Origin: Hexactinellida sp. DTS-2022
Taxonomy: Eukaryota > Porifera > Hexactinellida
Direction of reading: 5' to 3'
Length of the DNA: 64,000 nt
NCBI GenBank assembly: GCA_028753945.1
Contig: JAPNXP010000014.1
Span: 2,356,001-2,420,000 of the forward strand
Positions 1 through 64,000 of this stretch are shown in pieces. Made by a program: the position numbers and the translations under genes. The notes under the pieces were generated by a model. That model made no database searches. It saw only the letters and a list, made by a program, of their open reading frames with translations, and was not told the origin of the DNA. Numbering within the stretch: the stretch's first letter is position 1; each line of letters opens with the position of its first letter.

Positions 1-211
1 ATTTGGCATGTTGTCAATTGTCCATAGCAATTTGTGATCTGTCCAAATATCTTGTGTCATAGCCTACTAAGCATAAGGCCATTTCACCATTTCACTGAGT
101 TAACGAGAGTCGTCTGTAAATATTAGCTATCCTAATTACAAATTATCTCTAATTCAATCATATTAAATCCCTTTATAATGCTAGCTCCTTGTTTATTTAT
201 ATCCTGAACTC

Positions 212-344
212 ATGCCCAACTCTGTTCTGCTCCCAGATGTGCTACTGGATACCTATAGTGATTATAGTGGTGTTGCAGTATTTCACTTTCCTTCTGGGCC
301 GCAAGACATCATCCATAAGTGGAAACGTTTTCTGTATTGAGATG
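212..344 (+). pseudogene. THAP zinc-finger exon of a P-element-like transposase (copy A), frameshifted
   Basis: A degenerate first exon starts at an ATG at 212. It reads MPNS, then after an apparent one-base deletion matches the start of a THAP finger (Cys, Ala-Pro-Arg, Cys), and continues FHFPSGPQDIIHKWKRFLY. The FHFP and W-K-R elements are typical of THAP domains, C2CH DNA-binding fingers found at the N terminus of P-element-type transposases. A GTGAGC splice donor follows at 345. The C-terminal portion of what may be the same gene lies at 1642-2140, separated by element R0. The frameshift makes the exon non-functional. The longer open frame through this interval is a different reading frame and is not the coding one. 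Identification rests on motif resemblance only. Confidence 0.55.
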
Positions 345-476
345 GTGAGCAAGTCTTTACCCGTTTTTCTTTAAGCTTAAGCTTAACATCACTTACATAC
401 TTTAATTAAGAAATAAATTATATGTAGACCGTATATTTCTAGGTTTTCTTACATATACACAGGGCCGTAGCCACTG

Positions 477-1574
477 CACAGTGGCACGAAACAGCCCAAA
501 AACTATATTATAGACCTATGGGAAATCGACCCCAAGGAATCATTTGGTGTAATTAGAATTATTCCTTCGTTTCAGGTGTGAAATTTATGACGTCATTGTC
601 ACATTTCGAGAACCCTGAAAATTCACTTAATCGCACATAATTTGCGCCGTCTGAGAGATAAAAATATGAAAATTTAATAGAACATGTACATTAATGATGC
701 GGACAGGTTGGTAACACCAGATTGTCAATATGTTTACTCATTGTCGCATGATGACATAAACACTAAAATTTCACATTGTTAAATTCGACTATTTAGTCCT
801 ATTTACGCTCTATAATCAATGTTAGAACTATTGTAAATCACACACCAACCTCGAGGCGGTTGGTTTGTGGTTGTGCTCTGCCGCGGAGCTACCTATAAAG
901 CGAAGCGCGCAAGTATAACTTAAAATCCATAATTTAATCCTATATATTATGATTAAATTACTAATATTAAAGAACCACAATATTTTATATTATATTTTGA
1001 CAAGCGAAATTTGGGCAATTTATGTCTGGTAATGAAATTGAAATGATCCTAAAAATTTTATGACCACTTCAGACCACAAGGTGATGATAGTCTTATCAAA
1101 TGGAGATATTAAAATACTATAAAATAAAACTTGTGTCTAAAGTTGACAGCGCGGCAGATGAAGTTCTTAAGGTTCGAAGTTGTGATCGTGATAATGCAGA
1201 AAATATTTTCCAAAAATAGCGATAGTTACAATGAAAATATAGGTTAGATACTGAGCTATTCTTTTATATCAGCAACATTCCAGCAAATTTACTAATTATA
1301 CAGCCTTGAATTATTTCAATAACATGCTGTCTTTACATTTCACACTTTAATATGATCAAATAATAATTTTGGTTTTTCAATCAATAAATTTCAATTGAAA
1401 TTAGTTGTCGTTAAGACGAGTTTGAAGTCCTATTATTCCAAGAAGCTGTATTGTTTCGAGAAAATTTAACTGCAACCTTAGATATTAGACAATGCTCTAT
1501 CAGATAGACTACGTTTGGATATTTTATAAGATGGTATAAATATTTCCTAATTCCAGGGGGGTTGTACCACTGTG
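477..1574. mobile_element. R0: non-autonomous RAG/Transib-like element, CACAGTG ends, 5-bp TSD
   Basis: The left end is CACAGTGG at 477 and the right end is the inverted heptamer CACTGTG finishing at 1574. Both are flanked by the same 5 bp, CACTG (472-476 and 1575-1579). The terminal inverted repeat is short (CACAGTGG, one mismatch, AC). There is no coding potential inside its 1098 bp. Length and termini match R2 and R3, so I infer it was mobilised in trans by a transposase like that of R1. It sits inside an older MITE-like sequence: joining the flanks gives a repeat resembling the one at 30934-31081. Confidence 0.75.
1536..1574 (-). other. RSS-like 3' end of R0 (heptamer, 23-bp spacer, 9-mer)
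   Basis: Read inward on the minus strand: CACAGTG, 23 bp, AATATTTAT. The 9-mer matches the AATAGGTAT of R2 at 7 of 9 positions in the same register. Confidence 0.55.
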
Positions 1575-1641
1575 CACTGGTCAGGTTGGTCAGGTTTCAA
1601 CCTGACCACTTTTGGTTGATTATTGAATGTCTACTCTAGTT

Positions 1642-2140
1642 CGTTGGTTAGAGTCTGGGGAAGCTTGCCAGTTCATGAGGAAATTAACAGTTCAAACCTT
1701 CAGGAGTTTTCACCATCAAGAATCGCACAGCCTAAACTTTTAGAATATTGACCGGCGAATGTGGAATAAGTATTGTCATCATTTATACAAATTGATCTTA
1801 TTGTATAACATTTTGGATTATACAAACATATGTAAAACTACAATGTATTGGTTTGTCAAGTCCTGGAAAATGAGAGGGCACTTAAACAGTCTAATATTCT
1901 CAAGTTGTATAATAGGAAAGATTATGTCCATAAAGATAGAGATTCGTTTATGGAATTTATCAGCAGCTTGGAAACCCATGAAGATTATCTTTATCGCAGC
2001 CATCCTGAGAATTTTGATGTCACACATTGTGTGTGTGTGGCCACTCTTTTGAAGTTTTTCATGAATTGATACACAAGACAACCTCTAGCTTTTATCGGAG
2101 GATATGCTGCCTTTCTTATTAAGGAAATTGTCTAAAATCT
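1642..2140 (+). pseudogene. C-terminal fragment of P-element-like transposase (copy A)
   Basis: Broken frames contain WLESGEACQFMRKLTVQTF near 1645, which lines up with WLDCWRAIPSTRGKLTPQTF in copy C. Further on come SNILKLYN and LAFIGGYAAFLI near 2080, the counterpart of the LAFIAGY and LNYIAGY motifs of copies B and C. These are the late-core and C-terminal segments of P/THAP transposases. Several stops and frame changes show it is dead. The fold-back element at 2283 begins shortly downstream. Confidence 0.6.
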
Positions 2141-2282
2141 CAGATTTGTACCCCGATCGTTAATCAGTACTCATTGAAAATATATAGAATTGGAAATTGA
2201 AGACCCGGATTTTAACTTTTGCCTTGATTGGCCTTTTGATCTTGGCTGCTTAAAATGGCCCTTCCAATTACGTGCTAAATGT

Positions 2283-3198
2283 GGTGTTTATGTTGCAGTG
2301 TATATGCACTTTTGGTGTACATGCATGTACACCAGTGCACATGCATGTACACTGATAAGTTGGTGTACATGCATGTACACCGGTGTATATGCACTTTATG
2401 AACTATATTGACTACAAGTGTATATACACCAGTGTATACGCACTTTTATCCATTTTTTATGTCAATGGGTGCTTATGAATTTTTTAATTAAGTATTGTGA
2501 ATTCCTGTGTATCTATCTAGTTATGATTCAGTCGAAACAGGTTTTCTAATCCCAGTTTTTTGTAACTAATCGTTTTCTATTTATTCTAAATGTGTAAGAA
2601 ATTCCAATTTTGTTTTATCTTCAATCGGTTTATTCTAACTATCGGATTTTTCTTCCTTTATTTCCATGAAATGAATTGTTTAGAATAAACCGGTTTCAAT
2701 TGTATAACATTTGATTCTAATTGATAAGATACAATTATAATCATGCAATGCATTTCAATGAACCCAAATTCTTTGATGATAATTCTAATTATATTCCCAG
2801 CAATGCATCCTACAATTGCATGTGTGAAAATCTAATCGATTGCAATTTTATCAAAGTAATTTACACGCGCCGTATGTCATAATTATAACATGCGTATGTA
2901 TAATACTAGCTATATAACATCAAGGGAATATATGTACAATTTCAGAATCAATGTTATATCATAACTTAGATACACAGGAATTCACAATATACTAGTTTAA
3001 ATTTATAAGCACCCATTGACATTAAAAATGGATAAAAGTGCGTATACACCGGTGTATATACACTTGTAGCCAATATAGTTCATAAAGTGCATATACACCG
3101 GTGTACATGCATGTACACCAACTTATCAGTGTACATGCATGTGCACTGGTGTACATGCATGTACACCAAAAGTGCATGTACACTGCAACATTTACACC
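2283..3198. repeat. Fold-back element with ~230-bp inverted arms made of nested palindromes
   Basis: The left arm (2283-2513) recurs almost identically, inverted, at 2968-3198, around a ~455 bp AT-rich loop. Each arm carries three to four copies of the self-complementary word GTGTACATGCATGTACAC or one-base variants, plus shorter forms such as ACACCGGTGT. No open frame in it looks genuine, because apparent ORFs in the arms mirror each other. No convincing target duplication was found. The structure suggests a foldback transposon able to form large hairpins or cruciforms. Confidence 0.8.
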
Positions 3199-3827
3199 TT
3201 GGGAAGTGTTTACAATTACGTTTTTCAATCGGATTCAAGCAACTCCCCCTCCTAAAACTCGATTGTGGAAAGTGCGAAGAATTCGTTGATGAGTTTGTAG
3301 ATGCTTAGTACAGAAGGAAAATCAATTTATTGATTTTAATTTTAATACCAGTAGCCAATTGTTACTTAACAGCAACAAGGTAAAGAACCATATTGTATTA
3401 TTGTTCCTACTACCTTCCCCAAAGAAAATCATGAGAAATTCCTCAAAATATTTGCTTAGTTTTCATAATAATACTATCTAGTTTGCATGTAATAATAATA
3501 CTTGAGCTTGAATTTATGTTGGGACACAACTATGACCCATATATAAAACTTTGATATGTGTAGTTGATATAATGAGTCATAGCCTACTCTATATATGGCC
3601 TGACAGTAACCTAGAAAATGTGGACCAAGGATGAAGGAGAAGATGGTAATATTTATCCAACCACAATATTTAATTTCAAAAATAATAATCATAATCAACC
3701 ACATTAATTAGAAATATTCTTGAAATATATACAATTATTGATCAGATTTTATTCAAAACTCTTCTATTGACGTAAAAATCATCCTTTTAATTTCGCTTTG
3801 GTATTTTATTCATATTATATTATATTC

Positions 3828-4705
3828 ATGCCTAACTCATGTTCTGTCCCCGGATCAAGAGCAACTACAACCCAGATAACCATGTTCCTGTGTTCAAGAT
3901 GCCTCAAAATCCACCAACCCTGAATCATGCCTGGACATTCGCTCTTCGTCCCGAGTATATCGGTGACCTGAAGGTGGGCTATGTATGTATCGACCATTTT
4001 CAGAAAGAAGACATAGACTACACTTTCCAAGTCCCAAGAGGAGATAGTACTTTTACTGAAGTACCGCGGGCGAAGCCAAACCTGAAGGAAGGCGCTCTAC
4101 CAAGTTTACCAACACGCTGCCCAGCATATTACTCATCCAAACCTAACAAACGGAATCGCTTCTCATACGATGCAAAAGAGGAAGAATTGATGAACCAAGC
4201 ACTACAACTCAGCTTGAGATCCGAGAGTCAAGAGAAAGAAGTTTGTGGTAACTCTCCACAGGACTTGAAAGATAAGTTAACCTTGATTTATTTACCTAAT
4301 AGTTGGTTGGTGTGGTTTCCTTAATGGGAGCAACATAACGTTTGTTCTCGCTAAAATGGCTGAAAATATATCTCAGTAGATTTGTACCTTGAAATCAATG
4401 CTTATTTATCCACCTCAGCCTATTTTAATGGACAGAGTATATCCGTCCCATTGCTGCATTAGTGACATCCGAGAAATTGAATCTGTTTTGCAGGAACTTG
4501 CTTTAAAATTCAACTATAGTTCTTATTGTGATTATCCCCTTAAGTTCTGAAGTGCATTCTTGAAGATGTATGTCAATTATATAATTCAGAAAGAACAAGT
4601 TTAGTCAAATAAGCTCCTCATTTGACAATGGAGTCATGTTTTCCGTCTAGCAATGAGCGTCAAAATGTCAAACTGGTTTTGAAAGTCGTTAACGAATTAA
4701 CAATA
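3828..4705 (+). pseudogene. 5' half of P-element-like THAP transposase (copy B)
   Basis: An ATG at 3828 gives MPNSCSVPGS, the start of a THAP finger whose second Cys is now Ser. After a frame change it continues through PVFKMP, W-x-FALRPEYIGDLKVGYVCIDHF (third Cys and the His of C2CH), VPRGDSTFTEVPR and the THAP-type GALPSLP motif. Residues 110-135 (MNQALQLSLRSE) are a helical, UIM-like stretch. Beyond the stop at 4324 other frames carry recognisable continuation (ICTLKSMLIYPPQPILMD, then NVKLVLKVVNELT ending near 4704). The gene resumes at 6816 with SALTIQNKLR once the insertion at 4706-6815 is removed, so this was one gene. It is heavily mutated. Confidence 0.7.
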
Positions 4706-6815
4706 CGAGCCCTTCGGTCTCGGTCGCTTCGCGACCTTACTCTCCTCAAATTAAACCTTTGACATGTAAATTACACGTACTCAATTCAGTATGCTGCTAT
4801 TTGGGACCCCAGTATGTCAATATATTAATTAATTAATCATTCATTCATGTTATTTACTAACCATGATTTACTGCATAGTAAATTGTTTGTAAATAGTTGA
4901 ATTACTTTGATATGTAATATTTTGCTTATGTGATTGCCGTAAGCTAAATACATCATGAATAGAAATAAACTGATTGAAGCCAAGCTGGATTAATCAAGCA
5001 TGCAATTTCGGAAATAATGTAGGTGAAGATTAAATCATCAAACCTCAATATATGCAATGATGCAGCAATATGAGGTTACATTTTTGTTATTGCCTGGTGC
5101 AGATTAAATGCGAAAATTATAAAAATTTCTAGAGACATGCAATACATTCTGTTTTATAATGTGACAAAATTATTTGTTGATTGAACAAAAGCGTAAGAGC
5201 TAAATCCAAATTAGTTCCTACGTGACGTCACATTCCCATAAATCGGAACACGTGTGTCTCATTGTATGTTGTGTTATTATCGAAAATTGTAGGCGAATCG
5301 AATAAAAACTGAAATAGTTTTCCCAAATATGTGCCTTTATGACGTCATAATCCCGTTATTTCGCTTAGAAAACCAATAGATCGTTGTCGCAGTACAAAAT
5401 TATCCCTGTTTACAAATTTTTAGCTTTCTGGGACTCGTACTCTTTCCATTAATTCTGGACAAACACACACACAAACAACAATTGTTCTTTTAATATTACG
5501 AGCCCTTCGGTCTCGGTCGCTTCGCGACGGATCACTCTCTCAAAAAAGTCGCTTCGCGACTTTTGTTCGTTCGTGTTAGGCACTACGCGATACAATTAAC
5601 GGCCGCTTCGCGGCCTTTCCCTTCCCAAAAAAGCTATAATATTACTAATGAGTTCACCTGTGGCAAGTAAATTACACACTATTACTTAATAACGCGTGCC
5701 TAAAATTCATTTTGGGTTGTGATTACTGTAATTTGTTTGGGGAATTATGTTGAGTAAGTTATTCTCATTGCTCAATAGTTATTAATTATTGTTTAATTAA
5801 TAGCTCAATAGTTCTTAAGGGTAGCTCGTTCAGCTATATTAAAAGGTTAGCTTGTTAGCTCAATTAAATTGAGACATGTGGTTGGTAAATTACACGCAAT
5901 TAATTATTTCAGTAAATTGTATTGCAAAGTAATTTACTAACTCTGGGTGTAATCTCTCCATAAGAATGGTTTAAAGATGAGTTGCAAAATATTTGATTAA
6001 AAAAAAAATAGTACATAATAAACATTTATAGATCTCACCATAAACAATTCATTTTGCAGGAGCTGGGTTAGTGAATTATTTAATTTAATTGTTAGCAATA
6101 ATTAACATAATAAATCTCATCGTTAGGCAGAACCAAAATCCTAGATTACTTAACTTAATTCATTTCTAGTAGAAATCCTAGGTTCCATTGATAGTCTTAT
6201 TGTAGAAGCCAATATAGGTGTAATTGATAAACAATGCATTAGACTCTCATTGACGTAAGCTAAATACATCACGAATAGAAATAAACTGATGGAAGCCAAA
6301 CTGGATTAATCACGTATGCAATTTCGAAAATATTGTAGGCGAAGATTAAATCATAAACCTCAATATGTGCAATGATGCAGCAATTGGAGGTTACATTTTT
6401 GTTATTGCCTGCTCAGAATAAATGCGAAAATTATAAAAATTTCTAGAGACATGCAACACATTCTGTTTTATAACGTGACAAAATTGTTTGACATTTGAAT
6501 CAAAAATGTAAGAGCTGTATCCAAATTAGTTCCTACGTGACGTCACATTCCCATAAATCGGTATACGTGTGTCTCATTGTATGTTGTGTTATCATCTAAA
6601 ATTGTGAGCGAAGCAAGTAAAAACTGAAAGAGTTATTCCCAAATATGTGCCTTTATGACGTCATAATCCCGTTATTTCGCTTGGAAAACCAATAGATCGT
6701 TGTCACAGTACAAAATTACCCCTGCATGCCAATTTTCAGCTTTCTGGGACTCGTAGTCTTTTCAATTAATTCTGGACAAACACACAAACAGACAACAATT
6801 CCTATTTTAATATAT
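4706..6815 (+). repeat. Tandem pair of an interspersed repeat inserted in the P-like gene
   Basis: Two head-to-tail units lie here, about 4706-5496 and 5497-6815. Each opens with ACGAGCCCTTCGGTCTCGG followed by TCGCTTCGCGAC. Each ends with a ~540 bp block (4936-5490 and 6250-6790) that is about 90% identical between the units and finishes in an ACAAACACACA-rich tail and TTTTAATAT. The second unit carries extra sequence, including repeats of GCTTCGCGAC and GGCCGCTTCGCGGCC. There is no coding capacity. Removing the pair rejoins the P-like frame (VNELT-I-SALTIQNKLR). The class is unresolved: the simple-repeat tail suggests a retroposon end or a Helitron-like unit. Confidence 0.65.
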
Positions 6816-7114
6816 AGATCTGCGCTAACTATTCAGAACAAATTGCGTTATCCAGAATATAGAAAGAATACTCCTGAGTTTGTTGATACCCTTCTTACTG
6901 TTTGGAAATTATTCAACGTGAACACACCATATAAAGGAACACGTTTGAACGATAATTTCTCTAGACCTTTGACTTTTAATGACCAGCGATTTCTATTTTT
7001 AAGTCGTGTAGTTTTGGTTAGATGCTTGGCAAACTGAGTAAACAAACATACACCAGTTTTAGACATGCTTGTATTGCCTTACCACAAATTACCAATCATT
7101 TGACTCAATCTTGT

Positions 7115-7153
7115 CACAGTGGGCCAGGAGATGAAATTAGTCAAAATATTGAT
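7115..7153 (+). other. RSS-like 5' end of R1
   Basis: CACAGTG is followed by 23 bp and AATATTGAT. R2 has CACAGTG, 23 bp, AAAATTGAT at its left end, in the same register although most of the spacer differs. Confidence 0.5.
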
Positions 7154-7558
7154 AAGTGATATTATAAGTAATTTTGCTTGTTTCCTCTACTAAATGCTTA
7201 GATTAATTTCGAATTCCATTTTCAGGGTAACATATGCATACTAACTAAAGTTACAAGGATTGGAATCTTGTGGTAAATGAACATGCGAAAGTGATGATTA
7301 TGCAATATTGAAAACTACCATGTTTTGAGTAAGCTTATCTTGCATATCTAGCCAACCAGTAGTTATGGTCTCATAATAATTTCGCCAAATACATTACTAC
7401 ATTGTATTTTCAGCGTAATAACTTGACATTTCTTGTTATTTCCGTGAACAACCAAGTTTATAAATTGGAAAAAAATTTGATGAGAAAATGGTCAGTCCTT
7501 TAAATTGAATGTGGCTGCAAACTAAGAACACCGCTAGGTACCACTTCGAATTCAAGTA

Positions 7559-9574
7559 ATTTACTCTTTGGAAGGTGAGAAGTTCAAGTCAGTATGTACT
7601 CAACTCTCTAAAGTTAGCGAACAGCTGAAAAAGGACAGGAAGTCTTTAGATAGCTTAAAGGGAGAATGGTGGGATACTCCAATTCCTTGGAGCCCCACAA
7701 TTAGACCTCGAAAGAAGAGGTCTCTGGATAATGAAACTATCCAAATTGTAATTTCTCATGAAAGAAGAAAACCGTTGTCAGAGTTAACTGTAAAGCTCTA
7801 CGCACACGATTAGCTTCCCTTTTGAATGTAATCAATGTTATAGCAACCAAAGAAGAAACTGACATGAAAACAATAGCTAGTTATGCACTGCAACTGGTGT
7901 CAAACGAAGTTTATGATAAAAAGATCCCAATAGTCTGTAAAGAAATCATTCGTTCAGGTACTTTCTCCAATCCCTTGTCACAAATGCCTTTATCTAAGTC
8001 TGTATTTCTTATTGATCACCTTCAAATTGGCAAGCGAAAATACAATGAGCTTCGTCGACTTTGTAAAACCGAAAATTTTATATTTCATACTTACAATGAG
8101 ATTTCTGAATATCGTTCACAAGTTGTACTAAGTAATGAACTAAAATTCATATCAAGTACTGGTGATGAACATAGTATTGGAATTGCGATCTCATACAAAG
8201 TATTATTACATCACACTATCATACGTTTGTTGGAATCTATTGATGAAAACGAATTCGTTTATCCATTAACAGTTAAGATATCAGATGGACTGGATGGATC
8301 TGGAAGTCATAAGATTTATAACCAACAACATGGGAGTACAAATTTCGACACCAAAAACTACATCCTCTTTGCATTTACACTTTTGTCATTAAAGGACTAC
8401 TCTGGCAAATTATTGTGGGAGAACGAAACTCCTAATTCCCCATTTGGAGTGAGGCCTGTTTCACTGATTTGCCAGAAGGAGAATGAAAAGAATATAAAGT
8501 TCATTCTAGATACAATCATTAATCCAGAAGTTTCATTGATTGAAAAGGATGGAATATATATCCCTAATGGCCAAGTCATCATCCAAATCATGCGAACAAT
8601 GCTCGATGGTAAGATGTCAGCAATCTTATCAGGTGCAGGTGGGGCCAGTTGTCAGCTCTACTACACATTTCGATGAATTAAAAGATTTAGATCTCATCCG
8701 TGCGGGCTATCCAATAAACAGGTCAATAAAAGATGCTAAGCTCATCTTCGAAACAGTCGATAAGGAAGAATTTCTCTCTTTACCTTCTAATGAAAGGTTT
8801 GGGTTAACTCATGGCCAATCTCAAGCATTGATATCGTATCCGCATCCCCCTTACACTCATACACTTGTGTATTTCGATGGTTCATGCTGGTGATCTACCA
8901 TTTACAATCTGGAACTCACAAATGGGCTCCAACATCCAAACGTATTCAAGATTCAATGAAATTTGTACGTGTATTTTTATACGAAAAAAATGGAATGAGG
9001 ATTGATCAAGTAACCAGTGCTGGAGGAACAACATCAACTGGTAATATGGCTAGATCATGTTTTATGGGGAAGAAAAATTTCATTGAATGGATATTAACTT
9101 TGATTCCATTCGAATTTAGATGCCAATCAAAATAATACATCTCAACGTTTCTGTTATTCTGCGAATCTTCAACTGTGGTCAGGCAATTGACACAGATAAA
9201 CTGGACAAGGTATGTAAATACACCTATGAATTCATTTTTCTCGAACTCCCATGGGTAAATATCACTCCTTCTCTTCATAAAGTCTTAGCGCATAGTGCGG
9301 AGCTCATCCATAGCTGCAATGGTGGATATGGTATGAAGCAATACTCTGAAGAGGCTCTAGAAGCTTGTAATAAATTATTAAGAAATTATCGAGATAATCT
9401 TTCAATTCAAACGTTAGAGATATCTTTGTGCGTCTTATGAGCGAAAGTGACCCAATTTTGTTACAATTTCGCAAAGTTCCACAGTGTAAATATTGTGGGG
9501 CTATCAATCATTATTGTCGATTTACATGCAAAAATCATAAACAGAACACAACAGAACAGAATTCATTATTATAA
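7559..9574 (+). pseudogene. RAG1-core-like transposase of R1 (frameshifted)
   Basis: About 670 codons in five frames. A frameshift near 7795 joins the N-terminal part (from ATG 7568) to TRLASLLNVINVIATKEE. The central part holds SDGLDGSGSHK (8281), aligning with the RAG1 segment around catalytic D600, and LSGAGGASCQL (8629), aligning with the RAG1 CxxC segment, where the second Cys is lost in a small deletion. Then come INRSIKDAK, SIDIVSASPLH, VFRWFMLVIYHLQSG, WAPTSKRI, GGTTSTGNMARSCF, TPSLHKVLAHSAELI (RAG1 has TNYFHKTLAHVPEII) and SEEALEACNKLLRNYR (9348), aligning with RAG1 SEGNESGNKLFRRFR, so the catalytic Glu is kept (9360-9362). A Cys/His tail ends it. Shifts near 7795, 8660, 8830, 9120 and 9400 disable it. 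Colinearity with RAG1 is my own alignment from memory, and the second catalytic Asp could not be placed with certainty. Confidence 0.85.
9484..9538 (+). other. Cys/His C-terminal tail of R1 transposase
   Basis: The tail reads CKYCGAINHYCRFTCKNH: CxxC, then H-x-C, then C-x2-H, resembling a zinc knuckle. R4 encodes the aligned tail, with Tyr for the first Cys and a stop just before the second. RAG1-like transposases of lancelet ProtoRAG are known to have a CCHC-bearing C-terminal tail that binds the element end, so an end-binding role here is plausible but unproven. Confidence 0.6.
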
Positions 9575-9598
9575 TCTTTATTATGTGACATTAATGAT

Positions 9599-9968
9599 CA
9601 GAGGCGGCGCCACGCTGGGGCAAGGTGGGGCAAATGCCCCACCTGGCCTTCGGCTTGCCCCACCACTGGTGGGGCAAGCCTTATCAATAGCTTAGAATTT
9701 ATTTGGGCGCTTTTGAAGTTTTTTTCGCTCGTCTTCTTAATAGGACGCTTTTTGAACCCAATTTTGTAGCATGGATTACGTTTGAATTGGTTTTCATGTT
9801 TTAAACCTTGTTGTTACTGTTAGTCTTACCATGAAATTTCACCATCCCACTATTGTGTGTCTACCTATATTTTTTGATAGTGGTTTTATAGTTAAACATT
9901 TTGCCCCATCTCAAATGTCCCTTGCCCCGGCCAGCCCCATCGCTCATTTTGGTCTCGCGCCGCCACTG
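9599..9968. mobile_element. hAT-type MITE nested in R1
   Basis: The ends are CAGAGGCGGCGC and (inverted) CAGTGGCGGCGC. The flanks repeat TTAATGAT exactly (9591-9598 and 9969-9976), the 8-bp duplication of hAT elements. The interior is rich in GGGGCAAG/CTTGCCCC palindromes. It has the same terminal family as the MITE at 37416-37738. Confidence 0.85.
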
Positions 9969-10135
9969 TTAATGATTAATTATTAAACTACCACAATGAA
10001 TTCATAAATTCAAAAATTTATTATTGAACCTTTGAATAAAAGTGGTCACACAATGAATCCTATTATACCAAACGATTCCTAGGACCGATAACCTATACTA
10101 CAATAATACATTATATATCGCTAAAATTCAAATTT

Positions 10136-10174
10136 ATACCTACTTCTCGCAAATTGGCATTCTGGCCCACTGTG
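10136..10174 (-). other. RSS-like 3' end of R1 (heptamer, 23-bp spacer, 9-mer)
   Basis: On the minus strand: CACAGTG, 23 bp, AGTAGGTAT. The 9-mer recurs at the identical spacing in R4 (AGTAGGTAT), R2 (AATAGGTAT) and R3 (AATAGGCAT). Confidence 0.7.
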
Positions 10175-11134
10175 CTTGTGGCTTTACATAGTATGTGCTG
10201 TCCTCCTTTCTACAGATGGATCCCTTGGAACACCATTTCGGTCTATACCGTATGATGTCGGTTTCTAATTATCACATCTATCTTCAAATCCTTGAACCGA
10301 GCTTCGACCTAAAGATTCTAGCATAATGAAACATATTTACTGACCAACAAGACACTTCCTTTCAATCTATTCAGTCATTTGTTAAGTCATTTTCTTCTCC
10401 GTATAACGCATTCCACTACTGATGGTGAGTTCAATTTGGAGCCATTTCTTGATGAGATTAATGATCTATCAACAATTGATTGTGGTTCACAGTTGCTTCA
10501 ATCATTAGCCTTTATTGCAGGCTATACTGTCCATCAGTATCCGAAACAAACAAAACCGTGTCATGTCTGTCTACATATGCTAACAGTTGATAAATAATTT
10601 CTCAGTTGATAAATAATTTCTCCTGGACTCTCAGTATAAACTTCTGCAGCTAACGGACCGTGGCGGACTTAAATGTCCATCTGAGCCAGTTTTAAATTCC
10701 ATATTTGTTATATGGAAGACCTTTAGTGCCATCGAAAACAATAAAGAGCTGTTGGCGAAGCTTGTAAGTGGACATTCTAGAAAAATAATATTTGAACTCG
10801 CGTTGCTGTATTTGGAAGATAGTGATAATCGTGATCCAAGTATTTGGAAGTCTACTTGTATTAGCTGTGGTGTGTTTAGTTGGAACAGATTATCGAAGCT
10901 AGTCTTTACCGCAGCGAATTGCTTTCTTGCAAACAAAATTAAGAATTATAACTCTCTGGTCTAAAAAAGTATAGAAAGCGTAAATTTAAGAAATTCTCAT
11001 AATTATGTGTCTACTTATTTGTATTTACCATGATTTGTATTACTCTGTTTATTCTTATTTCTATTATGTAGTTAAGTGTGTCGTGTGTCACTGCTAGAGC
11101 CAGAGAGAGAAAGGAAAGAAAGCAAATAATGGGA

Positions 11135-11230
11135 AACGGACACTTCGTTCCTTGGACACTTCGTCCTCGGACATTTCGTACCGGACACTTCGTCCACGGA
11201 CTTTTCGTCCCTTGGACACTTCGTCCCCGG
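11135..11230. repeat. Array of GGACACTTCGTCC-like words, MULE terminal region
   Basis: Seven or so degenerate copies of GGACACTTCGTYC occur with a 13-16 bp period. Comparable arrays of other words flank the MULE genes at 39518 and 46737. This is probably the 3' terminal repeat of the element whose coding remnant lies at 11500-12135. Confidence 0.6.
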
Positions 11231-11499
11231 AAATTTCTAATATGAAAAATAGTACAGTAATAGAATGATAATTTATTGTGTTGCAGTAAAATAATATAAT
11301 ATGCGTACTATTACGTAGTATTATAATTAAGAGTAGGAATATGATGTGAGATTAGAATTCGAAATTATGTGCTATTCCTCTTAAAAATGTAAGAATTTCT
11401 CTATTATGATAATCTTCAACCAGTGTCAAGATTCGTGTATTTCTTGATTCACTGCGTTTGATGTTTTTGAAAGTTCTCCCGTTTCCCATTTAACTAGAG

Positions 11500-12135
11500 T
11501 GGCCTCCTTTAGTGATTGCTCACGCTGCAGATGATTAAAAGTTTAATAAAACCTGGATGTGAACAATTAATTCCTGATGCAAAGCCGTTATGTCAGCCTT
11601 CTATTGAATTGTTGGTTCGGAATAGTTTAGATCTCACTCGAGTATGCATATTCCAAATTCGAATTGGAAAGGGTGGTACTCGTCTGCTTTGATTTGCAAG
11701 TATCTTACAAATATAATTGGCCTCAAAATATTCAGCAATCTCTTAAGCTGATTGCGGAAAGTCACCCATTAGTATTGTAAAACAGTCGATAACATCATGC
11801 TCAGGTACAAAAGCTAGACTTGGTATCATTTTCATCCTGATTGCAAACTCTTGATCTTGGAGATATTGGATTGTCAGCCCTTTGGACTGAATTTGACGAT
11901 AAATACTTTGCTTCAAATGAAAAAAACATCCAGAAACAACAGCTATGAAATTTTCTTCTAAGGAGTTAAGTGAAGCTTTTTCAAAATCTACCATAATATG
12001 TGACGGATTTAAGCCAGGTTCGATTTCTATCAATTTTTAGAATATGTTGTCGTATGTTGCTTGGCGCTTATTTGTCATCAGTGCATAGAAGACACAGGGG
12101 ATGATGTATCCGTCTTTCTCACAATGAATTGTGTA
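11500..12135 (-). pseudogene. MULE transposase fragment (copy M3)
   Basis: On the minus strand the reading begins with KLYTIHCEKDGYIIPC. It continues through IMVDFEKASLNSLEENF (MULE catalytic-core Asp segment), GCFFHLKQSIYRQIQ, KMIPSLAFVPEHDVIDCF and, after a stop near 11746, IAEYFEANYI, RRVPPFPIRIWNMHTR and RTNNSIEG-stop-HNGF near 11600. The order and motifs match M1 (39793-41640). Two stops, at the QSA position and in place of the Trp of EGWHN, and the missing N-terminal finger make it a remnant. In MULEs of this type the N terminus is a FLYWCH-like finger, absent here. Confidence 0.7.
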
Positions 12136-12236
12136 TAATTTTTAAAAATTGACAGGGTACAACTTTAAAACTTTTTGTTCGTCTTAACCGGAAATTCGTA
12201 TTAACCGTGTTCGTACTAACGAGGTTCTACTGTATG
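12136..12236. repeat. Remnant of a mariner-type MITE end
   Basis: The segment ends in GTACTAACGAGGTTCTACTGTA, which read inverted (TACAGTAGAACCTCG) is a common Tc1/mariner-type terminus. Related words occur at 55453 and around 56612-57700. There is no second end or duplication. Confidence 0.4.
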
Positions 12237-12596
12237 CTCATTTCGAATTCGCTAGTAGCAAACTCTATTATATATATTGTTGACGTTTACATTAGGTAAA
12301 TAAATGGTTTGATTCAGAATGAACCTCTTTACTATCTTACGATTGTTATAAAATGGGCGAACAAGTATTCTGATATCAAATTTAAAGTGTACGGATATAT
12401 GATGTGAATATTTATTGTTATTGTTCATAAATAGTTATAAAAATGGATTAAAATTTATATGATATGGAGGGCAAAGGGTATTATAGGTAAATGCATATAG
12501 TAGAAAGACTTTGTCAACTAGGAATTGATAAATAATTATTGCATGATGTGGTGAAGTCGAAATTAAATAATGATATATAACACATACAGCACCCGG

Positions 12597-13035
12597 GCAG
12601 AAGTATTCGACCACCCAACATTTTTCCTTAGAAAATAGCACGATAGTAGGCCTAATAATATCGTTCAATGTATTACATATTGCTATTTTGAATTCAAATT
12701 CGTATTCTACGCATTAGAATTACCCATTGTAGATGCTTTCAAATTGATTACATATTAATTCGGTAGAAAATTATCATCAAATGGCAACATGTGCCACGTG
12801 TTCCCATCTCCACCATAGTGGAAATTTGGGAAAAGTGGTGCATAGTGGCACACTGACAGGATGATAATTTTTAACCAAATCAAAAGGGGATTGAATTGAA
12901 AGCTTCTACAATTGTTGATTCGAATGCGCAGAATACGAATTTGTAATCGAAATAGCAATATCTCATATAATTTGAATACACTATCTTCCATTGTTCAACC
13001 TACTATAGTACTAATTTCAATGGGAAAATGTTGGA
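12597..13035. mobile_element. TA-flanked MITE, family T1 (copy a), right end eroded
   Basis: The left end is CAGCACCCGGGCAGAAGT, followed by the same ATTCGACCACCCAACATTT word as T1b (40252-40736). The right side keeps the inverse TTTCAATGGGAAAATGTTGG but the last ~25 bp are lost. The preceding TA suggests a mariner-type target. Confidence 0.65.
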
Positions 13036-13592
13036 CATAACAAAATGAGCATAGCATTGATGCTCCCTGGTAATGCGGTTCCCAGTGTACAAAAATAAAC
13101 TACAAAGGAATATAGGTGACTGGTTAAATAAGTTACCACTATATTACTCAAACTATGAAATTAAACAGTATTACAGTGAACTCCAAGTCGGCTTTATAAC
13201 GAAATTCAATGGTCCGGACATCCTTATATTCGACTAGACTATAGTCAAATATATCGATATAATGAAATTCTGTTTTTGGCGAAGATATTTATTTGTAGAT
13301 AATCTGAAGTTGTTTGATAAGTCTTGTAATTCGTGTTCAGCATTGATACAACAGGTTAATAGTGATCGAAGTAGTTTTGGATATAAAGGATGGCTGTAGG
13401 GTTATCTGAGGCTCTGTGCAAACTCCAACGCACTTCGCGAATTATTGAGTCTTTCGTTCTATAGACGTTATTGGCAACGTAGACATTGGCATCAAGAATA
13501 GCAGAAGCAGCATAAATTTCCACATCTGTTCCCCAAACTGATTCATGATTCATAAGTACTTGTGTGGTAAGGTATCTACACTGTGTCATTTG

Positions 13593-14737
13593 CACAGTGG
13601 TTTCGAAGCAAAGAATAGCAAAAAAATTGATTTCATTTTGAATGGTTTCAACTTTCAACTCCTTTTGGATTGGTTAAATGACTCTAATTTCAAATTGCTA
13701 ATCAATTGAGTGCCTACAAGTGATAAAATTCTTGCTTCAATTATGCATTAAATTTAGTCAAGATTGCGGTTTCGGTAATTCTAATATTAGACTCATTTCT
13801 AGTTAGTGCTAGTTCATTTTGGAATTATCTAATAAGCTGCATTCAACTTTTTTATATATAATTCGAATATGCTAAATATAATTCACTTGTTTTGAATACT
13901 CTATCTTCAACACATTAATTTAAATTCAATTTTATTTCTGGTACTTCAACACAAGTGTAGTATTATTTAAAAAAATTTGAAGTAACCGCAAAATTAAACA
14001 CCAAAAAACACCACTGAGAAATTAATACTTGTTATGCAGAACAGCATGTAGAAACATATATTAAAATGACAAACCCCGAAACAGTGCGCAACTTTGAAAA
14101 TTTTAGCGAATTCCATTGTCTCTTTGTGTTGCTATGAAAATGCTAAAAATAATTATTCGCTACTATTCAGTAGTACATCTTATTGGTTACCAAAATGTAT
14201 GTAAATATTGTATATTAAGAACAACTGAGCACTTTAGTACAATTTCATCAATGAGAGCAGCGAATTATGAACTCATATTGGGATTTTGATATTGAAGGAA
14301 GTTAGTTTTGCACAATTCGGAGGTTATTTAGAGTAATGCACAAGTGACAGCTATGCTAGAAAAAGTTATCTAGGGTTTATATGAGTTCTAATACACATTA
14401 TAATTACATTCAGTAACCATCTACCCCCCTTTACATGAGTGTACAAATCCTTATATCCTTTGGGAACTGGACTTTTACGAAATATTCCCCATGTTCAAGA
14501 TATTTGAACAATAACTGTGGGTGAGTATTAAAAGATTGTTAACAAACCAAAAAAATTTGTGTTTCATTGATTTACAACAAATCGCCCAGAACTAAGCTTA
14601 AAAGAGTTGATACATCATTTTTGATGATGCCATTCAATTCGCAGCTATCAATAACCCATATGCATTTAATACATTTCATATGTCTATCTGCAACCAGGAT
14701 ACCTATTCTTTACTAACTCCCATTTTAAACCACTGTG
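13593..14737. mobile_element. R2: non-autonomous RAG/Transib-like element
   Basis: The ends are CACAGTGGTTT (13593) and its inverse (ending 14737), with a perfect 5-bp duplication ATTTG (13588-13592 and 14738-14742). It is 1145 bp with no plausible ORF. Its right ~330 bp are homologous to the right part of R3, so they are one family. It sits in exon 3 of the OTU gene. Deleting it with one ATTTG restores the uninterrupted reading TKQ-MTQCRY, which independently confirms the borders. Confidence 0.85.
14699..14737 (-). other. RSS-like 3' end of R2 (heptamer, 23-bp spacer, 9-mer)
   Basis: Minus strand: CACAGTG, 23 bp, AATAGGTAT. The spacer differs from R1 at most positions while the heptamer and 9-mer agree. 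Confidence 0.7.
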
Positions 14738-15569
14738 ATTTGTTTGGTTTTAAAATACCATCCTAGTTTCCTTGTTCCTTCACTGGCGATAAAGCGAGAT
14801 ATGATACAACGAAGATGTAGCTGGCTGTTTTTACTCCCAGTGACTAATTTGGATTGGCATCGAAATAGATAATTACCATCTCCTTCCATATGATCCGCTT
14901 TTCAGGGTTCAAACTCGCTAAGTGACTTCCCAACGCTATTATATGGTTGTCTGCAAACTGATTTAAATGATATCCCCAACATATCGCATTTACTACGCTG
15001 CCAATTTTCATCTGTCACATTGATTATTGGGTCCATAGGTGTGTCTGTCGTATGGATTACTGTACTGGGAGGAACTGCGTCGTAAAATGATTCCCATAGC
15101 ATTGTATTTGATACTGCCTAAGAAGATTAATTCGTTTTACAATTTAATATAATAAATTTATAATGATTTAGCCTGCTTTGAAGGTATATACTGAACAAAC
15201 ATACTAATTTTGATTGAATTAACTTGCATGAGTGTATTTTTAGATTATTTTAACTTACCACGAAATACACCACTTTGTGTGTGTATCTAGCACTTTGGGT
15301 ATCTGTATAGCTGGAGTAGAGATATGTTGTCCATCCGAGTGTTACTAATCTCCATAATATCTCTCTTCTACAATAAATGGATAAAATGATGATTTGTAGT
15401 TATCGTATGAATTATTGTTAACTTACGACTTGCTCTTCTTTTCCACCATCCAAATACTCGAATGGGAGTGTAGTCGTGTGCTTTGTATAACTTGTTGTGC
15501 AACTCTTCATGTAGAGTCATGAAGGCCCACGTATATTCTGCTTTTAGAATTCCTACAAATGACAAATTT

Positions 15570-16399
15570 ATATAAAAATATTACTGGATGTTACAAATAT
15601 TCTGGATTGACGTCAATTGAAGGTGTAAAGCTAAAATAACAATGAGTGTCAATAAAGTTAACACTCAATGAATTAGACAGTAAATGTTAGAACGGAACCT
15701 TACTTTTAAGTTATGAAGGTATTGAAATATGGATTCCGTAGTAAATCCGAAGAGAATATTTTCCCTAAATTGTCATTGTCGTCCACTCACTCCACTGTGC
15801 TTTCAATTTAGATATTTATTTGATGAATCGATTCTTTTCCTCTCAATCTTTGATTCAGTTGTTGTACTATTTGTACATGAGAATCTCTGTTTAAACAGAT
15901 TGTGTCTATTTCATCCACTGTAGACCAGAGATCAACTGTTTGTTTGTTTCATAAACTGTCTGTCCATGTTGCGAACCTCTTTGATTGTGTTGAACCGTTT
16001 GCTCATGACTGACTAATAGTGTCAGTGATTTAAATCAGCTTCTGTCCCACATTCCTGCCGGACAAAACCTGACACATTCTAAGTCAAACAATAAATATTA
16101 TAAGACATACTCATTTGCTAGAAACAAACCTAATTTAGTCATGAATCCGTAAACTTATTAGAGACTAGTGTATATTTGGAGGAATAATTTATGGATGATA
16201 ATATTCTTATTGATAATAACAAGGATAGTAAACTTTAAGGCAAAAATCCCCTTTCGGCAAACAATTTATAAATACAGTATTACAAAAATTTCAAATCTTG
16301 GATCAACAGTAATTCTGGAAAAAAATGCTGATTCAAATACTTGTTATAATCCTGAGCCTATAGAATAATTGTTAACATACTACAAACCTATTTTACGTT
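15570..16399. other. Non-coding AT-rich stretch upstream of the OTU exons
   Basis: A possible splice donor (AAAAGTAAGG, minus strand, near 15705) hints at a further upstream OTU-gene exon between 15710 and 15920, but no frame there can be recognised. The rest shows nothing. Confidence 0.3.
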
Positions 16400-16663
16400 A
16401 TGGAGTTGAATCATATCTTTAGTAACGTGATTGTAGAGAATTGGATACGTTTTGTTAAGTTAAATATTTTGGATTCCAAAATTACTTTGAGGCCTGGAGA
16501 TTTGATACAATTGTTGTATCCTGGTATAGTAAAATGGTTATCAGCATTTCAATTTGCCTTTCACCTCAGAGCGAGTAAGATATTGTATGGTCACAAAAGA
16601 GTAAGAAATAGTTTGGAAGTTCAAAGAGCTGAAGAGTGGTCAAGAAAAAAGTATATCATATGA
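16400..16663 (+). other. Unrecognised 87-codon ORF
   Basis: An ATG-started frame has mixed composition and a basic C-terminal third (GHKRVRNSLEVQRAEEWSRK). It resembles no family I know, and no splice signals or second exon are evident. It lies between the OTU gene and the end of the P-like gene C. It may be chance or a transposon remnant. Confidence 0.2.
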
Positions 16664-19212
16664 ACCTAAATCATACCGTGACCTTCGTTATATAAGGCCT
16701 TACTACTGAGTAGATTTTGCTGGACCATGGACTACTTAAAGGCCATTGATTATATACTAACATATCTTTATCTCAATAGCTAGTATTGACAGACCTGAGA
16801 AATGCATTATAATTGTATAGACATTTTCTCATGGATATTTGAGGGAAATGAAAACCCTGGCCTGTATCGTTATTAATTTGAATATCTTTTGGAGAAGTCA
16901 AAAAATCATGGCAGACTGAACATTCAGAGGATTGTTTAAAATAAGAAAACACTGCATACCCGGCAATATAGTTAAGGCATTCAATTTGAGAGTTAACAAA
17001 TATAGGGTTAGTAATGTCAAGCAACTCATCTGTAAAATATTGTAAATCAATTTCTGAATGTCTTTCTACGACATTAGCATCTGCAAAACTTTTTAAATAT
17101 TCTTTAATACATATCGTATCGGTACCAGCTTGTTCAACATATAGAAACTTAAGAATGTTAGATAACTGAAGTTAACGATCACTTTCTAAAATTTGACAAT
17201 ATGATATGTTATAATGGGACCCAGACATTTGGCGATAAAGTCCTAAGTGATGTTCTAATCATTAGACGCATTAGTAACTAATGCGTCGTTTTGTATTCGG
17301 GATGTCAGCAAATATTCATAACCACGTTCTAAGGTTAATCTATTAATTAAGAATGGAAGAGCCATAGACAAGTGTCTCTAAACTGGTAAATGTTTGAGGT
17401 GTAAGCTTACCCCTGGTTGATGGAATAGCTCTCCAACAATCTAGCCATTTAACAACATTTTCCAAAAACACTAATCTTTCGTCGTTATAGTGGAGTGGGG
17501 CTAGATATGGATTATTGAAACGTATGTCTTTCCCGACCCAATTAACATTGAAGATGCTCCAGATATGATTTATGAAGTTGAGAAAATCAACAGTTTGAAG
17601 GGGGAGAAATTCTTAACTGAGTGCAAGGTTGATTTAGGGATTTAGATGATTCAATTGTATATTCATAAAACTTGGGATATATAAAAGTATTTTCAAAATC
17701 TTTTAAATTCAGCCAATTATTACGAATTTACTTGATAATATGAACAATATCAAAAAATAATAAAATATTACGATCTGGATTACAAGGATGTACAACCTCT
17801 GGATGTAATGTTTACCCGTCATCTGAAAATAACTTATAAAGGTTAACATTTTACGGATAGTTGTCAGTACAAATAGCTTCGACAAAGAGACCACAAGTCT
17901 CGATATCAAGAATAGCTTTGTTAATTATTGGATGTAAATAAGCAGCAGAAGAAGACCCCTAAGGAATGAGGCGCACGATGGTTGAAAACTTTCTCATTAA
18001 ACTTGAAACCATCAGTGAAAAGACGGTTGTTGCAGGATCTCTAGGATTACCAATTGCGCCTAAAATCCTACCTCCTTTTTATATAATACATCACTACGTA
18101 TATGAACTTAATCCATTTGAAGTATCACATGACATTCCCTGTCACTAAACTTAGAGTGTTTTTAATATGAAGCAAGTTTCGCTCATGTGGCAAAATTAAA
18201 CAACTAGATGACTGGATATTTCTATAACAAGCTGGTGATAATCCGTGAATTTTAAGTGAAAATACTTCAGTTAATATATCCACCCGCCGGTTATTTTTTG
18301 AATGGATCAAATTTGTCAGTTGTCCTACAATAAAATACAACAAAATTTTTATGGACTCAGTACAGGTGAATAGATTGTCAGTTACGTCTAGATCTAGTGT
18401 GTCACATTCAACGAGGTTAATTGCGTTTTGTAGCTCATTGATAGCTAATCTGACATAATTGTTTATCGAATGTTCAGTAGATGTGTGTTCACTATGAGTT
18501 GGTGTGGAAAAGTTATCTACCTCATAAAGTGAACTTTCAATTTGGCGGGTGTCATTAATTGGAATTCTTGAAATACAAATCGGATATTGTTAATGTCAAA
18601 TGCTTTGATAAACAAATCATGGTCAATTAAAACTGAACGTTCAATTATAGGTCCGGAATCAGTAATAAGAATTTTCAAAAAGTGCAAAGAATTGTCCTCG
18701 GAATGGTGAGAAATCCAACCGTTCCTGAGATCAATCTAATGCAACTTAGAAAGAAGGTCAGAAAATGAATGAATAAAAAACTTATCTACTGTTTCCTCGT
18801 TATCAGCTAAGCTCTGAGTGTAGGCAGTTTCCATCATCAATCGTTCCTCAGATAGGTAGGAAGGACAGCTAGGAAATATGCTTGGCACCGCACCTTTCTT
18901 TAGAGACACTCTATCGCGGGGAACAGTCATAGTTCGCTGTCCATCAAAATATTGGTGTGATCTCTCGACGTCTCCTTTTCTAAATGGTGTATGCATACCT
19001 AAATATAAAAATGAAATTGAGTCTATATAAGGATGTGAAATTTCCAATTGAATACCTTCATATGCTTGTTGGCTTCATAATCCTTCCTTGATCTAGGAAT
19101 GGCTCTGAACCATTGTTCGCGTAATCGCTCAACTTTAGGAAAATTGAAAGTTGAAGTAGAAGTATCTTCGCCTAAATAGTTCAACCTGCAGCCTGGGACA
19201 AGACGTACGTAC

Positions 19213-20375
19213 CACAGTGGGCCAATAGGGGGAAGTAGGAGTATTTTTCATACTCACGAATATAGGGCATATTATTATTATCGAATTAAGCATTGTCTAA
19301 AACCTAGAATGCGAAGTTTATCAAGTCCTATGACTTCAAAATTTTGAATACAGTGAGTCTGAATGAATGATGTGATATAATTGGAATTAGAGATTGAATA
19401 TTGCGGTTTCACAATCGGAAAGATTCTATTTATAAAGTCGCCCTGCATAGTATAATGACTGAAACTGAATAGGTATTTCATTTTCTAAGTATTCAAGCTT
19501 AATCTCATTGCTATAATGGGAATGCTTATGAATGCTATTCACGTAAAATTAGATATCTAATTTTACGGTTTTACTCCGGATCGGACACAAATATATTTGT
19601 CAATATAGTTGGAAATTATGTCTTGGGTGCTCTTGGGTAGGAGATTTTATGTTTTCTAATAGTAATTTATCATCTTAACTTTAGTTTAAGATAATTTTCA
19701 GGCCCGCACAAAGCCGCACAGTATATAATTTATTCAATTTGGTATTGGCCTCTAATGAATCTCGTAAAAATGAGTAAAAATAAAATAATTGATTGTAGTA
19801 CATTTTTTTATTATTTCAAATAACTGATGGTCTATAATAAGCAACGAAGAAGCATCTAATCATTTGAATACAAAATTAGCATTCAGCGCATCAACCTATG
19901 AACACATCCAGGCTTTTGAAACTCCGGTAAGTAACATTTATAAGATTCGGAGGGGATTTAATGAACTAGCTATTATTCCCAATATATGACAAAGCTATAA
20001 AAAACGATCTAAGGTCCCAAAGAGTAGTTGTACTTGCGATAATGACACTCAGTAACCATCTATCCTCTTTGTATCCAATGTAATATATTGTTTTCCAGGC
20101 ATTTGACTAGGCTTTCATTATTTTTTCCCATTGTTTAAGTTTTTTTATCAAATATCATGGGTGACTAATAAAAGATTGTTAACAAACCAAAATTTAGTTT
20201 TTCATAAAATTAGAACAAATTACCCAAAACTCAACTTTAGAGACTGCATACATAATTTTTGATGATGCCATTCAATTTCCTGCTATCAATAACCTATATG
20301 TCAATAATACTTCACAAGTGGCTATCTGCTAACAAAATGCCTATTTCCGCTAAACTGTCTTTTTGGCCCACTGTG
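19213..20375. mobile_element. R3: non-autonomous RAG/Transib-like element with an 8-bp junction insert
   Basis: The ends are CACAGTGGGCCAA (19213) and its inverse (ending 20375), 1163 bp apart with no ORF. The right flank is AAGAC (20376-20380). On the left the same AAGAC lies at 19200-19204, but separated from the heptamer by GTACGTAC. Removing the element, one AAGAC and the 8 bp restores the THAP start MSCLVPGCR, so AAGAC is the true duplication. The right third is homologous to R2. Confidence 0.8.
20337..20375 (-). other. RSS-like 3' end of R3 (heptamer, 23-bp spacer, 9-mer)
   Basis: Minus strand: CACAGTG, 23 bp, AATAGGCAT. Confidence 0.65.
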
Positions 20376-21020
20376 AAGACAGGACATCCAAATAGTCAAA
20401 ATAAGTGGTAGTAGGTGATATAGGTAGTGGGAATTGAAAGTTGCACTGAAAAGTGAACTTCTATGATATTCGTAAAATTTTGTATACAACAATTTTGAGT
20501 GGATATAAAAATTTAACAATTCAAAGGTGCAATTTGATTGAATCAATGATGGTGTATCTCTAAAAATAGGCCTTATTTATTTGGCATTTACATCGTACTA
20601 TATACATATCATCTCCTGACGGATGATTACTAAACTTATTATATCGTATTGACATAAATTTCTGAAATATTAGTAGAATATTGGAAAGCTTTAAAAACGT
20701 AAATGTGAGACATTAGAGGATGGATTCAGAAATATTATAGTCTAAGATGCTTTAAAAGGGTATAAGGGGTGGGGTTAATGAATCTCATATACAAATTTCC
20801 AATTAGCGAAGAAGAAATTGGAAAAACAAATTTTACTAAATCTAAGTAACTAACCAATCCCTGGTCCAAAAATTTATAAGTGCGCTATTGCCTTATGTAT
20901 AGAATGCTATGGTACTACCAAGCTTTCGCCCCCAAATACAGATTGGCAGATTTCTACGTAAGAAGTGGAAGGGAAAATTTCGCGAGGAGTTTCCGTACTC
21001 TTATAATGTTAATTATTTAT

Positions 21021-21402
21021 AGGGTTGTATCGAATATTCGAAATGTAATGAACGAACCTTTTTCTAAACGAACGAATATTCGAATATTCGTTCGTTTGGA
21101 TGACTAAGCATTAAATCAATTTCTAGAGACAAAATACATTGGAAAATTGGTTTTTGATAATGTTACAACTTACAATGGTAGAATAATAGTTACAATGTAT
21201 TATACACAAGTTAATAATCAGCTAGTTTAAGTGAGAATTTATATTTACGATATCTCTAACCCATACAATAGTCTTGTTGTTGTCCAAAATTAGTCAACGA
21301 ATATCTGTTTTAATCTAATATTCATCTAAACGAATATTCGTTTCATAACGAATATTCGTTCAATCATTTCGAACGAATATTCGGTATATCCGTTTCAGCC
21401 CT
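21021..21402. repeat. MITE built from CGAATATTCG palindromes
   Basis: The left end is AGGGTTGTATCGAATATTCG and the right end, inverted, is AGGGCTGAAACGGATATAC. At least seven CGAATATTCGTT-type words sit near the two ends around an unrelated core. The hAT-like termini are inferred, as no clean 8-bp duplication is visible. A related solo fragment lies at 25540-25610. Confidence 0.55.
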
Positions 21403-21784
21403 AGATTAAACTGATTCCACTTGCTTAAAATAATGTTAGATTTAATGTATCTATATTCTCCGTTAATGATTTATTAGTTGTTACATTAATTAATTAATAG
21501 TATTAACTCAATTTAATTTAATTAGCCCTATTTATTTATTGACACAACAAACATCTAAATAATAAAGTATACAATTTTTTAGTTTCCAATCATATTCCTT
21601 CACTTTTCGAAACCCTCCAGCTAAGTATTTGCTTGTCTTTCAATTTTCTGATTTCCTCTCTTTTTTTCGCACCATTTCTCTCAGCCTGCAATTCTCCTCT
21701 ATCATTCTCCAGGAATCCCCTGCACTTAAGAGTTGCCTAAATTGTCTAACTTCTAGCCACTCTGTTTGGCTACAAAACACAATA

Positions 21785-21936
21785 CAGTGGAGATGCTTTA
21801 TTTGTTATATTACTTATTTAGCAACCGCTTTTCGGGTCCCAAGCGTGATAATACTGTTAATTTCATTCCCTATTAGCAACCAGATATAGTGGCAAACCCG
21901 AGTTGCTAATAAAGCAACTCCAGTGTTACTCCACTG
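21785..21936. repeat. Short palindromic MITE-like repeat
   Basis: CAGTGGAGATGCTTTAT at the left is mirrored by CAGTGGAGTAACACTGGAG and TTGCTTTATTAGCAAC from the right. There is no certain target duplication. Confidence 0.4.
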
Positions 21937-23971
21937 TGCATTACTTCCAGGCTTTCGTCCAGACTAAATTTCCCGCACGTCTAGATTTAGTTTGATCTCG
22001 CTCACACGCGCCTAAGTTACACATTTTGTATTGTTTGTGGGAGCATCTCTCGATTTTCGCGGTGCCTAGAAAAATTTCTTAAAATCTACGCGCCTCCAGG
22101 CGCGTTGCATACGTCTGAATGAAATCCTGATTAAATTTGATTATACTTATTTTAATTGTTTGGGGAAAAATTTTTTAAATAAAATATATTTATATATATT
22201 AAAATTTACTTTTATCACCCTGTTGTAAGGATTAGCCACTAAATTATGCATTGATATAGTATTTTATTAATATAATTTAATGGGAAATATCAGAGTTATG
22301 ATTCAGAAAGATGTAAGAAAATACCATATAACTAACTTGTATACAAAAACTTATCCATCAAAATACACAAATTTCGGACGGGAACCACCTTTTTGGCTTA
22401 TACAATGTTCAGGCTCGATTCTTCTCGCAGAGTAAAAAAATAATAGTGTCTTGATAACTGCCTGTTAGTAAGCTATATGGAAAGATAATTATAATTGATT
22501 ATGCTTTGAAGTTGAGTTAATTAAATATTAATGAATGTATAGTGGTTGGTCCATCAGGGTTGCAGCTAGCTACTAGTTTCGCTGTGAGTGCACTTGGGAC
22601 ACACTCTGTACCTATCCCCAACTTCGAACCTAACGGTTGAGGCATGTCAAGAGCTTACTTGAGGACACCTAACTTCTCTCTTGACACCATTAACTGGACC
22701 TAGGCTTACGAAAATTTTGCCATTACATGAGAAAGAGGGTTTGTATTAAACATAAGGTTTAATACAAACTATGATGACACAACGAGAGTCTTAACTTAGC
22801 TAACTGAAATACATTGAAATTTTGGCTAGTTATTATCTCATTACTCTCCAACAGCCAGCAAATTATAGCGAGACATATGTACTAAATTAGTATACTCTCT
22901 TTTATGGCATACGACAGCGCTATATAACAAATAATAATCAATGTCGTTCCTATACCTAGTGCAGTGTTAGTAAACTAGAACTAGTTTGTAAAATTGTTCT
23001 TATTTCCTATTCTAATTTAATCGAGAGTTCGCTTAATGTTTATGAAATTTGATAAACGGAAGAATTGGCTTTTGGAATTTTCTGTTGATCTATAAGCACC
23101 CAATGATGTGAAGCATACAGGTGGAAGTAAAGGAGTTGTGACATAGATGGCAGTAAATGTTGTTTGGTATTTGTCGTTACACAGGTCAATACTTTATAAA
23201 TATTTGATGATATTACCCTCTGACTTTAGCTATGAAGTTTCGGAGCTTATCGAAATCGAATTTATCAATGAGGCACATAATTGAGTGATATTTAGTTTCG
23301 GATGGTTAGAATATTGTCAAGTTAGCAGGTGTTGTGTTGTATGATATCATTATACTGAAAGTGGGAGAGTAATACACGTAGAGATGTTTCACAAGCATCA
23401 CTACATGATGCAGAACTGGAGATTTAGATCAATTGGATGAAACAATTACAAAACAAGATGATTAGCATGGTGAGGCAGTTGATTGGACATCAACACCAAT
23501 TAAAGATTGTAGAGGATATTTCTCACAAAACTCAATGACTAGAGAAGGAGATACGAATGATCAAAGTTGTAATTCGAAAACAAGCATTCAAGCATCTCCT
23601 AAGGAAAAGGAAAGGGAAAAATATAATAAATAAAGAGTTAATTTAGAATATATAATTTAGATTAGACACAAAGAACTACAGCAGATTAGTAGTCAGTGAA
23701 AGGAATTCATGCATATTTTCATTGCTGTGTTAAATCCTAAACCAATCAACTAGTTCTCTCTTTATTCCATGTTCTACTAAGTACTAAGTATTGTTCTCTA
23801 CCTTTTTTACATTAATAACTTTGGTTATTTCGATCTTTCTTATCTCATGATGATATGAGCATTACTAATATTTGTCACTATTTTAAATCATGCACTCGTT
23901 GGTAGTTCATACTCTGAGATAATATATTGCTTTACATTTATATGAGATTCACCCTCTTTAAAAGGCAAATA
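21937..23971. other. Two kilobases without recognisable genes
   Basis: AT-rich single-copy-looking sequence. The one hint of coding is an open frame at about 23462-23632 (plus strand) with charged, non-repetitive composition (EAVDWTSTPIKDCRGYFSQN, ending at a TAA) and no start codon. It could be an exon remnant but matches nothing I know. Confidence 0.3.
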
Positions 23972-24165
23972 CAGTCAGGTCTGCTTATTATGAACAAGAT
24001 TTCGTCTGCTTAATGTGAAGATTTCTTATTATGAACAAGCCCTATGGTCCCAATTTAACAACTTACATAGCGTTTGTATTATGTTGAGTTCGCTTATTAT
24101 GAAGTCTCTCTATTATGAACACAATTTTTGGTCCCTTGAATGTTCATAATAAAAGAACCTGACTG
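23972..24165. mobile_element. TA-flanked MITE, family T2 (copy a)
   Basis: The ends are CAGTCAGGTCTGCTTATTAT and, inverted, CAGTCAGGTTCTTTTATTAT, flanked by TA on both sides, as for Tc1/mariner elements. The 194-bp body contains further TTATTATGAAC words. Copy b is at 54135-54319. Confidence 0.85.
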
Positions 24166-25485
24166 TATATAGTATATTCTTACTAAGCAGAATAGTATAT
24201 CTTTTGATCTAGTAGAAATTATTAAACAGTGTTCATTCACGAAGTAAGTATATTATAGTTATAATCATGCGCTTAGCCAGGATGTTTTGAAGGGGGCGGC
24301 ATAGAAACCCGCTGGAGATCTGTAGGCCCCCGAATGGGTCCATGGGCTTTGCCCCTGTAATCTGATAAAATTTTCTCATAATTTGCAGATTCATCAAATT
24401 TTGAGGTTTTAGAATACAAATTACCTCCGATGCCACTCCTCTCTCACCGGTACAACTATGTAGGTAGATTTAGAACCAGGGATTTATTTGGATGCCTGGC
24501 CGGCACTTTTAGGTTCAAACCAGGCATCAGTTGAGGTACCATGGCGCTTGCAGTGTGAGTCGAATTAGGTGTCGGGTTGACACTTAATTTGATGCCGGTA
24601 GTCCTGGAAGATTTTATAGCCTAGAAATTCCTGGATACACCTCTGTTCTGATAACGTACAAATTTTATCTCCTTCAAATAATCCCGCCTCATTTAATTAT
24701 AGCGAACATGTATTATCGTTAACACTTTTGGGTGCCGTAAAATATGACCTCCATAACAAAGTGCCTGTCAAGAAAATCCTAGATGAAAAACTGATTGGGA
24801 GAATTGGAGATGTTTCTAAATAAATACACTCAACCTCCGACATCCGGAACTCTCAGATAGGGGCACTTCCCTCAATTCAAGGTAATTAATCTCCTGATTA
24901 TTAGGCCAGTGTAAATGGTAATATTGTTTCTTCTTCACACGAATTCTATCTGAGGATGCGGGTGGGCGGCATATCATCATTATCTCATTATTTGATGACG
25001 ACATAGTGAATAATTATATGAGCAAAATATTCTAATTTGTGAGAGCTTAATTATTTGGGGAAATTAACGCTGTAATACATTGGTTCTTTCCACTACTAAA
25101 TGTCTCTAGTTGGTGGAAGTCGGTTTGTGCCATGTTGGCACCCCATGTCCAACCTCGAAGTCTACTCCCCTGCCTCAAACGGGACACTTATTGGTGTAAA
25201 GATAAGCTGAACATGTATTAATTTAACCATTAATGCAGTTTAACGTCAAAATTATATAAGAAATACACATCTTAAATTATCCACAACCCGTTTTTGATTT
25301 TTGAATGAAACTAGAAATATGAATTAGTCACTTGGATTGCACATGTACTAGCCATTGTATTTCTGAGATCAGGACCAATTCCTTGTTAAGGGCAACCTCC
25401 GAACGACAGTGCAGGGATAAGGGAGGTTTGAGTGTATTATGTTTATCAATTATAATAAATTTCAGTGATAAATATTCCTGCCGGT
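24166..25485. other. Gene-poor stretch with MITE scraps
   Basis: There are isolated fragments of MITE-like sequence (24270-24360, 24490-24610) and no pair of ends. A 62-codon minus-strand ORF at 24816-25004 is unrecognised and of low credibility. Confidence 0.3.
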
Positions 25486-25505
25486 GGGGGGGGGGGGGGG
25501 GGGGG
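25486..25505 (+). repeat. Run of 20 guanines
   Basis: An uninterrupted G homopolymer in AT-rich surroundings. Its length is unreliable in sequencing and the strand could form a G-quadruplex. Confidence 0.9.
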
Positions 25506-26334
25506 AATAGTCTCAAATATTTAGACTTGCGTTGAAAGGAATATATCTAATATTCGTCGTTTCGAAACGAATATTAGCATGAACGTAGAATAGATGAAAC
25601 CGATATTCGTTTACTACATTTGGACATTAAACCTTACTTCTGTTTAGAATGGAGAGATCGTAAATATAAATGCCTACCTACTTAAACTAACGCTGGTTCC
25701 GCCAATGTTATAATAGTGAGTATCTACAACACACTACTCGTCTATACTAGTATGCTTATACTTTCTATTTTGGACTGCAGGTATGTATAAGCTATTTTAA
25801 GACTATCAGTGCTCTAATATAAGGATTCTAAGTACTGAATATTTTTGAAAATCTATATTTGTACTCCCATAGAGAATATTATAGTACTAAAAGCTTATCT
25901 CTGAGGAATTGAAAAAGAGTGCAGATCTAAAAATCGGTCTAATCCATTCTACCATGTCCCCTTTAGTTACGCCAGGTGTACGACAATATCAAAATGTCAA
26001 ATTTTTCATCAGAATTGGGCAATTTTCGTCCGGTACGGACGATTTTCTCACATTTGAGCCCTCTTTTTGCTCCCAAAAGGACCCAGTTTGTAAATAAGGA
26101 CAAATTTGGACAATCGGAAGTGTAACAGGCCTTAGTTTACTTATTATAGTGCTAAGTTCCAAAGTTCATTATTTAATATTGAGAAAATATCCCAGAACTA
26201 AGCTTTTAGATTTCAAGGTACTATGTATTACAACTACTGAGATAAACTCATTCAAAGCACAAGGACTTTTATTTTCTCTTCTTTCTATAGATTACAGGGA
26301 GAGAAACTAATACAATGAAAACTAATGAGTGAGA
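25506..26334. other. Non-coding stretch downstream of the MULE-PHD gene
   Basis: Contains a fragment of the CGAATATTCG repeat at 25540-25610. Terminal repeats of the MULE-PHD element were looked for here and not found by eye. Confidence 0.3.
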
Positions 26335-28248
26335 TTATGAAGAGTCCTCACAGTCTGGGCAAAAGTAGGGGGAATCGTTGTATGCTGCGACCTTTTTCAC
26401 GCCAACGCATCTGCCATGATACCAGCGATCACAAAGGTCACATCCTATCCACTCGTCGACCTTTCGCTTGCGGCCAATAGGGCAGTTGCGAGACTCACAG
26501 GTGGCACATACTGAGTCTGACTCTTCCCCACTATCAGGATCTGTGTGCGATTGAGTAGCGAGGATTTCTGTTCCAAATGCACCAGGGATGTGCTTAGAAG
26601 CCTTCTTCTCCCTCTTCTGGCGTGAGGCTTCGGCCGCCTGGCTGCGGACTTTCTGTTGGCGTCTACGGCGTCTCTGGGTCTCAAGAATCGCCCTCTCACG
26701 TTTCATCATTCTAGTCTTGTCTCTTGAAGCTAGGTGGTGGACAGTGGATGCTGACAAGGCAATCCCGTATTCTCTCAAGATAGCTGCGAATGACAGAGAG
26801 CCCTCGTTGAAACTAGCTACTGCCAGTGAGGTGCTGCATTCAAGGGACTTTTGTCCGACGTATTTCCCTTTCGGCGAGTTATGCCAGACGACGGAATGGA
26901 GAGACTCATTGGCATTTTGGGTTTTGCCCATAGTTAGTGCTCCGCATACTTCAAGGGAGGCGAAGGTTTGGAAGACTTGGGTGAGGCGAACTATATCGGT
27001 GTCAGTGCAGTAAGGAACGCGGCGTTTGGGAAGAGGCACAGAAGGATCCAATGCAAACTGCGCTTGGGCCTTCGCGAAATAGCACCAGGATTCGCAGGTG
27101 ACTGGACAGTTCGTGTGGTCCTCTCCCAAGTGCCCAACTAATGTCCAAAGGGCTTGTTTTATTACTTCTGCTGGCTTGCCCTTATTCTGCACGACAACTA
27201 AGGCATACAGTTGGCTTATCCTCTCAGCCTTCGCCTTCGGGATGGAGGCTGATGTTGCAAACTTTTTGGACAAATGCTTTTTGACCCGTTTCTGTAGGTG
27301 ACCAAGGCACTCTTCCTTTCGAATCGGTTCGAGGCCTTCATACGGGTCAGATTCTAGTACTCTTTTGAAAGAGGATGAGTCGCCGTCCCCAATATAGGTG
27401 CTGTAGACTAACCCATTACGCTTGACTGACCTTTTCCATAGGTCAACAGCAATCGCTCCCTCCATGGCCTGGCTCGTACCAAAGAAATTGATGGTACAGT
27501 TGGTGTGTTGTTCCTTGAAGGTCTCATATTCCTCGGGAAAGGATGCTTTTCTTTCGTCCGACCAATTACTACACTTCTTGCAGATTCGCTGCAAAAGTCC
27601 ATAATCGAGGACCCTACCACTATTGGAATCAATAGCCGCGCCGAAACCTTGATTGGAGTAATGGCCCCTCCTATGCCACGAAGCGTCATAACTCACGTGA
27701 CAGCGTGTTACACCATCGATTACTGATGGCTCAGAATCAGGTCTACTGCGCACCTCTTCAACGGCAATGTCCATCGCAATGGCAGACACTTTAGAGGTTA
27801 CTTGAGTGAATTGTTCCATTGATCTTTTATTGAGATTCTTCTGCGGTACCGGGAGGTCCAGTAGCGCGCAGGCTAAGCGAAAATCCTGCCAGGAGAAGGA
27901 TGTTGTGTGAAGTGCGAGAGTGGCACGCACATTGATTTCACTGCCACTATGTGTCATCTTCTTAGGATTGTTCACAGCCTCTGATAAAGATTCGCCAATA
28001 TGAAGAGAAGTAGGGAACCGTGCTACAACTGAATGACATCGATTACAATGCAACACGAGGTAGGATTGCAGCCCAGGACTATGAGGATATTTGTGCAGCT
28101 GTAGTATTCCATGGCAATTGGGTTCTTGACATCGAATCAAGCTGAACACACTAGTGAGAATGTCCATATTGATTATCTCTGAACCATGGGGAACAAACAG
28201 TGACCTCGTGGAAACGTTACCACCATCGTTGAGGACAGAGGCGCCCAC
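26335..28248 (-). CDS. Mutator-like transposase with C-terminal PHD finger, intact
   Basis: One 637-codon open frame. Residues 40-71 form a Cys-rich N-terminal finger (C40, C45, C68, C71). The catalytic core has VSYDASWHRRGH (D188), YIGDGDSSSFKRV (D288, D290), KEECLGHLQKRVKKHL (310-326) and NANESLHSVVW (E448), the layout of the animal Mutator-like transposase family. Residues 512-555 are strongly basic. Residues 581-633 form a complete C4HC3 PHD finger (C581, C584, C603, C606, H611, C614, C630, C633), a module that usually reads histone H3 tails. Base composition (near 50% GC) and codon use differ sharply from the AT-rich neighbours, and no damage is seen, so I infer recent arrival or selection. 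Upstream in-frame codons (to about 28255) reach a stop quickly, so the ATG at 28248 is the likely start. Confidence 0.88.
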   Translation of the reverse strand: MGASVLNDGGNVSTRSLFVPHGSEIINMDILTSVFSLIRCQEPNCHGILQLHKYPHSPGLQSYLVLHCNRCHSVVARFPTSLHIGESLSEAVNNPKKMTHSGSEINVRATLALHTTSFSWQDFRLACALLDLPVPQKNLNKRSMEQFTQVTSKVSAIAMDIAVEEVRSRPDSEPSVIDGVTRCHVSYDASWHRRGHYSNQGFGAAIDSNSGRVLDYGLLQRICKKCSNWSDERKASFPEEYETFKEQHTNCTINFFGTSQAMEGAIAVDLWKRSVKRNGLVYSTYIGDGDSSSFKRVLESDPYEGLEPIRKEECLGHLQKRVKKHLSKKFATSASIPKAKAERISQLYALVVVQNKGKPAEVIKQALWTLVGHLGEDHTNCPVTCESWCYFAKAQAQFALDPSVPLPKRRVPYCTDTDIVRLTQVFQTFASLEVCGALTMGKTQNANESLHSVVWHNSPKGKYVGQKSLECSTSLAVASFNEGSLSFAAILREYGIALSASTVHHLASRDKTRMMKRERAILETQRRRRRQQKVRSQAAEASRQKREKKASKHIPGAFGTEILATQSHTDPDSGEESDSVCATCESRNCPIGRKRKVDEWIGCDLCDRWYHGRCVGVKKVAAYNDSPYFCPDCEDSS

Positions 28249-28280
28249 AGACCCCTAAAAAAAGATACGCACAAATTTCA

Positions 28281-28758
28281 GGGTTGTATCAACTCATTTT
28301 GAGTTGGCAAAACAACTCATTTTTTGTCTACCAACTCATTCAAATTTCCTTCACCAACTCATTCAACTCATTCATTTTGCTGTTACCAACTCATTCAACT
28401 CATTCAAGAAAATGAGTTGATTCTGCCAACTCATTTTTTATTAAACTAATTGTAACTAACGTATATCTTAAATCTTCAGTTTAATAATACATTTACAGCT
28501 GCGTCGGTCGGCTCTCAAAAGTGATCCGGCCAAATTTGGATCTCCCTACGCATTAATGTTACGACAAAGTGAAAGTTGTCTGGCCATGGTCGGAAGTAGG
28601 GTTGTATCAACTCATTTTTTGTCTACCAACTCATTCAACTCATTCATTTTTCTGTTACCAACTCATTCAACTCATTCATTTTGCTGTCACCAACTCATTC
28701 AACTCATTCAAGAAAATGAGTTGATTCTGCCAACTCAAAATGAGTTGATACAACCCTG
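28281..28758. repeat. Nested MITE made of CAACTCATT words
   Basis: AGGGTTGTATCAACTCATTT occurs at 28282 and 28600, and the inverse (AAAATGAGTTGATACAACCCT) at 28738-28758. The interior is a string of CAACTCATTCAACTCATTC repeats and their complements. This suggests two overlapping copies of one hAT-like MITE with its subterminal words amplified. Confidence 0.65.
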
Positions 28759-29119
28759 CGCACAATGTTGTATGGAAATTTGGGCTATAAATATTAGTAT
28801 GATTGTGCATTATTTTGAATCTTAAATTCTTAATTATTTCAGAGAAGTGCAATTTACCGATGTCCAGATGCATCAAACGAATGTATAACCCTCTCAACGT
28901 CGATCGGGATATCTCGATGCACGTGCATCAGTAAGATATCAAATGATAAAAATTACTTAAGTTATAGTGTATAACTTAAGTTATTGAGTATAATACGTAT
29001 CATGCATTATACGCTATCCATCAGTAAGTATTTACGTTAAATATATGATCAACCAAGGATGTTTTCAAAGTAAATTCAGTATATGTTAAAATCTTATTAT
29101 AAAACAAGATGCTAGCAAG

Positions 29120-29303
29120 CAAGGGTGGATCTAGCCACTCAAATTTGGGGGGGTGCAAATTTTGGATGAGTTTTTTAAATTAAATATTCTCGGCCAAGTG
29201 TTCAACAAAATAAGACTAAAATTCAAAATAGAATGAAATTTTCTAATAGGATAAAATTTTGGGGGGGTGCGCACCCCCCCGCACCCTTCTAGATCCACCC
29301 CTG
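29120..29303. mobile_element. hAT MITE, 184 bp
   Basis: The ends are CAAGGGTGGATCTAG and, inverted, CAGGGGTGGATCTAG. A perfect 8-bp duplication CTAGCAAG lies at 29112-29119 and 29304-29311. A G7 tract and a C8 tract face each other near the ends. Confidence 0.9.
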
Positions 29304-29564
29304 CTAGCAAGTGATAAAATTTATACTATACAGACTATATTTTAGGTCGATTAACATTAAAAGAATAACGATTAAGCTGAAAGTTGTTCATTACAATTCC
29401 AATAGCGCGATATAATAAGCAAGATATACGAATAATACTTTTAATTAATTTTAGAATTAATTAATTAAATAAAAACATTATACCAATTATACGTAATAAG
29501 TATCAATTAAATACGCATTGAACAACCAAGAAAATTACCCAGTTAAATTTGTATACGCACGTGC

Positions 29565-29762
29565 TTATACTGCGTACCCCTGTGGGCGCCACTGGTTGAG
29601 GAGGACATCATTGGGCATAGGCGGTGAAGGGAAATAACAACCCTCGAGAATTTTGGACCCCCTAGTAGAGACACGCTGACGTTTGGGCTTTACTTTGGAA
29701 GGAGTTCGAAAGTGTCCAAAGTGCTTACTAGGGAACCGCTGCGGATGTCGCTTCTTCCTCAT
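29565..29762 (-). CDS. Unrecognised basic protein, overlaps the ORF upstream
   Basis: 65 codons, strongly basic and Pro-rich at first (MRKKRHPQRFPSKHFG, then KVKPKRQRVSTRG), ending NQWRPQGYAV. Its ATG overlaps the TGA of the 29759-30019 frame (ATGA), which would allow re-initiation or reflects one frameshifted gene. Composition is GC-rich relative to the flanks. No family is recognised. It may be an accessory or N-terminal exon of a transposon. Confidence 0.35.
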   Translation of the reverse strand: MRKKRHPQRFPSKHFGHFRTPSKVKPKRQRVSTRGSKILEGCYFPSPPMPNDVLLNQWRPQGYAV

Positions 29763-30019
29763 TTTCGGGTAGTGACCGGTGAGGAAGGCGATTCGTCGGT
29801 ATCGGTGAAGTCGAAGGCACTAAATCCAGCGCCTAATAGTGATACAGGAGTACTTGGCGATTGAGGAGTACCTGGGGTTCGAGGAGTACCAGGAGCTGAC
29901 GGGAATTCCAAGTCAAGTTCCGAATCTGAGGAACTCAGGTGGCTTAGCTCCTCAGGAATAATCAATTGAGAGAGATCAATTTCGCGAAATTGCGTATTTT
30001 CGGCTCCAGCCATTATCAA
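29759..30019 (-). CDS. Unrecognised acidic Ser/Pro-rich protein
   Basis: 86 codons. The N-terminal half is acidic (LSSSDSELDLEF). A Pro-Thr repeat follows (APGTPRTPGTPQSPSTP), then an acidic DFTDTDESPSSP segment, a pattern of phosphorylatable disordered or activation-type regions. It is followed by the overlapping basic frame at 29565-29762. It lies 1.5 kb upstream of and on the same strand as the MULE-PHD gene, and the two share raised GC, so a common element is possible but unproven. Confidence 0.4.
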   Translation of the reverse strand: MIMAGAENTQFREIDLSQLIIPEELSHLSSSDSELDLEFPSAPGTPRTPGTPQSPSTPVSLLGAGFSAFDFTDTDESPSSPVTTRK

Positions 30020-30933
30020 CCAAACAAAGATCTTTTGAGTTATGTGTTCTAATTATAATTATTGACAGAAATAATCTTATTTATAATGAACTTCAGCATT
30101 TGAAATTTACTTAGTAACAAGTACGCCACCAATTATTGGACACTTTTGTAATCAATATATTACAACAAGTAGTTTCAAATGTCAGCCACAATTGATATGT
30201 GGTGGCGATTATTCTTACAATCCAGCAATCATAATTCGTAACTAGTTTCAAATTACTCTGTTGTAGCCGCAAATAGATTGTAGTTAATCAATTTTTATTT
30301 GGAATGCATTGTTCATTTCCGTAAGTGAGTATTACACAGATATAATTATAGAATTCAAATACAATGCATAGAATTGAAACTATTTTATAAATCAATACAT
30401 TCCAATGTATTTCAAATAATGTTAGGGGAAAAGTACAAGGTATAAGCTTAGTTCTGGAGGTGTAAATATATATTTAGATTTAGCATAAAATAAAAATATA
30501 ACCAGCATTCCAAAATGTTTGAGCTTACGTAGTAAAATAGCAACAGTTCAATATTGAAAGTTTGAATAACTCAAATATAGAATAGTATTTATTGAATAAG
30601 AATCTCTTTTAGACAACTATTTGAATTACATAATACCATCACAAGTAATTCAAATTAAAAAATACAAAATTATCGGAAATATAATATTTTGATAATATTA
30701 TGCACTTTGGATTTGAATAAACGTGATAAATGAATATCATAAAAGTCATATACTATTGTCGAAAAGCGTCAAAAAAGTAACTCTGTTAATTCTCGCTATA
30801 TTCTGGAAAACTTTATAAAAATTATTTTAATATTAATTTTTCTGGTATTTTGGCGGAACCAGCGTTGTGTCAATGCACTGAAAATGTGAAGTCTTAACTT
30901 ATATGGGCAAGATTGTTTTCAGGCTATTATACA
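30020..30933. other. AT-rich non-coding stretch
   Basis: No ORF, repeat or paired end recognised. It contains runs related to AATTGAAT/ATTCAAAT only. Confidence 0.3.
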
Positions 30934-31081
30934 CAGGGGCGGCGGAAGCGGTCAGGCCGGTCAGGCCATGGCCTGATCACTTTTATCATTGGCCAGGCCA
31001 ATAGCCTGACCACTCTTACGTCACTAGTTAGGCCGCTCAAGCCATGGCCTGACCACTTTATAACTGTTTCCGCCGGCCCTG
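30934..31081. repeat. hAT-like MITE built from GGTCAGGCC words
   Basis: The left end is CAGGGGCGGCGGAAGCGG and the right end, inverted, is CAGGGCCGGCGGAAACAG. The interior repeats GGTCAGGCC/GGCCTGACC. Flanks do not show a clean 8-bp duplication. The sequence interrupted by R0 (about 461-1640) and the segment at 52735-52780 carry related words. Confidence 0.55.
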
Positions 31082-31148
31082 ATACAGGACTAATTTGAAC
31101 ACTCCTAGGGTCACTAGAGTATGAATTTAGTATCGTTAAATACTAGTT

Positions 31149-31252
31149 ACTGTGCCGACTATACTATAGTATAGTGGCCCAGTTCTAATCTTGGTGCTTT
31201 GGTTAGTTATTATTATTACTGTGCCGACTATACTATAGTATAGTGGCCCAGT
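31149..31252. repeat. Directly repeated 35-bp near-palindrome
   Basis: The same 35 bp, ACTGTGCCGACTATACTATA continuing to GTATAGTGGCCCAGT, stand at 31149-31183 and 31218-31252. The core ACTATACTATAGTATAGT is self-complementary. A second imperfect palindrome (CACCATGGAT ... ATCCATGGTCC) follows at about 31343-31382. Confidence 0.6.
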
Positions 31253-31514
31253 AGGTATGCTGGAAATGGTTCGAAAAAATAAAACCGGAAATTGTTCGAA
31301 AAACCAAAACCGGAAATTGTTCGAAATTTTTTGTGTTGTTGCACCATGGATATGAGAAAATCCCGGCTTGAATCCATGGTCCAACAATACAAAATGAAAT
31401 TCGAACTATTTCCTTTTTTGTTCGAACTATTTCGTATTTTGAAAAATCGAACCATTTCCGCATTACCGCCCAGTATTGGTCTTAGTGCCTTGGTTATTAT
31501 TATTAGTATTATTA

Positions 31515-34500
31515 TTCTTCCGTAGCCACTCCACAGAACAGAGTTTAATTAACTAAGAGCCCAAATTTTCAGGATATGTGTCTCATGGGTTACAGATGTG
31601 CACCTGGGGTCACGATTTTTGATTAACTTTTTTGGACACATCTTTAACACCTTTCAAAAGTTGTCTGGTCCATAACTCAAAATATGTTTTACTAAACCCC
31701 CAAATTTTATTTCATATTTGGATTCATCTTAAAATTCTGCGTCTGTAGGGAGAAGAAATTTTTAAAAAATGTGTTTGATTTCTGCCATAAATGGGGGTTG
31801 AAATTTCTTTGTTTACTCACACTTCAATTTCAATAAAACTGTTAAATCTAATTCTATTGTTTCAACTTGAAATAATTATATTGATTTAACTTGTTAAATC
31901 TTACTCTATTGATTCAACTTGCGATAAATATATTGATTTAACTAATAAATTACAGCTGGCATCTATTTAACTGTAGTATTACTATACAATGGATTAAATA
32001 AAATCTAATAATATAAGGAATTTGTTGACTCAACTCAACCAACCGTGGATAACATTGCTAAAATAAATTAAAAATGATATATTTTATTATTAATACAAAA
32101 TGAATGAATGGCATTAAACTCTAGATGGTTTATGATAGAAACAAACTTCAAATTCAACAATCGTTCCTTGTGATTCCGACCAATTAACAAATGGTTCTTC
32201 ACACCTTGGGCGATGATGACTTGGCTAAAAAAAATCCAAAATTGCAGCCTGCGCCGACAGAATGTTCCTTTGGAGGCACTATCAATAAACCACCAACAAG
32301 ATATAGTGCCACCAAAGGAACATGCGTCGGCACAGGCTGCAATTTTGGATTTTTATTATTTATCCGTAGCCCCTTTCACAAAACATAATTTTATTAATTA
32401 AGAGCCCAAATTTTTAGGATAGGTGTCTCATGGGTTACAGATGTGCACCTGGGGTTACGATTATTGATTAACAAATTTTGGACACATCTTTAACACCTTT
32501 CAAATTTTGTCTGGTCTATAACTCAAAAAGTGTTTTACTAAACCCGCAATTGTTATTTCACCATTGGACTCATCATAAAATTCTGCGTCTGATGGGAGGG
32601 GAAATTTTTTAATAATGGGTTTAATTTCTGCCATGAATGGAGGTTGAAATTTCTTTGTTTACTCACACTTCAATTTCTTTAAAAGTGTTAAATCTAATTC
32701 CATTGTTTTGACTTGTAATAATTATATTGATTTAACTTGTTAAATCCTACTCTATTGATTCAACTTGCGATAATTAAATTGATTCAACTTATAAATTCCA
32801 GCTGGCTTCTATTTAACTGTAGCATTACTATACAATGGATTAAATTAAATTAATTTATATAAGGAATTTGTTGACTTTACTCAACTCACCGTGGATAACA
32901 TTGCTGAAATATTTAACTAATAATATAATTTATTATCAATACCAGGGACTTCTTTAATATAGGGACTGTAAACTTCGTTTACGGTAAAATTAGCGTAGGC
33001 CTAAAACAGTATTATTACTTATTGATATCCCGTAATCCGCTAATGCTAGACATAGGAAATGTATTATTGTCGTATAGGAAGTCATATTTTGGGAGTCCAA
33101 CGGTAATATTGGTTTATCGAAAATATTTGTGGAATGTAAGTTATGCGATTTTCACACCCTTCCATATATGGTAATTTTGTTAAAATCTCGAGATTACTTA
33201 ACTTTATACATTGAAATGTATCATTTTCGTACAGGAAATCATATTTTGGAAGTCCACCGGTAATATTGGTTTATCGAAAATATTTGTGGAATGTAAGTTA
33301 TACGATTCTCACACCTTTCCATATATGGTAATATTGTTAAAATCTCGAGATTAGTTAGTTTTATACATATTAAATATATTATTGGCGAATGGGAAATGGG
33401 AATTCATATTTAGGGACTCAGTAGATCACATTGATTTACCTAAGGCGTTCCCCTTAGCCTATATTATTATTTTGGCACTCTCCACAGGAGGATTGCCCCG
33501 ACCCTGTTTTGTAGTTTAGCTAATACTTATATATCAGAATCTGTCATTATGTTGTTTATTAAAAAACAACAAGGCTGGATTCGGTTAACCGGTTAACCGT
33601 TGCTGATCGGTTAACGGTTAGAGATTTTATTAACCAGTTAGCCGGTCTGTTGAATAACAGTTGAGTTATTGGGAAATTAATGTATAAAGTATTAAATTTT
33701 CTTGAATTTTATCAGAATATGTAATCCTAAACCCATTTCTCATCACCACTTAATACATTTTATTGGACAACATTAATTTAAATATAGATTAGAAAGAAAC
33801 TTATCAGATTTTTTAATAAACAACATAATGACAGATATCTGATTGGTAAGAATTAGCTAAACTACAAAACAGGGTCGGGACAATCCTCCTGTGGAGAGTG
33901 CCAAAATAATAATATAGGCTTAGGGGAACGCCTTAGGTAAATCAATGTGATCTACTGAGTCCCTAAATATGAATTCCCATTTCCTATTCGCCAATAATAT
34001 ATTTAATATGTATAAAACTAACTAATCTCGAGATTTTAACAATATTACCATATATGGAAAGGTGTGAGAATCGTATAACTTACATTCCACAAATATTTTC
34101 GATAAACCAATATTACCGTTGGACTCCCAAAATATGATTTCCTGTACGAAAATGATACATTTCATATGTATAAAGTTAAGTAATCTCGAGATTTTAACAA
34201 TATTACCATATATGGAAGGGTGTGAAAATCGCATAACTTACATTCCACAAATATTTTCGATAAACCAATATTACCGTTGGACTCCCAAAATATGACTTCC
34301 TATACGACAATAATACATTTCCTATGTCTAGCATTAGCGGATTACGGGATATCAATAAGTAACAATACTGTTTTAGGCCTACGCTAATTTTACCGTAAAA
34401 CGAAGTTTAAAGTCCCTATATTAAAGAAGTCCCTGTCAATACATAATGAATGAATGGCATTAAACTCTAGATGGTTTATGATAGAAAAAAAGTTCAAATT

Positions 34501-34703
34501 CAACAATCGTTCCTTGTCTCTCCGACCAATTAACAAATGGTTCTTCACACCTTGGGCGTTGATGACTGGGCGAAAGAAAAAATCCAAAATTGCAGCCTGT
34601 TCCGACAGCATGTTCCTTTGGAGGCACTATCAATAAACAAGCAACAAAATATAGTGCCACCAAAGGAACATGCGTCGGCACAGGCTGCAATTTTGGATTT
34701 TTT
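31515..34703 (+). repeat. Two tandem ~0.85-kb repeats, each ending in a long hairpin
   Basis: Copy 1 spans about 31515-32355. Copy 2 spans about 32347-34703 and is interrupted by the fold-back element 32943-34435. Both contain GGTGTCTCATGGGTTACAG or a one-base variant, AACTTGTTAAATC runs and CTAGATGGTTTATGATAG. Each ends in a hairpin with ~50-bp arms (32229-32354 and 34577-34703) built on ATCCAAAATTGCAGCCTG and its complement. They encode nothing credible, as the ORFs across the hairpins are mirror images. Confidence 0.7.
32943..34435. mobile_element. Fold-back element, 1.49 kb, ~590-bp arms
   Basis: CAGGGACTTCTTTAATATAG at the left is repeated inverted at the right end, and similarity runs ~590 bp inward on each side (to about 33530 and from about 33850). 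The flanks share TCAATAC (32936-32942 and 34436-34442). Each arm holds two direct copies of a ~155-bp unit containing AATATTTGTGGAATGTAAG and CTCGAGATTA. The loop carries GGTTAACCGGTTAACC words also seen at 51760. Confidence 0.85.
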
Positions 34704-35356
34704 TAATATCACTCACTGGCAGTGGTTCCCAAACTGGGCTCCGCGGTCCCCAAAGGTGACCGCGAGGTAATTTCTGTTCGGAACGCGAAATATAGTTAAA
34801 ACATAAAATTTAGTACCGTATGTATTTTTTTAATTAGAAAAAGATATCTTTTAACTATAAAAAGTTAGCAATAAGTACTTGTTAGGTATGGAAATTGGAC
34901 TAATAGCACTCTATTGTATTTTGCTTTCAGGACAAGGCCCTGAACCTCACTCGGGTGCTCACAGCGCCGCCCGATCCCCAACTTGTAATGCGAACGTATT
35001 AAAAAAACCACAAGCCCCTTGTAACAAACCCTGTATCCTACACCGCGCCACCACTGGCTTATTAATAGAAATTGTTTTAATAACGTAATAAATTCTAAAT
35101 CAAATATTCAGTTATGTGAAGTATTTACAATTCATGCATATTCTTGGACAAGTGATTTCATGTAATCCAATTAATTGAAACGAATTATTTATGTAATATA
35201 GACGCCGTAATTTAGATTCAGCCCCAGGGGAGAAATAATTATAAAATTACTGCTGTGCGACGTGTTGCATATTTAATGGAGGCGCTATTTCCACGAACCC
35301 CAACATATATTGCCTCCAATAAAATACGTCGGCATAGCTGAAATTTGAATTTGTAG
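34704..35356. other. Gene-free stretch with one hAT-like end
   Basis: CAGTGGTTCCCAAACTGGG at 34727 is a typical hAT MITE terminus, and CCACTGG near 35050 may be the eroded partner. Nothing else is recognised. Confidence 0.3.
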
Positions 35357-35523
35357 CAGGGTTTCATTTAGGGGGGCGAGGGGGGGCATTAGCCCCCCCT
35401 TGGATCCTATGTGCCCCCCCTTGGGTTTGAAAAATACATTGATCAAAGCTGAATCCGCCCCCCTCACATTCCCAAAAACTCTACCTTGCCCCCCCCTAGC
35501 CTAAATGTCTGGATGAAACACTG
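35357..35523. mobile_element. hAT MITE, 167 bp
   Basis: The ends are CAGGGTTTCAT and, inverted, CAGTGTTTCAT, with a perfect 8-bp duplication ATTTGTAG (35349-35356 and 35524-35531). The interior holds opposed G and C tracts. Confidence 0.9.
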
Positions 35524-36994
35524 ATTTGTAGTATAACAGTAGCTTTTGTAATTTTATTTTGTAATATTTTCCAGAGTATTGAAATTAATTACTTTATTTA
35601 TCTATCCGTTACATTTTTGTGTGCATCAATCAGGGTTGGGTTCAAGTACAATTGTACTCAAGTACTTCTGTACTTAAGTACACATTTTTGAGTACTTGTA
35701 CTTGTACTTAAGTACTTTTTCGTTTAATCCAATGTACTTGTACTTAAATACTTTCCAAATGTACTTGAAATTTGAAATTTCTTTTTTAAGTACTTTTAGA
35801 ACTTCTATTCTTAACTAGAATGATTGTTGGCTTTGTTGCCAATTTATTGATCAACACTATAGTTTCTATAGTTGATCATTGCAGTGCAAGCTCACTAATA
35901 TATACTTGATGTGCGATATATTTTTTAAGAGAAGCAGTACAATCTTTGCTAAAAGTAACAAACAATGGTAGGAATCAATCGTAAACACAATTAGGTTTCT
36001 ATTCTCTACGCATATTCACTATATGGATATCTCACATATTATAAGAATCTGGAGATGGTTTCCAGGATTATTTTTGATATCTCTTCTTCAAACTCAATTA
36101 TGGCTAGCAGAGAGCTTCCTGACGTATTAAGGAGATAGGTCCTCAAATTTTCGACACCCGATAACCCCCAATTATTATTGCGTTTTCGAACAGTACTAAT
36201 TATTCTAAGAAGGACGTAGAAACTCAGAATTTCTAAAATCGAAAAATTTGAATTATATATTCATAGTCAAAGTTTAGCCTAATAGTGAATCCATACTAGT
36301 CATTATAAATTCTAGCTATATACTCTAATTGGCGCAAGTTCTATTATAGTGCAAGTTTAACTCTACTACATTAGTACAAGGGATTATGCCACACAGAATT
36401 TTCGATATCGATTTGATTCTTTTTTTCTATAGATTTTCAAATAATCACTCGAATTTATCACAATTTTGGCATTATATAATTATTAACTCTATAAATTTGT
36501 ATTAAAGTTGAAAATCGACACGGCATAATCCTAAGAACAACTGACAAGGATCATTTTTGAGGGATAGTTTTTTTCTCTACGACTTATACTTTTTGAGATA
36601 CACATAAGAATACAAAGGTCACTCTCAGAAAATCTTGCGAATTTTCTTTAATACAAAATAACGGCGAATTTGACCTTTAGTGACGTCAAAAAGGTCGAAG
36701 AAATGTCCGAATCAAATTTTTCTTTCGGAATTGGATAGATAGTATATCAAAGTATAGTTGGGAGTGCTTAAACAATAATCATTCATTTTTCAGGATCTAC
36801 CAATAATTGAGTATCCTCTCCCCTAATTTGCACAATTCCCCATTCTTTGACCTTTAATGACGTCAAAAAGGTCAAAAAATGTCCGAATCAAAATTTTCTT
36901 TCGGAATTAGATAGATAGTATATCAATGGATAGTTAGGAGTGCTAAAAACAATATTTTTGCGTTTGCAACATTATTGATTAATTTGAGGATCTA

Positions 36995-39127
36995 TCTCCT
37001 TAAAGCACTTTGATATACCGGATAATTTAGATGCGAATTTCAAAGCGACATGCAAATATTGTCTGAAAGAAATTCCAGGTTGTTTAAAAGTTACATCCAA
37101 CTTCATCAAACATATGAACGAAATCACCTTAGTAAGGCCATCCTTTACTACAAGCTGAAGTGTATGTACAAAGCAAGAGTTACGAACTGGAGGGAGTAAA
37201 GCAAGAGCATCATCTTCTAATTCAAAATTTGGATCACCGTAGTTTTCAATATCATCTTCACTGTCACTTTGATCGGATTCCTGCTGTAGAGTGTCGAACC
37301 CAGGTAGACTGAATGCATTTACCATATTGTACGCGTTGTTAGTAATGATGGTCGAAAATTTCTTATTGATTTCAAAAGAGCTATCATTTCCTGAAATTTG
37401 TCATATATGTTGCAACAGTGGCGGCGCGGGGGTGCGGCCGCCCCCCGCGCTTTTGATTCGCCCCCCTTGTTGGGGGTTGGGAACTCGCTTGTCTGTTATA
37501 GGAGTACTTAATGTTAATGCGGAAATGCTATACGCCCTGGATAGACAGTCCATAATTAGCTGTTTTTGCTGAGATGCCCCACCGTATACTATTATAGAAC
37601 AGATTATTTAACTAAGTTTGTCATTAAAAATATCGATTTTGGTTTGAATGTGAATTTTGGAATGTTTACAACTATTGGGTTTGCCCCTCCAGTACATTGG
37701 TCCGCCCCCCCAATGGGACTGTGCTGGCGCCGCCCTTGTGTTGCAAGCAGAATGTCTGCCTGAGAATCTGTGACATGCAACCATTATGGAATTTATTTTC
37801 CAGTCCAAGATGAAGTGACCAGTAATCTCTATATAACTCTTCATCCGTCTGTTTGACCAAAGGTTAGTAGTCAGAGCAATACTAGAAACTTGTTCAACCT
37901 TTTTGGCAATATTTTCGTGGATCTTTCTATATTTTCCCTATATCAGTTTAGTTGAAAGATGCTTTCTGCTAGGCACTTGGTATTTAGGGTCCAACTTGTA
38001 TATATATAATTTCGAATCTTGAATTCTCAACTGAGAGTGGCAGCAAATCCCTGCAATAAAATTCATAAGTTCATCAGTAATTTCAAGTTGATGTAAATCA
38101 TGATGAGGATACTTTTTATTCGAAGTGGTTAGTAGGTTAAGTTTCAGTTGTTTATCATCCGTTGGTTCTTTGAAACTGTAGGAGTTCTTCATACTTAATA
38201 ACAAAGCTGATATTTTTTCGAAGGTTAATTCGAAGGTATCTACAATCGTATCACATGTACGCAAGTCAACTGTTGCCACAGATGTACTGATTGGTGAGAA
38301 TAGGTTACAGTCAAGCGTCCCTATTCGTTGGAACTCACAACTAATAATGATTAAGTCAATCCTTAAAGTTGATCAAGATAAATTAAACGCCTTTGACACT
38401 TCCAAGTTAGCAGCATATGAACGAAACACACTCAGAGATTTTGTGGAAATCCTATCCCCTTTTGAGGAAGCGACCGATATTGCCCAAATTGAGAACAAAG
38501 TATCTTCAAGCTTAGTCATCCCATGTATAAGAGGTATAAGGGGTCAACTGTCAACACTTTGCATGAAATATTCTAACGCCTTACTAAAAGAACTTGCAGA
38601 ATCAGTTGAACGTCGACTTACCATTTATGAATCCGAAGATACATATACGACAGCTAGTATATTAGATCCTCGTTTTAAACTGAAGTGGTACAAAGATGGC
38701 AATGAAAGAGATCATCACAAAAGTGAACTATTGTCCAAGATGTATAAAATTGAAAACAAAAAATCAAACCGCCCAGTGGTAGTAGAGTGTGAAAGTAAAC
38801 AACCAAAATGAACTAAATTGTTTTCGTTTATGGATTCGGATGAAGAAGACACAGAAAACATATATATACGGATGAATCAGAGCTTAGAGAATATTTACTC
38901 AAACCAACTATTCCAGGAAACTCTAATCCACTTGCGTTCTGGGAAGATCATGCAGATACATACCCAAAACAAGCCGTATTAGCCATGAAACTTCTAGCAG
39001 TTCCAGCGTCATCTGCTCCTGTTGAACGCTTTTTCAGTATCGCTGGAAAGGTCTTTCGTCCAGATAGATGCAATCTTTCTGACAAAACTTTTGAAACACT
39101 GATGTTTCTTAGGTCTAATATGGATTG
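36995..39127 (+). pseudogene. hAT transposase of H1: BED finger, inverted middle, dimerisation domain
   Basis: The plus strand 36995-37128 encodes HFDIPDNLDANFKATCKYC to NFIKHMNE, a BED-type finger. From 37131 to about 38190 the gene is on the minus strand: SMKNSYSFKEPTDDKQ, ITDELMNFIAGICCHSQLR, YIEITGHFILDWKINSIMVA, CHRFSGRHSACN, IITNNAYNMVNAFSLPGF and CFVHTLQLVVKDGLTK. From about 38195 it is plus again: SKVSTIVSHVRKSTVATD, SSVPIRWNS, TTASILDPRFKLKWY and the C-terminal dimerisation segment AVPASSAPVERFFSIAGKVF (39000-39060), ending in a TGA at 39125-39127. Re-orienting the middle gives the canonical hAT order. Stops and frameshifts also exist, and a MITE (37416-37738) sits in the inverted part. 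Confidence 0.85.
37416..37738. mobile_element. hAT MITE nested in H1
   Basis: The ends are CAGTGGCGGCGC and, inverted, CAAGGGCGGCGC. A perfect 8-bp duplication TGTTGCAA lies at 37408-37415 and 37739-37746. It has the same ends as the MITE in R1. Excision restores the H1 reading GRHSACN-IYDKFQEM. Confidence 0.9.
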
Positions 39128-39517
39128 ATCATAGTTATTCATTTATATTAGTTGTGTTTGAACGTAGAGAATTAATTATCGTCTATCAGCAAGATTAATT
39201 CCCATTAAATTTCAAAAGTACTAAAAATTGTACTTAAGTACTTTCCGAAAGTACTTGTAATTGTACTTAAGTACTTTCCGAAAGTACTTGTAATTGTACT
39301 TAAGTATTTTCATTTGAATTGTAATTGTACTTGTACTTGAAAATTTTTGGAGTACTTGTACTTAAGTACTTTCAAAAGTACTTGAACCCAACCCTGGTAT
39401 CAATTAAAGGAAGACCGCTAGAGGTTTCAATATTACAAAGGGATAAAAAACCTCTTTTAAGGTCCCGCTAATCATTGGGGACTTTCGGAAGTCCTAAACG
39501 CAACATCGCAATTATCG

Positions 39518-39603
39518 TTGACGGAAAGATGGTCGCGGAAAATTGGTCGTAGGGAAATTTAGTCGATGGGAAATTTAGTCGCTGGGAAAAATGGTCGCTA
39601 CGA
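39518..39603. repeat. MULE M1 left terminal array
   Basis: Repeats of GGTCGCGGAAAATT, GGTCGTAGGGAAATTTAGTCG and variants. The same words occur inverted at 41843-41880 downstream of the M1 gene, bounding the element at about 39532-41875. Confidence 0.6.
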
Positions 39604-39792
39604 AACCAAAATATTGAAGTTAATTTCCCATTCTTGATTTCACTCATTGTTATCCAAATGTCACTTGGGGTTAATTTGTTATTATCTCATCAACACACGA
39701 TTATTCTTGACACTACACTATTTGGTTACTTAAGGAAAATTCACAGTATATTGTAATTTCAATTCATTTTTACGTTTTGACTTGTTTCTCTA

Positions 39793-41640
39793 ATGGCCTC
39801 TGAATTACTCATTGAAAGAATCAAGAGCAACAAAAATAAAGACAAAGCCTCGCTAATGGGATATATCAATACGCTAAACCGAGTATCTGATGATATATTA
39901 TACTGGGCAAGTGAAAAACGTGTCACATGCAAAGCTAGAATTCATACGAGAAATGATGTTATAATCAAGCCTGTTCCAGTATCCGAAGTTGAGCAAGCCC
40001 ATACGCACACCCCTTCACAGGATCGTATACAGATGTTAAAGGATTATAGAAAAATGAAAGACACAGCATCTAATTCCGAGCAGAGCACTAGAGGTATATT
40101 ATCCTCCGGTTTAGAAAAAATGCATCCAAGTACTGTAAGTAAGCTACCACAATTGGAATCCGTGAAACGAACGATTCGTAATTACAAAAGCATGAGTATC
40201 GAAAATTGTGGCAATCTCACTTGCAGCTGTAATTATCATCCCTGAAAAATACACTACCCGTACAAAAGTATTCGACCACCCAACATTTCCCATTGAAAAT
40301 AGTACTTAGTAGGTTGAACAATGGAAGATTGTGTTTTCAAATTACATGAGATATTGATATTTCGATTAGAAATTCGTATTCTGCGCATTCGAATTAGCAC
40401 TTGTAGAAGCTTTCAATTCAATCCCTTTTTGATTTGGTTAAAAATTATCATCTTGTGCCACTATATACCACTTTTCCCAAATTGCCACCATGGGAGAGAT
40501 GGGAACCGGTGGCACATGTTGCCAATTGATGATATTTTCAACCCAATTAATATGTAACCAATTTGAAAGCATCTACAATGGGTAATTCGAATGCGTAGAA
40601 TACGAATCTGAAATCAGAATAGCAGTATGTCATAAAGTTTTATTACATTAAACAATATTATTAGACCTACTATAGTCTATAGTACTATTTTCAATGGGAA
40701 AATGTTGGGTGGTCGAATACTTTTGTCCGGGGACTGTATAAAAACTCTCTGAAAGGCGAAACCTTTTTACTGTATGATTAAGGGTTTGGGGATCAGCAAA
40801 GGATCATTATATATGGTACACTTAAATTTATTGATTTCCTAAGAAACTGTGATAGCTGGTTTTGCGACGGAACATTTAGAGTTGTTCCTGATCTATTTAC
40901 ACAACTGTATACAATCCATGCAGAAAAGGATGGTGAAATTTTCCCTTGTATCTATGCACTGCTTCCAAATAAAACTGAAGCTACATATGACAGATTGTTT
41001 AAGAAATTATTAAAAATAGTGCCATCATTAATCCCTTTAAGAATTATGGTCGATTTTGAGAAGGCTGCAATTAATGCCCTAGAGGAGAATTTTATTTCTC
41101 TAATTACGGGATGCTTTTTTCACCTCTCGCAAAATATATTCAGGCACGTTCAAGAACAAGGGTTGGCTGTACGATATCAAGGGGATAACGATTTCGCTAT
41201 TAGTATTAAGATGCTTGCCAGTTTGGCTTTTGTTCCAGAGATTGACGTTATAGACAGTTTCATAATTTTAATGCAACAGTTTCCAGAAGAGGCTATAGAA
41301 ATAGCTAAATATTTTGAAAAAACATACATAGGAAAAGTATTACCCGATTAGACTAGAAGGGTTCCATTGTTCCCAATAAGAATTTGGAATCTTCACACGA
41401 GGGCCAACAGCCGTCTAGCCAGGACAAATAATAACGTTGAGGGTTGGCACAATGCATTCAGATCTACAGTTGTATATTCGCATCCAAGTTTTTGCAAACT
41501 TTCTATGTTTCTTCAAGGGAACAGTCTATGCAAGAGGCCGTTCTTGCAAAATGGGAAGGTGGAGAAGTAAAAAAGTTCAAAAGCTATTATCGCACGTGAT
41601 AATCGCATCTTATCCCTATGTGGCCGATTAATAAAACCGT
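39793..41640 (+). pseudogene. MULE transposase with FLYWCH-like N terminus (copy M1)
   Basis: An ATG at 39793 opens a 150-codon frame: IERIKSNKNKDKASLMGYIN, ILYWASEKRVTCKARIHTRN (FLYWCH-like W-C-K-AR-HT pattern), then a linker. After the inserted MITE at 40252-40736 the core follows: SWFCDGTFRVVPDLFTQLYT (catalytic Asp), IFPCIYALLPNKTEATYDRL, IMVDFEKAAINALEENF (second Asp), GCFFHLSQNIFRHVQ, KMLASLAFVPEIDVIDSF and YFEKTYIGKVLPD. A stop at 41349 follows, then RRVPLFPIRIWN and ARTNNNVEGWHNAFRS (41420-41465; the Glu of EGWHN is the likely third acidic residue). Few lesions make it the best preserved of three copies. Confidence 0.8.
40252..40736. mobile_element. TA-flanked MITE, family T1 (copy b), nested in MULE M1
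   Basis: The ends are CACTACCCGTACAAAAGT and, inverted, CAGTCCCCGGACAAAAGT, both followed by ATTCGACCACCCAACATTT. TA lies on each side (40250-40251, 40737-40738). The 485-bp element is almost palindromic over its outer 200 bp. Confidence 0.85.
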
Positions 41641-42086
41641 GAAACATTGGTTTTTCTGAAGGGAATTGCATATAATTTCGAATTTTAACGTATATAATTT
41701 TTCTCTTTCTTCAACATTTATATTTAATTCCTTCAACATTTATATTTCATTTATTTCTTCAATAAATTAATATTATTAATCAACATATTGGAGTATTGTG
41801 GACGTTTTGTTGTAATTTGGACAAATGTTCAGTACCATTAATTCTTGCGCGACTAAAATTCCCTGCGACCAATTTTCCCCGGGACCTTATTCACGCCATT
41901 CCAATTTATATACCTCTAGACTTATGGCGCTCCTGGAAAAACCCTGATTGTGTTCCTGAAAAACGAACCTAATTAAGCGATAAGTATATTAAGCAGTCGA
42001 CTGTATATGTAAAAATCAATATATTATCTCAACATCAGTGATTACTACAAAGAGTACTAATATATTAGTCAAAATATAGGAATTCA

Positions 42087-43439
42087 TTAAAAAATGGCAC
42101 TCAGTTGTTTAACTGAAAGTTTGTTATGAAGATAAGCGAAACCTCTAGCTTGCTGTAAAATCAACTTTAATGGAATAGTGTAACTGATTTTCAAAAAATA
42201 TTCAAGTATATCTTCAATTGTTACACAGGTTTTCATCAGCTCTTCATGATAACATGCGCATATTGACAAACAAATATATATGATAAATATTGTATCATAA
42301 CTTGAAGATATGATCGCCGTGATAATAGCCTGACTATCATCTTGTGAAAATTCTCTTCTACAATTAACCAAAAACCATCGGTGACTAAATAAAAATTCCA
42401 AACCCATGTCAATTTCTTTAAGATATTTATACAAAGATGGCAAGAATATATATGTAAGTTCTCTCAATTTGACGACAAAATCGTGAATACCACAATGTTT
42501 GTCTCTTGTATTTTCAAAAGGAGTTTTCTTTACAAGTCTTACAAAGCACCAAAAGGTTATTTCTTCTGTTCGTATAGAATTATACAAGATTGAAACAATA
42601 TCTGACATTCCTTGGTGATAACCAACTTTTCGATTATATGAAGCAAATTTTAATAATAATCTTTTTAGGATTGCATAATTTTCATTTAATAAAGAAACAT
42701 CAGTGCGGGCGACATCTTGCTCTATAGATCTTTTCAAGGTCGACCAGTTAGATTCCCCTAAACTAAGTTTTAGCTCAGCGATAGATATTTTTTCATAGTT
42801 GCTTAGAAGTTTTTTAAAACATGTCATATGCTCCTTTTCATTATAAAAAGGTGGGTAAATATTAAAAAGTATAGGCCATATATTAGGCAAATGTTGAATA
42901 GAGATTCCAGAGTAGAAAATATGCCGCTTAAGAGAAGTAAGATTGGAAATACGTCCATTAGTACTAGTATAATTTTCAAAATTAAGTGTAGTAAATAATG
43001 GATAGGTGCCTTCATGGATGCTACATAAAGATGAATGAAGAAAAGATCTGGTAACTTTACAAATTATTTCAGTAGATGGGGGACAACTTTTAGAAATTTT
43101 GCAAAGAGGCCATTTATACATAATTTGTAAAAAATCAGTAATGCCTTCCTCAAACCTGAATACATAGAGTTCATCTTCCAAAATATGTATAATTACACTT
43201 CCACCAGGGTCAGTAGCTGAGATTGTATCCTTTATTATTTTAATCAATTTAATGTGCCGTAAATCTATTTCAAAATATTTTCTAGTTGGAAATAATGTAT
43301 TTTCTTGCTCTATCCATTTAAGCAACATTGGCGAATCATAGATGGATAAGGACTCAACTGATAACGTTAGTAAACCATTATGAATGTTCATCATATCTAT
43401 TTCCCATCTCACCGTATTTCTTGCGTAGAGTTTTATCAT
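42087..43439 (-). CDS. TBC-domain Rab-GAP, TBC1D16-like, single exon
   Basis: 450 codons, no interruption. TBC domains accelerate GTP hydrolysis by Rab GTPases with an Arg and a Gln finger. Here they are IEQDVARTD (R245) and GYHQGMSDIV (Q276), within a domain at about residues 170-400. Also present are WPILFNIYPPF (188-198), FWCFVRLVKKTPF (296-308) and FLFSHRWFLVNCRREF (349-364), all standard TBC blocks. The region after residue 370 resembles TBC1D16 best. The N-terminal ~110 residues look like the leading domain of TBC1D15/16-type proteins. It is as AT-rich as its surroundings, unlike the young transposases, so it is probably a resident host gene. The lack of introns could mean an old retrocopy or a 3' exon. 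It lies just beyond MULE M1, with nothing operon-like. Confidence 0.85.
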   Translation of the reverse strand: MIKLYARNTVRWEIDMMNIHNGLLTLSVESLSIYDSPMLLKWIEQENTLFPTRKYFEIDLRHIKLIKIIKDTISATDPGGSVIIHILEDELYVFRFEEGITDFLQIMYKWPLCKISKSCPPSTEIICKVTRSFLHSSLCSIHEGTYPLFTTLNFENYTSTNGRISNLTSLKRHIFYSGISIQHLPNIWPILFNIYPPFYNEKEHMTCFKKLLSNYEKISIAELKLSLGESNWSTLKRSIEQDVARTDVSLLNENYAILKRLLLKFASYNRKVGYHQGMSDIVSILYNSIRTEEITFWCFVRLVKKTPFENTRDKHCGIHDFVVKLRELTYIFLPSLYKYLKEIDMGLEFLFSHRWFLVNCRREFSQDDSQAIITAIISSSYDTIFIIYICLSICACYHEELMKTCVTIEDILEYFLKISYTIPLKLILQQARGFAYLHNKLSVKQLSAIF

Positions 43440-43845
43440 TATAAACTAAATGATGATCAATTGATTTATTAGTCCCAAATAGGGTGAAACTTCAGTAATA
43501 AACACCTCCTAGATTTAGTAGAGGTAGGTTAAAACGCGATATGTACACGTCTAGAACTCGCTAAATGATGAAGATAGACTAAAATAAACCAAAACCGGAC
43601 AAAAATAGACAAAGTTACGGCCAAAATCAGTCATAAGCCAAATCGTATGGCGAAAATTGATAACATCACTGAAGCCTTTTATAATATAAACAATCCTACA
43701 AGCCTCAACAATAGTAATGGTATCATATATACGTTATACGTTACGTATAATGCAACTATGCGATTTATAGGTTTCATGTGAATTCCAATTCATTACGCAA
43801 ATACAAATTCGTTAATTACTATTTTGCTACAATTTTACAGCTTAA

Positions 43846-45407
43846 GGCCAAACTATACTCAAGAATGATATTGAGATTATGATCTTTTTGGATAGTACCC
43901 TATAAAATACACCAGCATTTAAAATTTCAGCTGTTTCTGACTCATACTTTCGAAGTTGCGACCTTTTTAGAGCTTAGGAATGTATGCATCATCATCAAAA
44001 GCTCAGTTTTCAAATGGACGATCATAACTTTTGGTCTAGATTTCACAGATTTGGTTCAATATGCTTGAAACCAAGTTTAAATGAATGAATACATATGTTC
44101 CTTTATAGAAATACGTTTTTTAACACTTCCGAAAAAAACTTTCAGAGTTACAGCACTTTGAAGTCAGATTTCTACCGCCAACCTATAACATTTCGATGTT
44201 TGGCAGTCAAAGACTGACTTCAATGGGCTGTTACTCTGAAAATTTTTGTCGGAAGTGTTAAAAAACGTATTTCTATAATGGAACATATGTATTCATTCAT
44301 TCAAACTTGGTTTCGAACATATTGAACCAAATTTGTGGAATCTAGACCAAAAGTTATAATGGTAGGTTTTTACATACACCACTATTTTGACTCAAATCAA
44401 GTGAATTTATATGTTTGTAACTATTTTGCAAATGCTTTCATCCGTTTTTCATATGAGTTGGTAATAGTACATGGATGTGAATACAAAGTTAGTGCTAAGC
44501 TCTAGAGTTTACAGTTTTAGAGAAAAATATTTGATAATCATCAAAAATGGGCACACTTTATGCCCATATATGGTCATTTGGAAAAATTGTGCGAGTTTGG
44601 GTCTCAAAATGTATTATTGAGGGATAGTAAACCGGGTATTGGGATCATTTTGCACTCAAAATTTTATTTATTGGTCTACGGGTTACTGAGATTCAAAATA
44701 GAAAAGTGAAAGGACCACCCAATGAGTTGAAAGGTCAGAAAGTTTTAATTGCTTGAGCGTTCACAGTTTTTATCCTAATTGTTTGAAACCAAGTGTAAAC
44801 TAATGAATATATATTCAATTTGGGAATGACCCTTGATCTAAACTCTACAATGCGAACTTTCAGAGTTCCAGCCCTTTGAAGTCTGACTTGGCACATTGAC
44901 AATCCAAATCTGACTTTAAATGACCATAAATCAGAATTTTTTGATTAGAATGTTGAAAATTTTGGTTTAGATCCTAAGTATATATGCAAAGATACTATTG
45001 GATGAATGACAACGAAATTGATAGTAAATTATGGCAGTGCGAGCCTACAAACTTTTTAACCCATTTGAAAAAGTCACCCTCCATGATGTCCATCACATTC
45101 CAGGATCTTATAAAGGTCGCTACAGCAAAACTATAGTTCAGATTCACCTGAAATTTGAAATGTAGGTATTCTTTACAGGGTACTATCCAAAAACAATCGA
45201 ATCTCAATTTATCTGACGAGCATTGTGGGGCCGTAATTTAAATTTTCGTCCGAAATTGGCTATATAACAGGGAATTCCTAGGTCACAGTGCCCTACTGAC
45301 TTCAAATCTACTCAGAATTCAAAAAAAATTTGCCAGATTATCTACCAGTGTGAAACAAACAGGAAAACGAATTAAACTCATTTTCCCATTTGCAGTATAG
45401 TTTGGCC
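43846..45407. mobile_element. TTAA-flanked element, 1.56 kb, non-coding
   Basis: The ends are GGCCAAACTATACT and its exact inverse. TTAA lies on both sides (43842-43845, 45408-45411), the target of piggyBac and Kolobok-type elements. An internal inverted repeat (about 44030-44180 against 44215-44362) contains GAAATACGTTTTTTAACACT and its complement. No ORF of note. Confidence 0.75.
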
Positions 45408-45554
45408 TTAACACTGAAAACCTCTATTTTCCACATATATACCGTATATTATAACAAAAATGACCGTTTGGGGGACAAAAAGTATGTTGATAAATAGTGA
45501 AATATTCCTTTTTATAGACATTGCTATTGGCGGACACAACTGTATCTAGAATAC

Positions 45555-45586
45555 ATTGAAGCAACTGCCCCTGCAGTTGCTTCAAT
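45555..45586. repeat. Perfect 14-bp stem hairpin
   Basis: ATTGAAGCAACTGC, a four-base loop CCCT, then GCAGTTGCTTCAAT. No tract or promoter context suggests a terminator. Confidence 0.6.
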
Positions 45587-45589
45587 CGG

Positions 45590-46736
45590 TCAATAAATCT
45601 AAATGGTTTATCCTATAATTTAAGAATTTTATTATTCTAAGAATAAAGATTATATATGAATAGCTTGAATTCTAATAGAAGGGCGAGACAATACAGGCGT
45701 CGCTCCCAGTTATAATAATACTATTTATTGTCCATACAATACTATGTTTCACAATTCCCTTTTCGTGTAAGTGCAGCTCCTCCAAATTCTGCCAGAGATT
45801 AGTATAAATCGAACACTATTATTTGAGTAATATCATATTATATAATTATGAATTATACTAATTATTCGCTCCACAGCTTTTCATGTAACTGTATAAATTG
45901 GTAAAGCTACACTCCATATGATAAATTATGCAACGATTCTTTGCAGGAGTAGAATAATATATACCAGTTACTTGAAAACGTCTCCTTAATTTATATAACA
46001 ATCAAAAAATGATACTAAGAGCAATGGCTTAAATGAGAAATAACACTTTTCTGAAACCGCCTGCTCAGGGTGATCATCTCAGAAAATGTAGAGCACTATT
46101 TTCATTAAAATATTATAATAGGCCATATTTAAAAAATAACATGTTTATCATCCTCCTCCGGCTTGTCCCAATTTTTACCTCCGCCCGGATATAATTTATT
46201 GGTATATTATTAATTAACATAATTGTACAGATATTAGCTATAAATTGTGTAAAGTTTTGTATTTAGTGTATTACTTGAAATAGCGTTAATTATTTGGGCA
46301 TTGTCATGTGATTTATAGTTAAATTAAATATTTATATTTATTGTTTGGCATAGGATGGCATAGTAATCGCATATTAATGAAATACAAAATAAAAATAAAA
46401 TCCCGTCCGCCACCGTATTTTTTGAAAAAATCTGGATATCCCACATCCCAACTGACTTTCTTTCCCTCACCAGTATTCTCTCTAACCTCAAACTATCAAC
46501 CACAATTAATAGATGGTATCTTTTGAGATCTATCGAAAACCGCTGAGTTTTTGAAAATCGGAGTAGTGGATCAAATTATTTGGATGTCATAATTCAAAAA
46601 CTTTGGACCAGAGATATAGGAAGAAATAGGGGGTACCCCGGGCGGCGACTCTCCCTCAAAAATTCACTACATATGCGAATGTAGCACATATAGATATAAC
46701 TATGTATTCTAACTAGTAGATATAGGATTATACGGT
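45590..46736. other. Non-coding AT-rich stretch
   Basis: No recognisable gene or paired repeat end. Confidence 0.3.
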
Positions 46737-46850
46737 AGACGGAAATTTCGTATCCGGAATTTGGTCTCGGAAATTTGGTCTCTTGGAATTTTCGTATCCG
46801 GAATTTTTGTATCCAGAATATTCTTTTCACGGATATTCGTTTACATACAA
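46737..46850. repeat. MULE M2 left terminal array
   Basis: Degenerate repeats of TCCGGAATTTCGTA, CGGAAATTTGGTCTC and similar words, comparable with the arrays at 11135 and 39518, placed ~240 bp before the M2 start. Confidence 0.55.
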
Positions 46851-47083
46851 ATAATTTCGTTATGTTCACCAATGATATTCTCACTGGCTTCTCATTTCGT
46901 AAGATATCAATCATATAGGTGTTGCATCAAAATATTTATTGATGTTTAAAATTATTATGGCAGCCTCACAATCTTGATAAAAATACACAAATTGAGAGAC
47001 CACCTATAGTGTATGAATACAAAACCATTAACATCTTAAGTATAAAAATGTTTCATTTTTGATTCGAAAGTTACAATTATAGT

Positions 47084-47880
47084 ATGGCTGAAGTTATTTC
47101 AATTGAATTGGTGAAGAGTACTCGAGGCAAAGATAAAGCAGCTATCCAAGGATTTGTCTATACCTTGGTCAAGTCAGTGGATGATGTTATGCAGTGGACA
47201 TGTGAAAAACGAGGAGTTTGCTAAGCCCTCCTCCCAGATAAAAGAGAATATACTTATAACATACTTCTTCGAAAACTTCTCGAATTATGCCCAAGATTGA
47301 ACCCTGCTAAATTAGTGCTAATATCATGACCAACTTTGAAAAGGCGGCAATAAATTATTTCGAAGAAAATTTTCTTGCCGTAACATCAGGATGTCTCTCA
47401 CTTTTCCCAAAATATATTTCGAGAGATACAATCTGAGGGATTAACAGGTCAGTATCAGTCAGATATTGAATTCGGTTTGAGTTTAAAGATGCTACCAAAC
47501 CTTGCATTTCTTCCGGAACAAGAGGTTGTTAATTGTTTCAATAATATTATGGCAGATTTTCTCGCGTCAGCACTGAATGTAGCAAAGTACTTCGAAGATA
47601 CTTACATTGGAAAACTGCTTCCAGATCAAAGTAGGAATATGTATGAAAGGGTGCAAGGAGAACTCGCTCGCACAAATAATGCTGTCGAGGGTTAGCACAA
47701 TGCCTTCCAAACCAGCATAGCTTGTTCTCACGCAACAACCTCTAAATTATTTAATGTATTACAGAGAGAGCAGTCCCTTCAGGAAGCAACATTGGTGAAG
47801 TGGGAGGCTGGGCAGAGGAAGTTAGCAAGTAAGAAATCAATGGAACGTAATGCACGTATCCGAACATTGGTTCAGATTTC
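47084..47880 (+). pseudogene. MULE transposase (copy M2), internally deleted
   Basis: An ATG at 47084 reads MAEVISIELVKSTRGKDKAA and VMQWTCEKRGVC (FLYWCH-like start), then stops. The segment holding the first catalytic Asp is missing. The core resumes with MTNFEKAAINYFEENFLAV, LSLKMLPNLAFLPEQEVVNC, VAKYFEDTYIGKLLPDQS and ARTNNAVEG-stop-HNAF (about 47665-47705), LFNVLQREQSLQEATLVKWE. It is about the same age or older than M1. The stop replaces Trp of the EGWHN motif, as in M3. Confidence 0.75.
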
Positions 47881-48012
47881 GCAATTCGGGATACCGCTAC
47901 CTATCTTATCGGAATAGTAGCAACATAACTTTAACTTTTAATATATCTCTATCATATTTACTCTTAATTATAGTACTATTTACCTACCACATACTAATTA
48001 AAAGTTGCAATT

Positions 48013-48207
48013 ATGGAGAAACAATTGCAGTGGGCACCAGCTACTGTTGTTGATTGGAAGAATTTTATGAGGGATATCTGTGTTGAAGAGATCATACAAG
48101 ATGCTGAACCTTTAGGTGTCTCGAGATTATCGTGGAGATTGATGAATCCAAGTTCGGCAAAAACTGATATTATTAAACTTGAGAAGAGAATGATTTCGTC
48201 CAACTAA
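48013..48207 (+). pseudogene. Merlin/ISXO2-like transposase fragment
   Basis: The frame reads WAPATVVDWKNFMRDICVEE, a typical segment ahead of the DDE core in Merlin elements. In the next frame GTGGAGATTGATGAATCC gives VEIDESKFGK, the first catalytic Asp motif (E-I-D-E-S-K-F) of this superfamily, so one frameshift lies between. Nothing of the rest of the domain was found downstream. Confidence 0.6.
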
Positions 48208-48303
48208 TCCCTGATAATACCAATCGATCAAATATTTACCGCATCTACAATTCATATTTAACCAATTGGAAAACCTTTTTGTACCCAAAATCATCGGAGG
48301 TAC

Positions 48304-48420
48304 AGGGGCGGATCCAGAGTTTTTTAAAAGGGGGGGTTGTTAATACATAAGCGAGCATTTCCAAGGGTGGTCTGGGGGCGTATCCCCCCGAAAAAAATCG
48401 ACCCTTATACATCTGGAGAT
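48304..48420. repeat. Solo hAT-like MITE end
   Basis: CAGGGGCGGATCCAGAG followed by a G8 tract resembles the ends at 29120. The opposite end is not found. Confidence 0.4.
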
Positions 48421-48649
48421 GATTTTAAATGCCAATTTATGACTAGCGAACATACTATTATTATCCAATTTTATTATGTTTTGTTCAATTGATTATTTAC
48501 TACTATCACAGCGTTATTGCGAAAGTTAGTTATCTTATCCAAATAGTAGTTTGGATACTACTTATTAGTTTCTAGCACAAATCTATTCACAATATTGAAG
48601 CTTGAAACAGTCGCCTTGGATTCGACTGTACGAATGCATGGTATATTTC

Positions 48650-51272
48650 ATCAATTGGAATACACAGAAATACTTGGCTCTACAGGCTGATGAGGTTCAT
48701 TACAATATTCCTCGAATTGTTTTAAGATTGGGTATGAACTTTGCGATCCGGGATTTAAGGATGGCATTGGTTGCTCTTCTGTGTGTCCATAATGTCCCAT
48801 TTATCGGAAAAAAGGAAGCCCAGTCTTTAATTGCAGAATTTCCCGTTACTATTTCAGTGGAGTGGGATGGAACAGAAACGGCCCATTCAGAGATATTGTG
48901 ACTGGATTGTACAATTCAAGTCTCATACTCAGTAGCCAACAGCTCTTTTATCTGTCTGTTGCGGGCGGCGAGAGGTAGTTTGCTGAATATTACGTAGTAT
49001 CCTGGATCAAGGCATGTCAACAATTGGAATTAAGTATTATTACAGAGCCATGAGATAAGTATCTTTAGATCATCCAACATCATCTTGGCTAGGATAGGAA
49101 AACTCGAGTGTGCTGTCGTTTCTTTTCCAAGTAACGCGGTAACAGCATCGTCATCAGAGGGAATAGATGTGAGACACTAAAGTGGTCACTGCTCAATATC
49201 TGCGTCGAACTCCAGATTGGTTCCAATAGCCGATTGAAGTCTTTCAAAATATTCCAGTGGAAAGTCCCAGGAAGAATGTTTGTGGTGACCTTGTCACTGT
49301 GATGTATTACAAAATCTTGCAATGCTGCAGCAACTTCTTCGGATGCTAAACGAGTTGTAAGGTAGAATCATGTTGGAACATCTCCTACGAGTGCCAATGG
49401 ACACATGCGATCCAAATCTTGTTTCAGGCTTGCTGATCTGTGTACCGTATTAACAAATGCCCGGGCGTCGTTGATCAAGGTGCATGCTCTCTTAAACTTG
49501 GTGCAGAGTTTCATTGTGAGATTTTTGGTGTGCATTAGATCGCCATAGTGACGGCTTCTCCTTTGCAATGAAGACAAATCTTTTACCAAGTCCTCGAAGT
49601 CCGTGTCCAAATTCTCCAATTCATTATGTTCATATGCATATGGTATCGTAATGGTATTTAACTCAGTGTCTAGGAGATCAAATGCCTTGACCATGTTTGA
49701 AGCGTTATCTGCAATATAAGAGCAATTTGGGCAGGCTTGATACCAAAGGAATCGTGTACAGACGAGTATTTCTCTATTATTCGCTCAGCAGTATGTGGGT
49801 GTTGGAATTCGTCGATTGCTAAACTTCTCTGAGTGACACATTGTTTGTCAAAATTATAGAAATTAATACTCTCCCCATAAAATGAACCTTTTTAACCTTT
49901 ACGGGTCCAACAATCAAAGCTGACTTGACAAAGAGGGAGTACAGGCTCCTTAGTTGTGTTTGAGACAGTTGTTAGGGCTTCGCATCCCCTTCGATAGGCT
50001 GCTTGACCCCTAACAAAAAATTTCTGTTTAATATTGATTAATCTTATTTAACATATTAGCTATATTATTGTAACAGAGAGCTTGTCTCTAGCTATCCTAC
50101 TTTATTTATTTCAGCAATTATTGTGTAATTAGAACCAAAATGCTTCTATGAGAAAACAGTATTAATTGAAAACAAGACGATTTGTATACATCATAGCTCT
50201 ATTCTTTGAAATGCGTTGATTTGAAGTCGATTTGAGCCTATACTATATTAGTACATACTAGTATACATTGCGTGACAGACTTCGATTAGCGATATAAACT
50301 TTGAAACCAATAGGAATGCCTGCGTAGTTTCGAAATGTCATGATGATCAAAAAATTCCAACTAGTCACTCCCCTAGAATTGAAAGTAAACATGAATTCAA
50401 TAAAGGGAGTCTGTCACGCAATGTGCAATAGTATGTACTAAGTTAGTATAGGCTCAAGTCAACTTGAATCAAAGCATTTCAAAAAATAGAGCTATGATGT
50501 ATACAAATCACCTGATTTGATTTCAATATTGTTTTCTCATAGAACATTTTGGTTCCAATTACACAATAATTGCTGAAATAAGAAAAGTAGGATAGCTAGA
50601 GACAAGCTCTCTGTTACAATAATATAGCTAATATGTTAAATAAGATTAATCAATATTAAACAGAAATTTTTTGTTATATCGAAGGGGACGCGAAGCCTTA
50701 GCTCGAGTTTGATGTTAGATTCGATAAAGCTTGCCTGCTTTGTGATGATAATATAGATTGTTTGGTGATGGAGAATTCCAAATTTATCATTACAAACATA
50801 CGACAAAATTTTCTGAAAACCGTATTCTTTATTCGTAAACATGTATGCACTCAAATCTCGGTGACACAGAAACAAAGGTAGAAAGCAACTTGTTGAAGTG
50901 TCTCTGTCGATAATGTTGCTGGTTGTATTGGCACGAGCGTGCTGCTATACTTACTGATTCCTTAGCTTTTTTGACAACGTAATATGTGATGCTACTATTC
51001 TCACCTCCTAGTCTCTTCACCTTACTGGCTTCTTCCTCGGCCTTGGCCTTTGCAGCCTGTTCTCGCGCCGCATCCTTGAACTCCTCAAATGATTTAGGAT
51101 GCCTCTTGAGCAGGTGCTCCTTGAGATTGCTAGGACAATTCGATGTCTTTGATTTGATGCTACAAGTATTCAGATCCGCACCGATTACAATGCATTCAAA
51201 CGACTCACCCTTCTTTACAAAAAAATCATGCACCAGTGAAGTCCTTTTTCTACCACTGGTACTGCCGAACAT
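48650..51272 (-). pseudogene. H2: hAT transposase remnant, interrupted by a 0.7-kb palindrome
   Basis: The start at 51272 gives a BED-type finger (SLVHDFFVKKGESFEC, SNLKEHLLKRHPKSFEEF), an Ala/Glu-rich helix (about residues 70-90) and, near 50760, KQASFIESNIKLELRLRVPF. After the palindrome (49990-50686) the reading continues AYRRGCEALTTVSNTTKEP, SLAIDEFQHPHTAERIIEKY, the hAT motif NCSYIADNASNMVKAFDLL (about 49690-49735), LEPIWSSTQILSSDHF (about 49200) and, in a new frame, LDPGYYVIFSKLPLAARNRQ (about 48990). The end near 48650 is approximate and no dimerisation motif is preserved. Multiple stops and shifts. Confidence 0.65.
49990..50686. repeat. Large inverted repeat (~330-bp arms) inside hAT H2
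   Basis: TAACAAAAAATTTCTG at 50007 reads outward-in against its inverse ending about 50676. The arms include AGAGAGCTTGTCTCTAGCTA and TTGCGTGACAGACT in both directions around a ~100-bp loop (50285-50400). Even the neighbouring H2 coding sequence GGCTTCGC, one base, TCCCCTTCGATA is duplicated in inverted form at the two borders (about 49978 and 50690). Confidence 0.8.
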
Positions 51273-51589
51273 TGTGCAACCGATATAGAATTCACAATAA
51301 AGTGAAACGTGTATTTATACATGTACTTGCTTGTACAATGAAAATATGTTATTCTTTCGCAATTGTATCTGCGTGTCATTGATTAATTAACCCAATGTTT
51401 ACAATTTACACTTCAAATAATTTTCTTGCAATTAATTCACAATATTTAATTGTCAAGTGATAAATAGTGTAGACCTAGAAGTGTTGATTCATAATGATAG
51501 CACGTATTCATTTACAACAAAATGATAGTCTATTTTGAGGTATTTGTGGAGAGAAGTGGAGAGAAGATTCTCCTCAGGAAACCCGGGAA

Positions 51590-51930
51590 TAAGTATTCAA
51601 CTGAAACTGCAACTGAAATGTATCATTTTTGTCAACTGAACTGAAAATGTAATGTATTACTTTTGTCAACTGAACTGCAACTGAAATGTAATATTTCTGT
51701 CAACTGATACTTAAACTAAAACTGAAATTTCTCTATTTTAATTTCAGTTGGCAGCACTAGTTAACGGTTAGAGATTTTATTAACCAGTTAGCCGGTCTGT
51801 TGAATATCAGCAGATTTATTGGGAAATTAACTATAAAATGTTAAAATTTTTTGAAATTTATCAGAATATGTAGTCCTTAATCAATTTCTCATCACCACTT
51901 AATAAATTTCTTAGATTGATTTAAATTTAC
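51590..51930. repeat. CAACTGAAATG word array and GTTAACGGTTAGAG repeat
   Basis: 51595-51745 is a string of AACTGAAACTGCAACTGAAA variants ending in CAGTTGGCAGCACTA, the same terminus as the MITE at 55906. 51760-51930 matches 33600-33760 (inside the fold-back loop). The left end of the first repeat is not found. Confidence 0.45.
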
Positions 51931-52560
51931 CTAAAGCACGAGATGTATCAGTTAATAAATATACTTATGCGGTTAAACTTTTTACAGCTGAGTCGTATTC
52001 TGTTTATTAGCACTTAATTATTTATATGGTAATACACTCGTTATCTCAAACATTATTGAAGTTAAGCCTAGAAAATGTATTATCAATGAATAGGAAGTTA
52101 CCAATTGCGGATAGATCAGTACTAGCATAGTTGACATAAAATCGATAGTTTTTGAGTTATGGCTCATTTTAAGAAATATGCATTTCCCTGGCAACCGAGA
52201 ATGTGTCAACATTCCATTTATAATTTCGATATAGGTCTTTCAACTAGTTATGGACATCCACATGTTCCAATTTTGAACATTTATAACGCGTTTAACTATG
52301 TTAAAAGTAGGCTATAAAAACACTATAAATTCCCACGAAAAATAGCGATTACGTAATAAAATGGTAATATATCACAACTCTAAATGGTGTTATGTATGCC
52401 TTGATATCATGTCCCTAACTTCCTACTTCCTATATAATTATAATGCATTTTGCAGTAAGGCCTTATATAACGAAGGTCACGGCTATGATTATTCATAATT
52501 CACAATTAAACAAACAAACACAGGTATAAATATATCTAATCTTAATCTTGATGGCCAAAT

Positions 52561-52674
52561 CAACGATTCTCAACCTTTTAAATATTTGACATTCTGAGGA
52601 CCCCCTTCCATTGAGCGTAAAACATATTATGGGGCCCCTATAGCCGTCCGTGGACACCAGGTTGGGAACCACTG
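52561..52674. repeat. Small hAT-like MITE
   Basis: The ends are CAACGATTCTCAACC and, inverted, CAGTGGTTCCCAACC. Flanking 8-mers GGCCAAAT and ACCTAAAT are only partly alike. It has the same terminal type as the element at 58822. Confidence 0.5.
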
Positions 52675-52689
52675 ACCTAAATAGCGCAT

Positions 52690-53697
52690 CAAATTAATTT
52701 GTTTATATATTTACACGATTTGTTCAACTTAAACGTAAGAGTGGTCAGACCATGGCCTAACCTGGCTGCCCGCCCTGTGAAACGTAGAGACTACTCATTT
52801 TCGGGAGACGACGCAACCTGGACATGCTGCGGCTATGCGAGGAATGGTTGGCTAGCGGTAACATTAGGATCGCACCCACCCCTTCCGTCCCCAGGTGAAG
52901 TGGTGCATACCAGTGGTCGACAAATTAAGTAGTTTGGTGGCGTTAGCCACCAAAAATCTTTTTAAAGCTACCAAATTCAAACTTTGGTGGCTTAACGCTT
53001 CTTACATTACCTTAGTGTTAAGTGGTATGGCTATAATTTTTTCTGTAGTAGAAACTTAAAATTTTATACCTGGGCCAACTCGGTTCCTAAAGTAAACAAT
53101 ATTTTATCAAAACATGCCCGAGAATGTCATCATGTTTAAAAAATGTGGTTTTTGGTCCCCATTGACAATAATATTGTCCATTTGATTTGTTTGAAGTGAT
53201 AAATCAGAAAAACAATGTTTTTTAAGCCAATATCTCATCAACGATATATTTACTTAATTTCCAACGAACGTTTTCCTTTCTAAAACACCTTACTTTTGGG
53301 TTTTTATAAAATATTAGTCATAACCCTCATGTGTTTTGAAATTTGGATACAAAAAATTGCCTGAAAAAAACCAATACGAATCATTAGCACAGGACCAAAC
53401 AGTGGCAGTGGTAAGCGAGGGTTCTGAGCCTGGGCCAAGCTTCAGCCACGAAAAATTTGCCAATCTAAAGCACACACCACGCCACCGACATATCTTAAAC
53501 TTATTTGTGAGAATAAAGAGAATACACGTGTATACCAATGGAAATAGTCTCGGTGGAGTAATACCGAGTTTCTAGACATTGGTAGTGTTAAATTTTTTGA
53601 TATTAATCTGCAAATAATTCATTGAAAATGTCCTTCCAAAAATCTAAAAATCATCGAAATTCAAACTACCAAGCATGAGGATGGAAACAGGATGAAA
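52690..53697. other. No supported gene
   Basis: Short ORFs at 52699-52932 and 53336-53575 have no family resemblance. The region holds words such as TTTGGTGGC/GCCACCAAA near 52930-53000, probably a MITE remnant. Confidence 0.3.
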
Positions 53698-54830
53698 TAA
53701 AATCATTTTGATCTGGAAAATCAATCAATTTTTGAACTGATTTGATTGAGTTATTCAATAGAAAATGATTGAACTGATTGAACTGCCTACAATTTGAAAT
53801 GATCTGGAACTGATCTGAAAATGAGTTTTGATCTGAAAATGAGTTTTTGATCTGAAAATCAGTTTTTTATCTGAAAATGTGTTTTGATCTTGGGAACTGA
53901 ATTTTATCTTTATTTGATGTTACACGTATAACATCTAAATGCAATTCTTTTATTTTATTTAATCTATGATTCTATGTATTATAACTTTCAGTGTAATTAA
54001 CAGGGATGCCAAACTCTGGAAACCAAAAAGCGGGAGATTTTTCCATTTGGCGGGAGTTTTAACAAAAAAGTGGGAGACTCAAAATATATGCTATTAAAAA
54101 AATCTATCATGAATAGAACGATATTATATGAATACAGTCAGGTCTGCTTATTATGAACTAGATTTCGTCTGCTGAATATGAAGATTTTTTATTATGAACA
54201 AATCCTACGGTGCCAATTTAACAACTTACATAGGATTTGTATTAAGTTGAGTTCGCTTATTATGAATTATGAACACAATTTTTGGTCCCTTGAATGTTCA
54301 TAATAAAAGAACCTGACTGTATTTAGTATGTTTTGATATCTACAATTTGGAAAAAAACTTGGTACTCGAAAAAATACTGAAACTAAAAACTACTACAAAT
54401 AACTTGAAATAAAACGAAAACTTAAAAAACTTGTTGCTCGAAGGATGACTAATTTACTTGAATAATTTAAACAAATCCCGTTATTTTCTTAATTATCATA
54501 AAATATAAATATATAAACAATTTCCAAAAAGCGGGAGTTTTAAAAGTTTGGCGGAGGTCGGGAGGATGGGAGAAAAAAGGCAAAAAAGCGGGATACTCCC
54601 ACCAAATTAATATGGATTTAGTTGAAGACAAGATAAATTAATTTTGATCTAAAAGTGAGTGTTTGATCTGAAAATGAACTTTTGATCTGAAAATGAGGTT
54701 TAAGTATATATTGATTTGAGTTGATCGATTTACAAAAGTTAAATAATTGAACTGATTGAACTTCCCTTGCAATTTATGATTAATCTGACAATATAATGAA
54801 CTAAATAGACTCATTAAATGATCTGTGACC
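53698..54830. repeat. GATCTGAAAATGAG word array split by a later insertion
   Basis: 53700-53900 and 54640-54840 are strings of TTTGATCTGAAAATGAGTTT variants. Between them lies an AGCGGGAG-rich segment (54002-54610) starting CAGGGATGCCAAACTC and itself containing MITE T2b. The ends of the outer repeat could not be fixed. Confidence 0.45.
54135..54319. mobile_element. TA-flanked MITE, family T2 (copy b)
   Basis: The same ends as 23972-24165 (CAGTCAGGTCTGCTTATTAT ... inverse CAGTCAGGTTCTTTTATTAT), TA on each side, 185 bp. Confidence 0.85.
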
Positions 54831-55233
54831 GTTCACTGACTGATTCATGGAAAGCACAACTGAGACTGATTGGATAGAAAAAAACAACTGCGCTTAATTA
54901 ATCATTTACTTGTCAATTTATTCAATTTTTGGAATCACACTACCGCTCCCATAGTTATAAATTGAGCAGAACACCACTGACCTCTGACATAATTTATTCT
55001 ATCGCACTTTGTCATTATTATTAGTTGCCAAACAAATATTTTTCCCGGTAAACTTCCTGTTCAAATACTTTTCCCTGGGGAGTGACATGAGAGTATTGGT
55101 TATATAAATGTAATTCATTTAGGTTCCAGATATCCCCAAAACAATTCCCAATCATGAATTCTCCCATAATTTTATCTCTTGTTATTTCACTTATTGATAA
55201 TTATTTTTATTCGTTAGAGTTGATATTACCAAT

Positions 55234-55419
55234 ATGGCGGATATAAACTTTACTTTGCCAGAATTTCTAAAGAGTGCAGAGGTTTTCACTGACGATGTTG
55301 ACGGTGATCTTTCTGATGATTTTCAAAATGCTGCTATACCAATTTATGAAGAAATGGAAACCATTATGCTTCAATACGGGAAAGAGTCTGTATCAAATTT
55401 ATTACCGCTCATCGTACAG
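55234..55419 (+). CDS. First coding exon of a JIP3/JIP4-like scaffold (RH1 domain)
   Basis: The ATG at 55234 opens 62 codons ending exactly at a CAG/GTATTT donor (phase 0). After an acidic lead (DDVDGDLSDDF), residues 31-62 read NAAIPIYEEMETIMLQYGKE and SVSNLLPLIVQ. This matches the start of the RH1 domain of JNK-interacting proteins 3/4 (Sunday driver/UNC-16), where a Y-E-(F/M)-E segment is followed by K-E-L-M-P-L-V-V. Those proteins link kinesin-1 and dynein to cargo and scaffold JNK signalling. The next exon, expected to continue V-L-E-N-L-D, is not visible before 64000, so the first intron would exceed 8.5 kb and contain all elements from 55616 on. Alternative: a chance ORF, but the fit of motif and donor argues against it. 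Confidence 0.65.
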
Positions 55420-55905
55420 GTATTTATTTGTGCCAAATTATTATTAATAACAAGGTTCTACTGTATTTATATTACTTATATTAAAATCACAAGTATTCTA
55501 CACGTCAATTGACAATTAGTTTACTAATTGTAGTACATGTAAATGATTTAAGAATTTCAATCCATTAAGAAATTCGTGATCACAAACTTCCACCCCCATT
55601 AATATGCAGGGTTTTATACAGGATTTTTCTTCAGGGGGGGAAAGTCTGCTAGTACCAGGATCCACTAAATAATTGCTTCGCCAGCTGGGGGTCTGGGGGG
55701 CGCTGTTAGCCTCCCAGTAGGGTCCAGGGGCGAAGCCCCTAGAAGCCAGATACAATTTATAGTGCAAAGTATTATTGCTAACAATGGAGAGCTATTGCTG
55801 TAAAATAATCACATAGTATTTGAAGCTGTGGTAACTAATGGAAGATAATTATAGCTTCTGGCACAATTTCATTAATGAATATCACTAGTAATGTTTGAAT
55901 GGTAT
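55420..55905. other. Start of the presumed first intron
   Basis: GTATTT donor at 55420, a mariner-like end word at 55453, and a solo hAT-like end CAGGGTTTTATACAG at 55608. Its inverse CTGTATAATACCCTG stands near 56562, but the flanks do not form a duplication. Confidence 0.35.
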
Positions 55906-56372
55906 TAGTGCTGCGAACTGTAACTGAATTAAAACTGAAATAGTTTTAGCGATTTTTCTAAACTGTAACTGTAACGGTAACTGAAATGTACTCGTTTATA
56001 AAACTGTAACTGTAACTGTAACTGAAATGTATTTTTCTCTAACTGAAATTAAAACTGAAATTGAATTTCTTCAAATTCAATTCCGGTTTGCAGCACAAGT
56101 AGGCGGCACAAAATGAAATTAGAAAAAATGAAACTCTGCAGACCTTGGAATACCTAACTAAGTACGAAATTGTACTGACTGTGGTAAAATTGTAACTGAA
56201 ATGAAAACTGTAACTGAATTAATACTGTAACTGAATTAAAACTGTAACTGAATTAAGACTGTAACTGAAATGAAAACTGTAACTGTAACTGAATTAAAAC
56301 TGTAACTGAAATGAAACTAAAACTGTAACTGTAACTGAATTGAATCAAATTTAATTCCAGTTCGCAGCACTA
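55906..56372. mobile_element. hAT-like MITE of TGTAACTGAA words
   Basis: The ends TAGTGCTGCGAACTG are perfectly inverted. A perfect 8-bp duplication AATGGTAT lies at 55898-55905 and 56373-56380. The interior is dominated by AACTGTAACTGAATTAAAAC repeats. An internal TTTGCAGCAC near 56085 suggests a second copy fused in. Confidence 0.85.
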
Positions 56373-56628
56373 AATGGTATGTGTGGGGAAGATACAGAAC
56401 TTTTAACATAAAATATTCTAGCCTAGAGAAGATTACGTCGATTTGTCTCTTTATAAAAGGCTAAAAACTCCTAATTTTAACTGAAAATAAGAACTTAGCA
56501 GCATATTTCCAGGGGGGGGGAACTCAAGCTAGGGGGGGAATCCCGGGCGCCACCCCCCCTCTGTATAATACCCTGATATGTACACCAAGGCACCGCCAAA
56601 ATGTGCACCATCCGAAATTCGTTTTAAC

Positions 56629-57026
56629 CAAGGTTGCAACCGAATATTTGACCGAATGGTAGCTTGCCGATTAGCTAAGAATCGGTCGCTTACCCAAATT
56701 CAGGTCTAATGGTTATTTAATAACCCTGATGTATTTAGCTCATCAAATAAAACCATTTGGCTTACCTGATGATAATATTTTGCTAATCTGCTATTAGTAT
56801 TCGGTTGACCAAATAGTATTATTCGGTTGACCGAATAGTAAATTTGTCAACCGAATACTAACATATATTCAACAAAATATCATTATCAGGTGAAGCAAAT
56901 GCTTGTATTTGTAGACATGGATGTATATTTGGTCCAAAATGACAAATAATACAGGGTTTCGGTAAGCGACCGATTCTTAGCTAATCGGCAAGCAACTATT
57001 TGGTCAACTATTCGGTTGCAACCTTG
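56629..57026. mobile_element. hAT MITE with ~75-bp inverted ends
   Basis: The ends are CAAGGTTGCAACCGAATA and its inverse. Inversion continues through GCTTGCCGATTAGCTAAGAA. A perfect 8-bp duplication GTTTTAAC lies at 56621-56628 and 57027-57034. Confidence 0.9.
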
Positions 57027-57079
57027 GTTTTAACCAATGTCTGAACTAGTGTACGTATTAAACTAAAATTCGTATAAAT

Positions 57080-57672
57080 CAGGGCTTTTCATGAGTCACC
57101 GATCATGTGACTCGACTCACTCGAGTTACCGAGTAATTTGACTCATGACAAAATTCAGTGACTCGAGTCACCGAGTCAATTGGCTCGTGACAAAATTCGG
57201 TGACTTGAGTCACCGAGCCTGACTCGATGACTCGCAGGGGTTTATCCAGGAGCGCGCCATACGCCTAGAGGCGTATCAATTTGGCTATGTTGGCGTTTAG
57301 GAGCGCGAAAACGGCCGAAACTCCCCGTAGAGTAATACAAAACTAACCTTTTAGGCGTACAAAATACATATTCTAGTGACCTAAGGCCAATTAGGAGCGT
57401 TCGATTTGAGTCCTGTATAATTCCCTGATGACTTGTGAGTACTAAATTTCCAATTGCTTAATCCTACCATACGTACACATCAGTATTTCGCGATTCCTGA
57501 CTCTATTCACCGAGTCAATTGACTCGTGATAAAAATCGATGAATCAAGTAACATAGTCACATAGTCAATTGACTCGTGTCAAAATTCGGTGACTCGAGTC
57601 ACCGAGTCTGACTCGATGACTCGTGGTGAGTCGCGAGTCATCGAGTCAATAAGTGACTCGGGAAAAGCCCTG
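57080..57672. mobile_element. hAT MITE of GACTCGAGTCACC words, with a nested MITE
   Basis: The ends are CAGGGCTTTTC and its inverse. The flanks are GTATAAAT and GTATAAAC (57072-57079, 57673-57680). It is filled with GTGACTCGAGTCACCGAGTC variants on both sides of the inserted 57235-57427 element. Confidence 0.85.
57235..57427. mobile_element. Nested hAT MITE, 193 bp
   Basis: The ends are CAGGGGTTTATCCAGGA and, inverted, CAGGGAATTATACAGGA. The flanks are ATGACTCG and ATGACTTG, an 8-bp duplication with one mismatch. Confidence 0.85.
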
Positions 57673-58036
57673 GTATAAACCATGTTCGTATTAACGCAAT
57701 TACTTGTACAAATCTACATATAATTCATTAAGAAATTTGCATCGAAGTTCCAGAACAATAGTCTGTTGCAGGTATTATGAGGCGTCCATTTGATACACTA
57801 TAAACCATGGATGTGCCCATAGGCGTCGTAAATACGAGGGTTGGCTCTTCGGTCACCCGGTCAATGAAATCTGGGGCCATGGCAACTGCATGAGGGCCGT
57901 AGTTCGAACTACCTCTATAATTTATTCCCTGAGTATAGGGATTTTACTATTTTGATGTTCTGTACAGGCGTGCAGGGATTTATAGTTTCGACAAAATTAC
58001 TGAATGTGAGTAATATTACTTAACAAATGTCTACAC

Positions 58037-58804
58037 ATGGGGTCGGCAACCTTTTCAACCTACGGGCCAGATTGAATAATTTACCGCATTAGTCGGGCCA
58101 AGCGATATATCATCCTTTAGTCTTACTCCGAATTGTTCCATTGTAGAATTGTTGGTCATGAGAAAATTTGAATTGACTTATAACAATAATGTTACCACAC
58201 TATAATTTATAAAAATATTGTTCACCCTCCCTATTCCGAACCTCGCTAGTCCGAACACAGATAATTCGTAAATTTGGAATTTTTTTGAACATTACATTGG
58301 AATTGTGAAAAATTGTCTTAGAGAAGTATTTGGGTAGTACATTAGATGTCGAATATAAGCACACTTGTTATAAGAACATATCGGATCTAAGAACACTATT
58401 TGGAAAACGGTTGACATTTACCCTATATAATTTATGTCAGTTATAAGAACATGCCAGTTATATGCACATTAAGTGCAGATCCCGACGATGTGCTTATACC
58501 CGGCATGTTAAATGTTTAGTTTGGATTTAAAAGCTTTGGACTTGTATGGTTTGGATTATCAGGAATTCATGATCTCATTTATAGAGGCTTATATAATCGT
58601 ATTAGTTGACTTCCATACGAATTCACAAATCGGAACAGATTTTTTTGAATCGGAACACCTCTCTTCCGGATAGCGAGGGTGTACTTTATTTGGATTTATT
58701 TGAAATAACAAATCGGAGGTCATGATGAGCATGTTTATAGAGAGCTGCAGGCCGGATCATTTCGCCTCGCGGGCCAAATCTGGGCCGGGGGTTGCCGACC
58801 CCTG
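58037..58804. mobile_element. hAT MITE with GGGGTCGGCAACC ends and a nested element
   Basis: GGGGTCGGCAACC at the left is inverted at 58788-58802. The flanks GTCTACAC and GTCTACTC are a near-perfect 8-bp duplication. A second pair of ends, CACCCTCCCTATTCCGAAC and inverted ACACCCTCGCTATCCGGAA, bounds a nested insertion at about 58223-58682. Confidence 0.75.
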
Positions 58805-59027
58805 GTCTACTCCCTCTAAATCACTGGTTCCCAACCTTTTCCATTCGTGAACCCCTTAATACCTGGAAATTTGGTTCTGCACTCCCAGGACATACCTAAG
58901 TTTGATGGAATCTATTGACCCCGTCTTTTCTACTCAATAAGGACCACATAATGGCTATTAAAAGTTTTAATAGCCATTTTGTGGTCCTTATGTGGACTTT
59001 ATGTGATCTTATGTTCGTGGTCCCAAT

Positions 59028-59410
59028 CAGTGTTCCCCCTAAGCCTTTTGACCGGCCGGCTGGCCGGTCAAAACGCCAATTTAATCACCCAGCGGCCGGT
59101 CAAATAGACTCTGCAGCCGCTCATGATGACTTCCAAAATGTATTTTCACCCCTCAAAATCGAAAGCAAGACCATTTACCGGGATGGGGGAATGGTTCCTA
59201 TTTAATTTGAAGGTTGCGTGTAGTATGTAAGCATAGTAAAAGCACGCCTTTTAGAGTTTTTACCGTGAGAGCGTCATATATTGTATTCATGTGTTGAAAA
59301 AGTGTCGTATTCTCCAGCCGTTTATTGTCCTTTTTGAAATTTATCAGCCGATGAAAGCTGGCACGAGGCCGGTCGAATGTGACCCATAACTTGGCTTAGG
59401 GGGAACACTG
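59028..59410. mobile_element. Nested hAT MITE, 383 bp
   Basis: The ends CAGTGTTCCCCCTAAGCC are perfectly inverted. A perfect 8-bp duplication GTCCCAAT lies at 59020-59027 and 59411-59418. The interior has GGCCGGC/CCGGTC palindromes. Confidence 0.92.
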
Positions 59411-59858
59411 GTCCCAATATGTGCCCAGTTTTATAAAGAAAACGACCAGTCGGTATTTAAAGACATTTCAAATTATAGTACATGCACATGTGCATTCACA
59501 ACAATGTATTCTTTAAATTACTAATATGATCAATGCGCCTCTTGGTCTTGTGTCTTGAACCACTAAATCAGCAATGTGATGAAAACTACTTGATAGGGCA
59601 ACTCGCATGTCGTGCGAAATTTCCAGCCTGGTTCTTTACTTTTCTTTAATTTGTACCAAGGTAGAAAAACCTCTCTCACAAAGGTAGGTAGTGGTAAATG
59701 GGATAAGCACGGACCAAGCCCTCTTTGAAAGGGTCGGGTAGCTCACAGAACATAATGGTAATCAAATAATATATTTGAGTATACAGAATGAACTTTGGAT
59801 TATAACTACATAAAATACTTTATTTTAAAATGAACAATATTTACTCCACTCCTTGTTC

Positions 59859-59934
59859 CGTGCACCCCCGGTCTTTGTCCCGTGCACCCCCGGTCTTTGT
59901 CCCGTGCACCCCCGGTCTTTGTCCCGTGGACCCC
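59859..59934. repeat. 22-bp tandem repeat, three and a half copies
   Basis: CGTGCACCCCCGGTCTTTGTCC is repeated without change three times and then partly. Confidence 0.9.
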
Positions 59935-60264
59935 AAGGAGTTTGTGCACCCCAGGTTTGGGAACTACTGCTCTAAAGTTCATATTCAAGCTTACCCCTCC
60001 CTGTACATTCCCTGAACAGTCTAGACTCTAGTATATAATTAAATGTTTTCTCCTTTCCAAAGTGACAATTTGATTTATATAAACCTTACTAAATATAAAT
60101 AACATTTAGGATTTCTTGCCATGCTTTCTGCATTGACAGCATTAATTCAATGTCTTAGTGTAATTCCTCCTAGTATAAGTCCCCAGACGAGCGCAGCCAA
60201 GGGGAATTTCTTTTGGGCGCCCAGAGATTTTTTTCCAACTCAAATACTTTGGCAGGTATGACTA

Positions 60265-60303
60265 CACATTGGGCCAGAATGCTAGTTTTCGGGAAGTAGG
60301 TAT
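60265..60303 (+). other. RSS-like 3' end of R4 (heptamer, 23-bp spacer, 9-mer)
   Basis: CACATTG, 23 bp, AGTAGGTAT. Read inward this is the same end as R1 10136-10174. Confidence 0.7.
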
Positions 60304-60519
60304 AAATATTAACTTTAGCGATACGTATATTATGTATTATTGTACTATAGGTTATTGACCCTTAGGAACCCATTTATTCAAAGAGATTCATTGTGTGGCC
60401 ACTTTTCTTCAAGTTATGGTTTTATATTGAATTTTCATATAATGAATGTATTGTGGTTGTTTAATAGTTAATCAATAATGTTATGTAATAGTGATTCAAC
60501 TAATAAATTCTGTTCTGCA

Positions 60520-63302
60520 GACATAGGCGTAGAAGTAGCCCGGGCCGCCCGGGCACTCCCGGGCAAGTTCTACAAGCACCCGGGCGGCCCGGGTAGATTT
60601 TGGATCAAATTATCATTTAACTATACTATAATCTTTCCTGATATGCATTCTCCAAAGAATTATGTAGTGCACTTTATTGATTTTCTCATTCAATTGCGTT
60701 TCCTTATTTATTAGTATTATAGTTACATGCAATATACCTATACTTTGACGCGTGCTAATTAGTTAGTGTCCAAGCTGCTCTCCGAGAATGTTTAAAAGGC
60801 ATATTGACGATGGCTCAAAACAGCCAAGTATCGCTAACTATTTCCCGTCGGCTAAAAGGCCCAATACAGAAGCTGCTGACATTCCTCAGGAAGTGGCTAT
60901 CGCAGTGCCAATCCTGGCAACCGTACCTCTACACCAAGTTGATATCCCAGAGATTCCCATTCCACAACAACAGGACATCAATGAACTTCCAAACCCCATG
61001 CCGAAGACGGAATCCAACTACTCAGTCCAGAAATCTTGGTTTTGCGACCACAACTGGCTAAAGTTGGCCGAGGATGGCAAATCTCTTTATTGCCTCAGCT
61101 GCAATTGGGCCTACGAGCATAAACGTTGGACCCCTTCGGACATAAACTCTGCCAAAAATTCTACTTTTCCGTGGAAAAATAAATGTTCTGGGTTCGTTGC
61201 GTTCAAGTCGGGTCTCAATGCGATCAAATGTCACCACAAGAGCGGTCTTCATTTCCGCGCTGAATTCGCATTGAACTCTGCCAAAAACATACACAACAGC
61301 GCTATCGCCATACACATGGATGCCGAGCAAGAGTTCAATACTAACAGAGCCGGCCTCAAGTCTATATTCGAGAGTATAAGGTTTTGTGGGTAGCAGGGCA
61401 TACCCATGCGAGGTCATCGCGATGAAAATGTTACAGCTAACTTTAATTGCCTTCTAGCATTGATAGGAAAGTTTAATCCAGATGTGGAAAAATATTTGGG
61501 TTCTGAGAATAAAGTCAAGTTTCTCTCTCCTCAGATCCAAAACGAAGTGCTCAGGGACCTGGCTCATACTCTCCTGCGAGGACTACTTTATCGCATCCGG
61601 ACTGAGTCGATTGGGGTTGACAAGAAAGAATCCGTATTCTCGATAATTCTCGACGAGACGTCGGATATTAACCGCAACGAACAAGTCTCTGTCTGTGTTA
61701 GATTCAGCAACACCGAAATGAATTCAGAAGAGGTGTTGCTCGGGTTTCACATGACAAAGAGAACTACTGCCGATGCTCTTCTTTCCCTTATAAAAAGTTC
61801 GCTGACAGCCTTCAATCTACCTTTTTCTGGAATTAGGGGTCAAGGTTATGATGGCGCTTCAAATATGAGCGGCCGGAATAACGGGTTACAGGCAAAAGTT
61901 GCAGCAGAAAACGCCATGGCGCTATATCTGTATTGTTTCGGACACCAATTAAACTTGGTGGTTCAAGATTCCCTAGTTGCACTTCCTGAAGTCGCCATTG
62001 CTCTTGAGCGAATGAGTGGTGTCGTGACGTTTATCAGGAACTCTCCAAAGAAAATGGGGAGATTCAAGGAAATTCTTGAAGTTTCTAAGCAAGAGAATGA
62101 AGCTTCCAACTTCACTCACGACAACCACTCGATACGGCCCCTTTGTCCCACTCGCTGGGTGATGCGCCTGCCCGCGGTAGATGCATTTCTGAGTCACTAT
62201 TCTTCAATTATCGATTTCTTAGTCGATATAAAGGAGGATCGAACTGAGCCCGTCAAGAACAGAGGAGAAGCTGATTCATTTCTACGATCTTTAGAGACCT
62301 TTCAAAACTATTTCTGCCTACGTGTAGTTCAAAAGATCTTGCAGATTGTACAACCTGTACATGTGATGTGCCAAGGACCAAAGTCGACAGCTGGAGATGT
62401 CAGAGGATGGGTTAACACACTGGCTCTCACATTGACGGCGGAAGGATCGAATGTCGAGAACGCTACAGCCCTGTACCACGCCGTAAAACAGCTGACAGTT
62501 GAAGAACTACAACTTGACCTTCCAGCTTTGCCTCGTATCGGACGTGCCCGCGGGACGCGCCCTCACCAAACAGCAACACAACATGTGACAGAAGAGCTCA
62601 TTGCCACATTTTATGCTGTTCTGTACCAAACAGTCGCGCGAGAGGCAGCAAAAGCACTTTGTGACAGGTATAGTACCAATGATCTAGAGATTGTGGACCT
62701 CCTCCGTCGCTCATTGGAAGATTCTGCCATGACTATGGGCGAATTGACAAAAGTGGCCAAGTTCTATGAGACAGATATCTCTCTTGATGCCGTTTGGCAT
62801 GAGAGGAATAATTGGTTTAAACGCTGTTCGTTGTTAGGAGACGTACCTTCGATCAAAACTCTTAGGGAAAAGCTGGCAGAGGAGGAAGCTTTGAAGTTCA
62901 TGATGCCGAACCTCCATATGTTGTGTGTGATATATGTCTGTCTGCCAGTTTCTACATGTGAAGCTGAGAGGAGCTTTAGTATGCTGAGACGTATCCACAC
63001 ATATCTCAGGAACACACAGACACAAGAGAGGTTAAATCACATCGGCGTGCTGTGTGCACACAGGGACATCGCAAGGACAATGGAACTAAGAGCTTCGATG
63101 AACGAATTCGTGAATTCAACAGCACAAAGAAGAAACATGTTTGGCCCTGCCTGTTAGCCGACATTATTATATGAATGTACGTATACTATATCATAGATTT
63201 ATAAAGTATTCAAAATATTCAATTTTTGGAGAATATATTTATAGGGTTAATATCTCGCCCGGGGAGAATTTAGTGATTTGGGGAAACTTTTACGCCTATA
63301 TG
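60520..63302 (+). mobile_element. H3: near-intact hAT element inserted in R4
   Basis: The ends are GACATAGGCGTAGAAG and, inverted, CATATAGGCGTAAAAG. The flanks GTTCTGCA and GTTCTGCT (60512-60519, 63303-63310) match at 7 of 8. The R4 sequence resumes directly on each side, which fixes the borders. A GC-rich palindromic cluster of CCCGGGC words (60538-60596) lies in the left subterminal region and a CGCCCGGGGAG word near the right end (about 63256), as possible transposase-binding sites. Confidence 0.8.
60788..63157 (+). pseudogene. hAT transposase of H3, one in-frame TAG
   Basis: A single reading frame of 789 codons with one stop, TAG at 61391-61393 (codon 202). The N-terminal 201 codons hold a TTF/BED-like zinc finger (SLYCLSCNWAYEHKRW, NKCSGFVAFKSG, HHKSGLHF; about residues 95-165). 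After the stop come GIPMRGHRDENVTANF, then SIILDETSDINRNEQVSV (first Asp), GYDGASNMSGRNNGL (second Asp), LYCFGHQLNLVVQDSL, LCPTRWVMRLPAVDAF and the C-terminal VSTCEAERSFSMLRRIHTYL dimerisation block (third acidic residue is the Glu of this region). It resembles ZMYM1-type hAT transposases. GC content is well above the neighbours. The lone stop suggests very recent inactivation, an assembly error,, or possibly tolerated readthrough. Confidence 0.85.
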
Positions 63303-63310
63303 GTTCTGCT

Positions 63311-64000
63311 GTGTTGTCCTGATGTTTTCTACATGAAAATCGACAGAAATGTTTGATTGCGGCACACTATTTATATTTTGGAACTTTGCGAAATTTTAAT
63401 AAAACAGGATCACTTTCACTCAAAAGACGTACAAAGACATCTCTAATGTTTGAATTAAATGAACACTTTCTTGAAAGATGCTCTCGATAGTTTCTAATCA
63501 ACTTATTACAAGCCTCTAAAGCTTCTTCAGAATATTGTTTCATCCCATATCCATCATTGCAGCTTTGAATGAGTTCCACACTATGTGCTAAGAGTTTATT
63601 GAGAGAGGGACTGACATTTACCCACGGAAATTCGACGAAAATAAACTCGTATGTATATTTACAAATGTTGTCCAGTTTATCTGTGTCAATTGCCTGAGCA
63701 CAATTAATGACTCGCAGAATAGCTGAAAGATTGAGATGTATTAGTTTGATTGGTTCTCTTGATTCTAATGGTATTAAAGTTGATACCCATTCAATAAAAT
63801 TATTCTTACCAATGAAACATGATCGAGCAACATCACCAGTTGATGTTGTTCCTCCACTACTCGATACCTGATCTCTCTTTATCCCAGTTTTTTCTAGTAA
63901 GAATTCACGTACAAATTTCATTGAATCCTTAATACGTTTCGATGTGGGGCCCATTTATAAGTTCCAGATTATAAATGGTAGATTACCAACATAAACCATC
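63311..64000 (-). pseudogene. RAG1-core-like transposase of R4, C-terminal part
   Basis: From 63954 the frame reads GPTSKRIKDSMKFVREFLLE, SSSGGTTSTGDVARSCFIGK, IHLNLSAILRVINCAQAIDT, NVSPSLNKLLAHSVELIQ, SEEALEACNKLIRNYREHLS and NSNIRDVFVRLLSESDPVLL, about 75% identical to R1. The Glu in LEACNK that aligns with RAG1 E962 is present. A TAG at 63365-63367 cuts the Cys/His tail, whose remainder (CAAIKHFCRFSCRKH) is still legible on to about 63320. Upstream, a one-base deletion near 63950 and a TAA in YHL-stop-SG show further decay. The N-terminal half lies outside the window. Confidence 0.85.

Follow-up and report, generated by a model that had tools for sequence, protein, structure and literature searches.

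A degraded Transib transposon in a glass sponge genome and the unequally spaced, two-part ends of its relatives

The element at positions 7115-10174 of a 64,000-nucleotide stretch of the genome of Hexactinellida sp. DTS-2022 (contig JAPNXP010000014.1; the whole stretch is hereafter called the window) is very probably a degraded copy of a Transib, a DNA transposon of the cut-and-paste type, that no longer codes for protein; its identity as a Transib is close to certain. The enzyme that assembles antibody genes descends from the Transib family. Taken singly, the window copy is unremarkable, one inactive member of a known superfamily; its population in the genome is more interesting and bears on where adaptive immunity acquired its two-part, asymmetric recombination signals.

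An inverted-repeat scan delimited a 3060-bp element with perfect 13-bp inverted ends beginning with CACAGTG, which are complementary at 13 of 13 positions, as the first-pass annotation had described. The boundaries recur in other genomic copies, which carry the same terminal 13 bases, six relatives sharing the letters of the 5' end (Table 1). The same scan returned 14-bp perfect inverted pairs elsewhere in the window, so a 13-bp pair is not rare and the inverted ends alone prove little. What identifies an element is the duplication at its flanks together with the protein and the further copies that share these ends. The CTTGT reported on both sides is present. When the flanks were joined with one CTTGT removed, at least 40 matching genomic places were found, the best at 94% across the full length. 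At the four empty sites inspected (L052-L055), the sequence runs on through the junction with a single CTTGT, L052 differing from the window flank at the base just ahead of it; the element therefore entered one copy of a repeat, with duplication of 5 bp. The interrupted host repeat may be a THAP/P-element-like transposon; the frames 6696-7037 and 10322-10964 belong to this multicopy repeat, and three frames flanking the element have no Pfam match. A nested insertion within the element (9599-9968), presumably hAT-like and non-autonomous by its end sequence and duplication length, is younger than the Transib element around it. Two copies of the family carry 315 bp extra at window position 7568/7569; the window copy has therefore probably been internally deleted as well.

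Table 1. Features of the Transib element and its immediate flanks, in window coordinates.
Feature	Position	Strand	Remark
Left target-site duplication CTTGT	7110..7114	.	One CTTGT here in uninterrupted sites L052-L055
5' terminal inverted repeat CACAGTGGGCCAG, CACAGTG heptamer first	7115..7127	+	Same 13 bases in L002-L005, L011, L016
Degraded nonamer-like motif GAAATTAGT, short-spaced (11 bp) end	7133..7141	+	6/9 matches to GGAARTAGG, in register, by eye
Transposase, N-terminal part to RKPLSELT block, start of nonamer-binding-domain-like region	7538..7813	+	
Transposase piece, first two catalytic Asp blocks (DGLDG, MLDGK)	7762..8676	+	
Transposase piece in another frame, zinc domain with long loop (ELKDLDLIRAGYPINRS...)	8540..8893	+	
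Transposase piece HKWAPTS...GGTTSTGN	8794..9135	+	
Transposase piece, LHKVLAH zinc histidines, SEEALEACNK with catalytic Glu	9120..9440	+	
Transposase C-terminal piece, CKYCGAINH zinc-tail motif	9398..9589	+	64% identity to P0010 residues 644-707
Nested insertion, 8-bp duplication TTAATGAT on either side	9599..9968	.	370 of the 3060 bp
Nonamer-like motif AGAAGTAGG, long-spaced (20 bp) end	10139..10147	-	8/9 matches, by eye
3' terminal inverted repeat, CACAGTG heptamer first	10162..10174	-	Same 13 bases in L016, L030, L037, L038
Right target-site duplication CTTGT	10175..10179	.	

The RAG1-core-like blocks noticed earlier in the interior are real, but they are spread over five overlapping, mutually shifted frames plus a C-terminal piece at 9398-9589. 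With its coding region split in this way, the window copy cannot make protein. Positions 7562-7795 match residues 37-113 of protein P0020 (E 4.9e-7), and 8672-8878 match the same protein. Two of the pieces match the PDB sequence of HzTransib, at 7762-8673 (E 3.3e-7) and at 9120-9437 (E 9e-6); of the five pieces, a single one matched the Pfam RAG1 model, and this weakly (E 0.0038, which falls short of the curated cut-off). The earlier placement of the element in the Transib/RAG lineage is borne out by these matches, by the predicted fold of intact relatives, which aligns with HzTransib, and by the ends and the duplication.

The genome that was searched comprises 112,398,167 bases on 18 contigs and holds at least 134 coding matches to one transposase piece, a count for which 130 of 622 candidates were scored and in which some copies yield more than one match. 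In thirteen of the 134 the frame stays open, free of stops, for 690 aa or more. Many matches are only 40-56% identical to the query; therefore several separate Transib families exist in this genome. Three copies (L021, L022 and L023) are 99.06-99.32% identical and have the duplications AAATG, CATGG and TAGTA, and L020 is 99.78% identical to L021 over 2784 bp and has a differing flank. Such near-identical copies (about 99.1-99.8%) in different target sites show that this group moved recently. Exact 5-bp duplications flank 11 of the 17 end pairs whose two ends agree at 11 or more of 12 positions; the other six comprise one with 6 bp, one with four of five bases, and four with none, one of which (window positions 9480-13585) is probably a chance pairing. 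In the window family, exact 5-bp duplications are present in only two of the six copies with both ends. The relative L015 (615-3669) has a 6-bp duplication, GCATGT, and not one of 5 bp.

The claim of a single gene lacking RAG2 agrees with the coding content of four intact relatives (L017, L021, L023 and L024), each of which has one frame of 711-744 aa and nothing further above 100 aa; the paired RAG1L and RAG2L genes typical of RAGL/ProtoRAG transposons were not found in these four. A genome search with PF03089 (RAG2) gave 0 matches, as it also did in the control genomes, so it does not support genome-wide absence. The single product of the intact relatives is a RAG1-core-like DDE transposase of ~712 aa, whose homology to the Transib/RAG1-core transposases is indicated by sequence matches and predicted fold; the RAG1-core layout is retained. 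A Pfam scan at E up to 1, covering three full-length proteins (711-744 aa) and a frame of 502 aa, detected no RING/zinc region of the kind found at the RAG1 N-terminus.

Judged by its Transib relatives, the host is probably a hexactinellid, an assignment tempered by the ability of Transibs to move between hosts; a search of the assembly for cytochrome oxidase 1 (PF00115) yielded no match. In a 33-row tree, the proteins of this sponge genome and of the glass sponge Oopsacas minuta interleave, with each label somewhat clustered. Of 64 matches in a first search for relatives, 13 carried names, all from O. minuta; a wider profile that included HzTransib and RAG1L fragments gave 16 named proteins among the 120 of 186 matches listed, again all from O. 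minuta, and among those 120 no named protein came from outside Oopsacas. One scan of GTDB genomes returned 228 pattern stretches and no relative, although bacterial Transibs such as those reported by Tao et al. 2022 could lie beyond the reach of these patterns.

The ends of these elements are bipartite, with the CACAGTG heptamer followed by a distal 9-bp motif at two different distances. For 11 families, with one representative each, the two ends were compared with each other: their best 9-base match sits deeper at one end than at the other, by 9 bp in eight families and by 10 bp in two, with no clear match in one, whereas 300 shuffles of bases 13-60 gave at most four families with a common shift. 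In 12 oriented elements with a match of at least 8/9, the shorter spacing is always the 5' one, on the upstream side of the transposase. Two further oriented elements, L010 and the window copy, lack a clear offset of their own; both group with L016, which has a shift of 9 and an intact short-end motif. The letters of the motif vary by family (e.g. GGTCGATTA, AAAGAATAG) and the 9-bp offset is constant.

A genome survey by pattern agrees with these comparisons in pointing to asymmetric ends. The pattern CACAGTGG followed by 2-32 bases and GGAARTAGG occurs at 544 genomic sites, and the reversed pattern at 0. Spacers and pairing were counted for the first 100 of the 544 sites, which lie on two contigs: the distance from heptamer end to motif is 10-11 bp in 37 sites, 19-21 bp in 61, and 15 and 27 bp in the other two. 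When neighbouring sites within 4.5 kb were taken as facing pairs, 19 of the 21 pairs in these 100 sites combined a short and a long spacer, compared with 45% mixed pairs expected from class frequencies at random; in layout only, this resembles the one-short, one-long arrangement of the 12/23 recombination signal sequences (RSS) in V(D)J recombination. The two remaining pairs were one long/long pair, composed of two different motif families and perhaps derived from two elements, and one short spacer facing the 27-bp one. Of the first 100 listed sites, 58 fall in no facing pair.

Several other elements and genes were observed in the window. From 60265 to 64000, and on into L051, lies a second copy of the window Transib family on the minus strand, with its 3' end at 60265 and coding matches at 63304-63998; it is interrupted by a hAT-type transposase gene at 61394-63154 with DUF4371 and hAT dimerisation domains. 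A 1098-bp element at 477-1574 has CACAGTGG ends and the 5-bp duplication CACTG; it has no transposase match to eight relatives and represents the sole one of the 11 families without a clear end offset. A non-autonomous element of 1145 bp at 13593-14737 has CACAGTGG ends, the 5-bp duplication ATTTG, and a 9-bp offset with the motif AAAGAATAG at either end. Another, of 1163 bp at 19213-20375, has CACAGTGGGCCAA ends and a 9-bp offset, with mismatching flanks (CGTAC / AAGAC). The frame at 26335-28254 encodes a 639-aa Mutator-like transposase with a PHD finger at its C-terminus, and the frames 38182-38811 and 40782-41351 carry hAT-like RNase H (weak, below cut-off) and MULE transposase domains. The clearest host-like gene among the long window frames is a single-exon TBC (Rab-GAP) gene of 452 aa at 42087-43445; a search with its protein gave six relatives, all without a species name.

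Two subgroups of Transibs have been distinguished (Tao et al. 2022, PMC9435367): Subgroup I has asymmetric ends, a CTT1 tail (Cx2Cx3GHx4C), and a retained alpha11-alpha12 region, which contacts RAG2, whereas Subgroup II has lost this region and has another tail. Equivalents of the nonamer-binding domain are reported there for both, so a region of this kind cannot separate the subgroups. In 103 of 136 proteins, the loop from the zinc cysteines to the next histidine is 65-69 residues long, the remaining 33 not being measurable with the motifs used; counted by eye, the same loop has 64 residues in mouse RAG1, 60 in amphioxus RAG1L, and 30 in HzTransib. Helices are predicted at 414-423 and 426-430 within the long loop, and by loop length and these modelled helices the sponge Transibs appear to keep the alpha11-alpha12 region of the zinc domain. 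A CTT1-like motif was found, with the looser pattern C..CG..[GNS]H.{3,7}C, in 31 of the 51 proteins that reach the tail; as searched, it is missing in 20 of the 51, for example in P0002 (L024) and P0021. Judged from sequence, the sponge relatives thus appear to have two of the three marks of Subgroup I and the tail mark in part.

It is scarcely credible that the element belongs to another superfamily (P, hAT or CACTA/Chapaev) with a chance similarity to Transib. CAC-starting ends occur in other superfamilies too, hence are not exclusive to Transib, and Foldseek lists a P element (E 2.2e-4), but both fold and sequence contradict this assignment. Nor is there much more than a token chance that we are dealing with a domesticated RAG1-like host gene and not a transposon: RAG1 itself arose in this way, yet a target-site duplication flanks the window copy, which sits within a multicopy repeat and has shifted frames, and its relatives are numerous, some nearly identical. 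Descent from a RAG1L-RAG2L transposon with secondary loss of RAG2L, a route to Transib raised as a possibility by Martin et al. 2020 (PMC7204232), is improbable. The zinc loop of RAG1 length (65 residues), the CTT1-like tail in those relatives that have it, the nonamer-binding-domain-like region, and the asymmetric ends would all fit such a RAGL origin. Subgroup I Transibs show the same features, however, according to Tao et al. 2022 (PMC9435367); HzTransib scores far above RAG1L or RAG1 by sequence; and the RAG1-type N-terminal zinc domain was not found in the four proteins scanned. The tree that includes RAG1L, as proposed with the first-pass annotation, likewise parts the sponge proteins and HzTransib from RAG1/RAG1L (100/100), a separation that weighs little because three of the branches are long and the outside sequences number just three. 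Membership in Transib is therefore the reading kept here.

The two spacer classes may be questioned separately from the identity of the element. They could reflect common descent from one ancestral pair of ends and be functionally meaningless, which we regard as rather unlikely. All families are related and reside within one genome, so a constant offset may be inherited and not maintained; the window copy, moreover, has no intact short-end motif and is a recognisable family member nevertheless. Against this, the 9-bp offset persists while the motif letters differ between families and vary in concert at the two ends, a pattern that speaks for function more than for inheritance alone, and the excess of mixed facing pairs over the random expectation points in the same direction. 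From the sequence patterns, short/long pairing is thus a reasonably probable functional rule.

Among known systems, HzTransib of Helicoverpa zea (PDB 6pqn, 6pqx) differs from the sponge proteins in its zinc loop (30 residues compared with 65) and at the N-terminus, where the latter are ~160 residues longer than the aligned chain, the structural alignment beginning at residue 164 of the predicted model. HzTransib ends are described as symmetric, in contrast to the sponge ends, and as similar to the RSS heptamer but scarcely or not at all to the nonamer (PMC8289069). Subgroup I Transibs, as Tao et al. 2022 (PMC9435367) present them, resemble the sponge elements in the retained zinc region, a CTT1-type tail in many members, asymmetric ends and the lack of RAG2; a difference is that the tail motif, as searched, occurs in only part of the sponge relatives. 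AanRAGL from the alga Aureococcus, described in the same paper, has two conserved end elements that lie 4 bp apart at one end and 13 bp apart at the other, the 9-bp difference of most sponge families, but it carries RAG2L and its end elements are CACACCCAAACCT and CCTCAA[C/T]A[C/T]G. With the vertebrate system, the sponge elements share the heptamer CACAGTG, a distal 9-bp motif, two spacers that differ by roughly a helical turn, and the RAG1-core fold of the transposase. The vertebrate spacers are 12/23, whereas those of the sponge elements are ~11/20; the vertebrate nonamer is ACAAAAACC (PMC8289069), compared with GGAARTAGG; and vertebrate RAG is a host gene acting with RAG2, whereas the sponge element is a mobile transposon without it. 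The main text of Tao et al. 2022 (PMC9435367) contains neither 'sponge' nor 'Porifera'; by term search, 'Transib' is absent from the Oopsacas genome paper (PMC10280926) and 'RAG1' and 'transposase' from the Aphrocallistes paper (PMC10282587), and literature searched by title and abstract start contained no report of sponge Transibs.

The mechanism that we propose starts from the two bipartite, asymmetric ends, each consisting of CACAGTG and a GGAARTAGG-like motif ~11 bp in at the 5' end or ~20 bp in at the 3' end. RAG and HzTransib nick at CAC, form hairpins on the flanks, and insert in a staggered manner as a dimer. By homology with HzTransib and RAG1, the sponge transposase would nick at CAC, with hairpins forming on the flanking DNA and insertion occurring with a 5-bp stagger. 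A transposase dimer may pair one short with one long end, the distal motif being read by the nonamer-binding-domain-like region. More tentatively, and at somewhat less than even chances, the sponge Transibs, far removed from vertebrates, may represent a living, RAG2-less radiation whose bipartite signals contain the RSS heptamer letter for letter and obey a strict 11/20 pairing, read by an ancestor of the nonamer-binding domain.

With these elements, the known range of RAG1-like transposons extends to a probable sponge lineage. A single genome combines 544 sites of heptamer plus distal motif, two spacer classes that pair with each other among the sites listed, and open transposase frames in recently moved copies, and therefore the origin of 12/23-type pairing becomes testable in a RAG2-free system. 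If the proposed radiation is real, the 12/23 rule would in its essentials be older than the recruitment of RAG2 and than adaptive immunity.
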